A stretch of 64,000 nucleotides of DNA, taken from assembly GCF_026151205.1 (NCBI RefSeq), contig NC_087073.1, forward strand, positions 9,029,411 to 9,093,410, read 5' to 3'. Positions 1 through 64,000 of the stretch are shown in pieces. Each line of letters starts with the position of its first letter. The first letter of the stretch is position 1. The notes under the pieces were generated by a model. That model searched no databases and was not told the DNA's origin. It saw only the letters and a list, made by a program, of their open reading frames with translations. The position numbers were made by a program, and so were the translations under genes. Source of the stretch: Bolinopsis microptera. Lineage: Eukaryota; Ctenophora; Tentaculata; Lobata; Bolinopsidae.

Positions 1-109
1 AGCAACTTGAAAGTTACTACAAAGTAGATGACATGAAAATGACATGAAAATGAGCGAACAGCTTTTAATTACAATTTATGATATAGTTTGGAATAAATTA
101 AATTCACCT

Positions 110-115
110 TTTATT
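110..115 (-). promoter_or_regulatory. Candidate polyadenylation signal of the lectin gene
   Basis: AATAAA occurs on the minus strand about 120 bases past the lectin stop codon. Placement fits a poly(A) signal, but the sequence is AT-rich, so chance occurrence is possible. Nothing else is seen in 1-234. Confidence 0.4.
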
Positions 116-234
116 CGTGTTTTGTTTGAAAAGCTTACTAAGGCTCACAAAAAATGTGGTTAATTAGATTGAAAAATATATATCATAATCTCATATATAT
201 ATCTAGGGTTTATGCCAGTACAACATGATATAAC

Positions 235-759
235 TTATTCAATATTGCCCTTTTCTGGTTGAATATAATACCCATCACCCAAAACCACAACCTCAGTAAG
301 ACATAGAGGTGCTTTGGTATCCAGCTTTATTTCCACCCTCCTGCCATGAACGATTCCTTCCATAGGGATATGATACCATCCAACGCTTCCCTTCTTGTAC
401 TCTATCGTGTGTATAAGTTGGGAGTCAAGGTATACTTTAGCTTTGTCTATTTTGTTAGCTTGTTCAAGTCGGCTCAGTATATTAATCTCAAATATTCTGT
501 AGCTCTGAGTAAGATCAACATACCACCAAGCTAACGAGCCGTCTACAGAGGGGTCTGTTTGAGTGGTATTACCATTAATAAATCTTGGATCTTCAATTCC
601 ATTGACAGCTCTGTTGGGTTCTCCGTTATCAGCTACCGATGATTGGTAACAAGATCTTCCCACAGCTAGGTCTCGGAGAATAGTGCTTTTCTCACCAGTC
701 CCAAAGACTTCAACTTGGGCCAAGGAGAGAGGTTTACCAGAAGTAAGTAAAACAGATAC
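235..759 (-). pseudogene. Lectin exon 6, 3' part: end of domain 3 and FTP domain 4
   Basis: On the minus strand the frame resumes at the second GTATC copy (759-755) as VSVLLTSGKPLSLAQVEVFG, completing domain 3. Domain 4 follows (SSVADNGEPNRAVNGIEDPR, TQTDPSVDGSLAWWYVDL, SRLEQANKI), then a TAA stop at 235-237. In domain 4 the usual NRxECxxR segment has changed (Ser for Asn, Gln for Cys, Lys for the last Arg), so sugar binding may be altered. In this allele the segment is cut off from its promoter and upstream exons. Confidence 0.8.
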
Positions 760-3700
760 TATAATGGCGCAGGAGGGTCAACCTGAAAAGAACATTGCTT
801 GACCCTCCTGCCCCACCGCATGGATCAGGAGGTTCATTTCAGAAACAGTGCTTGACCCTCCTGCCCCACCACATGGATCAGGAGGTTCATTTCAGAAAAA
901 ACAGTGCTTGACCCTCCTGCCCCACCACATGGATCAGGAGGTTCATTTCAGAAAAAACAGTGCTTGACCCTCCTGCCCCACCACATGGATTACGGGGGTC
1001 ATTTGAACCCACAAGACCATGTGCACTTATTTCTACATCGCGCGCGATACGTGTGTGCGTGATTACATGAAATCTTACCGCGCCCTACGCCAAGTAGACG
1101 AAAAGCGTGGTCGAAGAGCGAGAGTCGGTACAATAAATAAAACGAGAGTTGGTACATTTAACTGGCATTTTTTAACCGTGGTACAATCAGAATTGCATAC
1201 AGCCGACACAGGATGAGGGGGGGGGGGGCAATGACTACTGATGGAGACTTTTGAGCACCAATGGGGACGAAAATCATAGGGACTGAAGGTCAAATCGCTG
1301 GTGAAATTTTCCATTTGTCCCCATAAGTACCCAAAGTTTTGGCGAGTTTTATGTAGTTTTGATATTATCTTTTATTAAATGACTTCTAAAGGAGACTTTT
1401 GGGTACCAATGGGGGCTAAAAATCTTGGAGACTTGAGGTTAAATTGCTGGCGAAATTCTGCACTTGTCCCCAAAGTCATTGGCTCCCCCCCCCCTCCCCC
1501 GGGTGAGGTGACGGAGAAAAATAAACTGAGCTCAAGGCTACATTTCCAGATATCCCGCCAGGGCACCGTCGCTCATGCTGCAAAGTGTGTTGAGAGATGC
1601 CCACGTCATCACACGTAAACTGTGTCACGAATACCTGAAATGCAGACGTGCAGAACAAACATAACTCTGATCTATATTTTTCATAAAACTTTCAGGATTT
1701 GCCAATGAGGGAAAAGACAGCACTGTCCGAGAAGCTAGAAATGCATGAATCATAGGTGACATGGATAGGGGTAAGAAGTTTTTAAAAAACATGAAAATTG
1801 TGAAAGGAAAAGAAGTAGAAATGAGAAAGGGTAGATTTAAAATGTTTGAGAATCGATTTTGTGCTGAAGAACTCCGTCCGCAGGACGGGCTTCCGGCTAC
1901 TTATGATAATTCGAATAAATTTGAGATTCAAACAAGCTACGAATACGAATGCTTATAGCAGTGGCAAGCTCGTGGCAAGCTCTTGTTTGCTGCGCATTGG
2001 CTGCAATGTATAACCGCAGTATGAAGTATGAACTGTCAAAATATTTGAATTTGCTTACCTAGTGGCTTTGTTTGATAAAGCATACATACTTTATATACCG
2101 ATAAATCAATAACTCCTTTTGATTCTTCGGTTTGAGAATTGTGCGGTCACACATCTCTGCAATGTCTGAAAAGGTGGCAGGGAAGTATTGAAACTTACTT
2201 AACACTATATTTACAGTTAAACCTTGAACTACTATAACTAGGGCAGTAGGAAACGCCAAAAAGTAGATCATCTGACTAAAACAACTTAACTTCATCCAAG
2301 AGTCTAGTTAGCAGCATTGTAGCGATAAGATACCACCATAGTTTGAGCTGTCGACACTGAAATAAAACAAACAATTTACTTTTCACTACTGCAGGGGAAT
2401 GCATGCAATGTAAGATATAAAGAATAAAGATATAATATATTGTATGTTTTTCATCGTGGCCTCAGGGGAGAAGGGCAGCTCGAAAAACCGAAAAAAGTCT
2501 AAAAAACCGTGTTGGAGCTGGTGAGTTAAAGCTACCGATCTCGATCGTGAGAGTCAGATGATCAGATCGCATGTAACGTGAGTTTCGCCCGCCTGAATAA
2601 GGCAACATGAAATCATATTGCTGGTGACAGGTCTCGACCAAGATGTAAAATAAAGATACCCCAAATTTGTTATTTTTAAGCCGATTCACATCGACCCAAG
2701 TCTCTGCTTTGACCCTAAATGCTCAAACTTCGTTAATAGATTGGAAAATCGTGTTATGCTTGTTACTAATAACTGTTGTTTGTGAGAGGACATCTCGATT
2801 TCCCGGATCAGAGGATCACACCAATGAGGGGTTGATTGTGCATGTGTGAACTTCTTTTCAAATTGCCCGATTTTTTTTCAGTAGGTCACATTACTCGTGA
2901 CGTGCAAATGTATCTTTTGTCTTTTAATAGGTCAAGCTCAGAGCTTTAAAGCTTTAAAGACTTCTCCGTGACAAAGACGGCCGACATATATCTTCACTCC
3001 AGGAAAAGTCAGAACTCTTTCCACACCACATTCTTAAATGTACACGACAGCAGAACGACGATGTAGCCCCACGCCGCAGTAAACTTTAAATTTCTGACCC
3101 GGAACGAGCCCAGCAACTGTAGACAGCTGCGTGAGCTATGTACGGTTAGCAGATTTAAGAGCTTATGCAATAAGCAGTCACCGTTCACTCTCATGTTTGA
3201 CTCTTCTTCTTTTGAACAACAAATGTCCATTGAATGATGCCAAGCTAAGCGATTATGATTAGAAAAGTACCGTGATTTACACTGATGGCTCATACAAGGA
3301 CTTGTTGGACTTCGTGAATTTGGAGGACCTGCAGCTGTAATCAGTATTCAGTACTTCACTACCAGATGTGCGAGGCCGAGGTTTCCGTTTGACAACATTA
3401 CAAGTGGACCACCCAGGCCGGGATGATCACGCGCTAGTTGACATGAGATCTGATTCTCCGGGAAAATTGGGCGAGATGACCGGTGTCCTGTCAGAGGTCA
3501 CGGATACAAGGATACCAAAAATATAAATATTTTATTGTACAATTACAATAGTCGTATAAACTTGACAAATTCGCCTACCATCACGTGACCCTCGTCAACG
3601 AGCAAGTGAAAAATGTGTTCACAGCATTTAATTATACGGTAACTACACCATAGATTGACAAGCTAAGCGTACAGAAAAACGTCCAACTCCGGACTTTAAT

Positions 3701-6700
3701 AAAAACTCCGGTATAATAGCGTTTTTGACGGAGCAATTTAATGGCCTGGAGTAGGAAACTTTGTTGACCGGAATAAATTGATCCGAAAGGCGAAAGATAC
3801 ATATGAGAGGCCATCAAAAGATGGTACCAAAATCTCTCTGTGAAAAGTCCTTTTTACTTTTTTAAGCGTCAAAAGTCGGTGCACTTACTTTATCCATCGA
3901 AAAAAGGGCATCCCCTGGTGGCTCGTAAAGTATGCGAATTTTAGCTGTCTAGTAGCCATCTTTCTTGCTCTCTGGCCGTCTAAGAAGAAACATTATATCC
4001 GACTCTATACCCAAATAATCATATTATAAAACAGGATCATACATAGTTAATAGAACTCCATTAAGAAAAACATTCTTAAATACGTAATCTGTGCCTCGTA
4101 CAACAGTTTTCCAAACACTTCCTACAGCTAGCAATATCCCGTTATTTCATTTTAAATCATCAAAATTCTAAGTTCTAAAGTTACTATATTTAAGGTCATC
4201 AACAAAGCCTATTTGATATAAGTTTGTATTTAGGTCTACAACACGCCCTTTAAACTATACCACTACTATTAAACACAAATTTTCTCTTTGTGCTGAAAAA
4301 GTTTAAAGAAGCTTTACAACTTAACTCCAAACTAATGATTCAGTCTGTCTGTGCATTTTGGTTTTTTTTTAAAGTTCGCGTTTCGGTAGCCAGTTCACCC
4401 CACCTGCAAAAAAAAATTTTGGTTTTCCTAATTTTGGGGGCCCTTTTAGGTTCATTTTGTCCAAAAATTTTGGGGTTTTAATAACCTTTTTGTCGTTTTT
4501 TTAAGCCATTTTTCAAATTTTTTTTTTAAATTTTTTCGCTAGCTTTTTGCAAAATTTTTCGTTTTGGGGAAATTTTTAAAAGACGGTCACTTACTACTCA
4601 ATTTTAATGCATCAAAATTTTCCCTTTAAAACAGCGAGCGCTTTAAAAAATTTACGATCTTAAACGTTAAATAATTTTTCATGATTGCTTGCGAAATTTT
4701 TTTCCCCTTTAATTTTAATTTCCCCCTGAATTGTTTAAAAAAAAATTTTAGGCATTGTTTGATTTAAATTTTATGGAATAAGTTTTTTTTTCCCTGGGAA
4801 GGGAATTTGGCGGATTTGTAAAACACCAAAAATTGGTTTATGTAAAGGGTTTTTTCTTTTTTTTTTCAAGTTTCGGGGGCGCAGGAAATTGAACAATTAA
4901 TAAATTTTAAACTCCCCAAACTTTTAAGGCAAACCAACGGAAAAACCTCGTCATCTTTGGGAAAATTTCCTTCATTGACACACCTTTGGGGTTTAAAAAT
5001 TTGTTTTTTAAAAATAGGAAAACTAATTGGTTGTTCCTAGCGAATGTTATTTATACGTTAAAAAACAGGTCAGCGGGGAATATTCAAGTAAGGTCTTTGG
5101 GGCTTTCTTTTACAACGGGAAACAAGGAATTGAAATTTTAATTGAAACTAAAATGACGGGGTTTAATCTAAAAAACTTGTGCTACGTGTCACTCCTTTTC
5201 CTGAAAAAAAGCCCATTTTTTCCAAATTAAAAAAATGAGTATAAGATTGTTTTTAACCGTGTTAAAAATGTGTCAAAAAGTGTCCAAATTAAAATAAATA
5301 CCATAAAAAAATCTATTACATTTTTGGGAAAAATTTAGTATGAAACGGTGGAGGTTCTTTAAGCGGGCCATTCCAGTCCAACCCTGGAAATGACATACAG
5401 GATTTGTTTTACCTTGTTGCATGAAAGCACTAATATCACCAAATGCATCAACATTAAGAGTCAACCTGGACGTGTACTACGGACTGAACAAGACTATTTC
5501 CTCTAAATGTTCCTACTGTTTCAAATTATAGTAAAACTGAGAGAAGCTTTAGTTACTGTGGACCCTTTGTTTGGAATCAGCTTCCTTTGCAATTTGAGAA
5601 CATTAACCGATATCGTCTTGTTTAAAAGAGAATAAATACGCATCTCTTTGGAAAAAGCATTCATATAAGTAGCATATAATAACTTTCTCATAAACCCAAA
5701 CTTCATAAAAATAAGTTCTAATGACATATTCATGAGTCGCTTTAGATGGCTTGAACTGAATCTTTACTTAGCTGTCATTTGTTTAGTGCTCAGTGTCAAC
5801 AAGAATTTGTCATTATATTCTTCCCTGTGATAATATTCAATTTCAAGTCAATATATCATAGTTATTGAATTGCCTATATATATCCTGAAGTTAGGACTAT
5901 GATTTGACCTGCCCCATCCCCAAATTTTTGGGAAAGTTTTATGCCCCTTTTCGTGAAAAGAGGAAATTTAAATGAAGGCTTTTTTTTTATTCTGATTATC
6001 CGCTTTAAAAACATTATCAGGCCCGTTTCCTTTTTAAAGCCCAATTAAAAAAAAGAATGTAAATTTGTTTAGAGAAAAAAAAATTTAGGTCGAAAATTTT
6101 GATCCTTCCCCCCCCCCCCCCCCCTCGGGCCCTTATTTCATTAAACCCAAAAACCCCTGATTTTGAAGTTAACAGGCGGGAACACCCTAGCTGTCCAGCA
6201 TTGGGGGGTTTAACGGAAACGTGTTTTAGCTCTAGGTCACAGGCTGGACGTAGCTTGTGCCCTTGTCCAAAGTTCTGCGTTTCAGGTAACATCAGGAAAA
6301 AGAATAAGTTAAAGTTGAATGTGTTATGATGGGCCCCCGGAGGGGAAAGTCAGGTTATAATAATAACACCTTGAATTTTTAATGTACTTATATTAATATC
6401 TAAAAGAATCCTCTTCGAATATTTTCTGTGACAAGTGGATCTGAATCTTTGATTAGAGTTGGTGGTTACTGTCTGGTGACATTACACACTCACTTTATCT
6501 TCCCTCTTGGTCCAAGGGATGTTTTTAAGAAGGGCATTAATAACTTCCCTTACTGACATACGCATACTTACAACAAACTAGCTGCATTGCTTTGGACTTG
6601 TCAGTAGGAATGCCTGGAAGATCGGTTACCCAACTGTCTACTTGAATGACCAACCCAAAAAATAGGAAGAGATCAAGAGGCAGGTCTATAGGAAGAGCTT

Positions 6701-9700
6701 AAATGTAGTAGAAATGTTACCTACCCTCGAAGATGTATAAGTAAAGTAATAAAAAAGTCGCGCAGACTAATCTTTTTGGCATGGAGATCTCGCTAGAGTA
6801 ACATGTTACTTGTATTGGTTCAATCAATAACATATAACAATTAAAGAGTTAAGAGTCCAACTAGGAATTTAACACAAAATATATATTTAAATTCATTCAC
6901 TGCAACAAATCACTCCATAAATCATGTAGGAGTATTTGATTAAGACTTGAGTTCCAGATCACCTATATATTGTTGGTAAAAAATCCCCCCCTTTTTAAAA
7001 ACCCCTAAAAAAAAATAAAATGTCATGGGTAAGGATATTTTTTGTAGGTAGTTTTTGAAAAACAGAGTGTACCAGGCCGTTTTTGTTTTTAGAATCAAAA
7101 ACAAAAAGTAAAACCTAATCAAATGTGAGAGGATGAAGCAAAGTTGAAAAAAAACAAAGAGCCCCAGAAGGTTAAACTGGTTGCTTACAATTCCCCCATT
7201 TTGTTTGTGAGAATTATAAGGGTCTAAAGGCCATGAGTGTAAAGGGCCACTATGGTTTTTAAAGATTTTAATAAACCCTTTGACAGGTAATAAAGGTTTG
7301 TTTTTAAAAAGCCAGCCATGCTTTTTGAAGCCTCGAGTGCCGGGTTCAACACACTGGGAAGGGGGCGGAAAAGGCGGATGGTTTATGGGCGCGCACAATA
7401 GGCGTAAAGCCCCTTAAGTAAAAGTAAGTTTTTAAGAACAAAAGCAAATGGTATACCAGAATGGGATTACAGGGGTCTTCGAAGTCCTGGTAGGATCAGG
7501 ATTCGGGGTACTGCAAAGAGACACCTCATACTTGTTCATCATCGTGATTGACTATCTCATGACAGTGGCTATAGATGATGACTCAGACTCTGGGTTCCTC
7601 TTAAGACTGCACAGGGTGTAGATGGATTTGTGCTGAAAAATATCGCATATGTCAAATTCTCAGATGATGGTGCATATCACTGATATAATTGAATGGGGCA
7701 AAACTACTCTGGACAGGCTATAGGAAGCAGCAAAAAGTGTGGGTTAGTCTTGAACAACCTCTTCAAACCCATCTCATGACTCTAAACACTACAGAGGAAA
7801 GTAGACTTTAAAGCTGTTCTGGAACACCTGCTGGAAAACGTACCTTGGGGGCATAGATATCAACAACTGAGAGAGACTTTAGAGAGACTTTTCAAGAGCA
7901 ACTATGAAGATACAAGAGCGTAGGATGCAACTAGCTTTGCCATATACACTGGCACCTGAACTAGTTGCTAAGTGTGGGGTACTTAATGAACCTAACCATG
8001 GGTGCTGAGCAGGGGTAGAACAGTCATAACTTTATGTTGATAGCCTAAGGGCTGATCGGGATTTGCGTAACACTGGAGAAAATCACGGGACTTATGGAGG
8101 ATAGAAATCTATCGAGACAGTGCATCAATACTCGGCGTGAAGCCTAAATTAAGAGAAGTTTAAAGTTCACAATCATAATATTATTTAAAATTGCCTCTAA
8201 TAGCTACTGATAATCAGCTTGATAGAGTCTTCCCGCCAGTTTATCAGAAATAAATAAAATGCAGAACCTAACAAAAGGACTAAAATGATCCAAGATACTA
8301 TATTTCATGAAAATTACTGAATTTGCATTGGCGCTCGATTCAAAAGAATTTTAGTAATGATGCGTTGACAAAATGCGCGGCGCGCAAAAATTATCATTGC
8401 AAATTGTTTGTTGTTAAACAAATTCATAAAATAATCTGTAATAATATAGTTCTAATAGTGTATAAAAAAGAATAATCTCAAAATATAACCACTAAACAGA
8501 GCAAACACGAGGATCGCGCAAAAACTTCTATCTATTTTGACATTTTCCGCGATTTTAAATAGGAACCATTTAAAATATGTAAACCAAATACGCAAAACAT
8601 TAAAATCTTGATCCATAAATTTTTACTTGTAGAGTCCCCGGTCAATAGTTTGCAAAAATAATTTTATATACGAAAATATAAAGAATTTAAAAAACTTTAT
8701 GGATCAATAAATTAACGGTTTGCGTATTTTGTTAATTATACAATATGTATAAAACAAGGTTCTGTTCAAAATCCCGGAAAATTGTCAAAATAGATATGAT
8801 TTTTGCGCGATCCTCGTTTTTGCTCTGTTCTATTACTGGGCGCGCTCAGCCTGTCATTCCGGCCTAATCTCTAATGTTTACCCAACATAAAGCCTGGGGT
8901 CCTCAGGTAATCTGTTTAGTGTTTTATATTGAGATTATTCTTTTTATTCACACTATTAGAACTATATATTACAGATTATTTTATGAAATATGTTTGAACA
9001 ACAAACAAATTTCAAATGATAATTTTTGCGCGCCGCGCATTCTGTCAACGCAATCATTAACAAAAATCCATTGGAATCGAGAGCCAATGCAATTTAGTAA
9101 TTTTCATGAAATATATCTTGGAGTTATTTTTAGTCCTTTTGTTAGGTTCTGCATTTTTATTTATTTCTGAATAAACTGGCTGGAAGACGACTCTCAAGCT
9201 GGATACTCAGTCGCTATTAGAGGCAATTTTAAATAATAATTATGATTGTGAACTTTTAAACTTCTCTTAATTAGGCTTCAGCGTCCGAGTATTGATGCAC
9301 TGTCTCGATAGATTCTATCCTCCATACGTCCCCGTGATTTCTCCAGTGTTACTCAAAACCCGTATCAGCCCTTAGGCTACAACATAAGTTATGGACTGTT
9401 CTTCCCCTGCTCAGCACACCATGGTTAGGTTTCATTAAGTAACCCACACTTAGCAACTAGTTCAAGGTGCCAGGTATATGGCACAGTAGTTGCATTCCTA
9501 CGCTCTTGGATCTTCATAGTTGCTCTTGAAAAGTCTCTTAAAGTCTTTATCAGTTGTTGAAATCTATGCCCCAAAGGTACGTTTTCAGCTGGTTTCCAGA
9601 ACAGCTTTAAAGTCTACTTTCCTCTATAGTGTTTAGAGTTCATGAGATTTGTTTTAGAGTTGTTCAAGACTAACCCACCACTTTTTGCTGCTTCCTATAG

Positions 9701-12700
9701 CCTGGTCCAGGAGTAGTTTTGCCCCATTCAATTATATCAGTGATAAGGGCACCATCATCTGAGAATTTGACATATGCGCTATTTTCAGCACAAATCCTTC
9801 TACACCCTGTGCAGGCTTCAGAGAGAACCCAGAGTCTGAGTATCATCTATAGCCACTGTCATGATATAGTCAATCACGATGATGAACAAGTATGAGGTGT
9901 CTCTTTGCAGTACTCCCGAATCCTGATCCTACCAGGACTTCGAAGACCCCTGTAATACCATCCTGCAGTTGTGATTACTTACAGCCACTGTGTTTGTGTA
10001 GATCAATCGCACTATGTATTCTGGTATACCATTTGCTTTAAGATCTTAATAAGCAAACCTTTATGTACACTGTCAAGGCTTTATTAAAATCTATAAACAC
10101 ATAGTGGCCCTTCACACTCTTTAGACCCTATATAACTTCCTTCACAGAACAAGAATGTGCGAAGTTGTAGAGCAACCAGGTCTGAAGCCCATTCTGGTTG
10201 TCTCTTCGTTTTTCCTTCAAGTCTTGGCTTCATCTGCTCAGCATTTTGATTAGGTTTTACTTTTTTTTTTGTTTCTAAAAAAGACGTGGGGCCCTTTGGG
10301 AGCATCGTTTGCATAAAATCCCATAATGTATCATTTCCATGACATGTATAGTTTCTTTTAGGGGTTTAGAGGGTCGGATTTTAGGACCCAAAACAAATGG
10401 TGTTGGAACTCAATTATCAATACTCCCACGTTTTATGGAGTGATTGTTGCGGAAAAAATTTAATATTATTTGTGTTAAATTTCCTTTTTGGACTCTTTAA
10501 ATCTTTAATTTTATGTTTTGGTTGAAAGTAAAAATGTTATTAGCGAGATCCCCTAAAAAGTTTTCTGGCGAGCTGTTTTATTATTTCTTTTTCTTTCGGA
10601 GGGGGGGTCATTTTTTACTACATTTAGTTTCCCTTGACCGTCTGATTTTTATTTTGGGGGGTATTCAAATAATTTCCCCGTCTTGCCCCCCGGGGGTCCC
10701 TATAGACATTCAATTTCTTTTTTATTTCTTTAATTTTTTTCATTTATGAGTTACCTGTTAAATCGCAGCAAGGAGGGACAATGGACATCAAGACTACTGT
10801 CACAGCCTGGTGACCTAGAGCTAAATGAGCTCCTGTTTCCTGTGTAGACCTCCCAGATGTGGACAGGCTAGGATGTTCCTCGCCTTGTGAGTAACTTCAA
10901 GAATCAGGTGTTATGGATTTAATGAAATAAGGCCAGAGGGGGGCGGGGGGGGGGGGGGGGGAAGGATCAAAATTTTCCGATCTAAATTTTATTTCTCTAA
11001 ACAAATTCACATTTCATTATTCAATTGGTGTCTTAATTATGGATATACTGGACCTGATAATGTGATGTAAGATGACGTGATAATACGGGAATAACATGAA
11101 GCCTTCATTCAATTAACCTCATTTTACGATAGGAGCATATAACTTCCAAAATTAGGGGATGGGCAGGTCAAATCATAGTCCTAACTTCAGGATATATATA
11201 GGCATTCAATAACTATGATATATTGACTTGAAATTGAATATTATCACAGGGACAATATAATGACAATTCTTGTTGACACTGAGCACTAAAGTAAGACAGC
11301 TAAGTAAAGATTCAGTTCAAGCCATCTAAAGGGACTCATGAATATGTGCATTAGAACTTATTTTTATGAAGTTTGGGTTTTATGAGAAAGTATTATATGC
11401 TACTTATATGACTGCTTTTTTAAGAGATGCGTATTTATCTCTTTTTTGAACAAGACGATATCGGTTAATGTTCTCAATTGCTAAGGAAGCTGATTCCAAA
11501 CAAAGGGTCCACAGTAACTAAAGCTTCTCTCAGTTTTACTATAATTTGAAACAGTAGGAACATTTAGGAGGAAAATAGTCTTGTTAGTCCGTAGTAGTAC
11601 ACGTACAGGTTGACTCTTAATGTTGATGCATTTGGTGATATAAATTTGGAGTACGTTGTTGACACATTTGAACACGGTTTAGAGCAATCTTATACTCTAT
11701 TTGTTGTCCTTATTGGAAGAAAATGGGCTTTTTTCAGGAATGGAGTGGACACTGTGAGCACAATGTTATGTTATGATTACCCTTGTCAGTTTTAGTTTAC
11801 AATGATATTTCAATTCCTTGTTTCTGTTGTAAAAAAAAGCCCAAAAGCCTTTTTGAATATTCCGCGACATGTTTTAACGTTTATAAAAAATCGTTTTTTG
11901 TAGGATACAACCAGATTGTTTTCCATTTTAAAAAAATTTAAAGTTAACAAAGAGTTGTGCAAATGTATTGAACTCCCAAAAAAAGTGCAGAGGTTAAGTC
12001 GTTGGTTTTGTCATAAATGTTTTTGGCGTAAATTTTTTATTTAATTTTTCTAATTCTCGTTGCAGTGCCCCCAATTTGAAAAAAAGTAAATAATTTAAAA
12101 ACCAAATTTCTGGTGTTTTTAATCCGCCGAAATTCCCCTTTCCCCGGAAAGAAAATCTATTTAACCATAAATTTGCAAAATTTCCTAAAAATTTTTTGTT
12201 TAAAAAAAAATTTTTTTGGGAGGATTATTTTAAAGGGGATAAAATTTCGCGAGCATTCTGGGGTTTGATTAAGAATTTATTTTCGGGAATTTAACAAATC
12301 GCTCTGGTTTATAGGTAAAAGTTGTGTGTAGTAATTGATTTGTAAGTTTTCGTCTTTAATAATTTCCCCGATCGAAAAATTTTTAGTCAAAAAAGCTAGC
12401 TGAATAAATTTTAAAAAATTAAATGTTTAAAAAAAGGGCTTAAAATACGAATAATTTGTTGTTGGAAAAATTAACAAAAATTTTGACCTTTTTTATGGTA
12501 ACCCTAATTTTTTATGGGAACCAAAATTATTGTGAACCAAATTTTTTCAGGTTTGGGGGGTGAACATGGGTACCGAAAGTGCGAACTTTTGAAAAAAAAA
12601 ATCAAAAGCGGGACAGAAGAAACATTGTTTGAGTTAAGTTGTAAAGCTTCTTTTTAAAATTTTTTTCCCCAAAAAAGAATTTGTTTAAATGTGTGGTAAA

Positions 12701-15700
12701 TTTAAAGGGGGTTGGTGACCCAAAACAAACTTTCAATATGTTTTGGGGTGACTTAATATAGAAAAGAACTTAGAAATTTGAGTGATTTAAAGAAATAAGG
12801 GAATTGAGCTGTAGGGGAAATGTTGGAAAAGTTGTACTAGGCCAAGATTACGTAGTTAAGATGTTTTCTAATGGAGTTCTATTAACTATGTATGATCCTG
12901 TTTTATAATAAGATTATTTGTATAGAGTCGTATATAATGTTTCTTCTTAGACTGCCAGAGAGCACAGAAGATGGCTACTAGACAGCTAAATCGATACTTT
13001 ACGAGCCACCAGGGGATGCCTTTTTACGATGGATAAAGTAAGTGCACCGACTTTTGACGCTTAAAAAAGTAAAAAGGACTTTTGCACAGAGATATTTGGT
13101 ACCATCTTATGATGGCCTCTCATATGTATCTTTCGCCTTTCGGATCAATTTATTCGGTCAACAAAGTTTCCTACTCCAGGCCATTAAATTGCTCCGTCAA
13201 ACGCTATTATACGGAGTTTTAATATAGTCCGGAGTTGGACGTTTTTCTGTACGCTTAGCTTGTCAATCTATGTGTGTAGTTACCGTAATAATATAACTGC
13301 TGTGAACACATTTTTCACTTGCTCGTTGACGAGGGTCACGTGATGGTAGGCGAATTTGTAAAGTTTATAGACTATTGTAATTGTACAATAAATATTTATA
13401 TTTTTGTATCCTTTGTCTTCCGTGACCTCTGACAGGACACCGGTCATCTCGCCCAATTTTCCCGGGAGAATCAGATCTCATGTCAACTAGCGCGTGATAT
13501 CCCGGCTGGGTGGTCCACTTGTAATGTTGTTCAAACGGAAACCTCGGCCTCGCACATCTGGTAGTGAAGTACTGAATACTGATTACAGCTGCAGGTCTCC
13601 AATTCACGACGTCCAACAAGTCCCTTGTATGAGCCATCAGTGTAAATCACGGTACTTTTCTAATCATAATCGCTAGCTTGGCATCATTCAATGGACATTT
13701 GTTGTTCAAAAGAAGAAGAGTCAATACATGAGAGTGAACGGTGAACTGCTTATTGCATAAGCTCTTAAATCTGCAAACCGTACATAGCTCCGCAGCTGTC
13801 TACTGTTGCTGGGCTCGTTCCGGGTCAGAAATTTACAGTTTACTGCGGCGTGGGGCTACCTCGTCGTTCTGTGTCGTGTACATTAAGAATGTGGTGTGGA
13901 AAGAGTTCTGACTTTTCCTGGAGTGAAGATATTATGTCGGCCGTCTTTGTCCGGGAGAACTTTTTAAAACTTTAAAGCTTGGCTTGACTATTAAAAAACA
14001 AAGATAATTTGCCGTAGGTATGTGACCCCCAGAAAAAAAAACGGGCATTTGAAAGAATTTTCACAAGCCAAAAAAACCCCCATTGGTGTGTCCTTGACCC
14101 GGGAATGGTGTCCTCTCCAAAAAACCCGGATTGTAAAAAACATACACGATTTTCAATTATACGAAAGTTGGCTTTAGGGTCAAAGCGGGGCTTGGGGCGT
14201 GTGAATCGGCCCAAAAAAAAAAATTTGGGGTATCTTTATTTTCATTTTGGTCGAGACCGTACCCGCAAAATGTTTCTGTTGCTTATTCAGGCGGGCGAAA
14301 AATCAGAAGCGCATATCGGGTTCACGATCGAGATGGTGCTTTTAATACCAGTCCACTGGTTTTTTCTTTTTTCGGTTTTTCGAGGCCTCCCCTGAGGCCC
14401 GATGAAAAAAAACAAAAATTATTCTTTATTCTTTATATGTTAAAGGATTCCCCTGCAGTAGTGAAAAGTAAATTGTTTGTTTTATTTCAGTGTCGACAGC
14501 TCAAACTATGGTGGTATCTTATCGCTACAATGCTGCTAACTAGGACTCTTGGATGAAGGTTAAGTTGTTTTAGTCCGATGATCTACTTTATGGCGTTTCC
14601 CTACTGCCCTAGTTATAGTAGTCAAGGTTTAACAAGTAAATATAGTGTTAAGTAAGTTTCAATATTTCCCTGCCACCTTTTCAGACATAGCAGAGATGTG
14701 TGACCGCACAATTCTCAAACCGAAGAATCAAAAGGAGTTATGATTTTCGGTATATAAAGTATGTATGCTTTATCAAACAAAGCACTAGGTAAGCAAATTC
14801 AAATATTTTGACAGTTATACTGCGGTTAACATTGCAGCAATGCGCAGCAAACAAGAGCTTGCCACGAGCTTGACCACTGCTATAAAGCATTCGTATTCGT
14901 AGTTGTCTTGAATCCTCAAATTTATTCGAATTATCATAAGTAGCCGGAAGCGTCCAGCGGACGGAGTTCTTCAGCACAAAATCGATTATCAAACATTTTA
15001 AATCTACCCTTTCTCATTTCTTACTTCTTTTCCTTTCACAATTTTCATGTTTTTTAAAACTTCTTTCCCCCTATCCATGTAACCTATGATTCATGCATTT
15101 CTAGCTTCTCGGACAGTGTGTCTTTTCCCCTCGTGGCAATCCTGAAAGTTTTATGAAAAATATAGATCAGAGTTATGTTTGTTCTGCACGTCTGCATTTC
15201 AGGTATTCGTGACACAGTTTAGTGAGATGACGTGGGCATCTCTCAACACCACTTTTGCAGCATGAGCGACGGTGCCCTGGCGGGAATCTGGAAATGTAGC
15301 TTGAGCTCAGTTAATTTTCTCCGTACCTCACCCGGGGGAGGGGGGGGGGGGGCCCAATGACTTTGGGTACTTTGGGGACAAGTGCAGAATTTCGCCCAGC
15401 AATTTAACCTCAAGTCTCAAGATTTTTAGCCCCCCATTGGTACCCAAAAGTCTCCTTTAGATGTCATTTAATAAAGATAATATCCAAAACTACATCAAAC
15501 TCGCCCAAAACTTTGGGTACTTATGGGGGACAAATGGAAAACTTTCCACCAGCGATTTGACCTTCAGTCCCTATGATTTTCGTCCCCATGGTGACTCAAA
15601 GTCTCATCAGTAGTCATTGCCCCCCCCCCCTCATCCTGTGTCGGCTGTATGCAATTTGATTGTACCACGGTTAAAAAATGCCAGTTAAATGTACCAACCT

Positions 15701-18700
15701 CTCGTTTTATTTATTGTACCGACTCTCGCTCTTCGACCACGCTTATCGTCTACTTGGCGTAGGGCGCGGTAAGATTTCATGTAATCACGCACACCACGTA
15801 TCGCGCGCGATGTAGAAATAAGTGCACATGGCTTGTGGGTATCAAATGACCCCCGTAATCCATGTGGTGGGGCAGGAGGGTCAAGCACTGTTTTTTCTGA
15901 AATGAACCTCCTGATCCATGTGGTGGGGCAGGAGGGTCAAGCACTGTTTTTTCTGAAATGAACCTCCTGATCCATGTGGTGGGGCAGGAGGGTCAAGCAC
16001 TGTTTCTGAAATGAACCTCCTGATCCATGCGGTGGGGCAGGAGGGTCAAGCAATGTTCTTTTCAGGTTGACCCTCCTGCGCCATTATAGATACAGTTGAA
16101 GCACTGTAATCATCTGTAAGAAATTCGTAGACTTGCTTGCCTTTTTCATATTGGATTGTTCTTACGACTTTCTTTCCCAAAAGAATGGCAGCATTATTAA
16201 TCCTATCAGCACACTCTACTCTATTGTATATCTTTACTGATCTTATTTTGTAAAAATCCTCAAGATCACAATGCCACCAAGCCCACGATTTATCTCTCCC
16301 AGGATCAGTATGAGTAACCCCTTTACTGAAAGAACATTGGGTCAACATTTGTACAAAATAGTCACAGTAAGACTACAGAAGAGGATATCTAAGTTTGAGA
16401 ATGTGAATTACCTAATAATATTGTACTAGATTATAATATAGTACAGAAGTAGTGACTACTTATTAAATACCTTTCATAAACACCATCTGTACTACCATCA
16501 ACAGCTCTAAGTGGATCACCACCCCATCCAGTTGAAGACTGTGTAACCCGAGTTTTTCTATGAGCCAAGTTTATCAAATCTGAAAGAAAAAAATGTGAAA
16601 AGACATATTTTTGAATTTTGAGCTTGTTGCATTTGGACACAAAGGGAAACACAATATGAGGCTTGAATTCATTATGAATTTTTTTATTAAAACGGAGCTT
16701 GTTAACGCTCCTGCCTTCAATAATCAGAGAATGAGAAAGAGATCTTGCATTCAAATAACATAAATTATACTTGAATTTGGTATATATTTTCACCTGGTTC
16801 AGTGGTACAATCACTCATAACAACCACCTCACTCAGACTAAGTGGTTCTCCAGTATTCAACTTGATTTCTACTTTCTTGCCATACCTAACTCCTTTTACT
16901 GGTATGTGATACCACAACAATCCAGGTTTGTATTCGATTGTATGGATAAGATAAGAATCAATGAACACTTCTGCTTTGTTTATCCTCTTAGAACATTCCA
17001 GACGGTTCAATAAGTTGATTTCATGTATTCTAAACCGTTTATCCAACACCACATTCCACCATGCTGACTTCTCCTTCTTATTATCATTATGAGTTGTATG
17101 CCCAGAGATATACCTTGGATCTTCAATCCCATCAACAGCCCTGTTTGGATCACCACCATGCAAATGTGAAATTGAAGATTGGAAGCAAGGCTGTTTTTTA
17201 GCAACATTATACAGTGGATGAATTTGCATGCTGTTGCCCCAAACTTCCACTTGTGCCAATGAAAGAGGCTTTCCTGTCGTCAATATCACTGTTACACAGT
17301 TTGCAGGATAGTTGTCAGCAAAAAACTCATAGAGTTGTTGTCCTTGGTTATAACGAATAGTTCCAATTACTTTTTTCCCTAACAGAATTGAAGCACCATC
17401 TATTCTTTCAGAACATTCAACTCTATTGTAAATTCTTACGGAGTTGACCTTATACCAACCATCCAAATCACAACTCCACCATGCCCAACCCTCATCAACT
17501 TTCGGATCAGTATGTGTGACACCATTCCTGGTGAAATTATGACATCAAGTTTAGAAAACCTACAAACTTCAGAAGTTAAAATCTGTTCGATACCAATACT
17601 ATTTATTCAGCAGGTTTAAAAGTAAATGTGGTACAATAAAATACTATACAGCGGGATTTGGGAGAAAAGTAAAAGCTGTGTTAAATCTGTGTCGGCAGTA
17701 AATCAGGGTTTTGATTGTTAAAATTTATATGTTAATTCCTAATTTGGGGGAAATCAGAGATTGCTGTAAATTGGGATTGCAGTAAATGAGAATTGCGGTA
17801 AATAGGTGATTGCGGTAAATCGGGGGCGGTTAATCTGGGTTTGGATGTACTCGATACTGATTTCATCGAATCATAATATCTCAAAAAGGCTTGTAAAAAT
17901 GTCCAAAGAGCTCAGGAGAACGAAGTAGAAATGCTCTTTGATAAACTAGCAGGTACTAATAGGTTTGCCTTAATAGTACAGTACAAATCAAGAAAGAAAA
18001 CTACAAATTCAGTGGAATCTGACTGTTCCAGGTTGGTTAAGGTGACGAAGAAGATAAATTTAGCTTACTTTTTATAGGTCCCATCAGTATTACCATCAAC
18101 TGCTCGCAAGCAGTCACCACCCCACCCTGTTGAAGACTGGGAGACCTTTGTCTTATGAAGTGTTAGATTTATGAATCCTGAAAAAGAAGTTTATTGTATA
18201 ATCCTTCAAATTTCATGACACAACCATGCCACAAAATATCTGCATGATTTCGATTGTCTGTTTGAAGTACCATGATTTGTTCTTAATTTACCATTATGAT
18301 TGCTCGTTGAACAGGATGCGGATGTGTCTGGTGAGAACGGGTCTGATATATCTGAAATTAAAGGTTGTTTAGGGCAAAGTACAGCATATTATTGCTTGTT
18401 ATTATCTTCTAGAAATAAGAGTTCTAGTAATAAACTTAAATGAAGGAATGAATAGCAGCAAGTAAATGATAGTGGCTGTGATTTTAGTAAGACTCACTCA
18501 TGTCGTTTAATTTGAACTTGAGGAAATTGATTTCTTGGTCCTTTGCCTCTATGTATTGTCTTGCACTTTGCAGTTCTGACCGAAGAAAGAAAATATATCT
18601 CGTTACCACATCAGGGGATAGGTGTCCAATTTCATGGCCCAAGACATTATCAGGGCACGAAGTTACTTCTTCCAAGGTAGAAAGGTAAGTTAATGTTGTC

Positions 18701-18702
18701 AT
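235..18702 (-). CDS. Four-domain F-type (FTP) lectin gene, interrupted by a 15.3-kb palindromic element
   Basis: Six exons join in phase on the minus strand: 18702-18498, 18351-18292, 18177-18069, 17527-16794, 16579-16471, and 16325-16089 continued by 754-235. Together they give 1,974 nt (657 aa plus TAA at 235). Exon 1 encodes a helical, coiled-coil-like N-terminus. Exons 3-4 encode FTP domains 1 and 2; exons 5-6 encode domains 3 and 4. Each domain shows the F-type lectin pattern: SSTGWGGDxxRAVDG or a similar NRAVDG start, a THTDP or TQTDP loop, an AWW core, and the NRxECxxRI segment, which in this family supplies the arginines that contact fucose. The products of such genes recognise fucosylated glycans in innate defence or cell recognition. 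The start Met at 18702 is the first in exon 1; no signal peptide is visible, so an upstream exon is possible. The current allele stops inside the insertion, at 16046, after 12 foreign residues. It loses half of domain 3 and all of domain 4. Confidence 0.82.
797..1010 (+). repeat. Left subterminal tandem repeats of the foldback element
   Basis: Nearly four copies of a 56-60 base unit start GCTTGACCCTCCTGCCCCAC and contain CCTCCTG and its inverse CAGGAGG about 20 bases apart. Each unit can therefore fold on itself. Copy 1 has CACCGCATGG where the others have CACCACATGG. The last unit is cut short after CACATGGATTACGG. Confidence 0.85.
1236..1500 (+). repeat. Internal tandem duplication within the arm (about 145-base period)
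   Basis: Two diverged copies (about 1240-1345 and 1385-1500) share GGAGACTTTTG, CCAATGGGG, a GCTGG-GAAATT block and TTGTCCCC. Both occur inverted in the other arm at about 15350-15610. This is non-coding repeat substructure of the foldback element. Confidence 0.55.
7150..8010 (+). pseudogene. Decayed LINE reverse-transcriptase fragment (left arm)
   Basis: With frameshifts allowed, the plus strand reads GVLQRDTSYLFIIVIDYLM, the RT block that in active LINEs reads GVLQGDTLxPxLF. Next come GVDGFVLKN and an AYVKFSDDGALITDIIEWGK block, then VGLVLNN. This is the palm region of an RTE/CR1-like endonuclease-reverse transcriptase, with FSDD at the catalytic box. Multiple stops and frameshifts make it inactive. 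The segment around 7458 lacks about 60 bases present in the right arm. Confidence 0.6.
8830..8910 (+). mobile_element. 81-base miniature element (family A) in the right arm only
   Basis: The sequence TATTACTGGGCGCGCTCAGC... to CCTCAGGTAA is flanked by the direct repeat TCTGTT (8824-8829 and 8911-8916). The matching place in the left arm (about 8500) reads straight through with one TCTGTT, so it is an empty site. Short imperfect inverted ends (TTACTGGG and TTACCTGAGG in reverse complement) suggest a non-autonomous DNA element. The same family recurs at 27590-27670 with the same length. Confidence 0.7.
9480..10260 (-). pseudogene. Decayed LINE reverse-transcriptase fragment (right arm)
   Basis: On the minus strand this copy preserves more of the RT than the left arm. 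It reads a QNG-containing block, then FIDFNKALDSVHKGLLIKIL and KANGIPEYIVRLIYTNTVAV, then the GVLQ block in a shifted frame. These correspond to the fingers and first palm motif of LINE RTs. Stops and frameshifts are abundant. It is the same relic as at 7150-8010, duplicated with the arm. Confidence 0.6.
15840..16055 (-). repeat. Right subterminal tandem repeats of the foldback element
   Basis: This is the mirror image of the left array, in the same order and with the same variant outermost copy (CACCGCATGG in reverse complement). The identical register of variants in both arms shows the arrays were copied as one piece rather than expanding separately. Confidence 0.85.
16089..16325 (-). pseudogene. 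Lectin exon 6, 5' part: FTP domain 3, cut by the insertion
   Basis: The exon starts after a TTTCAG acceptor and encodes GVTHTDPGRDKSWAWWHCD, KIYNRVECADRI and the following strands of domain 3. The host reading frame ends at the target site GTATC (16093-16089 on the minus strand). Beyond this point the frame enters the palindromic element and stops at 16046. The remaining part of the same exon lies 15.3 kb away, at 235-759. Confidence 0.8.
16471..16579 (-). CDS. Lectin exon 5: start of FTP domain 3
   Basis: The 109-nt exon lies between a TTCTTTCAG acceptor and a GTATTT donor. It encodes INLAHRKTRVTQSSTGWGGD then PLRAVDGSTDGVYE, paralogous to exon 3. Its phase (two bases in, two out) matches exon 6. 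Confidence 0.8.
16794..17527 (-). CDS. Lectin exon 4: rest of FTP domain 1 and all of domain 2
   Basis: This 734-nt exon is open throughout. It carries GVTHTDP, GWAWWSCDLDGWYK and NRVECSERI of domain 1. After a short linker come the complete domain 2 (SSISHLHGGDPNRAVDGIED, SAWWNVVLD, NRLECSKRI) and a terminal SLSEVVVMSD block. The exon ends at CCAG followed by GTGAAA. The arginine-containing NRxECxxRI element is kept in both domains, so both could still bind fucose. Confidence 0.85.
17531..18065 (-). other. Lectin intron with degenerate AT-rich short repeats
   Basis: This is the intron between exons 3 and 4. Around 17690-17850 there are several degenerate copies of a unit like ATTGCGGTAAAT(C/A)GGG. 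No coding signal is seen on either strand. Confidence 0.4.
18069..18177 (-). CDS. Lectin exon 3: start of FTP domain 1
   Basis: This 109-nt exon encodes LHKTKVSQSSTGWGGDCLRA followed by VDGNTDG, the conserved FTP start. It runs from a TTTTTCAG acceptor to a GTAAGC donor. Exon 5 has exactly the same length, the same phase and a closely similar sequence, so exons 3-4 and 5-6 appear to be an internal gene duplication. Confidence 0.8.
18292..18351 (-). CDS. Lectin exon 2: Ser/Thr/Pro-rich linker
   Basis: This 60-nt exon lies between a TTTCAG acceptor and a GTAAAT donor. It enters with two bases and leaves with one, matching both neighbours. It encodes a Ser, Pro, Asp, Asn-rich spacer (around PFSPDTSASCSTS) between the helical N-terminus and the first FTP domain. 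Confidence 0.55.
18498..18702 (-). CDS. Lectin exon 1: N-terminal helical region
   Basis: The exon has 205 nt (68 codons plus one base) and ends at a canonical donor, GTGAGT. The sequence from about residue 34 to 68 is rich in L, E, K, Q and I with heptad-like spacing and looks like a short oligomerising coiled coil. The trailing base A joins the first two bases of exon 2 to make Asn. No hydrophobic signal sequence follows the Met. Confidence 0.6.
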
Positions 18703-19567
18703 AACAACAACTAACTTTATGTAACTATTCCATGTAATCTTAGAAGAAAAACTTGTGAGCTAAAGTAAACATAGGAACATCAAAGATCCATTCGCAGATT
18801 TGAATGCATCACAATGTAAACATTATTGTAGGTGATTTAGGGGTCTGGCAAATAGTATTTCCGACCATAATATTCAAACTAAACAATATACACGGATAAT
18901 TTTAATAATGGTGATTGTCTAGCTATAAGGTTAGACATCCTTGAAAATGAATAAACCAATACAATTTTTAAAACCAGGGTAGAAAATAAAACCCTTAGTA
19001 ATATATAAAACGGTAAACTAAAAATTACATTCCACAAATTCACTTAACAACAACAAGCAGTTCAGGCTCTCGCCCATCAAACACTCCCAGACCTTTTGAC
19101 GGCCCCAACGTTAATGTGGCTCTTGCTATGTGTTCGTTCAGCCGAATTAATTATTATATAATCAAGTTTATTTTTCTCGTTAGTTGTCATCCGGCCAAAC
19201 ATTAAGCAACTTATATTGCAGTACCATTTATCATTTAGTAATCAAAATATGTCATTGTAATTTTGCATGGCTGAAATGTAACGCTTGATTTATATATATA
19301 ATGATTAATTGAATTTTCAAAAAAAAAATGATCTAGGAGTGTTGATCAAGGTAAGTTCCAAATTACTTATTGAAGTGGGTGGCAAACTTTCGGCGTATCG
19401 CAGTATGCTTCTAATAAAGGACATTACATCGCAATGCGTTTGGCCTTTCTTATCAGTTCTCAGCAAGGTACTTCAAAAATTGTGGTTGCGAGAAACATTA
19501 TTTGGTGCGCGGCGCGGCCTAGTAGTGCATCGCGCCACTTATAATAAGTAGCACAAAAATATTCTTG
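18703..19567. other. Upstream flank of the lectin gene
   Basis: The stretch is AT-rich and has no convincing ORF or splice structure. Any lectin promoter, or a missing signal-peptide exon, should lie here, but no TATA or initiator can be singled out. Confidence 0.3.
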
Positions 19568-19646
19568 CAGACCCCAGGCTAAATGTTTATAAACATATTA
19601 TGAACATTTTGCGGAATGACAGGCTGAGCGCCGCTGGCCCAGAAAA
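19568..19646 (-). mobile_element. Family A miniature element, reverse orientation
   Basis: The sequence runs from GCAGACCCCAGGCT through GCGGAATGACAGGCTGAGCGC to GGCCCAG. It is the reverse complement of the family seen at 8830-8910 and 27590-27670. No clear target duplication is found, and it abuts the first 366-base repeat. Confidence 0.5.
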
Positions 19647-20012
19647 ACCCAGCAATCCTTACTGGCTAGCGATATTACTACAGGGTGATCGCCTTTTCAC
19701 AGCTTGTTGAACTCCGCGCGCGCTCGCTAGTTCATTGCATTTGCACGCTTCAAATATTCCAAGAATGCAATTGTACCGCGTACCACGTGATACGATTCAG
19801 CCAATCAGAGAACAACAATCTGCAAAGTTAAAGCTACGCAGTTTTATAAGGCCTAAAATATGACTTTTCGTGATAATTCAAAATCTACGTTGTTTTCAAT
19901 TTCCCCCCTGGGGGGAAACGTTATTTTTGCGAAACGAACATTTTGCAAAAAACCGGAAGACGCTATCTCTTTTACTTTCAAAGTTAGGCTCCAGCCAGTA
20001 AGGTTTCCTGGG
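19647..20012 (+). repeat. 366-base direct repeat, copy 1 (promoter-like)
   Basis: This copy matches 20478-20843 at a constant offset of 831 bases, with only about one visible mismatch (CAGCTTG versus CAGCATG). It contains CCAATCAGAG, then TTTTATAAGG about 40 bases later, which resembles CCAAT and TATA elements. An open frame across it (TFRDNSKSTLFSISP...) has no recognised homology. Confidence 0.85.
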
Positions 20013-20429
20013 CCCAGTTGACGGCGCAGCAGGGTATTTTGGTTCAAGACTTTAAAGAATCGCAAAATTAGCCGTATTATTCCTCCAAACTTACGACTTA
20101 GATGGACTGAGATTAGCCCTTAAAATACAGCCTATACTTTTTACCTTATGATTGGGTCGTTATTCTAAACAGAATTTGTCAAGAAGTGTGGCTCAACGGT
20201 CACTTAATGTCACTTAGAGCTCAATTATAGCGACCAAGGTCTGCGACCGGCTGCAACAGGTGCATATGATCTGTTCACGAGATATCCTTGTGTTTGGCTT
20301 GTACTAACTCTAATTGGGTATTTCGTCACAGGTCATGCGAATCGATACATAAAACCAACACAACGCACAGTTTAAAGACTTTCGGTTTCATTTTAAAAAG
20401 CATTCACTTTGACAAAGCATAACTCGCCA

Positions 20430-20456
20430 TCAACCCCCCCCCCCCCCCCCCCCTTT
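20430..20456 (+). repeat. Poly(C) tract
   Basis: An uninterrupted run of about 20 cytosines lies just upstream of the second 366-base repeat. Its length may be unreliable in the assembly. Confidence 0.8.
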
Positions 20457-20477
20457 GCAGCTTCTCGGCTATCTCAT

Positions 20478-20843
20478 ACCCAGCAATCCTTACTGGCTAG
20501 CGATATTACTACAGGGTGATCGCCTTTTCACAGCATGTTGAACTCCGCGCGCGCTCGCTAGTTCATTGCATTTGCACGCTTCAAATATTCCAAGAATGCA
20601 ATTGTACCGCGTACCACGTGATACGATTCAGCCAATCAGAGAACAACAATCTGCAAAGTTAAAGCTACGCAGTTTTATAAGGCCTAAAATATGACTTTTC
20701 GTGATAATTCAAAATCTACGTTGTTTTCAATTTCCCCCCTGGGGGGAAACGTTATTTTTGCGAAACGAACATTTTGCAAAAAACCGGAAGACGCTATCTC
20801 TTTTACTTTCAAAGTTAGGCTCCAGCCAGTAAGGTTTCCTGGG
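20478..20843 (+). repeat. 366-base direct repeat, copy 2, abutting the LINE
   Basis: This is the near-identical partner of 19647-20012. Its end (TTTCCTGGG) directly joins the LINE sequence at 20844, while copy 1 continues into unrelated DNA. It may be a tandem 5' promoter unit of the LINE or a duplicated host segment. The CCAAT and TATA-like motifs point downstream, towards the LINE ORFs. Confidence 0.85.
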
Positions 20844-20905
20844 AATACCCCGCCGTACAAATCCTTTCAAGTGATCTGCAAACAGTATGAGTACAAATCA
20901 TCTGA

Positions 20906-21403
20906 CATCAAACTCCATCTGACATCAAACAAGTGTTCAATAAATTTACTAGTAAAATTGCTGAAATTCAAGCTGTCAATAAAAAAACTAATGTTTATAT
21001 ATGTCCGCTGCTGCCAACTAAATGTATTGATTTAAATAGAAGAGTCAATTTCTTTAACTATCTGATTCAAACCCAGCTTCTCCCTTTCAACTTTGGTGTG
21101 AGACTGGTAGAAGGGTTTCCAAGCTTTGCTGATGAGAACGGGCTATTAAGCCAACACTTGTCAAAAAGGTTGACGAAGTTCCAGAAACCTGATTACTTAC
21201 ACCTCAATTGGAGGGGGGTTGCAAAATTAGCAGCAATCATTAAAAATACTATTCTTCTTAGAGTTAATGGTGGTCGAGACAGACGCAGAGCTGGACGAGG
21301 GGGGAATCAGGTGGACTCCACATCATTTCGTGACATAACTGCACGCTCTCTTCCTGCTGATAAACGAGTATCTGGTGCTCCTGACGGCTACCAACCGTCA
21401 TGA
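20906..21403 (+). CDS. LINE ORF1 C-terminal part (SGNH/GDSL esterase-like)
   Basis: The frame is open from just after a TGA at 20903 and has no upstream ATG. It reads VNKKTNVYICPLLPTKCIDL, a LNRRVNFFNYLI helix and, near the end, KPDYLHLNWRGVAKLAAII. The D-x-x-HLN signature is the last catalytic block of SGNH hydrolases, which occur as ORF1 proteins of CR1/L2-type LINEs. A basic, Gly/Arg-rich tail (GGRDRRRAGRGG) could bind RNA. The nucleophile-containing N-terminal half is absent, so the ORF is 5'-truncated or begins in an unseen exon. Its TGA overlaps the ORF2 start as ATGA. Confidence 0.55.
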   Translation, partial: HQTPSDIKQVFNKFTSKIAEIQAVNKKTNVYICPLLPTKCIDLNRRVNFFNYLIQTQLLPFNFGVRLVEGFPSFADENGLLSQHLSKRLTKFQKPDYLHLNWRGVAKLAAIIKNTILLRVNGGRDRRRAGRGGNQVDSTSFRDITARSLPADKRVSGAPDGYQPS

Positions 21404-24400
21404 CTACTCTAACTAAAGAGGTATGTAAACACTGCTGCAAGGGTATCTATGTGGGCCAAGCCATAGTCGAGTGTTCCGAATGTAACCATGCAACTCATCA
21501 TAAATGCTACAATATTGTCAATACCGATTTATGCGGTAACTTTCTCTGCAATACATGTGTAAATCTTGCTGTAAAACGATACAACCCGTTCAAATATGAT
21601 ATTTCCGACGAAGAAATCGATCTAGACGATACGATAACTAAGCTCTCGCAAATTTTAAACAGTTGTTCTCAGCTTAACAGAAGTCAAATTAATCAAACTC
21701 TAGAAACTTTAACCGAAGGTCAAATGTCAATGATGTTTCAAAACATAGACGGTAACAAAAGTAACTTTGATACTATGTGTATAGATCTTCGCCGATATAA
21801 CAAAAAGTTTTCCATAATTGCACTTGCTGAAACAAATGTAGGACCTGAATTAAGTAGTTTGTATCAATTAACCGAATACAATAGTTTTTACCAAGCAACC
21901 TTTCGAGAGAAAAAGAAGGGCACCGGAGTTGCAATTTATATCCACCAGTCACTAAATGCAACAATCGATAATACCCTCTCCTATGTGAGTGAAAACCTAG
22001 AAATCCTATTTTTAAGATTCAACAGTGGTAACTCAAGCACCTTTGTTGGAGTTTTATACCGCCCTCCGAGTGGCAATTTTGACTTAGCGCTAAGTGAACT
22101 AGCCGACACTCTGGACAAAGTCCCCAGACACTCGTATATAGCTGGTGACTTTAACATCAATCTTCACGGCGACAGCAACAAGGTTGCTAAATATGAACAC
22201 GTTCTTTACAGTCGAGGCTTCTATCCTCTCATATCTGTAATGACCCATGAAAAACCCGGCTGTATTCCTTCATGCATCGATAACATCATTACCAATGATT
22301 TAGACAACATTATAACATCTGGCACATTCAAAGACAAAATCACACATCATCACCCCATATTCTTAGCACTCAACACACACCTTGACCAGAACGATTGCAA
22401 GATTAAGTATGAACAGTTTTATGACTACTGTAACTCTAACGTAGATAAGTTCACCGACAAACTATCCAATAGTCTTGATAACACTGTAATAAATTGTTTT
22501 GATACCTTTGCTGACACATTTAACGTTGCTTTTGACGAATGTTTCAAGTTAGAAACCCCGAAATGTACAAAACGCACTATGCAAAACAATCCATGGATTA
22601 CACCAGCAATTATAACATCAATAAATCACTGTCACGAACTATACGAAAACTGGGTCAAAGCTCGCAAAGTCAAGTGCAATCTAGGAGATACTGACACAAA
22701 AGGTGGCTTCTGTCACTGCGCAGTATGTAACAAAAAGCGCAGTGAGTACTTAACTTATAAATATTATAGAAAAGAACTCAAAGTTATACGTGAAAAGGCT
22801 CAAACTTCGTACAATATGGGTAAATTTAATGAAGTTCAAGGTGACAGTAAGAAAACATGGCAACTAATCAATAAGATACGCGGCAAAGGGAAACGAGAAA
22901 TTAAACCCCCGTTTGTTATTAATAATGAGAAAATAATGAACCGTAGAATTATAGCTAACGAATTTAATAATTACTTTGTATCTCTTGCCCCTAAGTTGAA
23001 TGAATCATACAGTACAACCGGTCAAATTAGACTAAGTCCAATTCAATGCTTTACGGACTACTTACCAAGACCAAATACCTCAAGTATATTTCTCAGCGAT
23101 TGTACACCAGAAGAAATAGAGAAAATCATTAGCGAACTCAAGAATGGAAAAGCTAGTGACATCCCTATTCACGTCATCAAACGAACGTCTAAGATTATAA
23201 GCCCACTCCTGTCAGTATTATTTAATGAACACATGAGAAATGGAACTTTTCCAGACCGACTGAAAATTGGTAAAATTAGCCCTATATACAAAAAAGACGG
23301 TACAGAATATCTCGAAAACTATAGGCCAGTATCTACCCTAGCTGTGTTCGGAAAGTTATTTGAGAAAGTAATCTACTCCCGTTTGTACAGTTTTCTTGTG
23401 TCGCAGAACGTTTTGTTTGAGAACCAGTTTGGTTTTAGGAAGAGTCACTCAACTAACCACGCCCTTAATTACTCAGTTGACTATGTAAACTCCCATATAA
23501 AGGAAAAGCAACATGTATTAGGTATCTTTATTGACTTATCAAAGGCATTTGACACTATCAGTCACGATAAACTTCTCATAAAACTTGACAAATATGGTAT
23601 AAGAGGTAACGCAAACGAGCTTATTGGAAGTTACCTATCTAACAGACAGCAGTACGTTTCAGTTTTAGGTGAGGAATCTGATAAACTCCCTGTTATTTGT
23701 GGAGTACCACAAGGTAGTGTTTTAGGACCGCTACTGTTTATAATTTACATAAACGATATCTATAACTCATCAGACCTAGGAAAATTTATACTTTTCGCTG
23801 ATGACACCAATATATTTGTAGTCGATAAATCTGTCCAGAATCTCTACCAAAAAGCTAATACTATAATGAACTCTGTTTACAATTATATGAAATGCAATCT
23901 TCTCCACATTAACATCAAGAAATGCTGTTACATTCACTTTACACCAGGAAAGAAGGATGTAACTAGTAGTAGTAGTAATAGTAATGATCTTATTTTAACG
24001 TTGAATAACACAGTCATTAAACGTGTTGATGAAACTAAATTCCTCGGCGTTATTATAGATAAAAACCTTAACTGGAAACCTCATACTGCATATCTTAGTT
24101 CTAAATTAAAGTGTGAAGTCGGTAAACTCTGCCGTATGAGAAGATTTATACCTAAAGAGCTGTATAATGACCTCTACCACACCCTCTTCGAATCTCATCT
24201 AGGATATGGGATCTCAGTGTGGGGAGGCATATCGAACAATAGGCTTGAACCAATATTTAAAATTCAAAAAAAGTGCACTCGTATTCTATTTGGTGATCAA
24301 GAGGCATACAGTAATAAGTTCAAAACATGTGCTAGAACCCGCCCAATTGGATCCCAAAAACTTGGAGCCGACTTCTATAAACGAGAATCAAGTAAACCCC

Positions 24401-24750
24401 TTCTCAGCAGAAACAAAATACTCTGCGTGCATAATTTGTATAAGTACCACTGTCTACTTGAAATGTTTAAAATAATCAAACTTCACACTCCAATACCGAT
24501 GTACAATTTATTTCAAAAGTCACCCCGACGTGATAACTACTTTATTAACCCCGCTGCAACCAATTTGTTTGTATATAAAACCTCGAATATGTGGAATAAA
24601 TTCCTTAAACCTTCTAGTAAGATTGACTTCTCGTCCCCAATTGCACTTGTTAAAGGTCGCATTAAAACTATGCTACTCAATGCTCAAAAAGCTGGAAATA
24701 CTGATGAATGGTCAGAACTCAACTTTGATGGAAATGACATGTGCCTATAA
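21400..24750 (+). CDS. LINE ORF2: PHD finger, APE-like endonuclease and reverse transcriptase
   Basis: The 1,116-residue protein begins with a C4HC3 PHD-type finger (Cys 9, 12, 25, 28, His 33, Cys 36, 50, 53). An exonuclease/endonuclease domain follows, from about residue 108 to 330 (QNIDG, ALAETNVG near 143, AGDFNIN near 248, THHHP near 316). The reverse transcriptase spans about 590-870: ENYRPVSTLAVFGKLFEK, FGFRKSHST, FIDLSKAFDTI, GVPQGSVLGPLLF and catalytic FADD near 799. The C-terminal part (FLGVIIDKNLNW, then a Cys/Arg-rich stretch) is as in CR1/L2/Rex-type LINEs. The protein nicks target DNA and copies the element's RNA in place. The ATG overlaps the ORF1 stop (ATGA), which suggests termination-reinitiation. 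All key motifs are intact. Confidence 0.92.
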   Translation: MTTLTKEVCKHCCKGIYVGQAIVECSECNHATHHKCYNIVNTDLCGNFLCNTCVNLAVKRYNPFKYDISDEEIDLDDTITKLSQILNSCSQLNRSQINQTLETLTEGQMSMMFQNIDGNKSNFDTMCIDLRRYNKKFSIIALAETNVGPELSSLYQLTEYNSFYQATFREKKKGTGVAIYIHQSLNATIDNTLSYVSENLEILFLRFNSGNSSTFVGVLYRPPSGNFDLALSELADTLDKVPRHSYIAGDFNINLHGDSNKVAKYEHVLYSRGFYPLISVMTHEKPGCIPSCIDNIITNDLDNIITSGTFKDKITHHHPIFLALNTHLDQNDCKIKYEQFYDYCNSNVDKFTDKLSNSLDNTVINCFDTFADTFNVAFDECFKLETPKCTKRTMQNNPWITPAIITSINHCHELYENWVKARKVKCNLGDTDTKGGFCHCAVCNKKRSEYLTYKYYRKELKVIREKAQTSYNMGKFNEVQGDSKKTWQLINKIRGKGKREIKPPFVINNEKIMNRRIIANEFNNYFVSLAPKLNESYSTTGQIRLSPIQCFTDYLPRPNTSSIFLSDCTPEEIEKIISELKNGKASDIPIHVIKRTSKIISPLLSVLFNEHMRNGTFPDRLKIGKISPIYKKDGTEYLENYRPVSTLAVFGKLFEKVIYSRLYSFLVSQNVLFENQFGFRKSHSTNHALNYSVDYVNSHIKEKQHVLGIFIDLSKAFDTISHDKLLIKLDKYGIRGNANELIGSYLSNRQQYVSVLGEESDKLPVICGVPQGSVLGPLLFIIYINDIYNSSDLGKFILFADDTNIFVVDKSVQNLYQKANTIMNSVYNYMKCNLLHINIKKCCYIHFTPGKKDVTSSSSNSNDLILTLNNTVIKRVDETKFLGVIIDKNLNWKPHTAYLSSKLKCEVGKLCRMRRFIPKELYNDLYHTLFESHLGYGISVWGGISNNRLEPIFKIQKKCTRILFGDQEAYSNKFKTCARTRPIGSQKLGADFYKRESSKPLLSRNKILCVHNLYKYHCLLEMFKIIKLHTPIPMYNLFQKSPRRDNYFINPAATNLFVYKTSNMWNKFLKPSSKIDFSSPIALVKGRIKTMLLNAQKAGNTDEWSELNFDGNDMCL

Positions 24751-25450
24751 TAAGAACATACAAACTAGTCCATATAGATTTCATACTACACACACAAAAT
24801 AACACACACAATACACACCACAGTCAAACATAGAAACTATATATTCACACATATAACACAGAACACTGATCAGCTCACCCGCTTTACACTAGTGTCTGGA
24901 CTTGTCTGGAGTGTACGTCTGGAACGTGGGACGGACTCACAAATATATTGTGTAAACGTACGGCGCGAAACTTAAATATTGTATAACTCTATCATTTCAT
25001 TACCCAGCGTGATTTACCGCGCCAGATTAATGAAATGACGCCGCGCTATATCCGTGAACCTACCGTCACTTATATCTTATATTTTATATTTCGTATCTCT
25101 TACTACGTAACGCGAAATTAAGTTGTATCACACTCCCGGTTTTGGACCCCAATGTTAACCTTGCAGCAACTGTGTCAGCCCAATATACTCTAGAAGTATG
25201 ATCACACTTATTTTAATGAACAAAAGACCCATAATTAATATAATCAGATACTCGTCAACAGCAGCAGTTTCCGTCCGTGTGATGTGTTGTCCTCCTCCTT
25301 TCTGTGTCCCCGTCGTTTTGTTTTGTGAAATGTATTGTAGTAGTGTTTTAATATTTAAATCGAACGCAACTCAATAGTTAATAATAACAAACACAAATAC
25401 TATTTCAAATAATTGATTAATATCGATTTATACGAACCAAACATTAATTA
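24751..25450 (+). other. LINE 3' region and downstream AT-rich DNA
   Basis: A CA-rich stretch (ACACACAC, about 24790-24870) follows the ORF2 stop, then AT-rich sequence with no ORF. The element's 3' end probably lies here. No poly(A) or terminal microsatellite identifies it exactly. Confidence 0.4.
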
Positions 25451-26324
25451 TTTTTTAATAACCTTTTATATATGTGTTAAACGATCCAGGGCATATCTAA
25501 AATTCGATAATGAACTTCATATATTATTAGTGCCGCGTGCTGATAAATATTCTGGGAATCAATCCACCCAATCGTGGCGATAACATATTTTTGTGCTTGG
25601 CCGGTTTTAGGTTTGAGTTTGTGCTCCAAAAGTGGTAAATCGGGTGCTAGTAAAGCTCTTGCAGGCAACTGGCTCCTTTTGCCAACTGCTTTTGGTTTAA
25701 GCGCGGACTCACATTTGGAACTGGCACTGGTATAATTGTAATATCCTACGAAGTCAGCATGCTATATTATTTTGCAAAACTCGTTTAATATCTTGACAAT
25801 ATTTTAAGTTTATGGATTTAGGTTTAGGCGCGGCGCACTGCTTATATGTTATAGCTCATTCAGCTTCTGTTTTCAGCGATGTGTTGCTACACACTGTATA
25901 GCATGTGGAACAAGCGCGGTGCCGCGCCTAAGCAGCAAAAGAGTTATTTATTTTAAAATTTATTTTTGTATCTCAAAAATGATGTAAAGTTTTTAATATG
26001 ACGTAGAATTAAAGCTATTTCCGTACAGCCTAAGTGCTAAGCATGCTCGTTAGATAAACTATGAACAATGAACATAACATGCTAGCTTTCTTTATTTTTG
26101 TAAGTCGTGTCGGCTGACATCTTGGGTTGTACTGGATGTAACAAGTTTATTATCAGATGTCTACTTATATTTATTATGATATCATTATTCATTGTAATGG
26201 CAATAAAATTTAAATTTTGTTTTACTTAAAATTTTGTTTTACTTAAATACAACGTATTTAGTAAAACAAAAAATTGCTCACTGTACTGCATCAGCTGACT
26301 GATCTGGCGAGCAGTATTTTGCAG
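25451..26324. other. AT-rich intergenic DNA with GC-rich islands
   Basis: No gene is seen. Short CG-rich modules (GGCGCGGCGCAC near 25830, AAGCGCGGTGCCGCGCC near 25912) stand out from the AT-rich background and resemble pieces of the dispersed elements at 19500 and 27080-27200. Confidence 0.4.
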
Positions 26325-26332
26325 CAATTTAC

Positions 26333-26434
26333 TTGTATCACGTTGCGACCCCCACGGTCGTTTCACTTTATCGTCCTGACGATACAGGGGGAGCCGCGCA
26401 CTTCGTGCGCGGCGGGTCATACAACGTATGACAA
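26333..26434 (+). mobile_element. Multi-hairpin miniature element (family B), copy 1
   Basis: The 102-base element starts TTGTATCACGTTGCGACCC and ends CGTATGACAA, with inverted ends. It is flanked by CAATTTAC (26325-26332) and CAATTCAC (26435-26442), an 8-base target duplication with one mismatch. Internal perfect stems are CGACC/GGTCG, TATCGTC/GACGATA and CCGCGCAC/GTGCGCGG, and CCCCC can pair with GGGGG. Eight-base duplications fit hAT- or P-type mobilisation. Confidence 0.85.
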
Positions 26435-26709
26435 CAATTCACTAAGGAAATATTTCGAGAAAAAAGCAGCGCGAGCAACTGCATACTGTGAAGAAATTTA
26501 TAAAAGTATCATCCGCCAAGCTATTGTACTAGACTATGAAAAGCGACGACGTTTTTCAAATGAGTTGAACACCGTCTATATATATTATAGTTTACAGTTT
26601 ACACATTCAAAATTTGCTCCAACCAGAGCCTTCTCGCTTGCAGTAGCGCGCGACCGCCGAAGGCGGTAAAGATATATTCTACTTGTGAAACAAACGCGTC
26701 ACGCAGTAC

Positions 26710-26757
26710 GCGTATACACATGGCTATGTGAACGCGTATACACATTGCTATGTGAAA
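26710..26757 (+). repeat. Two copies of a 24-base repeat
   Basis: ACGCGTATACACATGGCTATGTGA is repeated once with one mismatch (ATTG for ATGG); it also contains a CACAT/ATGTG inverted pair. It is a local tandem duplication. Confidence 0.7.
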
Positions 26758-27079
26758 TTCAAAATCAGCAGCTTCATATTATATTGAGTCAAAAATTCAC
26801 AACTAGACAGTTCAACTAACCATGTGCTTTTGCATCACTGCGGCGCGGGCGCGCTTGTTTTACACTTAACTAAAACTAGCAAGCTTAATAAAATGTTTGA
26901 TTGCATCCTTCAAGGATATCATAGTTGTAACGCAATGTATTACTGGGCCGCGCCGCGCATAAAGTACTAATGCACGCGTTATTGGTTATACCTCTGACTC
27001 CCGTGAAACTACACCCTATTTGATACGTATCACGTATGAAATAGTTGTATAATTTGCTTTATTTTGCACAGCTCGGTGC

Positions 27080-27203
27080 AGCACTGCAGCCCGGCCTAGT
27101 GGTGCATTGCACCGATCTAGCGACAAAACATCTAGTTTCGAGAAATATTGTTTGATGCGCGGCGCGGTTCAGTAGTTGGTAGTGCATCGCGCTAAAACTT
27201 TAC
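27080..27203. repeat. Dispersed GC-rich module cluster
   Basis: CCGGCCTAGTGGTGCATTGC (27090) and GATGCGCGGCGCGGTTCAGT (27153) share sequence with GGTGCGCGGCGCGGCCTAGT at 19502. These look like fragments of one repeat family with a GTGCAT-CGCG motif. The borders are not clear. Confidence 0.45.
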
Positions 27204-27424
27204 TGGGCGGCGCTCAGTCTGTCATTCCGCAAAATCTCTATTTGATGATTATGAACATAAATATAGTTGTATCACGTGGTGACCCCCACTGTCGCTTCAC
27301 TATAGTAGAGTTTCTACGATACAGGGGGAGCCGCGCACTCGTGCGCGGCGGGTCATACAACGTATGACAAAAATATAGTATGTTAATACAATATGTGAAA
27401 TATAATAGCTTGGGTCCCCAGGTA
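27204..27424 (+). mobile_element. Family A element split by a family B element
   Basis: The left part (TTACTGGGCGGCGCTCAGTC, 27205) and the right part (AGCTTGGGTCCCCAGGTAAG, ending 27424) are the two ends of a family A element, longer than the 81-base form. A family B element (27267-27370) lies inside it between two copies of AAATATAG. This nesting gives the order of insertion: A before B. Confidence 0.65.
27267..27370 (+). mobile_element. Multi-hairpin miniature element (family B), copy 2, variant stems
   Basis: The 104-base element is flanked by perfect 8-base duplications AAATATAG (27259-27266 and 27371-27378). It differs from copies 1 and 3 in the middle hairpin, with GTAGAGTTTCTAC in place of ATCGTCCTGACGAT, yet a stem still forms. 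The third stem CCGCGCAC/GTGCGCGG is unchanged, with a 2-base loop. Confidence 0.85.
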
Positions 27425-27589
27425 AGCTAAAAAGCTAATCCCAATGCAAAGCGCTCGTGGTTGTAAAATATAAAAACTCTTCATATTGGTGTCTGGTGAG
27501 ATCAGTAGCAAGCAATAAATCAGCAAGCTAGGTACGGTAATTGCCAAATCAAATGTTAATGATATCATGCCATTTCTCATTTGGAATAT

Positions 27590-27670
27590 TTTACTGGGCG
27601 ACGTTCAACCTGTCATTCCACTACAGGTTCAGTCGGTTTATGAACACTATAATCTGGGGTTCCCAGGAAA
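27590..27670 (+). mobile_element. 81-base miniature element (family A)
   Basis: The element starts TTTACTGGGCGACGTTCAAC and ends TTCCCAGGAAA. It is flanked by the 7-base direct repeat GGAATAT (27583-27589 and 27671-27677). Its length matches the 8830-8910 copy, which supports a defined 81-base unit. Confidence 0.75.
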
Positions 27671-28234
27671 GGAATATCACTCACCTATTCTGTATTTTGC
27701 TGCGGATACTTTCATATTATAATGTGTTCTGTCCAAACAAAGTCACTATTTTTGAAGGTAGTTTTGCATAAAATAATATTTTATTAAGTGCTCAACATAT
27801 TTATGCGATAGAATTTTTATCAAGCTGTTAAGCACTTTGAATGATACAAAGTTCTGTAAAAAACGTTTGGGTAGTCATTTTGCTGTTTTGTTATTTTCTG
27901 TATAGTTTTAAAAAAATTTTAAATGATCTGGGTTAATATATAAACATTTTTCTTACTTTTGAATCAAAACATTAACATAACATCTTTTTTGCTCATGTGA
28001 TTCCACACGCTGTTGGGGCTTAAGCATAAAGACAGTGCTTTTGTGCAAAATACATTGGTCTTCTGTTGCATTGAAATAAAATGTTGCTGTTGTCTGTGAA
28101 TCAAGTTCAATATTTCAAACAGTTTGTCTTTATTTTGTCATACTTTGTAAAAGTTACTGATGGATCTCAACAGTCATATCTTCTCCACCTACTTTTTTAC
28201 TTTGATCAATCATCAATCTCCTCTACGATTTTCC

Positions 28235-28334
28235 TTGTATCACGTTGCGACCCCCACGGTCGTTTCACTATCGTCCTGACGATACAGGGGGAGCCGCGCA
28301 CTTCGTGCGCGGCGGGTCATACAACGTATGACAA
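28235..28334 (+). mobile_element. Multi-hairpin miniature element (family B), copy 3
   Basis: The 100-base element is almost identical to copy 1 and is flanked by perfect 8-base duplications GATTTTCC (28227-28234 and 28335-28342). All three hairpins are intact. The near identity with copy 1 suggests recent movement. Confidence 0.88.
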
Positions 28335-28342
28335 GATTTTCC

Positions 28343-30600
28343 TTAAACTGCATGATCGAGCATAGCAAACCGTAGATCACTGATATCAATTATTATTGTA
28401 TCTCAAGCTTAAGTATTAAATTATGCGAGAAACCTTCTACCATTGCCAACTTGCAGGAGGATTGTTGATATGGCCTGATCTTCCGCCTACAAATTGAGCT
28501 CTTCCTTGGGCTAGGATGGAGGCAATGGGAGAGGGTAGTCATAATTTTATTTGGGGTTTGGATGTTTCTTTCGACACAAGTTCTTTCATGAGGAGGCTCA
28601 TGTAGTAGCCATTAAAGTGTTTTTATAGTTTTTTATGACTTTAGATGATTTGACATGAGATGCTCAGCAACATATGTTAAAAGTCCCGTCTTTCAACAAG
28701 TTAAAACTGCATTATAGAAAAAATGGGAATGTTTAATCCAACAGTTAGATACATTGCTTGCTCTGATAGTGAGAGTGACTGATAGTTGTCTTACAGCATT
28801 TTTGATCCTTCTGTATTTTGTAAACACACACACACATAACAACTTTAAAAAGTTCCCAGTCTCTTCATTATTACAGTGGTAAGATACTTCAAAAAAATGT
28901 ATAGTTTGCAACTTCGACTGCATTTGAAAAAACTTTATCTTTCCTAAAAAGCCTTATTACGATTGAAAATTCTTAACTAGCTGGTTATTTTCCCAAACTA
29001 AGGTCTGTCCCAAATTCCCCATCACAGAGGTTTCAAACATTGTCTTATTAAAACCTAATTTAGAGCTGAATTTAACCAGTAGTTTGATAGTTTCTGAGCT
29101 CTGGGTCTTAAGTCATATTTTGCAATTTCCGGTCCCTTCTGGGGTAAGATATCAGGATTCCGATGATGATTTAAAGATGAGTCCATCATTTCACCCATCT
29201 TGGCAATATGAATTTAATTTATTATTGTGCAAAAATTTGTACTCATCATTCTAATTCTTCATCTGAGTCAACAGTGATGGTTTGAGTTATCTCATCAAGG
29301 TTGTTAATAAATATTAGTCTATTAAGTTTAATAATGCGATGAGAATATTAACAAGCAGATTCACATTTATTTTAGCCTAATTATGTGCCTCATTTAACTA
29401 TGTTGGAGGCTATTGGAATTTTTCGATTGAAAATTCCTCTAAAATGAACTTTAAATTTGACATCTACTCACTCAATGCATAAGAATATCATTAAGGTTCA
29501 TATTTTACTACAATAACCACTAAAACTGTAAATAGAACCATCCATTGGATTGATAAATCAGTCAATATTTGTTGTCTCAAATATATAGCGTGGATATGGG
29601 CCCTACGGGATGGTTCTAAGCCAGAAATACTTTTAAATAATATCAGAGAATATTCATAATGTTTTTCATTTTGATACATACATATATTTTGTACATATAT
29701 TTAAATTAATATGACTTTAGTCGATATATTACAATAAAAATAGTAACTTGAAAATTTCGCTCGTTAGTGAAATGCTACTATTTGTAAATTGAACACTTTC
29801 TGGAAAACAAGATTAATTCATTAGTATTACAATTGATATAAACTTGTACACTTACAATTCAATAAAGTTTTTACACTTCATATTTTAGCTGAGACACAGT
29901 TTGGTCTATGGAAGTAATATTGTTCGATAACACTCTTTAAACCATGACCATTGAAATAGTTAGATATCAGACATCAACTCAGATGAAATGATTAATATTA
30001 ACTAATAGCTCCAAATATCCTGATATTTGTGTGTGACCCTATGTTCACCCAATGTCCTTCTCTTGTATCGTCACATGCCCCCTACCCATTAGTATGCAAT
30101 ACTTACGTGTCAAATTCATTGCTTCTTCCAAGTTTTATGAGTGTTTTTACAGAAATGATTCGTTACCCCTAGCAACGCTCTAACATAGTTGCTGTAAAAC
30201 ACCCAATATCTGGCTCTGTTTTAAGTTAAACCTAATTAGAGCTGATAGACGAGAACAAAACAGCAGGATTACCTGCATGGCCCACGAGTCATCGGACAAG
30301 CTTGCTTGATTCTGAGCGAGTTTAAAAACCGTTTAAATATGCATCTTAAATCAGCCCTTGCTTCTCATAATTAACCAGATGATATCCGGATCTTGCTTGT
30401 GCAGTGCAGGACGTCAGGGTAATCACCAGGCTGGTCTCTTATTGTCCTCTAATTGAATGTGATAGCGTGTAGATTGTGTGGTTAGTGCAGTTTCTGTTTC
30501 ACGTCTCGTCTCACTCAATTAGTCTCGTCTGAGCTGCTTGTGTGTCATTGTCCTCCTCCTTCATGCCATGGCGGCCGTCAAAGCTTGTTTCCCTTTTGTG
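28343..30600. other. AT-rich intergenic DNA without a recognisable gene
   Basis: ORFs are short and lack codon bias or splice context. A (CA)n tract lies near 28826 (read on plus as ACACACACACACATA). No RNA gene or element was recognised. Confidence 0.4.
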
Positions 30601-30613
30601 TCCTTACCACTTT

Positions 30614-30860
30614 GGGTCTGTTTTATGTTGCTTTGTTTACCAACAAAGACCGGTTTGTTTCCCACAATATCTCCCCCACATTCAACCATGCCTCACAGTT
30701 TTGTTTAGATCAACTAATAGTTTAGGGTTTAGATTTTTATTATTTACTTGCCTTAGGTCTGTTGCATAGCTCGCTTTGTTTACCAACAAAGACCGGCTCG
30801 TTCTCCACCATATTTCCCCCACAGCTCATAGTTAAATTTAGATCAACTTCTTGTTTAGAG
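30614..30860 (+). repeat. Diverged tandem duplication, about 142-base offset
   Basis: GGTCTGTT, CTTTGTTTACCAACAAAGAC, CGG(T/C)T(T/C)GTT, TCCCCCACA and TTTAGATCAACT recur in the same order at about 30614-30720 and 30756-30860. The core CTTTGTTTACCAACAAAG is itself an inverted repeat. No coding potential is seen. Confidence 0.7.
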
Positions 30861-32490
30861 GAGATTCTTATTGTACTAGACAAATTATTGTTGTACTAGA
30901 CGAATGTAATAAAAATATTAGTCGTCCTAAGCTAGGTATCTTTCGTAAACTGTGCTAGCTGTTTTAACTTTGATAACTTTAAAGGTAGCATGATATTCTT
31001 GTTACTGGTGCTCAAGCCAATACTAGCTGACTACTGGATATCTGATCTAACATCTCCAGGTTTGTGACAACACTTCTTGATTACTTCTCAACCACTTGCT
31101 AATTAACAACCTGCCAATTAATAATTGTAGAATATACGATGCGTTACAATATTGCAGTATGGCACCGGATGGATTGCCCGACTCTAGGATCTAACAAATG
31201 GGTGATAATGTGTGTTGGTTTGTTTTGTCAAACTAGCCACTCCCTGGCCACGGACGTAGCCATGCGGGTCTCCATTAACATAATAGTGTTAACCGATCCG
31301 GCAAGCCCCTGCATCGCATTATTGATCTGTGATGCGGTGTGAAACACGGAACTTTTGACGGAATTTTTTGACGGAATTGATCTCTGAAGCCTGCGAATTT
31401 GTAGAATATAATGAAATATTGTAGAAAGCGTAAGTAAGGAAAACGTATGGTAGTGGTTCTTCTGTGTACACTGTACAGTGTACTTGTTAATACTTAATAT
31501 GGAACCTCATGGACTCATGTACAGCAAGGTGCCTGTTTTGTTGTATTTAGGGCTCTCAAAAGGAACGGTTTTCCTATCTTCAAGATAGCCAGACATTTAA
31601 ATCTTTGAGTTGGCTCCAAGGCCGTGACTTTTGGAATTTATATCGTTATGAGACCGTTTATCGGTTTATCGGAAGCTTATCTAATAATCATTGAATATTG
31701 GCTGAGTTTTAAACTTCTCTACCTTCAAATTATCGCACATGAGTAGACGTGCCAGGAATATCCAATTGTCTGGTCATAACTCCCACTTCTCAGTACTCAT
31801 TCCGGTGCACTGTACTAAAACTCGTCAACTTATTGTCATCGCACCGTTAAAATGATAGGTGTTAATGTAGCCTTCAAATCCTCCAAATTGGGTGATTTTG
31901 AGAAAGACGTTCACATTGTGGGGAGATGGTAAGGGAAGTGCGGGCTACCCCCTTATCTTGGTCCCTTTGTTGGGTTTAAGTAACTTTTAATTACTGAATA
32001 TGATTATGTTTGAAATTGAATTAACCGTAGAGGATTGCACGCTGATTGGTAGTAAACATACCGGGTCGTATCTAAGTGGACATCGTCACACCAGCATACC
32101 AAATATACGATCCGTTTTCATGGCAACACGTTACAGATATAAGGCCAGGTATTTTGGGAAGGAGCTGGTTCAGGTTTAGGGTCCTCTTATACACGGGGGG
32201 TTACATTATGCTGGTGATAAGCGCGGGATCCCCTCGCAAGGAGCTTATAACAAATCCTGTTAAAGATGGTAACCGCTCCACTAATCGCGGAAAAATTACA
32301 TCCACGGGGTGCTCTACGCTAAATATACTTACTACCTTTAACGCTTGAAAACGATAGATGGCCTCCAATTAGCAAACAGGTGACATGTGGTGGGGACCCT
32401 TCTTAATAAAACTACATTTAAAAGTTTTAAATGTTCCTTCAATTATTAGAATATTTGAGGAGTCTGTTCAATATCATTTTAAAATAGAGG

Positions 32491-32587
32491 ATGTTGTGCG
32501 GAACTAATTTCAATCAAGAGGGAGCTGATGTGTTGCGAATGGTTGTCGCCATTGCCGAGCAAGGTGGACAAATTAATCGAGAAGAAG
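32491..32587 (+). CDS. Candidate first coding exon, unrecognised
   Basis: An ATG-started frame of 32 codons (MLCGTNFNQEGADVLRMVVA, then an AEQGGQINREE segment) runs into a strong donor, GTGAGT. The segment is amphipathic-helical and more protein-like than its surroundings, but no downstream exon was identified and the family is not recognised. It may be chance. Confidence 0.22.
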
Positions 32588-32887
32588 TGAGTTTACACGT
32601 AGTTTAAATGGACCGAACGTGCCAAGCTGCTCGTTGTAAGGTGGTTTAAAATAGCCACCCGCTCATTCTTAGCATACTTACATCTGCATTCTTCAAGGTC
32701 TTGGCAGGAGTTGTGGTATTTTGTGGTGGAGTGAGATCAGTTTAAAGTGTAATGGTGAGGAAGGAACGAAATAGAATTAGGCTCTCAAATCCCCCGAATA
32801 ATCCACCCAAATATCCTTCACTAATGCTCTATTAAGTGGCGTCACTCTGACGAATATTTCAATTACAAAAAGCGATATCAGTACCTC

Positions 32888-32901
32888 TCTCTCTCTCTCT
32901 G
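32888..32901 (+). repeat. Short (CT)n tract
   Basis: CTCTCTCTCTCTCT simple repeat, with no associated feature. Confidence 0.7.
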
Positions 32902-33411
32902 GCAATATCAGTATCTACCCTCCCAAATCACGTCTCAAACTGCCCAGAAACACGGCTATATTTACAAGATTCCGTCTCGGTGTACATAACAAGCTATGGA
33001 CCAATCAGAAGCGATGTTTTGTGTCACGTGAGCTGTAACACGTGACACGTGATAATTGATAGGATTTAGATCTGGTTGAGCGAACCGAGTACGGGGGACT
33101 TTTATCTGGAGGTTGTGTGACAGGAGAACCGTTTAACAGAAAGGTAACAAGTAACCAGGTAAGAAGGTTCTTCTGTTTATCTTCCCCCGGTAATTCTATC
33201 AAGTTTTATCTGCTGTATTTAAGATATATTACCTGTATCAGATGACATCAGTTGTCTGCGTATCTACGAAAAAGATACATATTCTGATACAAATAACGCT
33301 GGCAGCTCCTCATGAAACTGATGAATCACAGTCTATACGGTCTATATAGGGTTACATTCTGCTGATTATTGACCAGAGTTTTGTGTCAAACACTGAGAGG
33401 GGAATTTAAAA

Positions 33412-33885
33412 GGTCATGTCACGTGACAGCAGTCTGTAGCCAGGCTCACGAGTTTAACCTACAACTTCCACAGCAGCTATTATTATCATCACACACAATC
33501 CATCTGTTATAATAATTAATAATAATTAACTAATTCCCCTACATAATGACAAGTATAATAGTGGTATGATTGAGAATAGCAGATCTTCTTGATCCATTAG
33601 ATAATTATAATTAACAATCCACTTTCTTTCGTCTGTCTCGAAAGCAAAATTACGAAATAATTTACTGCGAACAAAACAAGCAGATGACAGGGTTTTGTGT
33701 TAACAAGATGACCACTAAGAGAGGGGAGGTGGTTATCACGTGACCAGTCAGTCTGCAGCCTACTCACGAGCAGTTCATACTCTAACCAAATACTTCCACA
33801 CCAGCCATTACCACCGCACATAATCCGACTATTAAATTCCCCCTCTCCTCGTAATGACAAGTAGAAGTGTGCTTGAGAACGGGCC
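33412..33885 (+). repeat. Two diverged copies of an E-box-headed segment, about 320 bases apart
   Basis: Copies at about 33412-33575 and 33732-33885 each begin with TCACGTGAC, then CAGTCTG(T/C)AGCC, CTCACGAG, ACTTCCACA, ATTCCCC and TAATGACAAGTA in the same order. Both are non-coding. Conservation of the leading CACGTG in both copies is notable. Confidence 0.65.
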
Positions 33886-36800
33886 CCGGTGAAGCTTGTC
33901 TGGAGCGGAGAATATCCGGGGGGAATGTAGCCAACATTCCGTGGCTCATTGTCCACCAGGGAGTGGCACAAGAACTGACAGGGACAGTGTGTGTCGTGTG
34001 GTCCCAGGTAGGGGGTGAGTCTTGTGGTCGTCTCCATACACTCACGTGTATCTTTCACTTTCAACTACTCTGCGCTGCCTTGTTGCTAGCTTGCTAGGTG
34101 TAAACAATGCGCCTTGCTCACGAACACTGGCTACTACTTCTCAAAACTTCTCAAAATGCTTTGAATGCCTGAAAACGAGCCGAGAGCGCGGGTAATGTAC
34201 ATGACAAAACTATGTAAATAATCCGGTGACGGTCCAACAAAACTGCTTCTCGATTCAATAAAATAAAACGATTTTTAACAAAGAGTAAGCACGGTGACTG
34301 TAAACAAGTGGTCAATGAAGAGCACGTTGAAACGCCGCCTTAAATCTCTGTTCAGTTGATTTTACAAAACCTGGAGGAGGGAAGGAATATGTGAAGTGCA
34401 CTTGCCATGAAGTAAAAACTTAAAGTATATCGTCATTTCCATATTCGCTCCTTACAATGTGGATTACGGAATGTAAAGCAATTTCACACTCGATATTTTC
34501 ATCGATTTCAAATGGAATTTTCAATTTTATTCCATGCTAGCCTTCGTGCTAATTGAAGTAAAATACCGCCAATGTAAAAGTGTATACTTGGCTGAAATCC
34601 AAGAGCAGACTCAATGTATCGGCTGTACTCTCCGAATTATTGGGACAAATTGTTTCCTCCAAAGTATAGAGTGAATGTCGCACATGTCACATGACCGAAC
34701 TTCAAGTGGAGTGGTGGGCCTGAGTCACGTGGTACAAATCCAGTGTAGTGATTGGTGTGTTGAGGATGGGAGCAGGTTGGAAGTATAAGGTAGATACACT
34801 GTGTAGAGTGGTAAGGAAATACAGTTCTTTCTTCTCTCTCTCTTCTTCTCCAGGGTGAGTGTATTAAGACTTCACACCTACACTTCAGTGAATACTGTAT
34901 CCCCACTGTATAGATAGTTCTTTTCCTAGACCATGTACCCACCCTCCAGAAACCAGAGGGAGAGACTGGACACTCAGCGGGGGAGATTGAACACTCAGCC
35001 AATAAAATACGGCGTGAAATTAGGGAGTTGGTGGTAGCCTTCCCGGGGTTCACCCAAATAGAGTACCAATATCTCACTCTTACTTAATTCTAGGGAACTG
35101 CACTTTATTAAGTGTTAAAATGTCTGATCATTCGCCATTATCCCGGTCATGATTTAAGCGAGCTCCGCTCCAGAAAGGAGGTCTTACTTTCGATTTGAAG
35201 TATCGCTATAATAAGTCATCTTACTCGTGATCTGCCGACTAGACTTGAGTACTGGAGATAAGAATTAAGAACCTGATCACATTGTCGCCCGATATTATGT
35301 CGGCCAATATAATGCCGTTTTCCCATGATTGGTGAAGAATGTGAAGTATTTGGTGCTGCTAAAAAGGTCCCAGTCTCGACGTAGGACGGATACAGTTAGC
35401 TCCACAACTCAGTCAGCTGCCCCCAACAGCCTCAACAGCCTGGCTTAACGTGCTTCACATATCCTTCACCTGTTACCGTGCTCAAGTGTCTTCCCCGACA
35501 TTTAGTTCTAATTTAGAGGCCTAAATCTTACCAATTCTAACAATATATCAATTTACTGTATCGCCTCTTTCCCTCCCCCAGTTAGAGGCCCTTGTTAGCA
35601 GGATGCTGGGCAAGCTGCCCCGGCCAGAAGATTCAGCTGTAATTATTGTCATGTGCTGAAGTAAGAATTACTGGGAGTCACAACTTTGTTAAGTGTGTTC
35701 CAGACTATTTCTAATCCACCTTTATAATACCACAAAGAGATCAAATCTCTCAAAGTGTGAACTATAAACCCCGACCTAGCCACCACCACTGACCACTACC
35801 TTCAACACGTTATGGCTTCTACTGGTTCTACATTGGTTCATATCGGTGTTAGGAAATCGTGGCAGGGAATATTAGCAATAACAGTACACGACCTGTTACC
35901 ACGTGACCATCATCACTACCTGGTGTCACGTGACCATCATCACCCGGAACTCACGAGCTCTACATCATGTAGTGAGGAGAGGAACCAATGTAGGAGCTAG
36001 CCTGGGTGGCGTTCACCACACCACAATCTAACCGCTGCCGAGTAAAGATGTTACTGTTAAAGTTACTGGGCGTGTTCTCCTACACCTGTACTGACTACAG
36101 GTCCTGTACTGGTGCGGTGTGGTGAGGTGCATAGTGGACTCTTTTTGTTAGACAATCTGTGTGTCCTTCAGCCGGTGGGCCTTGACCTGAATAACAATGG
36201 AAATGTTACGGTCGTGCTCTTTGTTAATTGTAGGAAAATTGATTAAGATGATCGATATCTAATTAGACCACAGCGGACTTGTACCTCTATCATTATATCC
36301 GCTAATAGATCATTAACGAGCCTAATAAAGAGAAGTGTCTATACTAATGAAGATGTCTCACTATATCTCACTAGAGATCTGGTGTATCTTTACTATTAGA
36401 AGTGTGGTAGAAGTAACAAGTCTGATCAGACGAATGAGCTAAGAGAGAACATCTGCGAGGGAGTGGTTGTTGTTCTGGGGGTTAGCACAGGAGAGATACA
36501 GTGGGGTACCTTCTAATTAAAGGAAAACAGAGATAATTACATCCCAACACAAAAAACTTTCGTAGATTTCAGTGAAGCGGAGTACTGTGGAAGTAAGGGA
36601 CTGAAGGGTATTGTCCATATATCCAATTTAAGTGAAAAGGTGAATTGTCCATATGGTTTTTGCTTTCACTGTGATTTGATCTCCTTTGTGGTACCTTTGG
36701 AGATCTTTAGTTACTAGTTATGTCGGGAATTTACACTCAGGTGTGATTGGGAGCTTTTGTTTTTACATTTTTTCTAAAGAAAGTTGACTTTAATCTTGTT

Positions 36801-39000
36801 TTCTGACTTGTAAAATTCTTCAGAGCTATTAATGTTAATTTTAGCTGCCCCACTTCTGCATCAAGTCTCAACTTTTCAAATTAAACAAAGAGCTTCTAAT
36901 AGATCTCATGTAAAAAGGCTGGTGACTGTATCCATCTTAAACGACTGTACTGTATCTTGATCATGATAAAACCCTCATCAAAACTGACACACTCCCACTC
37001 AAGATCTATAATTAGCACCGGTTACACAACATAGGCTCAAGAGTCAAGAAGTCTAGCTCTCTCGCTGTATGGGCATTGTGTAGAGTTGTAGACGCTAAAC
37101 TGGGGGGACAACTCACAATAACAAGTTGTACACCACATTGTGTTGTGCCCAACTCTCTTCAAAACATGCTGCTGTTAAACACAAGCTCGAATTCCAGGAC
37201 CTAGGTATTACCATGACAGCGTGTTATGGGATCTATTATTGCTGCTGCTGCTGCTGTTCAAATGAATTATGGAGGTTGGGAATTATTGGATGGTTGGAGT
37301 CGGTGTGTCGGTCTGGTGGGACCTAGACTAGTAGACTATGGTTTGTCATGAGTCAGAACACTACAGTTGGACACTATGGTTAACTTATTGGGGGTCTAGA
37401 CCCGCAATAGAGATATCCGTATCAGTTTACGCCGCTTTTAATAGTATCACGATCAAGTGGCTAAATGTTTTAAAAAGTGCTCCTTGATACAGAAAACCAT
37501 GCTTAGTAATAACTCATATCTACGGTAGAGTTGAAGCCTCAACTTAGAACCACACAGATCTGGTATTAGATAGCATCACGATAAAGTGGTGTTAATTTTA
37601 AAACCATGTTGTTTCTTACTTGCTACACAAGACTACTGTAGACCGTTAACAGACCTAGTTAACAGGTCTGCCATGCAGTGTTAATTCCAAAGTAATAGTT
37701 TCCTGTGTTAACAGCCACAAAACTATATTGCTATTGTTTACTTATTATGGGGTTCCTGGCGGTTGTCCAATCAGCACACAGTTTAACGATATCAGCCAAT
37801 CAGCTGCCAGTATCGGTTAAACTCGCTTCATTGTATTAGTATTAAGAGTTAGGACTAAACAAAAGTTTTACGCTTCAGCACGCTCAGTGACACGTGCCAA
37901 AAGTAACTTGGACACGTTTTGGTAAAAACATCTCCGAGGTTAAAACTTAGCATACCTGGACACAATACCACATTTCTGTCCTACTATCAACCGGGGATCT
38001 GAGTTAGTAAAGTTCAAGTCCGCGCTATTCATTTAATTAAGTGTGTTTCAAAGTGTAGCGGCTGCAATGTGAATGCTGTAAAAGTATTTAGAGTTTAAAC
38101 TCTTAACTCGGATGTTTTTACTTTCGGCTCGTGTATCCGAGTGTGTTGAAGCGTAAATTGTAACCGATGTGCCCGCACTAGTATTCGCAGAGTCATCATA
38201 CAGTTTACAAAAACGTATCCCCTTTAGGTAGGATCCAGGCTGTACTTAGCACTATATCTCCTGATATTGTTACATGTATCCTGATATTGTTACTTTGCGG
38301 ATATCAAAGCAATGTGATAATGCACGACACATGGTACCGACATGAACACACTTGCACTTAACGTCCGCACCATGTATTATAACTATATCTCCCTACGTCA
38401 CCGATATCTCCTGTCTCCACTAAGTATACCTAACTATAGCACTAATCATTGTGATGTCATATCTACCCTGTCAATCGTGGCCTGCATAGTTTTTAAGCCA
38501 CGAAATTGCACTGTACCTACAAATTCCCAAGAGCCCACAAAATCACGTATAGTACCTCAGTTGGAACTGGCTGAGCTAAGAACCCCGCTCTGAAATGCCG
38601 TCATACTTCACATATAACATTACCACATCACTGCTCAGTTTACCACCCTAACAGTTCCCAGCTGTTGTAGGAACCAGATCTATGAACCAACAGTTTGGTT
38701 TGGTTTGGTTTCAAGAGCTTATACTTGCCACGTATGTCCAGGTTCATTATAATAATGCAGGACTTCTAGGCAATGAGCTTGGTTGTGGGACACACTCAAC
38801 TAGGGAAGTTGAGAGGCCTCAATCAAGTCTCATTAAAGAGATATCAACAGAGTGTGAACCACTGCCAGACTTACCTTTGATTAGAGTTTGCCAGGCTCTA
38901 TAAGTGTGGCAGATAGTGTCTTCTTTGTCCTATCCTTTGTCCGTGATGCTGGTAACAAACTCTTGTTGCAGGTGATGGTGACATAAACTCATTTGCATGA
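33886..39000. other. Non-coding region upstream of the semaphorin exons
   Basis: No supported exon was found on either strand. Long minus-strand frames at 33597-34064 and 34637-35077 lack domain signatures. Several CACGTG palindromes occur (34043, 34726, 35900, 35927, 37891). The semaphorin promoter and signal-peptide exon may lie in this stretch. Confidence 0.35.
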
Positions 39001-39224
39001 TTGGGACTAGAGATGGGTCGATTGTGAAGTGTGCTATATACTTATATAAATAGGTAGTTGTGATAAATAGTACTGCTCAGTACCGTAATTATAAAACCAT
39101 TATCTGAAAACTTGTCTCAACATAGAAGATCTAAATGACATGAGGTCTAAACTGGGTCGATTAAAAGTGAGCTACAGATTAGCGGCTGGGAAAAACAAAG
39201 AGATGGAGATTAGTGATTAATACA

Positions 39225-39770
39225 GGTAATCAGTACAGGTGCTGAGTGAACGTATGACAGACCGTAAAATCGGAAGATTAACTGTTAATGACTAAAACAC
39301 CCTAGAATTAAGTGCCACAACCATGAGGTTATAAAGTAAAGAGGGTCTATATAGACTACTAGAAGATAATAAGTGGGCTGAAGCTAATAACTGGTTAACT
39401 TGTCGCAATAGAGAATGAAACATATCACAACAAAGAGGGACAAATTGTCGAGAAAAATAAAGTATCCGGTAAATATCACTATGCTGAGTAACTCGTGATG
39501 TAGCCACGTGTTAAGAATTCCTCGTGTAGGAGGAGGTAGAATAAATAAAGTAGTGCAGGTAATTATCACGATGCTGGGTAAACGGACAGTGAAAACAAGG
39601 AGAGAAGGGTTACTAATGGCTTAAACACTAAATGCAGACTAATGAGAGTGAAGTGCTAGGCACAGAGTAAGGGAAAATTAAACTACTAAAGATAATAAGT
39701 GGGCTGAAGATATTAACTTGAAACATGTCGCAATGGAGATTGAAACATATCACTAAAAGAGTGTGCACAA
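39225..39770 (+). repeat. Diverged direct repeats, about 330-base period
   Basis: GATAATAAGTGGGCTGAAG followed by TAAC-TG, TGTCGCAAT-GAGA and TGAAACATATCAC occurs at 39365-39428 and 39695-39757. A shorter motif (GTAATTATCACGATGCTGGG-like) recurs near 39471 and 39557. The sequence is purine-rich and non-coding. Confidence 0.65.
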
Positions 39771-40489
39771 TATGAGATCCGAATATATTGAAGAATGGGG
39801 AAAACAGTAATAGTGGGATAATTATAGTGGTAAAGAGTTTACTAGAGAGTGGTCCACAAGGAGGTTACGTGGGAGAGGTTGAGGTGCATGCTGTGATGGG
39901 TGGTCAAGAGCTGTCCAGCCAAGTTTATATGGCCTAAAATAAACACACAAAGCCTACAATAGTAGTTAAGGAGCCGCCACACTGCACTTGGCCAGGCAAG
40001 TGAACGAGGAGAGATCAGTGCAGTACGGCAACATCAAAAGAACGTTTTGAATTACAGTTCAATGGTAGGCAGGGCTAGGTAGCAGCACTTTAATCACTGA
40101 GAAGAAGTCCGAAAGAAGGCCTAATTTAACATTGTTTTTAATGTGCACCGTAGTTGTGCTGTTATTCGATTGAATGTTTACACTGTGCAAAATGAAGTCA
40201 TCTTCCAGTGCCTAGCTGTAAAAAAAATGCTACGTGCGCGGGAGTGTGTGAACAAAAATACGGCACTAACTAGCGAGCATGAGCAAGGGAAACAGGACTC
40301 AGTCGAAAAGGAGCCCTACACTAGTGTTTGTGACACTAAGGGGAGCGCACGCGAGAGTAAAGAGGGCTAAAATTTAAGCAAGCAAATGCGCGAGCAATAA
40401 GACTCTGCCGACTTAAGTTGTAAAATAAGTGACCAAAACAGAATCTAAATTAGAAGTATATCGGATATACTATATCCATATGTTAAAAC

Positions 40490-40850
40490 TTAAAGGAGTA
40501 GCAGGTTACCAGCTGATGAGAAGGGTGCTGATGAAAATGTAAGATGACAGATAAAAGAAAGGTGATGGCATGAGTAAAGTCATAGTAAAACGTCAGCGCA
40601 GAGAAATAGTAGATGAATTTATAAAGTAAAAGCTAAAAACTTAGAAGAGGATCATGGTTAATAATTAGTTAAAGAGTGGCAGGTTACCAGCTTTAGAGAA
40701 AATGCTTTAGTTGAAATGCTATTGAAGATGAAAGATTGCAAATAAAAGAACGTTGAAGACGTAAGTAAAGTCATAATAGATCGTTACGTAAGTAGTAAAG
40801 TCATATTAAAACTTACGTAAGTAAAGACATATTAAAACTTAAGCGCAAAA
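40490..40850 (+). repeat. Diverged tandem duplication, about 180-base unit
   Basis: AGTAGCAGGTTACCAGCTGA and GAGTGGCAGGTTACCAGCTT head two copies at about 40495 and 40671. They share GAAAATG, AAGATGA-AGATT, AATAAAAGAA, and TAAGTAAAGTCATA. The last motif is itself amplified (three to four times up to 40850). Non-coding. Confidence 0.65.
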
Positions 40851-42455
40851 GGAATAGCAGATGGGTTTATTAATGAAGTGATACGCCAAACCCTGATCTG
40901 ACAACGTGATGTTTCCGTTACGTTGGTGTAATCGAAGTTGCGTCGGTATAATCGGAGTTGAAGTAGGGCTGAGCTGCCTTGAGTGTGCTGCTTGCTGCAT
41001 GCTGGTATATCGTTTCCATCCAAGGTATAGGGGACGGGGTCTATAACTTTATTGAACTAGCCAAAATATCCTCTATGAACCAACAACTCGCTAGAGTGCG
41101 TGTCTTATCTCACCCCAGCTGTATTGCATTACAAGTAATTATGAGTGTTATCGGGCCGCCTGATTCGCTGAGACTTGAGTATGCAGTGTCCCTGAAATAC
41201 AGTTACGCGACATCTCATATTCCTGATAATATTAATAGTGTCGCCCTCCTTTTTTTTCCGGAAAAAACTGAAATTATCCGGTCGTTTTTTTTTGTTCTCA
41301 TGTCATCATCAATGGAAAAGGGAAAGTCACCCCTGGATCTAGGCTATTATTATCAGTAGCATGTTCAAACTAATTAGACCGACTGAGACTTCTAAGTTTT
41401 CTTCCCCAATTATCTAATTTCTCCTGTACAATGGTTGGCGCGAGAAAGTGCCCTCTACTTTTTGTAAAAAGTACATTACGTAATGCGTATACAGGATGAT
41501 TATAATGCAATGATTGGTGACTGAGAGTGACAGGTTATTTTGGTTGATGGCGCCGAAAATATAGAGTAACAAAAAGTAGAGTTGTTGCTGTCTCCATTAT
41601 TGGTTAGGATTGATTGCGGAGTAAAGTAAGGAATTGACAAGGCGTGACAGCTTACTGTAGGTAATAAGGTCACGTGACTGCAGGTAATAAGGTCACGTGA
41701 TTGAGAATGTTTGACACGACTGGAGAGAGTTTGGGGGGAGATTATTAGATTTAAGTGGCGAGATGACTGGTAGTTACCAGTTACTGAGATTACTGACACC
41801 TTCTTGGAGCTTTAGCTCGCCCTCACAACTAAATTTGAAGACTGAACTCTCCAGAATGAACTCCAGAAACACCCATAGAAACACTCTATAATCACCTCAC
41901 TCCACTCAAAAACATAACATTAAACTGCGAATACAATCAGCACGCAGCTGTTACTGCTACTGCTGTTAAAACCATCCATCATAGCCAGTCAATATTATTT
42001 CACGGTAAAACAGTAGAATAATGAAGTGTGTGGCGTTGCTGGCTTTTAACCAGTTCAGTTAAAAGTGAGGCGTGCATGATGTTTGTTAGATATCTCTACT
42101 TAGTAGCGAGGGCGTGTCCATGTCAGATCGGACAAAATATCTGAAATAGTTTTGTCAAAAGTACTGAGGGTGTTTTGTTAAAAGACTGGAAAATTCCATT
42201 ACTGTGGTTTCCTGTACTATTGTTCAATTTCGATCACATACACTTTCCATAACACAAAAAATCGTAAATAAATTCTGGTTTGCAGTTCTCATGGGATACC
42301 AATTCCGTTTTAAAATCAATTCCATTGCTGGTAGAGTTGCGTGTCCTGATGATATGGAATACCGATCAAGCTATGAGTTATGTTAATTAAATCTAAGATA
42401 TTCCAACATTAAATATAAATTCTAAAATTCCAACTAATTTAATACTAAATTTCAG

Positions 42456-42543
42456 GCTGTTCAGATTGTAGACAATATCGGCGGCCAGGAGCTAATTTCT
42501 CAAGTGTGGTGACATATCAAAACTCCATCATTGTCGGCGGCAG
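42456..42543 (+). CDS. Semaphorin exon: first propeller blade
   Basis: Acceptor ATTTCAG, donor GTAAGA. It encodes CSDCRQYRRPGANFSSVV then TYQNSIIVGGR; the final AG plus the first base of the next exon makes the Arg of GGRNALYDLN, the early strand motif of Sema domains. It enters with two bases, so the missing upstream exon must end in phase 1. Confidence 0.7.
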
Positions 42544-45500
42544 GTAAGAATTACTTTGTTTATTTTGTAAACATTTAAAAAATATCGCAAGTATCCAATG
42601 AATTATTAATGATAAATACCCACAAAGAAATTGGTGCTCAGTCTGCTCACCACCCCATACACTCATGACACTCAGGATCAAATCAACACTCATCACTATA
42701 ATATCAACAGTCAACTCATCCTGTAATGGTTAGCCATTTCCTAAACCCTTTCACTGAAATCTCCTATATTATGAAATCGATAACGAACAGTCGTATTTGG
42801 CTCAAATTATTCAATAAGCGATCAGATTTAAATCGACTGATAAAATCATTTTGAACAATGATTTGGAATGTTTACATGGCTCTGTCCTGTGATGTATACC
42901 ATTCCCTGCTCCTTTGTAAACAATCTCAGTCCACAGACCACACTAGTCCAGCAGATATAAGCTGCAGAATTCACAGTTTTGTGAGATACTATTGTCCTTC
43001 TAAGGGTACAGTCCCCTTGGTGTGGTTTAAAAGCTGGTCTGGACTCTGATTGTTCCCACTCACCAGTCTCACAAGTCTGCAGTATTGTTCCAGATCCTTG
43101 GTCTAGTCTAATAACTCATTAAGAGCAAGTTTAAAACACTGTTAAACATTTGAACCAGAGGATTTAAGGCATATGTCCAGTCCTGGTGTATGATGATGCT
43201 GGGAGGTTCAGTCCCGAACTATGGTTAATGACAGTGCCTGATATTTTAGATTTTATAGTGGGACGCATTCTTGCGTAGCACATGAACCCAATAACCATTT
43301 CTTAATCTCTGCAAATTGGCCGGTACATGTTGTACAAACAAAATATTCAATTAAGAGTAGACACTAGACATATACGGCTACATGGCCTCTGGCTACTCAG
43401 CATTGCAACATACCGTTAACTCTGAAAATTGTTACAATGGACGTGACCTGATCTCAATTTGACCGAAGTAACTCAATGATGGCTACCCTGGAATTGCATT
43501 AGAGTGCTGACTCCCTTATCAAAGCTTTTAAAATAGTAATATTTGTCATTATAATGACAGATACCATGCTCCCTTTCTGTCCGTATCTAACTCTGATAAT
43601 GATATCATCTATATTCTATATGACACGTCATCGTGACGTCACAGAAAACGACGTCAGATCGATAGGAAAACTTTCTAATTTTGCTTTTCCTTGTGGTTGG
43701 AAGTCTAGACTTGGTGGATCCTTACCATGAAGTTACCTTGAAGTAAAGTGAGTGGTTGATAGTGCGAGAGTAGCACGGGAAAAGTGCGGTGAAAACTATA
43801 AGATAGGTGACAGGCCGGGGACATGCTGTCTCAACAGTAATGGATACTGTGTCTTTAGTCTCATGTCTACAAGCTGTGACCGATAACTTCAATTCCCATT
43901 TCCACACCGAAATTCTCAATATCAGCAATATGAAGTTCCGTTAATACGGTATTCGAGATAAAATATGCGTACTATAAAATGGTAAAATACGGGGAACCTG
44001 TATTGTTACAATGGACTATCATGAAACCCAAGATCTATATATTTTCACATTTCATCGAGTTTGAGTACTTCATCTTCACATGGTGTTCCGTTTCAAGCCC
44101 GGCTATAATTCCATGAAAAACACGAACTAACAAATCGCCACTTTTTACTTGTTACCTTGACATGGAACTGTGAGAAAGAAGTGTTTTCTTAATCCGTGTG
44201 TGATCACAGGGGGGGGGGGGGGGGCTGTGTGAACAATGTGTATTGTTGTCTGGTAGTAATGTGATCCTCCCTGCGAAACACCACCACCGGCCTCTACTTC
44301 TCCCGTTATGTAACTTGCTATTTGTAAATATATAGTAAACAATCCACATTTATAAAAGATTCGATTGTTTGATGTGAAATTTGTTAACTGAGCTTTTATC
44401 GGGATTCTCAGCTGTACAAAACATAAATTCGTTAGTCAACGGCTCTATGACTCTGGGATTCTGGGATTCCTTCTCAAGTTTAAAACGTAATATAAAAGTG
44501 TGGGATGTGTCGGTAATACGAAATATCACTTTTAGGATTTTCCGGTGAAGATGAAATTTGAGGGGGATTAAATATCACGAGGTTTCATGAACGCCGAATC
44601 ATTTGAATCAACGCCTGACTGATTTCACAGGAAATATTGTACTATTAAATTATAACATTATAAAGTGGAGAGGGGCAGCTGTCACAGAATTTGTTATGGC
44701 TGTCACTTTCACGACAAATTGCTTATCAAGCCCATTAAAATCAATCTGAGTAGTGTCACAGAAAGTAATGCCACTGTGTTTAACTGTTTACGGTATAATG
44801 ACTTTGAAGAATCGAGGAGCATTTTATCGAGCAAGTAAGAGAGAGGTTTACTGAGGTCCAAAATGATGGCTCAGAATACACCATTCTTATTGAGATTTCA
44901 ATGTCTGGGCTCGGGTCAAGATTCGAGGAATTTGAGCGGGATTGGGTATTGTGCTGTACAATAGCTTTGTCTGAAAAAAAATGTAAGATCATGGCATGAG
45001 TCTGAAGGGTGAATGATATCTCTCCCTACATTTACCACGTCATACCCTGCGGTTTTGACAGATCAGGCCTGTTGCTCAGAACCTTAAAAATATTTGGAAT
45101 TTGATGATCAAATTTGGGCGGATCTTGTAAATCTGGTTCTAACTTCAAGCTTTAGGGCGGGTACTTGGTACTAGTTACATAACCAGTGGTTAAGTAGGGC
45201 AAAATGTTTGTGAAATTAGGGCAAATGATCAGGCGGGGGCGATAAGGAGGTGGTGACAGAAAACAACTCGTTAGAGAACTGTTACCTTCACTTTCTATCG
45301 ACTACCAGTCTCTGGAATAAGGTCGACCAGTCTGTCAAAAACTTATCTTGAGTGCTCTTCGATTTGGGATGGATAACTCAATGTTCTCTCTGGTTTGAGC
45401 CCTTCAACTTGCGAATTGTTTTGGTTGAGGCACTGCGTTTACAGTGATGAATTGGTAGTTACACCAAGAAATTTACAAATTATCTTTCAAAACGTCACGA

Positions 45501-48500
45501 GAAAGAATTCTACGAAATTTACATCTCTCGCCATCTAATACGCTAATGGCATTTTCATTTCGATCATCAAAGAAATTCATTTCAATTTTGTACAAATTGT
45601 AATGTCTTTTGAGAAGCTCAAAGTACTGCAGTAACCTTTGAAGAAAGGTTGAGAAAGGAGCACAGTGCACCTTGTACCCTCTGAAATGAACCAGGCACAC
45701 AGTGCGCTTTGTGACGGTCGCCTGCCAGTCTGGTGGTAGCTCGTTAACTGATCACAAAATTCAAACATCACATTATCCACGCCAAATAGGGTACACTAAT
45801 ACAAAGCATTGCCCAATTACCTTCAATTACCTCCGGCTTACCTCCAGCTCGGCTTACGTCAAAAAGTTGGCACAAATACGTGGTGGTCGGTGGGAACACC
45901 TTATCTGTTCAAACACTCGCACTCCTCACGTGGTTGCCTGATAATTATCACATGATCGTTCACACTTCACAGCAACTTCCAGACTTGTTCAGAGTTTTAA
46001 TGGCAGCTTGTTAGGGGCTTGTTGAAGTCGTCTGGGGACGTAAGGATTCTATTCTGGGGCGTGCCTGATTCAGGGACACATCATAATACTTCACCGATTT
46101 GTCGAGGGGGCAAATTTGGCGAGGAAATCGAATTGTGGGCCGATTTCAAGCCTTTGTACCCGGGTGATTTCCAGTAGATCTCGAATTGTGGGCCGATTTG
46201 AAGCCTTTGTACTAGATCCCGGGTGATTTCCAGTAGATTTCTTTGATCTACCAGAGCCAGAGAATGGTTAACTTTGACACTTGTAATGGACTACATGGCT
46301 GCTTGGATCCTCTTAATTTTTGCGGTAAATGTGGCTAATGTGGTTAGTCGTATGATAATGGAGAGTCATGCTTGGATTAATAGGATGTTAGAAGTCGAAT
46401 CAGAACAGTCTGCTGTCGGAGTAGCTACTCGTCAAGTTTTATGCCAGAACCTACTTACACACGTAAAGATGAAGAGCCACCATCAAATTTCTAGACAAAA
46501 ACCAGCCACAATCATCCTAAAACACAAGGACGTGAATTATGGAAAATTAAAATTACGTCTGGCTGGTGTCTGTTAGTTTTTAAAAACTGATAAATATGGT
46601 CGCTCGTGTTTATTATTAGGGCGCTGAATTTCCCATATCATCTGTTAAAAATACCTCGTAGATAACCTAGCATAATATTTTATTGCACGCCATGTTATGG
46701 AAGGGATAATATTGAAGGTTTTACCACAGCTTTTTAGGCACAGTGTAGGCTTCCTTCGTGCAACGTCCTGGAAGTAAAACATCTGTACGATCAATGAATT
46801 TATTAAAATATGAAACCAAGATAAAATATAAACCCATACCCTGATCCCAACAGAAAAACTCTCTACATTTCATGTTCAGAGCCCGCTTAGTTCCACAGTT
46901 TCTATCCGCCGACAGGTCAGATTGTACTAACAATAATAATAGTGGGTGTGTACTGTCTGTCTGTTCAGGAAGTGTAAACATGAGCGGGGTGAGCTGCCTC
47001 CCCACCTCGTAGTAGACACGACTCTACAATACACTCTCTACACTCTCTACACTCTACACTCTCTACACTCTCTACACTCTCTACACTCTCTACACTCTCT
47101 ACACTCTCTACACTCTCTACACTCTATACACTCTACACTCTCTACACTCTCTACACTCTCTACACTCTCTACACTCTCTACACTCTCTACACTCTCTACA
47201 TTCTCTACACTCTCAACACTCTACACTCTCTACACTCTCTACACTCTCTACACTCTATACACTCTACACTCTCTACACTCTCTACACTCTCTACACTCTC
47301 TACACTCTCTACACTCTACACTCTCTACACTCTCTACACTCTCTACATTATCTACACTCTCAACACTCTACACTCTCTACACTCTCTACACTCTACACTC
47401 TACACTCTCTACACTCTCTACACACTCTACACTCTCTACACTCTCTACACTCTCTACACTCTATACACTCTCTACACTCTCTACACTCTCAGAGACTGAG
47501 CCCCACTCTCTACACTCTCAGGGACTGAGCCCCACTTAGAGTATCAGAGTGTGTGTGGTTAACACCTACTGAATGTGAGAGTAGACCAATTTTGAGGACT
47601 GTGTTCAGTGTTGGACAGTTTTGCTTGATCACTCAAATCAGGGGTCTGACCATTGTTGCAATGTATTCATCTGAGACAACTACAATTCATAGAGTAAGTC
47701 ACAGTCAGGGAGGCGGGGTGGCTTAATATTTCTGATTATTCTTCATAATGTTCTAAGAGAGAGGCCCCTGTGTGCTGTTTGAACAATCCCAATTAATTAT
47801 CTCCACTCCATCTCTTCAGCCAAAACACTCTAATTTCTTGATTGGCTACAACCTTAAACTCGCCCCGGTATTGGCTGAAAATGATCACGTGGTGTGATGA
47901 ACCTACACGTGCAGCTGCGCGGCTCAGTTCCCATACAAGATAAGATTGGGAGCCGGCTTGCTGCTTGTTTACTGAAGTACACCACTTCTAAGTTATGATA
48001 TTACAGATATTGTTTTGCAATCTTCTAATCACGTCTGAAATTTATTGGTAGAAGTGAGACCACTCAAGTACCTTGTACGGTATTGCTTGATGAACAACAA
48101 TTTCTCACGGTACCAAGTAAAATAGACCTTCGTCGTGGTGTCGGAGGACAGACCGACAGTTCCGCGGAGTAATCCGGTGATGAAATATCAGCCTTGATGG
48201 TTATCACCTGCCTAAATTTGTGCAGGGTTATCCGGTGACCGGTGTGTTCTAAAATCATTGATCAGGTGTGTCTATAATTAGGGATCAGGATACTTAAGAT
48301 CGTCAGCTTTTTGACAAATCAAGAGTCAAGATCATTTTAATTTTACTCGAATGCGGGTATTACAAGATGCTAATAACAATTTAATTTGTCAAGCCTACTA
48401 AAATCAGGGGCTTGTTGTCGGGCTTCAGAAAATCTTGATTAAAATGTTAAGCACTTGAATAACTCGACATTGTTTATAATGAGAGGGATCACACCAATCC

Positions 48501-51500
48501 CAGCTCGTCTTAAAACCACGTGACAAGTTTCACCCAATGACCTTTCAAATAGTTACACCACGTGACTGGGAAACTCGTCCCGTGAAGTGGGTAGGGACTC
48601 CTGCGTGCCCTACCGTAATAACCCTGGACAAAGATCAATTGTTGTGATAGTTTGGTCTATTTAGGACCAGATAGGAAACCCACATATCAAGTTATTAACG
48701 TAGTCAGGTCAAGGTAACTCCACGGTAAGGTGTTTATTCTCATAGTTCCTGCCTAGCTGGATAATAGACATGATAAGTATCCCGTATCTTTATACGCCCC
48801 ACTTTATCAATACTTCTAGGATGGAAGGTTGGATTCGAGTCTGTTCCCAGTCTCATGGATAACAGTTCTTATGATCGAGTAGTCACAAAGTATTAAAAAT
48901 GGCTCCACGATTCGGCATACAAATATGGGGAGTTGCATCTTAATATATGAGTGGAGCAAAATCAGTAAATAGGTGATAGTCTTGGTTCCTATGAGAAATT
49001 TCTATCATAATCATCTCTTTGACGTTTTAAATGGATGATTCTCAAAGTAAAGGCAAGGTGGCCATCACAACACCGATGTCATCCATTTCTCTCCAATACG
49101 AACAGTCCTGCACAAGTCTTTGATGTCGGTTGGCTGGTATAAATTCAGTCCCCAGATTGCAGAGGATGCCATTTAGACTCCACGTTTTAGCGAAACGTGT
49201 CCAAAATGTCTACAAATCCACCCTTTTCTTTGATTTGAGTGATTCCACGATCGACCACGTGACAATTTCCAAGTCACGTGACCAGTAGATCTGGCACGTG
49301 ACACTAGATTCTTTGTGGAGCGTGCGGGCAGGAGCAGACTGGGATGTTATTTACTGTTATAGTGCCGAATACTCGGTGTTTTGCAATAAACATGGCTGCA
49401 CGTGGTTGCCGGGGAGTAGCTTCAGGGCCCACATCGCATGCTCGCCTATTTACAATATCTCTGGACCAATAAAACTGTTTATTGAAGTACTGAGTACCCC
49501 GAGCTCTTGGGGTTTTTAGTGGTAGTAGAGCCGTGTAATTAGACCGTATGGACCGTTTTAAAACCAATAAAGTTTAGCTGCTAAATAGCCCTGGGGGACA
49601 AAGTTGAGGTGATCACGAGTTGGGGCGAGTAGGTACAGGTTTTAGTAAAAGTCTTGAAGTCTGGAGTCTCAGTCATACTACGGGTTGGTTTTATTCGTCT
49701 GGGAAATTTTAGTTTTAATAAATGTTCAAAAATTTAATATATCATATGAACAGTAATAACACAATTTGTAAAATTTGCTGCCAATATAAGTCTTGACATC
49801 ATATGCTGTTTAACGGTGTTACACGCAAACAACGTAATAAAATGGAAACCACAAAAGTGCCCCCGTGTCTGTCACACAGTCGTTTAAAAATAAATTCGTC
49901 TATCGTGAATTGGGCAGCAAAAACTCAATTGAGCTACACCTAGTTGTAAACGTGCATTAAAACTGTCACCACTACGACATACTGCGGTCTTCATCATTAC
50001 TCAAAAACTTCATCATTGCCCGAAAAGCACTCTATCTCTCATGTCGACATGTCATCAAACTTCAAAGTTTTTTATTTGCTATCTATAATTTCCTAAAACT
50101 AACTTACTTCCAGGAACGCACTGTATGACCTGAATTTTAAAGGAATGAACGATAATGTCTATCACGACAAGGTTAGTCTAATTGTTTACCTAAAGGATCA
50201 TGCACTTGAGGGGACGAGTTAGATTGGGGGAAGTAAAATGCAGTTTCCTATCTAATCAGTATCATTCTTTTAACTAAAGATCCGCAATCTTTATTTATTC
50301 AACACGTTATTGTTTCTGTGCAAATTGGTGACAAGAAACTTTCGTCTTCTTCTAAACGGGTTATTGCGCAATCAATTTCATTGCTTTACAGCGTGATTGC
50401 ATTAAACTGAAATTTCTGTGAAACTCATCCTTTTCACTTCGTGATGAGTTTTGATGCGCATTTGGGGCGTATCTTCTTATCTAATCCAATGTGAAGCAAT
50501 GTCATTACCCAAGTTCATTGATGAATTCTATCCGTCCTTTGAAGGTGCATCTCGTACAGCTCCCGACTATATAAAACCCCCAGTAAATATAACAACTGTT
50601 ATAAGTTATGTTGGAATGGTCACTCTGTTAAACAAGATGACAAAATATCTCCAACTGAAGCACGCAAAATAGGGAATACCTTTTATGTTAGATCATATCT
50701 GCGTAAACATAGATAAGGCTTACTTTCTGACCTTGGTAGTTTTCCGTGTAGTTTTAACAGTAAAAATAACTGTTAGCGATAGAAAAATTAGAAAAAAACT
50801 CTTTCACAGTTAAAAATATCCCTCTAAGTGTAAGTTAAACCGATAATGTCGTCAGTGACACTGGTCACGTGACAGTTTTCTCTCCAACATTTCTCCTCAA
50901 AATACTTCTTGACACTGTCATGTTTGAAGGTGTGAACAGCAGTGTGAAACAGGTGGTTAATTAAACTACATCTATCAGTGGATACTTTCACTGCCGCATA
51001 TTACATAACATCTAGCTCCACAAATGACACCTGCTTTGAGCTAGTTCCGCCACCAAATTCACAAAGGTAAGTTAGTTTTATTGCTAGAAATTCGGCCAAT
51101 GATTGTAACTCTGTGAACGGTTACTATTGGTTCGGGCCACCAATTTGCCCTTGGAATCCAATAGTTTGACCGATTGGATGACGAATGTTATCATTAATTA
51201 ACAGTAAATAGATAAATTAACACTACTCGCTCGGCCGCGTCAGATTCATTATTTATTGCCTCTCTCTCTCCGCGGTAACGTGATAATATAATGAATCTAG
51301 ATGTGAATCTGAATTGCTGAATGCTGATATATCACTCCATGGTTTGCTGGTTCAGACTGCAATTTTCACCACGCAATTTCCACGCAACCAAATCAATCAG
51401 AACTATTTTATAATCCTCGACTACTTCCTCGACTAATGTGAGAAATACACGGTATTTTGAAATAATGAAACACCGTATTATGGAGGTTTAAGTTCTAAAC

Positions 51501-54500
51501 GTCAAAATGAGATTCTACTCTGAATTTTCTTGCACGTTTTTCGACACTGAGGGAAGATTTTACCTACAGAGACGCTAAAAGCTTCCAATGATATTGTAGC
51601 CAGGATGATAGTAGTGAATGGTAGTTTAGCTCACCTCGCAGTAGTATTTGGTGATGTGAATGGTTAAGTAGCTTACCTGATACTCAATAGATAGTGTTAT
51701 GGTCTGAGATAGTGTGTGTTCAATGTCTACTGTAACATCAGAACTCTTACAACAGTCGCCAAACTGATAGTCGCCAAGGTGTATGTTTAATTCTCTCTTT
51801 TTTCCTTCTTGTCTAATCACACTCCCTCTCTGTTGTATGATTTCGATTTTCATTGAAATATCAAACACTCCACGGATACAAAATGTATTGTGGCTAAAAG
51901 GCATCGGTCACAAATTCTCTGGAATTGTACCCTAGTTTTATCAGATTGCACATAGTTTTGAACTATTTTAAGGTGCCATGCCAACTGCCAAGTAGCGGCT
52001 ACTAGGGTTATCGGTGTGTAGAAACGAAGTGGTGAAAGACAAGGTCTACCCAATCAGACATGCAGTGCTCAGAGTCCTGGTGTGTCAGGCCTGTTATCTG
52101 TCCAATTAGTGGGTGTGTGACGAGACTGCAGTTATCTCGGAACCCAATCAATGCGTGTGATACTGTTAGTTGCTCAGTTGCTGGAGTAGAACTGTGATTG
52201 ACAGGCCTGCTGTGTAAAGATATATGCTTGCCAAGTGTTCTTAGAGTTTCACATTATCATAACTGATCAGTGACCACACAAGTAGATTTCTAACGTCACT
52301 GTCGAGTCAGAAAACTTGGTGTAGGAGTTGCAAGCTTAATTATTATAGGGGCCAGGGGGTGTTTCCAGGATATTACATCTTGAATCAAATCACTCCACCA
52401 AGAGATCAAATCAGTTATTTACGAGGCTGGTAAAAGTCAGTACCATATTCACATTGCAGTACTTTGCACTATCAATTTACTGTAATTACTCCGTGACAGC
52501 TTTCCTTTCTCTGATAATGGTGTTTCGTCCTCCTCCTCACGTCCCTGACGCTAAGGTCAACTCTGTGTTGGTTGGGGGCCAGGTGCCGGAAAGGCTCTGG
52601 ATCCGGTGTCATGGTGACGATGCAAGCCACATCTCTTCGACAGAGCTTGATCAGATAAAAGATCGCTTGCTTTGACTCGCATCCAATATTCGCCGCAATT
52701 AGCATGCTTCACAATAAATAATGTATCAAGATGAGAGTTAGTTGTGAAGTAATAATTTTAATGTCGGGGGACCCTCTCCATACTCTCTCTCTCTCTCTCT
52801 TGTACATATCATCATGTATATGTAGAAAGTTTTGGAAGTACGTGAAAAGAAAGATTACCCACTAACCGCCATACACTCCGGTCTAGACGAAATGGAAATG
52901 AAATTTGATGCACATTTGTAAAAAGTTTGCTAGTTTAATATGTTTCATAATGACTTCTTATCATATTCCGGTGCATGGTTTTGTAGATTATGCTGGGTTT
53001 AGCCCATAATATAATATGTTCTTTGAAGCTAAACTGGAAGGTGCCCTTAAGGAAGTTATCTTTAAATTACGCTCCAATAATCGCTCCTTGAGTTCCGGTT
53101 AGTGATATTATAGTTTACAGATTAATTATAAGCGAGGTTATGAAGGGCCTGACCAAAGTTAGGGTAAAATTTTTTCCATGTAAGGATAAATTAAATTAGT
53201 TGATGTGGTAGTAGGGCGAGGAAGTATGGAGCCACTGTCACTACTTTCCACAGTAATCCAGTTAGTGAACTCTATGTGCCCTACCATCACCATTCTCGTT
53301 GTGCTCTAATTTCTAAACCATGCCGTCTCTTCATGAGGAATATTAACGTTTTGGAACTAAATTCTTATCCCGCATAGTCTCTACAAAAACTTGCTCCACC
53401 TGTTGTCGCCAAACACTCCGATGCCCCTGAGGCCCTGAGGGGCACTCTAAACAGGAACACGTTAACCAGTATTAACCAGTATTAACCAGTATTAACCAGT
53501 ATTAACCAGTATTAACGCACTTAATTCAACAACTAACTCATTTAAATTACTAATCTGATATTTTATAAACCAAAAACACCCTCAGATTGTGGAGACGGAT
53601 GATTACGAGTACTGTATAGCAGCTATGGGGCAGAGACCTATTGACTGTCACAACTACTACACCATGCTTATTAAACTTAGTGATACAAACTTGTTTGTGT
53701 GCGGAACTTCCTCTTTTGCTCCTACTTGTGGCACTAGACTGGTTCGTGGATACTACTTTTATCTTTATGGAATCATTCGGGGTGGAAAATTCTTCAAGTT
53801 CTTCAACTTAGAAATTTAAGTTTTTGTGTCAATTAACATGGCTCATTGGTATAAGTTTGAGGATTCTTAACAAATTTCACTGTCTACAGAAAAGTGAGTT
53901 ATCGTACAAGTCCAATGAAGCCAAAGTAAACTATATCTCCTCAAACCCCTACTCCTCCCTCCTTTATCTACGACTTAAAGAAGGTATTTACCGTTACTTG
54001 TTAGGTGACACTTAATAAACATCACGTGATATCTTCAAGTGTCACGTGATTCACCCTCTGTTCCACTCCTGGAACTCTTTGTTCTAATACTTATTCCATA
54101 CTCGTTTATTTATCCCAGCACGCCACTCATTTTTACAAATATTCACCAATTCTCGCTCTATTATCTTGAATTTCTTGATCACGTGACCCCTATCACCCAA
54201 TCCAAGCTCTGCTACAACCGTTTAAGAGTGACTGCATTCTGTTGTAAATGGTTACTTGACAAACCTTAAGCAAGGTTTTACAGTCAGTTAGTTGTTATAT
54301 CCAGGGGAGACAAGCATTTATCAAACCTAAGAGAGAGAGAGAGAGAGAGATCAGGCGAGGAAGAAGGCGGTTTGATGGAATTACGGTATTTTCGTGGGAA
54401 ACGTGGTGATTTAGACACGGAAAGCAGACAAATCGGCTGATCTCTCAGGTGGTTTAGGCGTTGGATCAGAAAACCACTTAAAGAGAGTGGTATTATGTAG

Positions 54501-57500
54501 TCAGCAGCTGTACTGACTCAGTACTTTGATTTAACAGCTGCCAGCTAAGCTGTTAAGGTGGTTTGAGGTGCTTAATAGTGGTTGAGTGAGGTATAGTAGC
54601 TTGTGCGAGAGAGTTGGTTAAGTTTATAATTTAAAACAATGACAACTCGTATTAATCAATTTCTCCAAACTCCGTCAGTAATCTTGAATAAATTATTTTC
54701 ACTCCGTGATAATATATATTCTGCTATGATATGGATTCGATTGGGGCACATTTATGATATAACATGCTATTTTTACCCAAGAATGAAAAAAATGCGTTTT
54801 TTGCGGATGAACGGGGTTTCCACACGTGAAAACGTGTGTTATTCCCGTTCTCAATAATACCGATACCTTCATGATGACAAGTAGTGTAGTGTTAAAACTA
54901 AAGTTTAAAATGAGTCGTATAATTACTGACTTAGTTGATATCTTCTATTTCCCTTCACGGAGTATTTTAGGAACTTCTCTTAAAACAGTCTGCCTCACAA
55001 TTTGAGTGATAACGAGACCGAATTACACATAATAAGCGTGACGAAGTATAATAACTAGAATATATTCAAGGCGTAAGTTGACCAAGCATTATCCCTGACT
55101 TTCAATATGAAGTTCAGAGCACGGCAGGTGTGGGCGAATTAGTTTTTTAAACTTTCTGTTTTCCGTGGGTTAGCCAGATAAGGGGCTGTGCCCTATTTAC
55201 TTTCACGTCAACCTGACGCCAGTCACATCCCCTGAACTCCCTTAGCCCTTAACAGTGACCACTGTGTGCTGTGACGGTGAGGTCGGCCCGCATTAATATT
55301 ACCCACATATATTTAGCATATCCCGTCATATTATGATTTAGTTACATTGTAACATAAACAAACTTCGTGGAGAGAGAATATTGATACAATGTAGCGAGTT
55401 GTTTAACATCGAACAGGGGAATTTGCCGCCTCATTCCAGTGATGAGTCAGAGGAGTGTCGTGCACTTTGTGCTACGGATACCACGCGAGTTGGAGCAACG
55501 GCCAATCAGCTTGCAGCTTGTAGGTCACGTGGTGTGAGTCGACCAATGATCTGCCTTCAATCAAGCTGGAGACGGGCCATCAGTAGCTCCTTGCTAAACT
55601 GCTGTCTGGCACTCCGATCCTTCTGAAGATTGTGTCTAGTTCATAGCTATTGTGTAACGATCAGGACATTGGGCGCGATATTAGTTTATGTGCGGTTGGA
55701 GGATTAGCGGAATTTAGCGGAATTGATACAATGTAACTATTTGTATTTTGGGAATCTCATTTTATCGGTCCATGCTAGGTAGGCGGGAATCCGGCTCCAG
55801 TGTTCTAAATTTAGACTGGAGTGAACAATGGTTGATTGAGTTCTGACCTCAAGTATAGAGTATAGCTGTATGTTGAGTGATAGTGCTGGTGTCCAGCATG
55901 ACAAATAGATACCTACCATTAACCACACATCCCTCCCAACGCCAATCACCAAACATGGTCTGAAAATAGGACAGCTAATTTTGTCGATTATACCGTTATC
56001 CGGTCTATTCGCAATGGAATCTTTAGCTTGCATTAAATTCACGACTACATGTTAATGTTAATTTCAATATGGAGGGATAGGTGTCAGCTGAATAAATTCG
56101 TCCAGGGCATCAGAATTTAAACCGTTATTAATTTAAACGATTTTTAAAGAATTTCAGCAATAAAATTGTTCACATATTCTAATATTAACATTGAACAGCA
56201 AACTAATAAATATTTCACATTTCTATGTTTCTCCAATCTCCATTTACCTTTCAGTTAACTACACAGCTTACGTTGGAACAGAACTCGGCTCTAATACACA
56301 AGACTTTGTGATAGCGTCTGTTAACATGATGCCTGGATCATATGCTATGAAGGCTACCACCCCAACTGAATCCAACACTTGGCTCAATGGTTAGTTTTAT
56401 TGACAGTTCAACCAGTTAAATATGTCAGTTCGTTAAACAGCTCGGAGAGCAACAATATTGTTACGCTAAATGTTATTGCCTCCATGTCTAGTCAATCACG
56501 CATTGATTTTAGTGACGGAAATTACGAAATCTTGCAATTCTTGAGCTGTCAATGGAAATTAGTGACTACCGGAATGACTTATCGAAGGACGAAAAATACC
56601 ATACAACTTTAGAATTGGTGGCGGAAATTAGAAATTATCCAGGTGCACTCTGTAGTTTCTGTGAAGGTTGCATTGCGTAGTGGTGTAATATTTGCAGATA
56701 GCAGGAAATTGTATGTACTGATCGATTGAGCAATTCAAGGGAATGTATGTAGTGACAAATCGCTAAATTCCTTCAACTTGTCAAATTTCAGACATGCAAT
56801 ATTTCATGCTTAAATGGTTGTAATAACGGAATCACATACACTTTACAGTTACATGCCTCCTGATTCTAACCAGTCATAATTTATCGGTTATCACTCAACC
56901 ATACTTAACAGAAAGTACCTATTGTTTATTATCAGTTTCTTCCTTTGACAATGCTACACTTTCAAATATCAATTCAATGCAATATGACTTTCTTTGAGGC
57001 GGCCCGACAAAAAGCCTGCGACATATGCGACTTTTTCAAGGCCCTTATGTCAGGACTTAGAGAGCACGCGCGGTACAATATTTCTTAATGAAATGTCTCT
57101 CAAACTTGTCATAAACACTCAGTAAAACTGCTCGCAGCACAAAAGTGAGCCGCGCACATGCGGAATTGCGGACTATTTTGACTTGTTTCTTTTTTATACA
57201 ACTCTTAACTCTTTTATTTATTTCAGCACCGAAGTTTATTTACTCGTTTGAATTGGACGAATACGTTTATTTCGTATTTCAAGAAACAGCTGTAGAGATT
57301 TCTCCGGAGGTAATGAGAACTTTTGCAGTTTCAATCCTTTTCTTAACTGATAAAATTATCTTTGCTATGCATTGTAACTCCATTTATTGCATCATGCATG
57401 TTCATTTCCGTATTTACGCGCTATTAATTCCATCACTGACGTCTTCAAATCTACCTTCCGTTACTCTATTAACAAACGACGCAAATATTTTAACTAAGCT

Positions 57501-60500
57501 GTGTCCTTCAGAGAGTATATTCAAGAATTGCAAGAATCTGTAAGGACGATACCGGAGACACCTCGCCATTCTTCAGCAAGAAGTTTCTGACTTATTCTAA
57601 ACTCAGGATACAGTGCTCTTACTCACAAACCGGCCAAGCTCCCTACCAGTTCGACAAAATCAGTAAGTTTTTGCAACTGTGATTTTGGTGATTCTTTAAA
57701 TTTTTGGCATCAATTAGTTTTAGCGATAATGAATGACGAAGTATTAATTGTAAATTAATTTGAACTCATTTTCAGGTGGGGCCTATTACCAAGACGATTA
57801 TCTATACACTGTTTTCTCTGGATCCAACACAATTATCGATACTGGCTCCGTATTCTGTCTCTTCAAAATGGCTGAAATCAAACAGGCCTTCACCGGAAAG
57901 TACAAGTTCTTTGACAGAGGCTACTGGGCAGATGAAATGCCGGCTGGTGCTCCCTTCAGCTGTGGAGGCGACCCCAACTGGACTGCTAGTCAAGCTACTA
58001 GATTCCAAATGATGGCTGAGACCCTGAAAAGCGAGCAAGTTATTCATTATGACCAGGATGAGCTCAATTCTCTCGATCTTTTTGTCACAAATGTAAGTTG
58101 TGTTTAAATTTTGATATTTTTTCATCAATTATACTTTCATCAGGAATATTTTCTCGCACGACACTCTAATAAATATACGGGCTATTACTGGATAGATAAT
58201 AAATAATCCCCCCAGATAAAAGGTAAAGAGTACAAGATTCTCCACTCGGGATCAATGACTGGCAAAGTAGTCCGTGTTGGATTTCATATCAACAGATTCG
58301 GTGAACTGGAGAGCATAAAACACGAGCAAATCCAGGCTGGAAATGGCCAGATCAAACAGGTTAGAGTCTACATATTTTTTGCAAAGTTCAGTTTTAAAAA
58401 CCATGGCCACCAGCTTCAAAATACCTTGTCTTGCATCGTGAAAACTCTCATGTTTCATCTTAACTCTGAATCTGATTAATAAACCATTTCAGATATTCCG
58501 AGACAGCCCCAAATCAGGGGATGTGTACGTGTTAACAAACGACTGGATAACGTTCCTGCCCCTACAAACTGATTGTTCAGTTCACACCACGTGTCAAAGC
58601 TGCTCAAATGCGTTTCCCGGTTGTGGCTGGTGCGTTAGTCCCACATTACGATCCACCTGTACTCGTTCCGATCAGTGTGCCTCTAAGTCAAGCTCTTGGC
58701 AATCAGCTTTTGAACGGTGTTCCCCTCTTGCTGACTTCAAAATCAAACCTACGGTAAATTTATTTCAATTGTTCGGGCTGCTCTTCGATTTAATTTTTAT
58801 TGAACTCTCAGTCACTCAGTCACTCAGTGCTCACTACTCGTGTTGGTACCCGATTCCTCCGAATAACTAACATGCCCTCCCCCCTCAGAACATCACAGTA
58901 TCCCACAAATCTCACGTGGTCCTCGACTGTGTCTCAACTACAAACGAAGGCAGCTACTGGATAAATGAGACCGGAGTTATGTCCGATGATGTCAGAATGC
59001 CCCTCAACGGATCCCTGATCATACCCTCCGCCAGTCAGACGGATAACGGGTGTTACATATGCGAGCTGAGAGGGGTGTCGGGGGTCGTGTCCACTAAAGC
59101 TTGCATCACAGTTCTCATCCCACCATTCTTTTATATGAGCAACGATGTCGAGACTAACGTAAGTCTCCCAAGTCTTACTTTTACACTTTTCTTGATATTT
59201 TTTGTGCCGTAAATATAGAATTAAAACGTGGAATGCTGTCTGAATGGCCCCTTTTAAGAATTTTGTATTTCTGTGGGCACTGCCATTCTTTTGAATGGGA
59301 CTTGATAAGACCATAATCAAATTTCGTGTCTGTAACTAACATTACCGTACAATAATGCCCGATAAATTTCACATTTTAAGTTATCGAGTCAGAAGTCCTC
59401 ACATACTAATTGTTAATGCATTGCTGGAGTTATTAGGGATATCCATTTGCCATTTAACACTGCCATCCAACCCTGAACTCTAAATCGGGGCAGCTTGAAA
59501 CTGGCCGGAAGCTCGTGGAAGTGTCACGCTGTAAAGTTGCCTAGGAAATATTCACCGCCCCCACGGAACATGAGCCATTGTTACTGATATGTGATAACGG
59601 GCAATTCATCTATTAAACTTCCAGTCTTTAGGTCGCCAGTTTCCCGCTCACGACTTACGGCATACCGTCACTGTGAAGTGCAAAATGACCGTCTCCACGA
59701 TAAGAAATGTAACATTTGTATTTCCTCTGCCCATTTAGATTAACACTTCCTGGTGATTGGTTACTAACCCTGACTTTCTTACAGAATAACCTAGTGGAGA
59801 TTGAGAAAGGAATGGACGCCTCTCTACCCTGCAACGTCGGGGGCTCACCTACACCCACCATCATGTGGCACAAGGTACTTACGCAGCGAGATATTATTTA
59901 AATTTGTTGATACAAACCGTGATGTCATTAACTTATTCTCCGATCAATTTGTTGATTGATTACTGATCGTCACGTACCAATTGTCGTAATTGGTGATGCA
60001 TGCTTTTGTTTCACATCGAAAATGTTTCCGTTAAGAACTAAAATTTGAAGAATTTAGATACATGAACGGCAGGAGTTTATCAAAAAATGAATTAAACACC
60101 GCGAATATCTCTGACAAATTTCTTTCCAACAGATGGGCAATCAAATGCTGCCGGAGGGAGCCTACCTTGGTACAGATAATGAGCTCCGGATAATTCGGGC
60201 AATAGAGGATGACCAAGGAGAGTACCAGTGCAGTGCCAAGAACTCAGTTGGAACGACTTGGAGTGACCCTATCATGCTGGATATTATTATAGGTAAATTA
60301 GATTAATTCTAATATTTCTGATTTTTGATTAGACAATACTGCAGACCTTATTTATACACTTGTTTTGAGACAAATAAACCATGGAAAATATCAATTATCC
60401 ATAATATCGCGATCGCAAGTCTCATCTCCCCAAGTCTTTACCATTGAACTAACAGTTATTTCCTGCAGCGGGAAACCCAAAAGGAGACACAAGTGTACAG

Positions 60501-62180
60501 AGAAACAGTGACAGTAACAAATCAATGATATCCCTCGTCAGTACCGTCAGTGTCGTACTAGTCGTCATTGTCGTCTCAATCATTACTGCTCATTGCTACT
60601 GCAGACGCAAGAGCTCCAAAAAGGTGAGGCATTGTTCACTAAATGTTCAGTCACCAAGATTTTCTTAAAATTCAAAGTCTGATAGAATTTGTCAAGAGTT
60701 CAGAGGTATGGCACTCCCGCCAGATTACATGTCCGGTGTTTGGCCCTGATGTGACCCCTAAACAGTGAAATCAAATACTTGTTCTCTGTAATTTATCGGC
60801 TAGATTTCCCCCGGAAATTTGGAGCCCATCCAGATCAGCCACTCCCGTACATGACTCTCAAATAATTTGATCAGTGAAACCCAGTACCCAAAACAAAGAC
60901 TGTCAAATACTTAACCAGGTCATTGATCTAGATACGGCCAAATTTTTCACTAATCGCAAAATTTTACTTCCGTACTTACGAGATAATAAAAGTAGAGTAC
61001 TTGCTAAACCTGTATTTCTAATACCAATTCCATAACATGTGAGGAGACACGATATTTTACTTGGATCTAGAAAGTCTATCATACGGCGTGGTTGTTTAAC
61101 CCAGAATTTACTTTCAGTTCGAACAGCTAGATCAGCGAGATGAGATACTGCCGGATACAGCACGTATCTTGACCCTAGGATGACCCCAATAGGATCTCTC
61201 AGAGATAACTCTTTGAACAGCATTGACGCAATGAGACAGTGTTACAGTGAAACAAGTACTCCTAGATGGCTTCCCCCACACAGTAAGTGTTTTGACATGG
61301 TGACAATTTTGGGCTATGAAGTTGTGTACCTCAATCTAAATTTTAAACAATATCTGCCTTGAAAATGTAATCTTTTGATTTTACAAAATATCAATTTAAC
61401 TATTATTGAGCCAAGCTGACGACCGCCAACCTTTCAGCAATAATGTCAGCCCCGCTTGGTAGCGATAATATGCCACCGCCGCCCTACCAGCAGTACTTCC
61501 TGGAGCGACAGCTCATGAACAGTCTACAACCTAGAAGCTTCTACGAGAACGTTACGTTACAGAACAGCTATATGACTGCTCAACCAGGAGGGTTTCCCCC
61601 ACAACCACCCTCTCCAACTGAGCAGGTACCCATCTCCTTCAACCAAGAGCTCCCCTACGCAAGAGTGGGTACAGGGATGATCAAGAGTAGGAATCCAGGA
61701 TACTACTTTCCTTACAACCCGAACAATATGAACACATCTCAATCTCAACCTACTCCTACCCCTATCTACTCTTCAGCCGCCTACCTACCCAACACCATGA
61801 ACATTACAAACTCTAGACCAATGCTGTCTAACCCACTAGAAAACAACTCTTTGTTGGGCAGGCTGCCAATGCACGGTTCCCCTCTAGGACAGCACCAACC
61901 AAGAACTCATGTATACGATGAAATTGTGGTGCCGGAGGAAATTCTCCTGCACCCTGATCAGAGGTTACCAGGAGTGCTGTCACCGGCTGGTGACAGAATA
62001 GCTACACCAGGAAGTGACACATTGGTCAGCTCGCCCGACGACATGTCAACTAGTGACAGACTGGTTTTGCCGCCCCTAGACTCGTTAGAAAGGCCCCCCA
62101 TCCCTCCTCGTCCCACCCGGACTCCATCCCGGAGTCCGCCTGCTATTCCCACTTCTATATGTGAGGAGCAGGTCGGCTGA
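42456..62180 (+). CDS. Transmembrane semaphorin (Sema-PSI-Ig-Ig-TM), 5' exon(s) missing
   Basis: Sixteen exons: 42456-42543, 50114-50171, 53586-53741, 53890-53983, 56255-56389, 57227-57309, 57512-57662, 57776-58092, 58216-58359, 58493-58753, 58889-59158, 59785-59874, 60133-60292, 60469-60623, 61118-61282 and 61438-62180. They give about 1,020 codons, and every junction but one is in phase. Semaphorins are guidance ligands or receptors that bind plexins through the Sema propeller. Family hallmarks seen are VGGRNALYDLN, FVCGTSSFAPTC, FELDEYVYFVFQETAVE, ARICKDDTG, an eight-cysteine PSI module, two Ig-like cysteine pairs, one hydrophobic helix and a proline-rich cytoplasmic tail. The Sema-PSI-Ig-TM order is closest to class 4-like vertebrate or invertebrate membrane semaphorins, but two Ig domains is unusual there. 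The signal peptide exon was not found. Confidence 0.88.
44210..44224 (+). repeat. Poly(G) tract
   Basis: A run of about 14 guanines. On the minus strand it makes Pro-rich shadow frames that should not be read as genes. Confidence 0.8.
46128..46240 (+). repeat. Tandem duplication of a 53-60 base unit
   Basis: TCGAATTGTGGGCCGATTT, AAGCCTTTGTAC and CCGGGTGATTTCCAGTAGAT occur at 46128-46180 and again at 46181-46240. The second copy has seven extra bases (TAGATCC). Confidence 0.85.
46286..46340 (+). CDS. Possible signal-peptide exon inside the semaphorin intron
   Basis: ATG opens MDYMAAWILLIFAVNVANV, a plausible signal sequence, directly before a GTTAGT donor. It could be an alternative first exon, but its phase does not join the next semaphorin exon (50114), and exon 42456 would be skipped. 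The frame otherwise continues to 46576 without homology. Confidence 0.18.
47033..47530 (+). repeat. Minisatellite, 9-base unit CTCTACACT
   Basis: About 50 copies of CTCTACACT with 5-7 base deletions and variants (CTATACACT, CTCAACACT, TACATTCTC). Variant combinations recur about every 130-150 bases, which indicates a higher-order repeat. Two GACTGAGCCCCACT units close the array. The open frame through it (Thr-Leu-Ser repeats) is an artefact of the 9-base period. Confidence 0.92.
50114..50171 (+). CDS. Semaphorin exon: blade 1
   Basis: This 58-nt exon has acceptor TTCCAG and donor GTTAGT. It encodes NALYDLNFKGMNDNVYHDK. The phase matches both neighbours, and the 7.6-kb intron before it is the largest in the gene. 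Confidence 0.75.
52781..52801 (+). repeat. (CT)n microsatellite
   Basis: A perfect CT dinucleotide tract in a semaphorin intron. Confidence 0.85.
53461..53517 (+). repeat. Five copies of a 10-base repeat
   Basis: TTAACCAGTA is repeated five times without change, immediately upstream of the 53586 exon. Its invariance suggests recent expansion. Confidence 0.92.
53586..53741 (+). CDS. Semaphorin exon: conserved Cys block
   Basis: This 156-nt, phase 0-0 exon encodes CIAAMGQRPIDCHNYYTML and NLFVCGTSSFAPTCGTRL. It matches the family pattern C...C-x-Ny...l.vCGTnaf.P.C. The donor GTTCGT is weak, but it is the only one that keeps phase with the next exon. Confidence 0.85.
53890..53983 (+). CDS. Semaphorin exon: propeller
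   Basis: This 94-nt exon lies after TCTACAG and ends before GTATTT. It encodes KSELSYKSNEAKVNYISSNP and a YSSLLYLRLKE segment leading into the VGTELGSNTQDF strand, at the place where other semaphorins have cpydP...LYsGTvaDF. Confidence 0.7.
54332..54350 (+). repeat. (GA)n microsatellite
   Basis: A perfect GA dinucleotide tract in the intron after exon 53890-53983. Confidence 0.85.
56255..56389 (+). CDS. Semaphorin exon: propeller
   Basis: Acceptor CTTTCAG, donor GTTAGT. It encodes VNYTAYVGTELGSNTQDFVI and ends in the ESNTWLN block, the family's s.WLn.P.FV region, which continues in the next exon as APKFIYSF. Confidence 0.85.
57227..57309 (+). CDS. Semaphorin exon: propeller
   Basis: This 83-nt exon encodes PKFIYSFELDEYVYFVFQET then AVEISPE, corresponding to the pnFVgsF...vYfFFrE.avE core of Sema domains. 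Acceptor TTTCAG, donor GTAATG. Confidence 0.88.
57512..57662 (+). CDS. Semaphorin exon: ARICKDD block
   Basis: This 151-nt exon after CTTCAG encodes RVYSRIARICKDDTGD and the KFLTYSKLRIQCSYS strand. Only this acceptor keeps phase 0 with the previous exon and reproduces the family's vysRvaRvCknD...f.KarLnCs sequence. Confidence 0.88.
57776..58092 (+). CDS. Semaphorin exon: late propeller
   Basis: This 317-nt exon between TTTTCAG and GTAAGT encodes YQDDYLYTVFSG, SVFCLFKMAEIKQAFTGKYK (the aVC.f.m.dI...F.g.yk block) and GGDPNWTAS. It is one of the most conserved stretches in semaphorins. Confidence 0.9.
58216..58359 (+). CDS. Semaphorin exon: last blades
   Basis: This 144-nt, phase 0-0 exon between CCCCAG and GTTAGA encodes ILHSGSMTGKVVRVGFHIN and HEQIQAGNGQIKQ, the family's lflGT..G.v.k....... 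element. Confidence 0.8.
58493..58753 (+). CDS. Semaphorin exon: end of Sema domain and PSI domain
   Basis: The exon begins IFRDSPKSGDVYVLTNDWIT and then carries DCSVHTTCQSC, FPGCGWC, STCTRSDQC and FERC, a complete PSI cysteine set. PSI modules are cysteine-knot-like spacers after the Sema propeller. Confidence 0.9.
58889..59158 (+). CDS. Semaphorin exon: Ig-like domain 1
   Basis: This 270-nt, phase 0-0 exon encodes HVVLDCVSTTNEGSYWINE and SASQTDNGCYICELRG, an Ig cysteine pair with the D-x-G-x-Y-x-C motif (DNGCYIC). A further cysteine pair member (KACITV) follows. Confidence 0.85.
59785..59874 (+). CDS. Semaphorin exon: Ig-like domain 2, first half
   Basis: This 90-nt exon encodes EKGMDASLPCNVGGSPTPTI then MWHK, the first Ig cysteine and the tryptophan of an I-set-like fold. 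Acceptor CTTACAG, donor GTACTT. Confidence 0.85.
60133..60292 (+). CDS. Semaphorin exon: Ig-like domain 2, second half
   Basis: Encodes NELRIIRAIEDDQGEYQCSA and KNSVGTTWSDP, with the D-x-G-x-Y-x-C signature (DQGEYQC) that pairs with the cysteine of the previous exon. Acceptor CCAACAG, donor GTAAAT. Confidence 0.87.
60469..60623 (+). CDS. Semaphorin exon: juxtamembrane and transmembrane helix
   Basis: After a hydrophilic stalk (GNPKGDTSVQRNSDSNK) a hydrophobic stretch of about 24 residues begins MISLVSTVSVVLVVIVVSII. It is followed by CYCRRKSSKK, a basic stop-transfer sequence, placing the C-terminus in the cytoplasm. Confidence 0.88.
61118..61282 (+). CDS. Semaphorin cytoplasmic exon with a one-base frame discrepancy
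   Basis: The exon follows TACTTTCAG and ends before GTAAGT. In the incoming frame it reads FEQLDQRDEILPDTARILTL and stops at a TGA at 61181. The outgoing frame (MTPIGSLRDNSLNSIDAMRQ, then a CYSETSTPRWLPPH segment) joins the last exon in phase. The length (165) is two bases too long, or one too short, for continuity. A one-base error near 61143-61181, a true frameshift, an unseen exon, or a natural short-tail isoform are all possible. Confidence 0.5.
61438..62180 (+). CDS. Semaphorin last exon: proline-rich cytoplasmic tail
   Basis: This 743-nt exon after CTTTCAG encodes 246 residues to TGA. The tail holds PPPPYQQYF (a PPxY-like WW ligand), FYENVTL and THVYDEIVVPEEI (tyrosines in YxN and YxxI/V settings), and RPPIPPRPTRTPSRSPPAIP (PxxP, SH3-type sites). 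Such motifs suggest reverse signalling through adaptors and kinases, as in invertebrate and class 6 semaphorins; this role is inferred. Confidence 0.85.
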
Positions 62181-62504
62181 GGGACTCACTTTAGGACAAT
62201 TATAGTTCATCAGTTCATGTTATGTTTTGTTGTTTCATATCTCGAGATTGTCGGTTCTGGAAAATGCGAAGATTGCTAGACAGTGGTTGTTGTCAGCTAG
62301 TAGCATGTTATTGACGCAAGAAAGGCGCAGCAAACTTGACTTTTCTCTGGAAAGAGAATAAGACTGCGAATCTTAAGACTGTTTTTACGATTTTGATGAA
62401 TTTAATGATCGATATTTTGATGTGTTGATTGTATTGATAATTTCAAGACTCTATCATCATTTTATTTGTTTATATATGAGGTTGCTGTGATGTTACGAGG
62501 CGAA

Positions 62505-62510
62505 ATTAAA
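62505..62510 (+). promoter_or_regulatory. Candidate semaphorin polyadenylation signal
   Basis: ATTAAA lies 325 bases past the stop codon and is followed by a T-rich stretch (GTTTTTACCT), as expected for a poly(A) site. Other AATAAA-like hexamers occur further on. Confidence 0.4.
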
Positions 62511-63525
62511 GTTTTTACCTCTCCTGTTTATTGTTTATAAAAGGTCTTGCTAGATAAAATGGAAAACGAACTTCCTAGTAGACCTAAAACTAACCCAGTA
62601 AATTTATCATCAATTGTATTTATTTCTTAGTTAAATCTTGATTCATTACACACTAATTATTAACGTTTTAGTTGAACTTTAGTCCTAAAATTTATTTGTT
62701 TATATTCATATTAACTGTCTTTTGATTTATCATTTAGGTATACTTTAGGTTTTATAAAGTCCTAACACATTGCATAATTGACTGATATTGCATTTTGTTT
62801 GGACACGTGGGTGTTGAACATATTTTTAGGCTCGGAATGCCAGAATGAGACTAAGCAACAGGCTATACAATTAACCGTTTTGTTTTATTCGTTTCACTCT
62901 GTATCTGCTCATACAGCGTTTATGTTTTCTGTTTTTTTACTGCTTGATATGTAAATATACACATTTCCCGTCATGTCCCTAATGATAGTTAAAATCAAAA
63001 ATGTTAAATTATTTATTTTTTTACAATTACAAATTCTGAGTTTTATTTCTTGATTCCAAAAACATAGAAACGATGGAAATTTTTGAACGAAAAGCATAAC
63101 AATAATTTATATTTTTGGTATTCAATATCAACAATTTCGGAATGGCAATATCCATCACACGATAATCAGATGAATATCAATAAACAAAAAGTCTAGCAAT
63201 TTTCCAGCACACATTAAGAAAATAAAGCCTTGCTTTTCAATTAGCCATATTGAAACGAGAAATCTTCTAGAAGATCGAGGTCCTAATAGAAATATTAGAC
63301 AATCTTCAAATAAATGTTATCTCATCCACTTCTGTTGTCTACGTAGTTTCATCAATTGAAATCTTCAAATTAATGGAATTAAATTGGCGGTCCAGCTAAA
63401 CGGTCCAGCTTACTTAAATTGAAGAAAAAAAACCAAATCCTGTATTATAAAGTTATATTATCAGCATAAAATTTGTTTTTCCTACACACATGCAGCCCAT
63501 AGAAAGTCAAAAATACATTAAACCG
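62511..63525. other. Intergenic spacer between two convergent genes
   Basis: AT-rich sequence with no ORF of interest on either strand. It holds the 3' ends of the semaphorin (plus) and FAIM (minus) transcription units. Confidence 0.5.
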
Positions 63526-63531
63526 TTTATT
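63526..63531 (-). promoter_or_regulatory. Candidate FAIM polyadenylation signal
   Basis: AATAAA on the minus strand, 54 bases past the FAIM stop codon at 63585. Confidence 0.45.
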
Positions 63532-63584
63532 ATCGATCGTGTTTGGTGGAAATCCTAACAAATTTCACGATAATTAATATTGTT

Positions 63585-64000
63585 TCAAGACGCCTCTTCC
63601 ATAGCATCAGGAACTTGAGTGTCCCCGATGAAAAGACTGTAAATAATACCTTCTCTTCTTTTTCCTGATGTTACTGCTCTTATCACCGCTGGTTGGGTAT
63701 CGATCATAAAGTGAGTCTCTGTTCCGTTCTCAGTAAACTCACCCTGGAAGGATATATATGTATGAGATATTAGATATGGGATAAAATGTCTGGAATATAA
63801 CAGAATAGTCATGGTATATTTTGTCAAACACACTTTTTATAAAACATATTAATTATACGAAGTTGCAAGTTGATAAAACAATCATTTAATAAAACAAGAG
63901 TTTGGTTGGTGTAACTGCAAATCTTTGCCCATGTCTTCATATGGAATAAAGGATTTCATTGGTTAAGCAGAGGTTGACTCACCATAGCATCGAGCTTTTG
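63585..64000 (-). CDS. FAIM: FAIM (Fas apoptotic inhibitory molecule) homologue, last two exons, partial
   Basis: Exons 64000-63983 (running off the window) and 63743-63585 join in phase 0 through a GTGAGT donor and a TTCCAG acceptor. The protein end reads QKLDAM, then GEFTENGTETHFMID, IRAVTSGKRREGIIYSLF and a DTQVPD tail before TGA-free stop TAA/TGA at 63585. GEF-x4-GTETHF and SGKRREGI are hallmark blocks of the FAIM family, a small beta-sandwich protein that counters protein aggregation and death-receptor or stress-induced cell death. Only about 58 of roughly 180-200 residues lie in the window. The gene is convergent with the semaphorin. Confidence 0.9.

What the first reader, a model, noticed from the sequence alone, without database searches (positions are those of the whole stretch)
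755..16093. A 15.3-kb near-gapless palindrome has jumped into a lectin exon, with a 5-base target duplication
The termini (TATAATGGCGCAGG...) are perfectly inverted, GATAC flanks both ends, and the host lectin exon is open and in frame on each side. Removing the element and one GATAC gives a continuous 657-codon gene. This gives an exact insertion event rather than a mere inverted duplication. Foldback elements with arms of more than 7 kb and almost no loop would be exceptional. The family and the transposase that moved it are unknown.
Basis: partly seen in the sequence, partly recalled or inferred. Interest (0 to 1): 0.88.

Follow-up and report, generated by a model that had tools for sequence, protein, structure and literature searches.

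The report
Giant hairpin transposon inside lectin exon
A 15-kb stretch of non-coding DNA whose two halves mirror each other has jumped into a lectin-like gene; it belongs to a family of giant hairpin elements in this genome whose halves seem to copy their sequence from one another.

Summary
Window 760-16088 is an inverted-repeat element with almost no loop, flanked by GATAC on both sides, inside an open 267-codon exon of an F5/8-type-C (lectin-like) gene. The same assembly holds an empty site: unplaced contig C26 carries both flanks with one GATAC. The element is one of at least 16 paired copies. Exact 5-bp duplications flank 9 of the 13 copies with both ends intact. So it is a mobile, foldback-type family. 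No transposase was recognised in nine copies read whole; the mobilising enzyme is unknown. In eight other copies the arms agree at 99.5-99.96% over 7.4 kb, while all eight centres keep one shared asymmetry. Of 21 outer-arm sites whose minor state occurs in exactly 2 of 16 arms, 19 are in both arms of one copy (1.4 expected): evidence for arm-to-arm copying. The window's copy is the exception: its arms are about 87% alike, yet its flanks differ from the empty site by only about 1%, so it probably jumped with arms already diverged. New variant of a known kind (foldback elements).

The parts
755..759 (.). left copy of the 5-bp target duplication, GATAC
16089..16093 (.). right copy of the 5-bp target duplication, GATAC
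760..16088 (.). foldback element, copy E1 of the family
760..8660 (+). left arm (inner limit approximate; centre near 8,660-8,710)
8710..16088 (-). right arm (inner limit approximate)
785..1004 (+). four 56-bp subterminal repeats, left; possible transposase-binding sites (inferred)
15844..16063 (-). four 56-bp subterminal repeats, right
760..783 (+). 24-bp terminus, the same in 46 of 49 places found within 3 mismatches
16065..16088 (-). 24-bp terminus, right
238..754 (-). 3' part of the interrupted lectin-like exon
16094..16372 (-). 5' part of the interrupted lectin-like exon
16768..17544 (-). neighbouring 259-codon exon, F5/8 type C-like (PF22633)

Best explanation
A non-autonomous cut-and-paste DNA transposon of the foldback type and unusual size: its whole body is two arms of about 7.5 kb facing each other. 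A transposase supplied in trans (inferred, not found) recognises the invariant 24-bp ends, perhaps with the 56-bp subterminal repeats (inferred), and inserts the element by a 5-bp staggered cut (duplication shown). The window's copy landed in a lectin-like exon on one of two versions of the site (shown; that these are two haplotypes is the simplest reading). The arms are kept alike by arm-to-arm copying, that is gene conversion or gap repair with the other arm as template (pattern shown, molecular route inferred). Copying reaches about 5.6-7.4 kb inwards and spares the centre, which still carries the asymmetry of one common ancestor (shown). The window's copy was not levelled in this way and moved with arms already diverged (inferred from arm and flank divergence).
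For: Empty site with one GATAC. At least 16 paired copies, exact 5-bp duplications in 9 of 13. 46 of 49 termini exact over 24 bp, control 0. Arms of E2-E9 99.51-99.96% alike over 7,400 bp. 19 of 21 two-arm variants in both arms of one copy, 1.4 expected; 27 sites in all are private to one copy yet on both arms. All eight centres orient alike, 95.7-98.7% one way and 88.4-90.5% the other (E7 is the reference). The insertion of about 280 bp near arm position 5,614 is on one arm only in six copies, on both in E5, on neither in E6.
Against: E7, E8 and E9 have unlike 5-mers at their two ends and E14 a one-base slip, and E8's flanks come from different contexts. No transposase or autonomous copy was found. 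78 variants are on one arm of one copy only, so levelling is incomplete or slow. Consensus polishing across the arms could in part mimic copying. C26 and the window part company after window 18870, so C26 could be a recent duplicate rather than an allele.
Confidence: 0.8

Rival explanations
1. Assembly artefact: a palindromic read with a missed adapter, or a false join, made the inverted duplication.
For: Long palindromes are a known artefact of long-read data (recalled). E7, E8 and E9 lack matching duplications and E8's two flanks are unrelated, as a false join would give.
Against: In the window the arms are only about 87% alike, the lectin exon continues on both sides, GATAC is duplicated and an empty site exists. 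At least 15 other copies have the same limits, and nested inserts sit on one arm only.
Confidence: 0.04
2. The arms are alike not because they copy each other but because each new copy is built by doubling one arm, for example by snap-back synthesis during transposition.
For: It too would put private variants on both arms of one copy.
Against: Doubling should make the centre symmetrical, but all eight centres keep the same asymmetry, 11-16 differences in 167-168 sites, and six of eight copies keep an insertion on one arm only.
Confidence: 0.08
3. The likeness of arms in E2-E9 is simple youth: a burst from one nearly symmetrical master, with little copying since.
For: Each arm is 99.4-99.9% like the majority of all arms, so the family spread recently; 78 variants are on one arm only.
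Against: 27 variants are private to one copy yet on both arms, and 19 of 21 two-arm variants are in one copy; E5 and E6 have swapped marker states in opposite directions.
Confidence: 0.12
4. It is a remnant of a Polinton/Maverick-like or other large gene-carrying element.
For: Size of 15-32 kb and inverted ends.
Against: 5-bp, not 6-bp, duplication and ends that do not begin with AG (Polinton features recalled). ORFs of 130 codons or more in nine copies looked like nested retroelements or short noise by eye, not like Polinton genes.
Confidence: 0.03

Closest known systems
Galileo of Drosophila (P superfamily, foldback-like), above all D. willistoni copy 112 (PMC4168063; section on TIR variation read; other passages)
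   Same: Copy 112 is 9,021 bp, almost wholly two arms (4,246 and 4,680 bp), without transposase, with tandem repeats in the arms and an identical target duplication; Galileo copies exchange and cause inversions.
   Different: Arms here are about 7.5 kb and family-wide, not in one exceptional copy; the duplication is 5 bp (P superfamily about 7-8 bp, recalled); no P-type transposase seen.
Tetris of Drosophila virilis (PMC4079207; passages)
   Same: Non-autonomous foldback with tandem repeats in the arms and no transposase found; the authors suggest homogenisation of repeats.
   Different: Arms up to 1,735 bp; three complete copies.
Mutator-related foldback elements, such as Tm1 of root-knot nematodes (PMC3169594; search listing and start of abstract)
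   Same: Long inverted repeats with little between them (recalled in part).
   Different: Target duplication of 8-10 bp in Mutator elements (recalled), 5 bp here.
Sex-chromosome palindromes with arm-to-arm gene conversion (willow, PMC7023750; search listing and start of abstract; mammalian cases recalled)
   Same: Arms kept nearly identical by copying between them.
   Different: Those are resident chromosomal structures; this one is mobile and dispersed at 16 or more places.
Transib/RAG-like transposons (recalled)
   Same: 5-bp target duplication.
   Different: Their ends begin CAC; here they begin TATAATGG. A transposase could not be sought because the family search did not complete.

Membership tests
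Foldback-type DNA transposons (structural class) | long inverted arms making up most of the element, small or no middle | tested here: met
   in E1 and the eight other copies read whole; larger middles hold nested inserts
Foldback-type DNA transposons (structural class) | target-site duplication | tested here: met
   exact 5 bp in 9 of 13 copies with both ends intact; empty site for E1
Foldback-type DNA transposons (structural class) | tandem repeats within the arms (common, not universal) | tested here: met
   56-bp repeats, four at each end of E1
Galileo / P superfamily | 7-8-bp target duplication (recalled) | tested here: not met
   5 bp
Galileo / P superfamily | P-type transposase in an autonomous relative | tested here: inconclusive
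   no transposase recognised in nine copies read whole or in E8's six-frame arm by Pfam; no P-family search of the genome was made
Mutator (MULE) | 8-10-bp target duplication (recalled) | tested here: not met
   5 bp
Mutator (MULE) | MULE transposase | tested here: inconclusive
   one ORF with a FLYWCH domain, which some MULE proteins carry (recalled), in an insert on one arm of E9 only; no MULE domain matched; no genome search was made
Transib / RAG-like | 5-bp target duplication | tested here: met
Transib / RAG-like | ends beginning CAC (recalled) | tested here: not met
   ends begin TATAATGG in 46 of 49 places
Transib / RAG-like | RAG1-core-like transposase in an autonomous relative | not tested
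   search tried nine times, never answered
Polinton/Maverick | 6-bp target duplication and ends beginning AG (recalled) | tested here: not met

The most novel reading that the evidence does not exclude
A mobile palindrome that mends itself: because both halves hold the same sequence, a lesion in one arm can be rewritten from the other, so a gene-less parasite keeps 7-kb ends usable by someone else's transposase. Its mobiliser would be a superfamily with a 5-bp cut and TATAATGG ends that fits none of the families compared here.
Probability: 0.25. Interest if true: 0.8.

Novelty: new variant of a known kind. Interest (0 to 1): 0.62.

Why it matters
The arms are longer than any foldback arms I met in eight literature searches of open-licence papers, where the longest seen was 4.7 kb in one Galileo copy. 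The family is a natural series of dispersed palindromes in which one can read how far arm-to-arm copying reaches and where it stops. E1 has an empty counterpart in a coding exon, so effects on the host gene can be tested. Copies whose two ends do not match (E7, E8, E9) are candidates for exchange between copies, as Galileo does when it makes inversions. A transcript of such a hairpin would give long double-stranded RNA (inferred).

Tried and rejected
Autonomous partner: sought by ends within 3 mismatches. The 49 places are 29 ends of the paired copies E1-E15, 11 ends in copies of another repeat that carries a terminal fragment of about 260-375 bp (nine on L049-L057, two on L048), and nine single ends including E16's. 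None was shown to belong to an element with a transposase, but E10 and E13-E16 were not read inside, E11 and E12 only in part, and the nine single ends only in part. More diverged ends would escape the scan. The RAG1-like family search did not complete in nine tries.

Species: not established.

Empty sites for other copies: the 1.2-kb left flank of the C41 copy, E8's left flank and part of E7's are repeats, so no unique empty allele was read from them. E8's left flank continues in two repeat copies (L068, L069) with other sequence than E8's right flank, which matches none of three fetched copies; rearrangement or false join is left open.

Rows dropped: E2 (right terminus damaged, flanks do not match), E11 (left terminus damaged) and E16 (left end not found) are outside the 13 copies counted for duplications. 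E1 was kept out of the site counts because its arms are divergent; E10-E16 were not in them. Classes used sites with at least 6 copies comparable and bins that skip positions 6,300-6,400; the 2-of-16 count used sites with all 16 arms read. From 5,500 to 7,655 that count was 4 of 5, too few to judge. Arm comparisons count substitutions on aligned positions only. In the earlier 400-bp-segment analysis, 37 of 46 informative sites had both arms equal in every copy, 9 did not.

Literature searches for such a family found no record (eight calls named above); that does not show it is unpublished, since most subscription papers and preprint servers are not held.

Full report
Observation. The element spans 760-16088, with GATAC at 755-759 and 16089-16093. 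Its halves align in inverted order almost to the middle. Identity is 99% in the outermost 250 columns and falls to 61-77% in several inner blocks. Each end carries four 56-bp repeats. No Rfam family reaches its threshold in the window, and the longest open stretch in the element is 157 codons.

Host site. The gene runs on the minus strand. The neighbouring exon matches PF22633, F5/8 type C-like, above its cut-off, while P0001 matches PF00754 and PF22633 only below theirs. P0001, 79% identical, aligns over 199 residues without a gap through the insertion point. With the joined exon as query, the genome holds it uninterrupted and 98% identical on unplaced contig C26. At DNA level C26 221-1005 matches window 1-759 with 4 mismatches and one 26-base gap, and C26 1000-3782 matches window 16088-18870 with 38 mismatches and 56 gap bases; GATAC stands there once. 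After C26 3782 the two part company within the 6 kb of C26 that I read. C26 is most simply the other haplotype; a recent duplicate is not excluded.

Family. A 341-bp end query gives 42 matches, a lower bound since 40 of 51 candidates were scored. A 24-bp end pattern gives 49 places, 46 exact, with 0 for the control. They pair head to head at 15-32 kb as E1 (the window) to E15; E16 has paired arms but its left end was not found. A 991-bp inner arm segment gives 40 matches, again capped, in those copies and a few single places, one of them on C11 at 86%. Of 13 copies with both ends intact, nine have an exact 5-bp duplication: GATAC, ATTGT, CATAG, GTTAC, GTAGC, GTAAG, CAAAC, CTGTT, GTCTT. E14 shares four bases with a one-base slip. 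E7, E8 and E9 do not match.

Contents. Nine copies were read whole, E1-E9. Differences in length come from inserts in an arm or in the middle; by eye their ORFs look like reverse transcriptases and one Gypsy-type polyprotein, and most were not run against Pfam. E9 has an ORF with a FLYWCH domain in an insert on one arm only. In 15.5 kb of E12's interior and 10 kb of E11's nothing like a transposase stood out among ORFs of 140 codons or more. One arm of E8 in six frames, stops as X, gives a single reverse-transcriptase match just below its cut-off and nothing else at E 0.05.

Arms. Projected on a reference arm of 7,655 bp, the arms of each of E2-E9 agree at 99.51-99.96% over the first 7,400 bp and at 99.575-100% over the first 5,500 bp, substitutions only. 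E8's outermost 4,353 bp are identical in both arms. In the last 255 bp before the centre all eight copies differ at 11-16 of 167-168 sites, and all eight centres can be turned the same way, 95.7-98.7% in one orientation and 88.4-90.5% in the other, with E7 as the reference. The central asymmetry is thus inherited from one ancestor.

Site counts. Of 7,360 sites compared, 78 variants are on one arm of one copy, 27 on both arms of one copy, 15 on both arms of several copies, 11 fixed between the two arm types, and 22 other. Among sites 0-5,500 with all 16 arms read and the minor state in exactly two arms, 19 of 21 are in both arms of one copy, against 1.4 expected. An insertion of about 280 bp near arm position 5,614 is on one arm only in E2, E3, E4, E7, E8 and E9 (in E9 overlaid by a larger insert), on both arms in E5 and on neither in E6. 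Features at 6,300-6,390 are of the second type on both arms in E5 but on one arm in E6. These are marks of copying in both directions, with tract ends between about 5.6 and 7.4 kb from the terminus. Doubling of whole arms does not fit the retained centre. Polishing of the assembly could level arms in part, but it left the centre, 78 one-arm variants, one-arm inserts and E1's arms unlike.

The window's copy. E1's left arm is 99.2-100% like the majority of the other copies over the first 3 kb while its right arm dips to 88.6-90.6% in two windows there; further in both dip. Its flanks differ from the empty site by about 1% in substitutions, so arms that are about 87% alike cannot well have diverged since insertion at the same rate. 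Near-identity of arms is therefore not needed for transposition.

Mechanism. Shown: exact insertion with a 5-bp duplication, a mobile family, no recognised transposase in the copies read, and arm-to-arm copying as a pattern. Inferred: a transposase in trans acting on the 24-bp end and perhaps the 56-bp repeats, and conversion or gap repair as the route of copying. E8's left flank continues otherwise in two repeat copies than E8's right flank does, as exchange between copies would give, or a false join.

Comparison. By structure it is a foldback element. The longest arms I met in the literature are 4,246 and 4,680 bp in one Galileo copy; Tetris has up to 1,735 bp. It fails the duplication length of P, Mutator and Polinton elements and the end motif of Transib, those features being recalled. 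I file it as a new variant of a known kind with an unknown mobiliser.

Noticed in passing
L049-L057 and L048 (places on C1, C3, C6, C7, C8, C9): Eleven places share the same upstream flank and then the foldback terminus for about 260 bp: another repeat family seems to have captured and spread a piece of the foldback end.
   Followed up: partly
L048 (C6:18773085 and 18773596): Two of those captured ends stand in tandem 511 bp apart.
   Followed up: no
C1:12862040, 12864473 and 12868529: Two foldback ends in the same orientation 2.4 kb apart, then arm sequence: one copy rearranged or inserted in another.
   Followed up: no
L025 left flank, L068-L070: E8 lies in a high-copy repeat, but its right flank is not the continuation of that repeat.
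   Followed up: partly
window 21400-24750: Open 1,116-codon ORF with endonuclease-like and reverse-transcriptase domains, a non-LTR retroelement; a 366-bp direct repeat, 19647-20012 and 20478-20843, 99.7% alike, lies upstream.
   Followed up: partly
window 47030-47490: Array of about 53 copies of a 9-bp unit, TACACTCTC, lying in a 197-codon open frame.
   Followed up: no
L067 (C26:3783-6000): C26 stops matching the window after window 18870, so the two site versions differ by more than the foldback element.
   Followed up: partly
window 53462-53516: Perfect array of 5.5 copies of a 10-bp unit, TTAACCAGTA.
   Followed up: no
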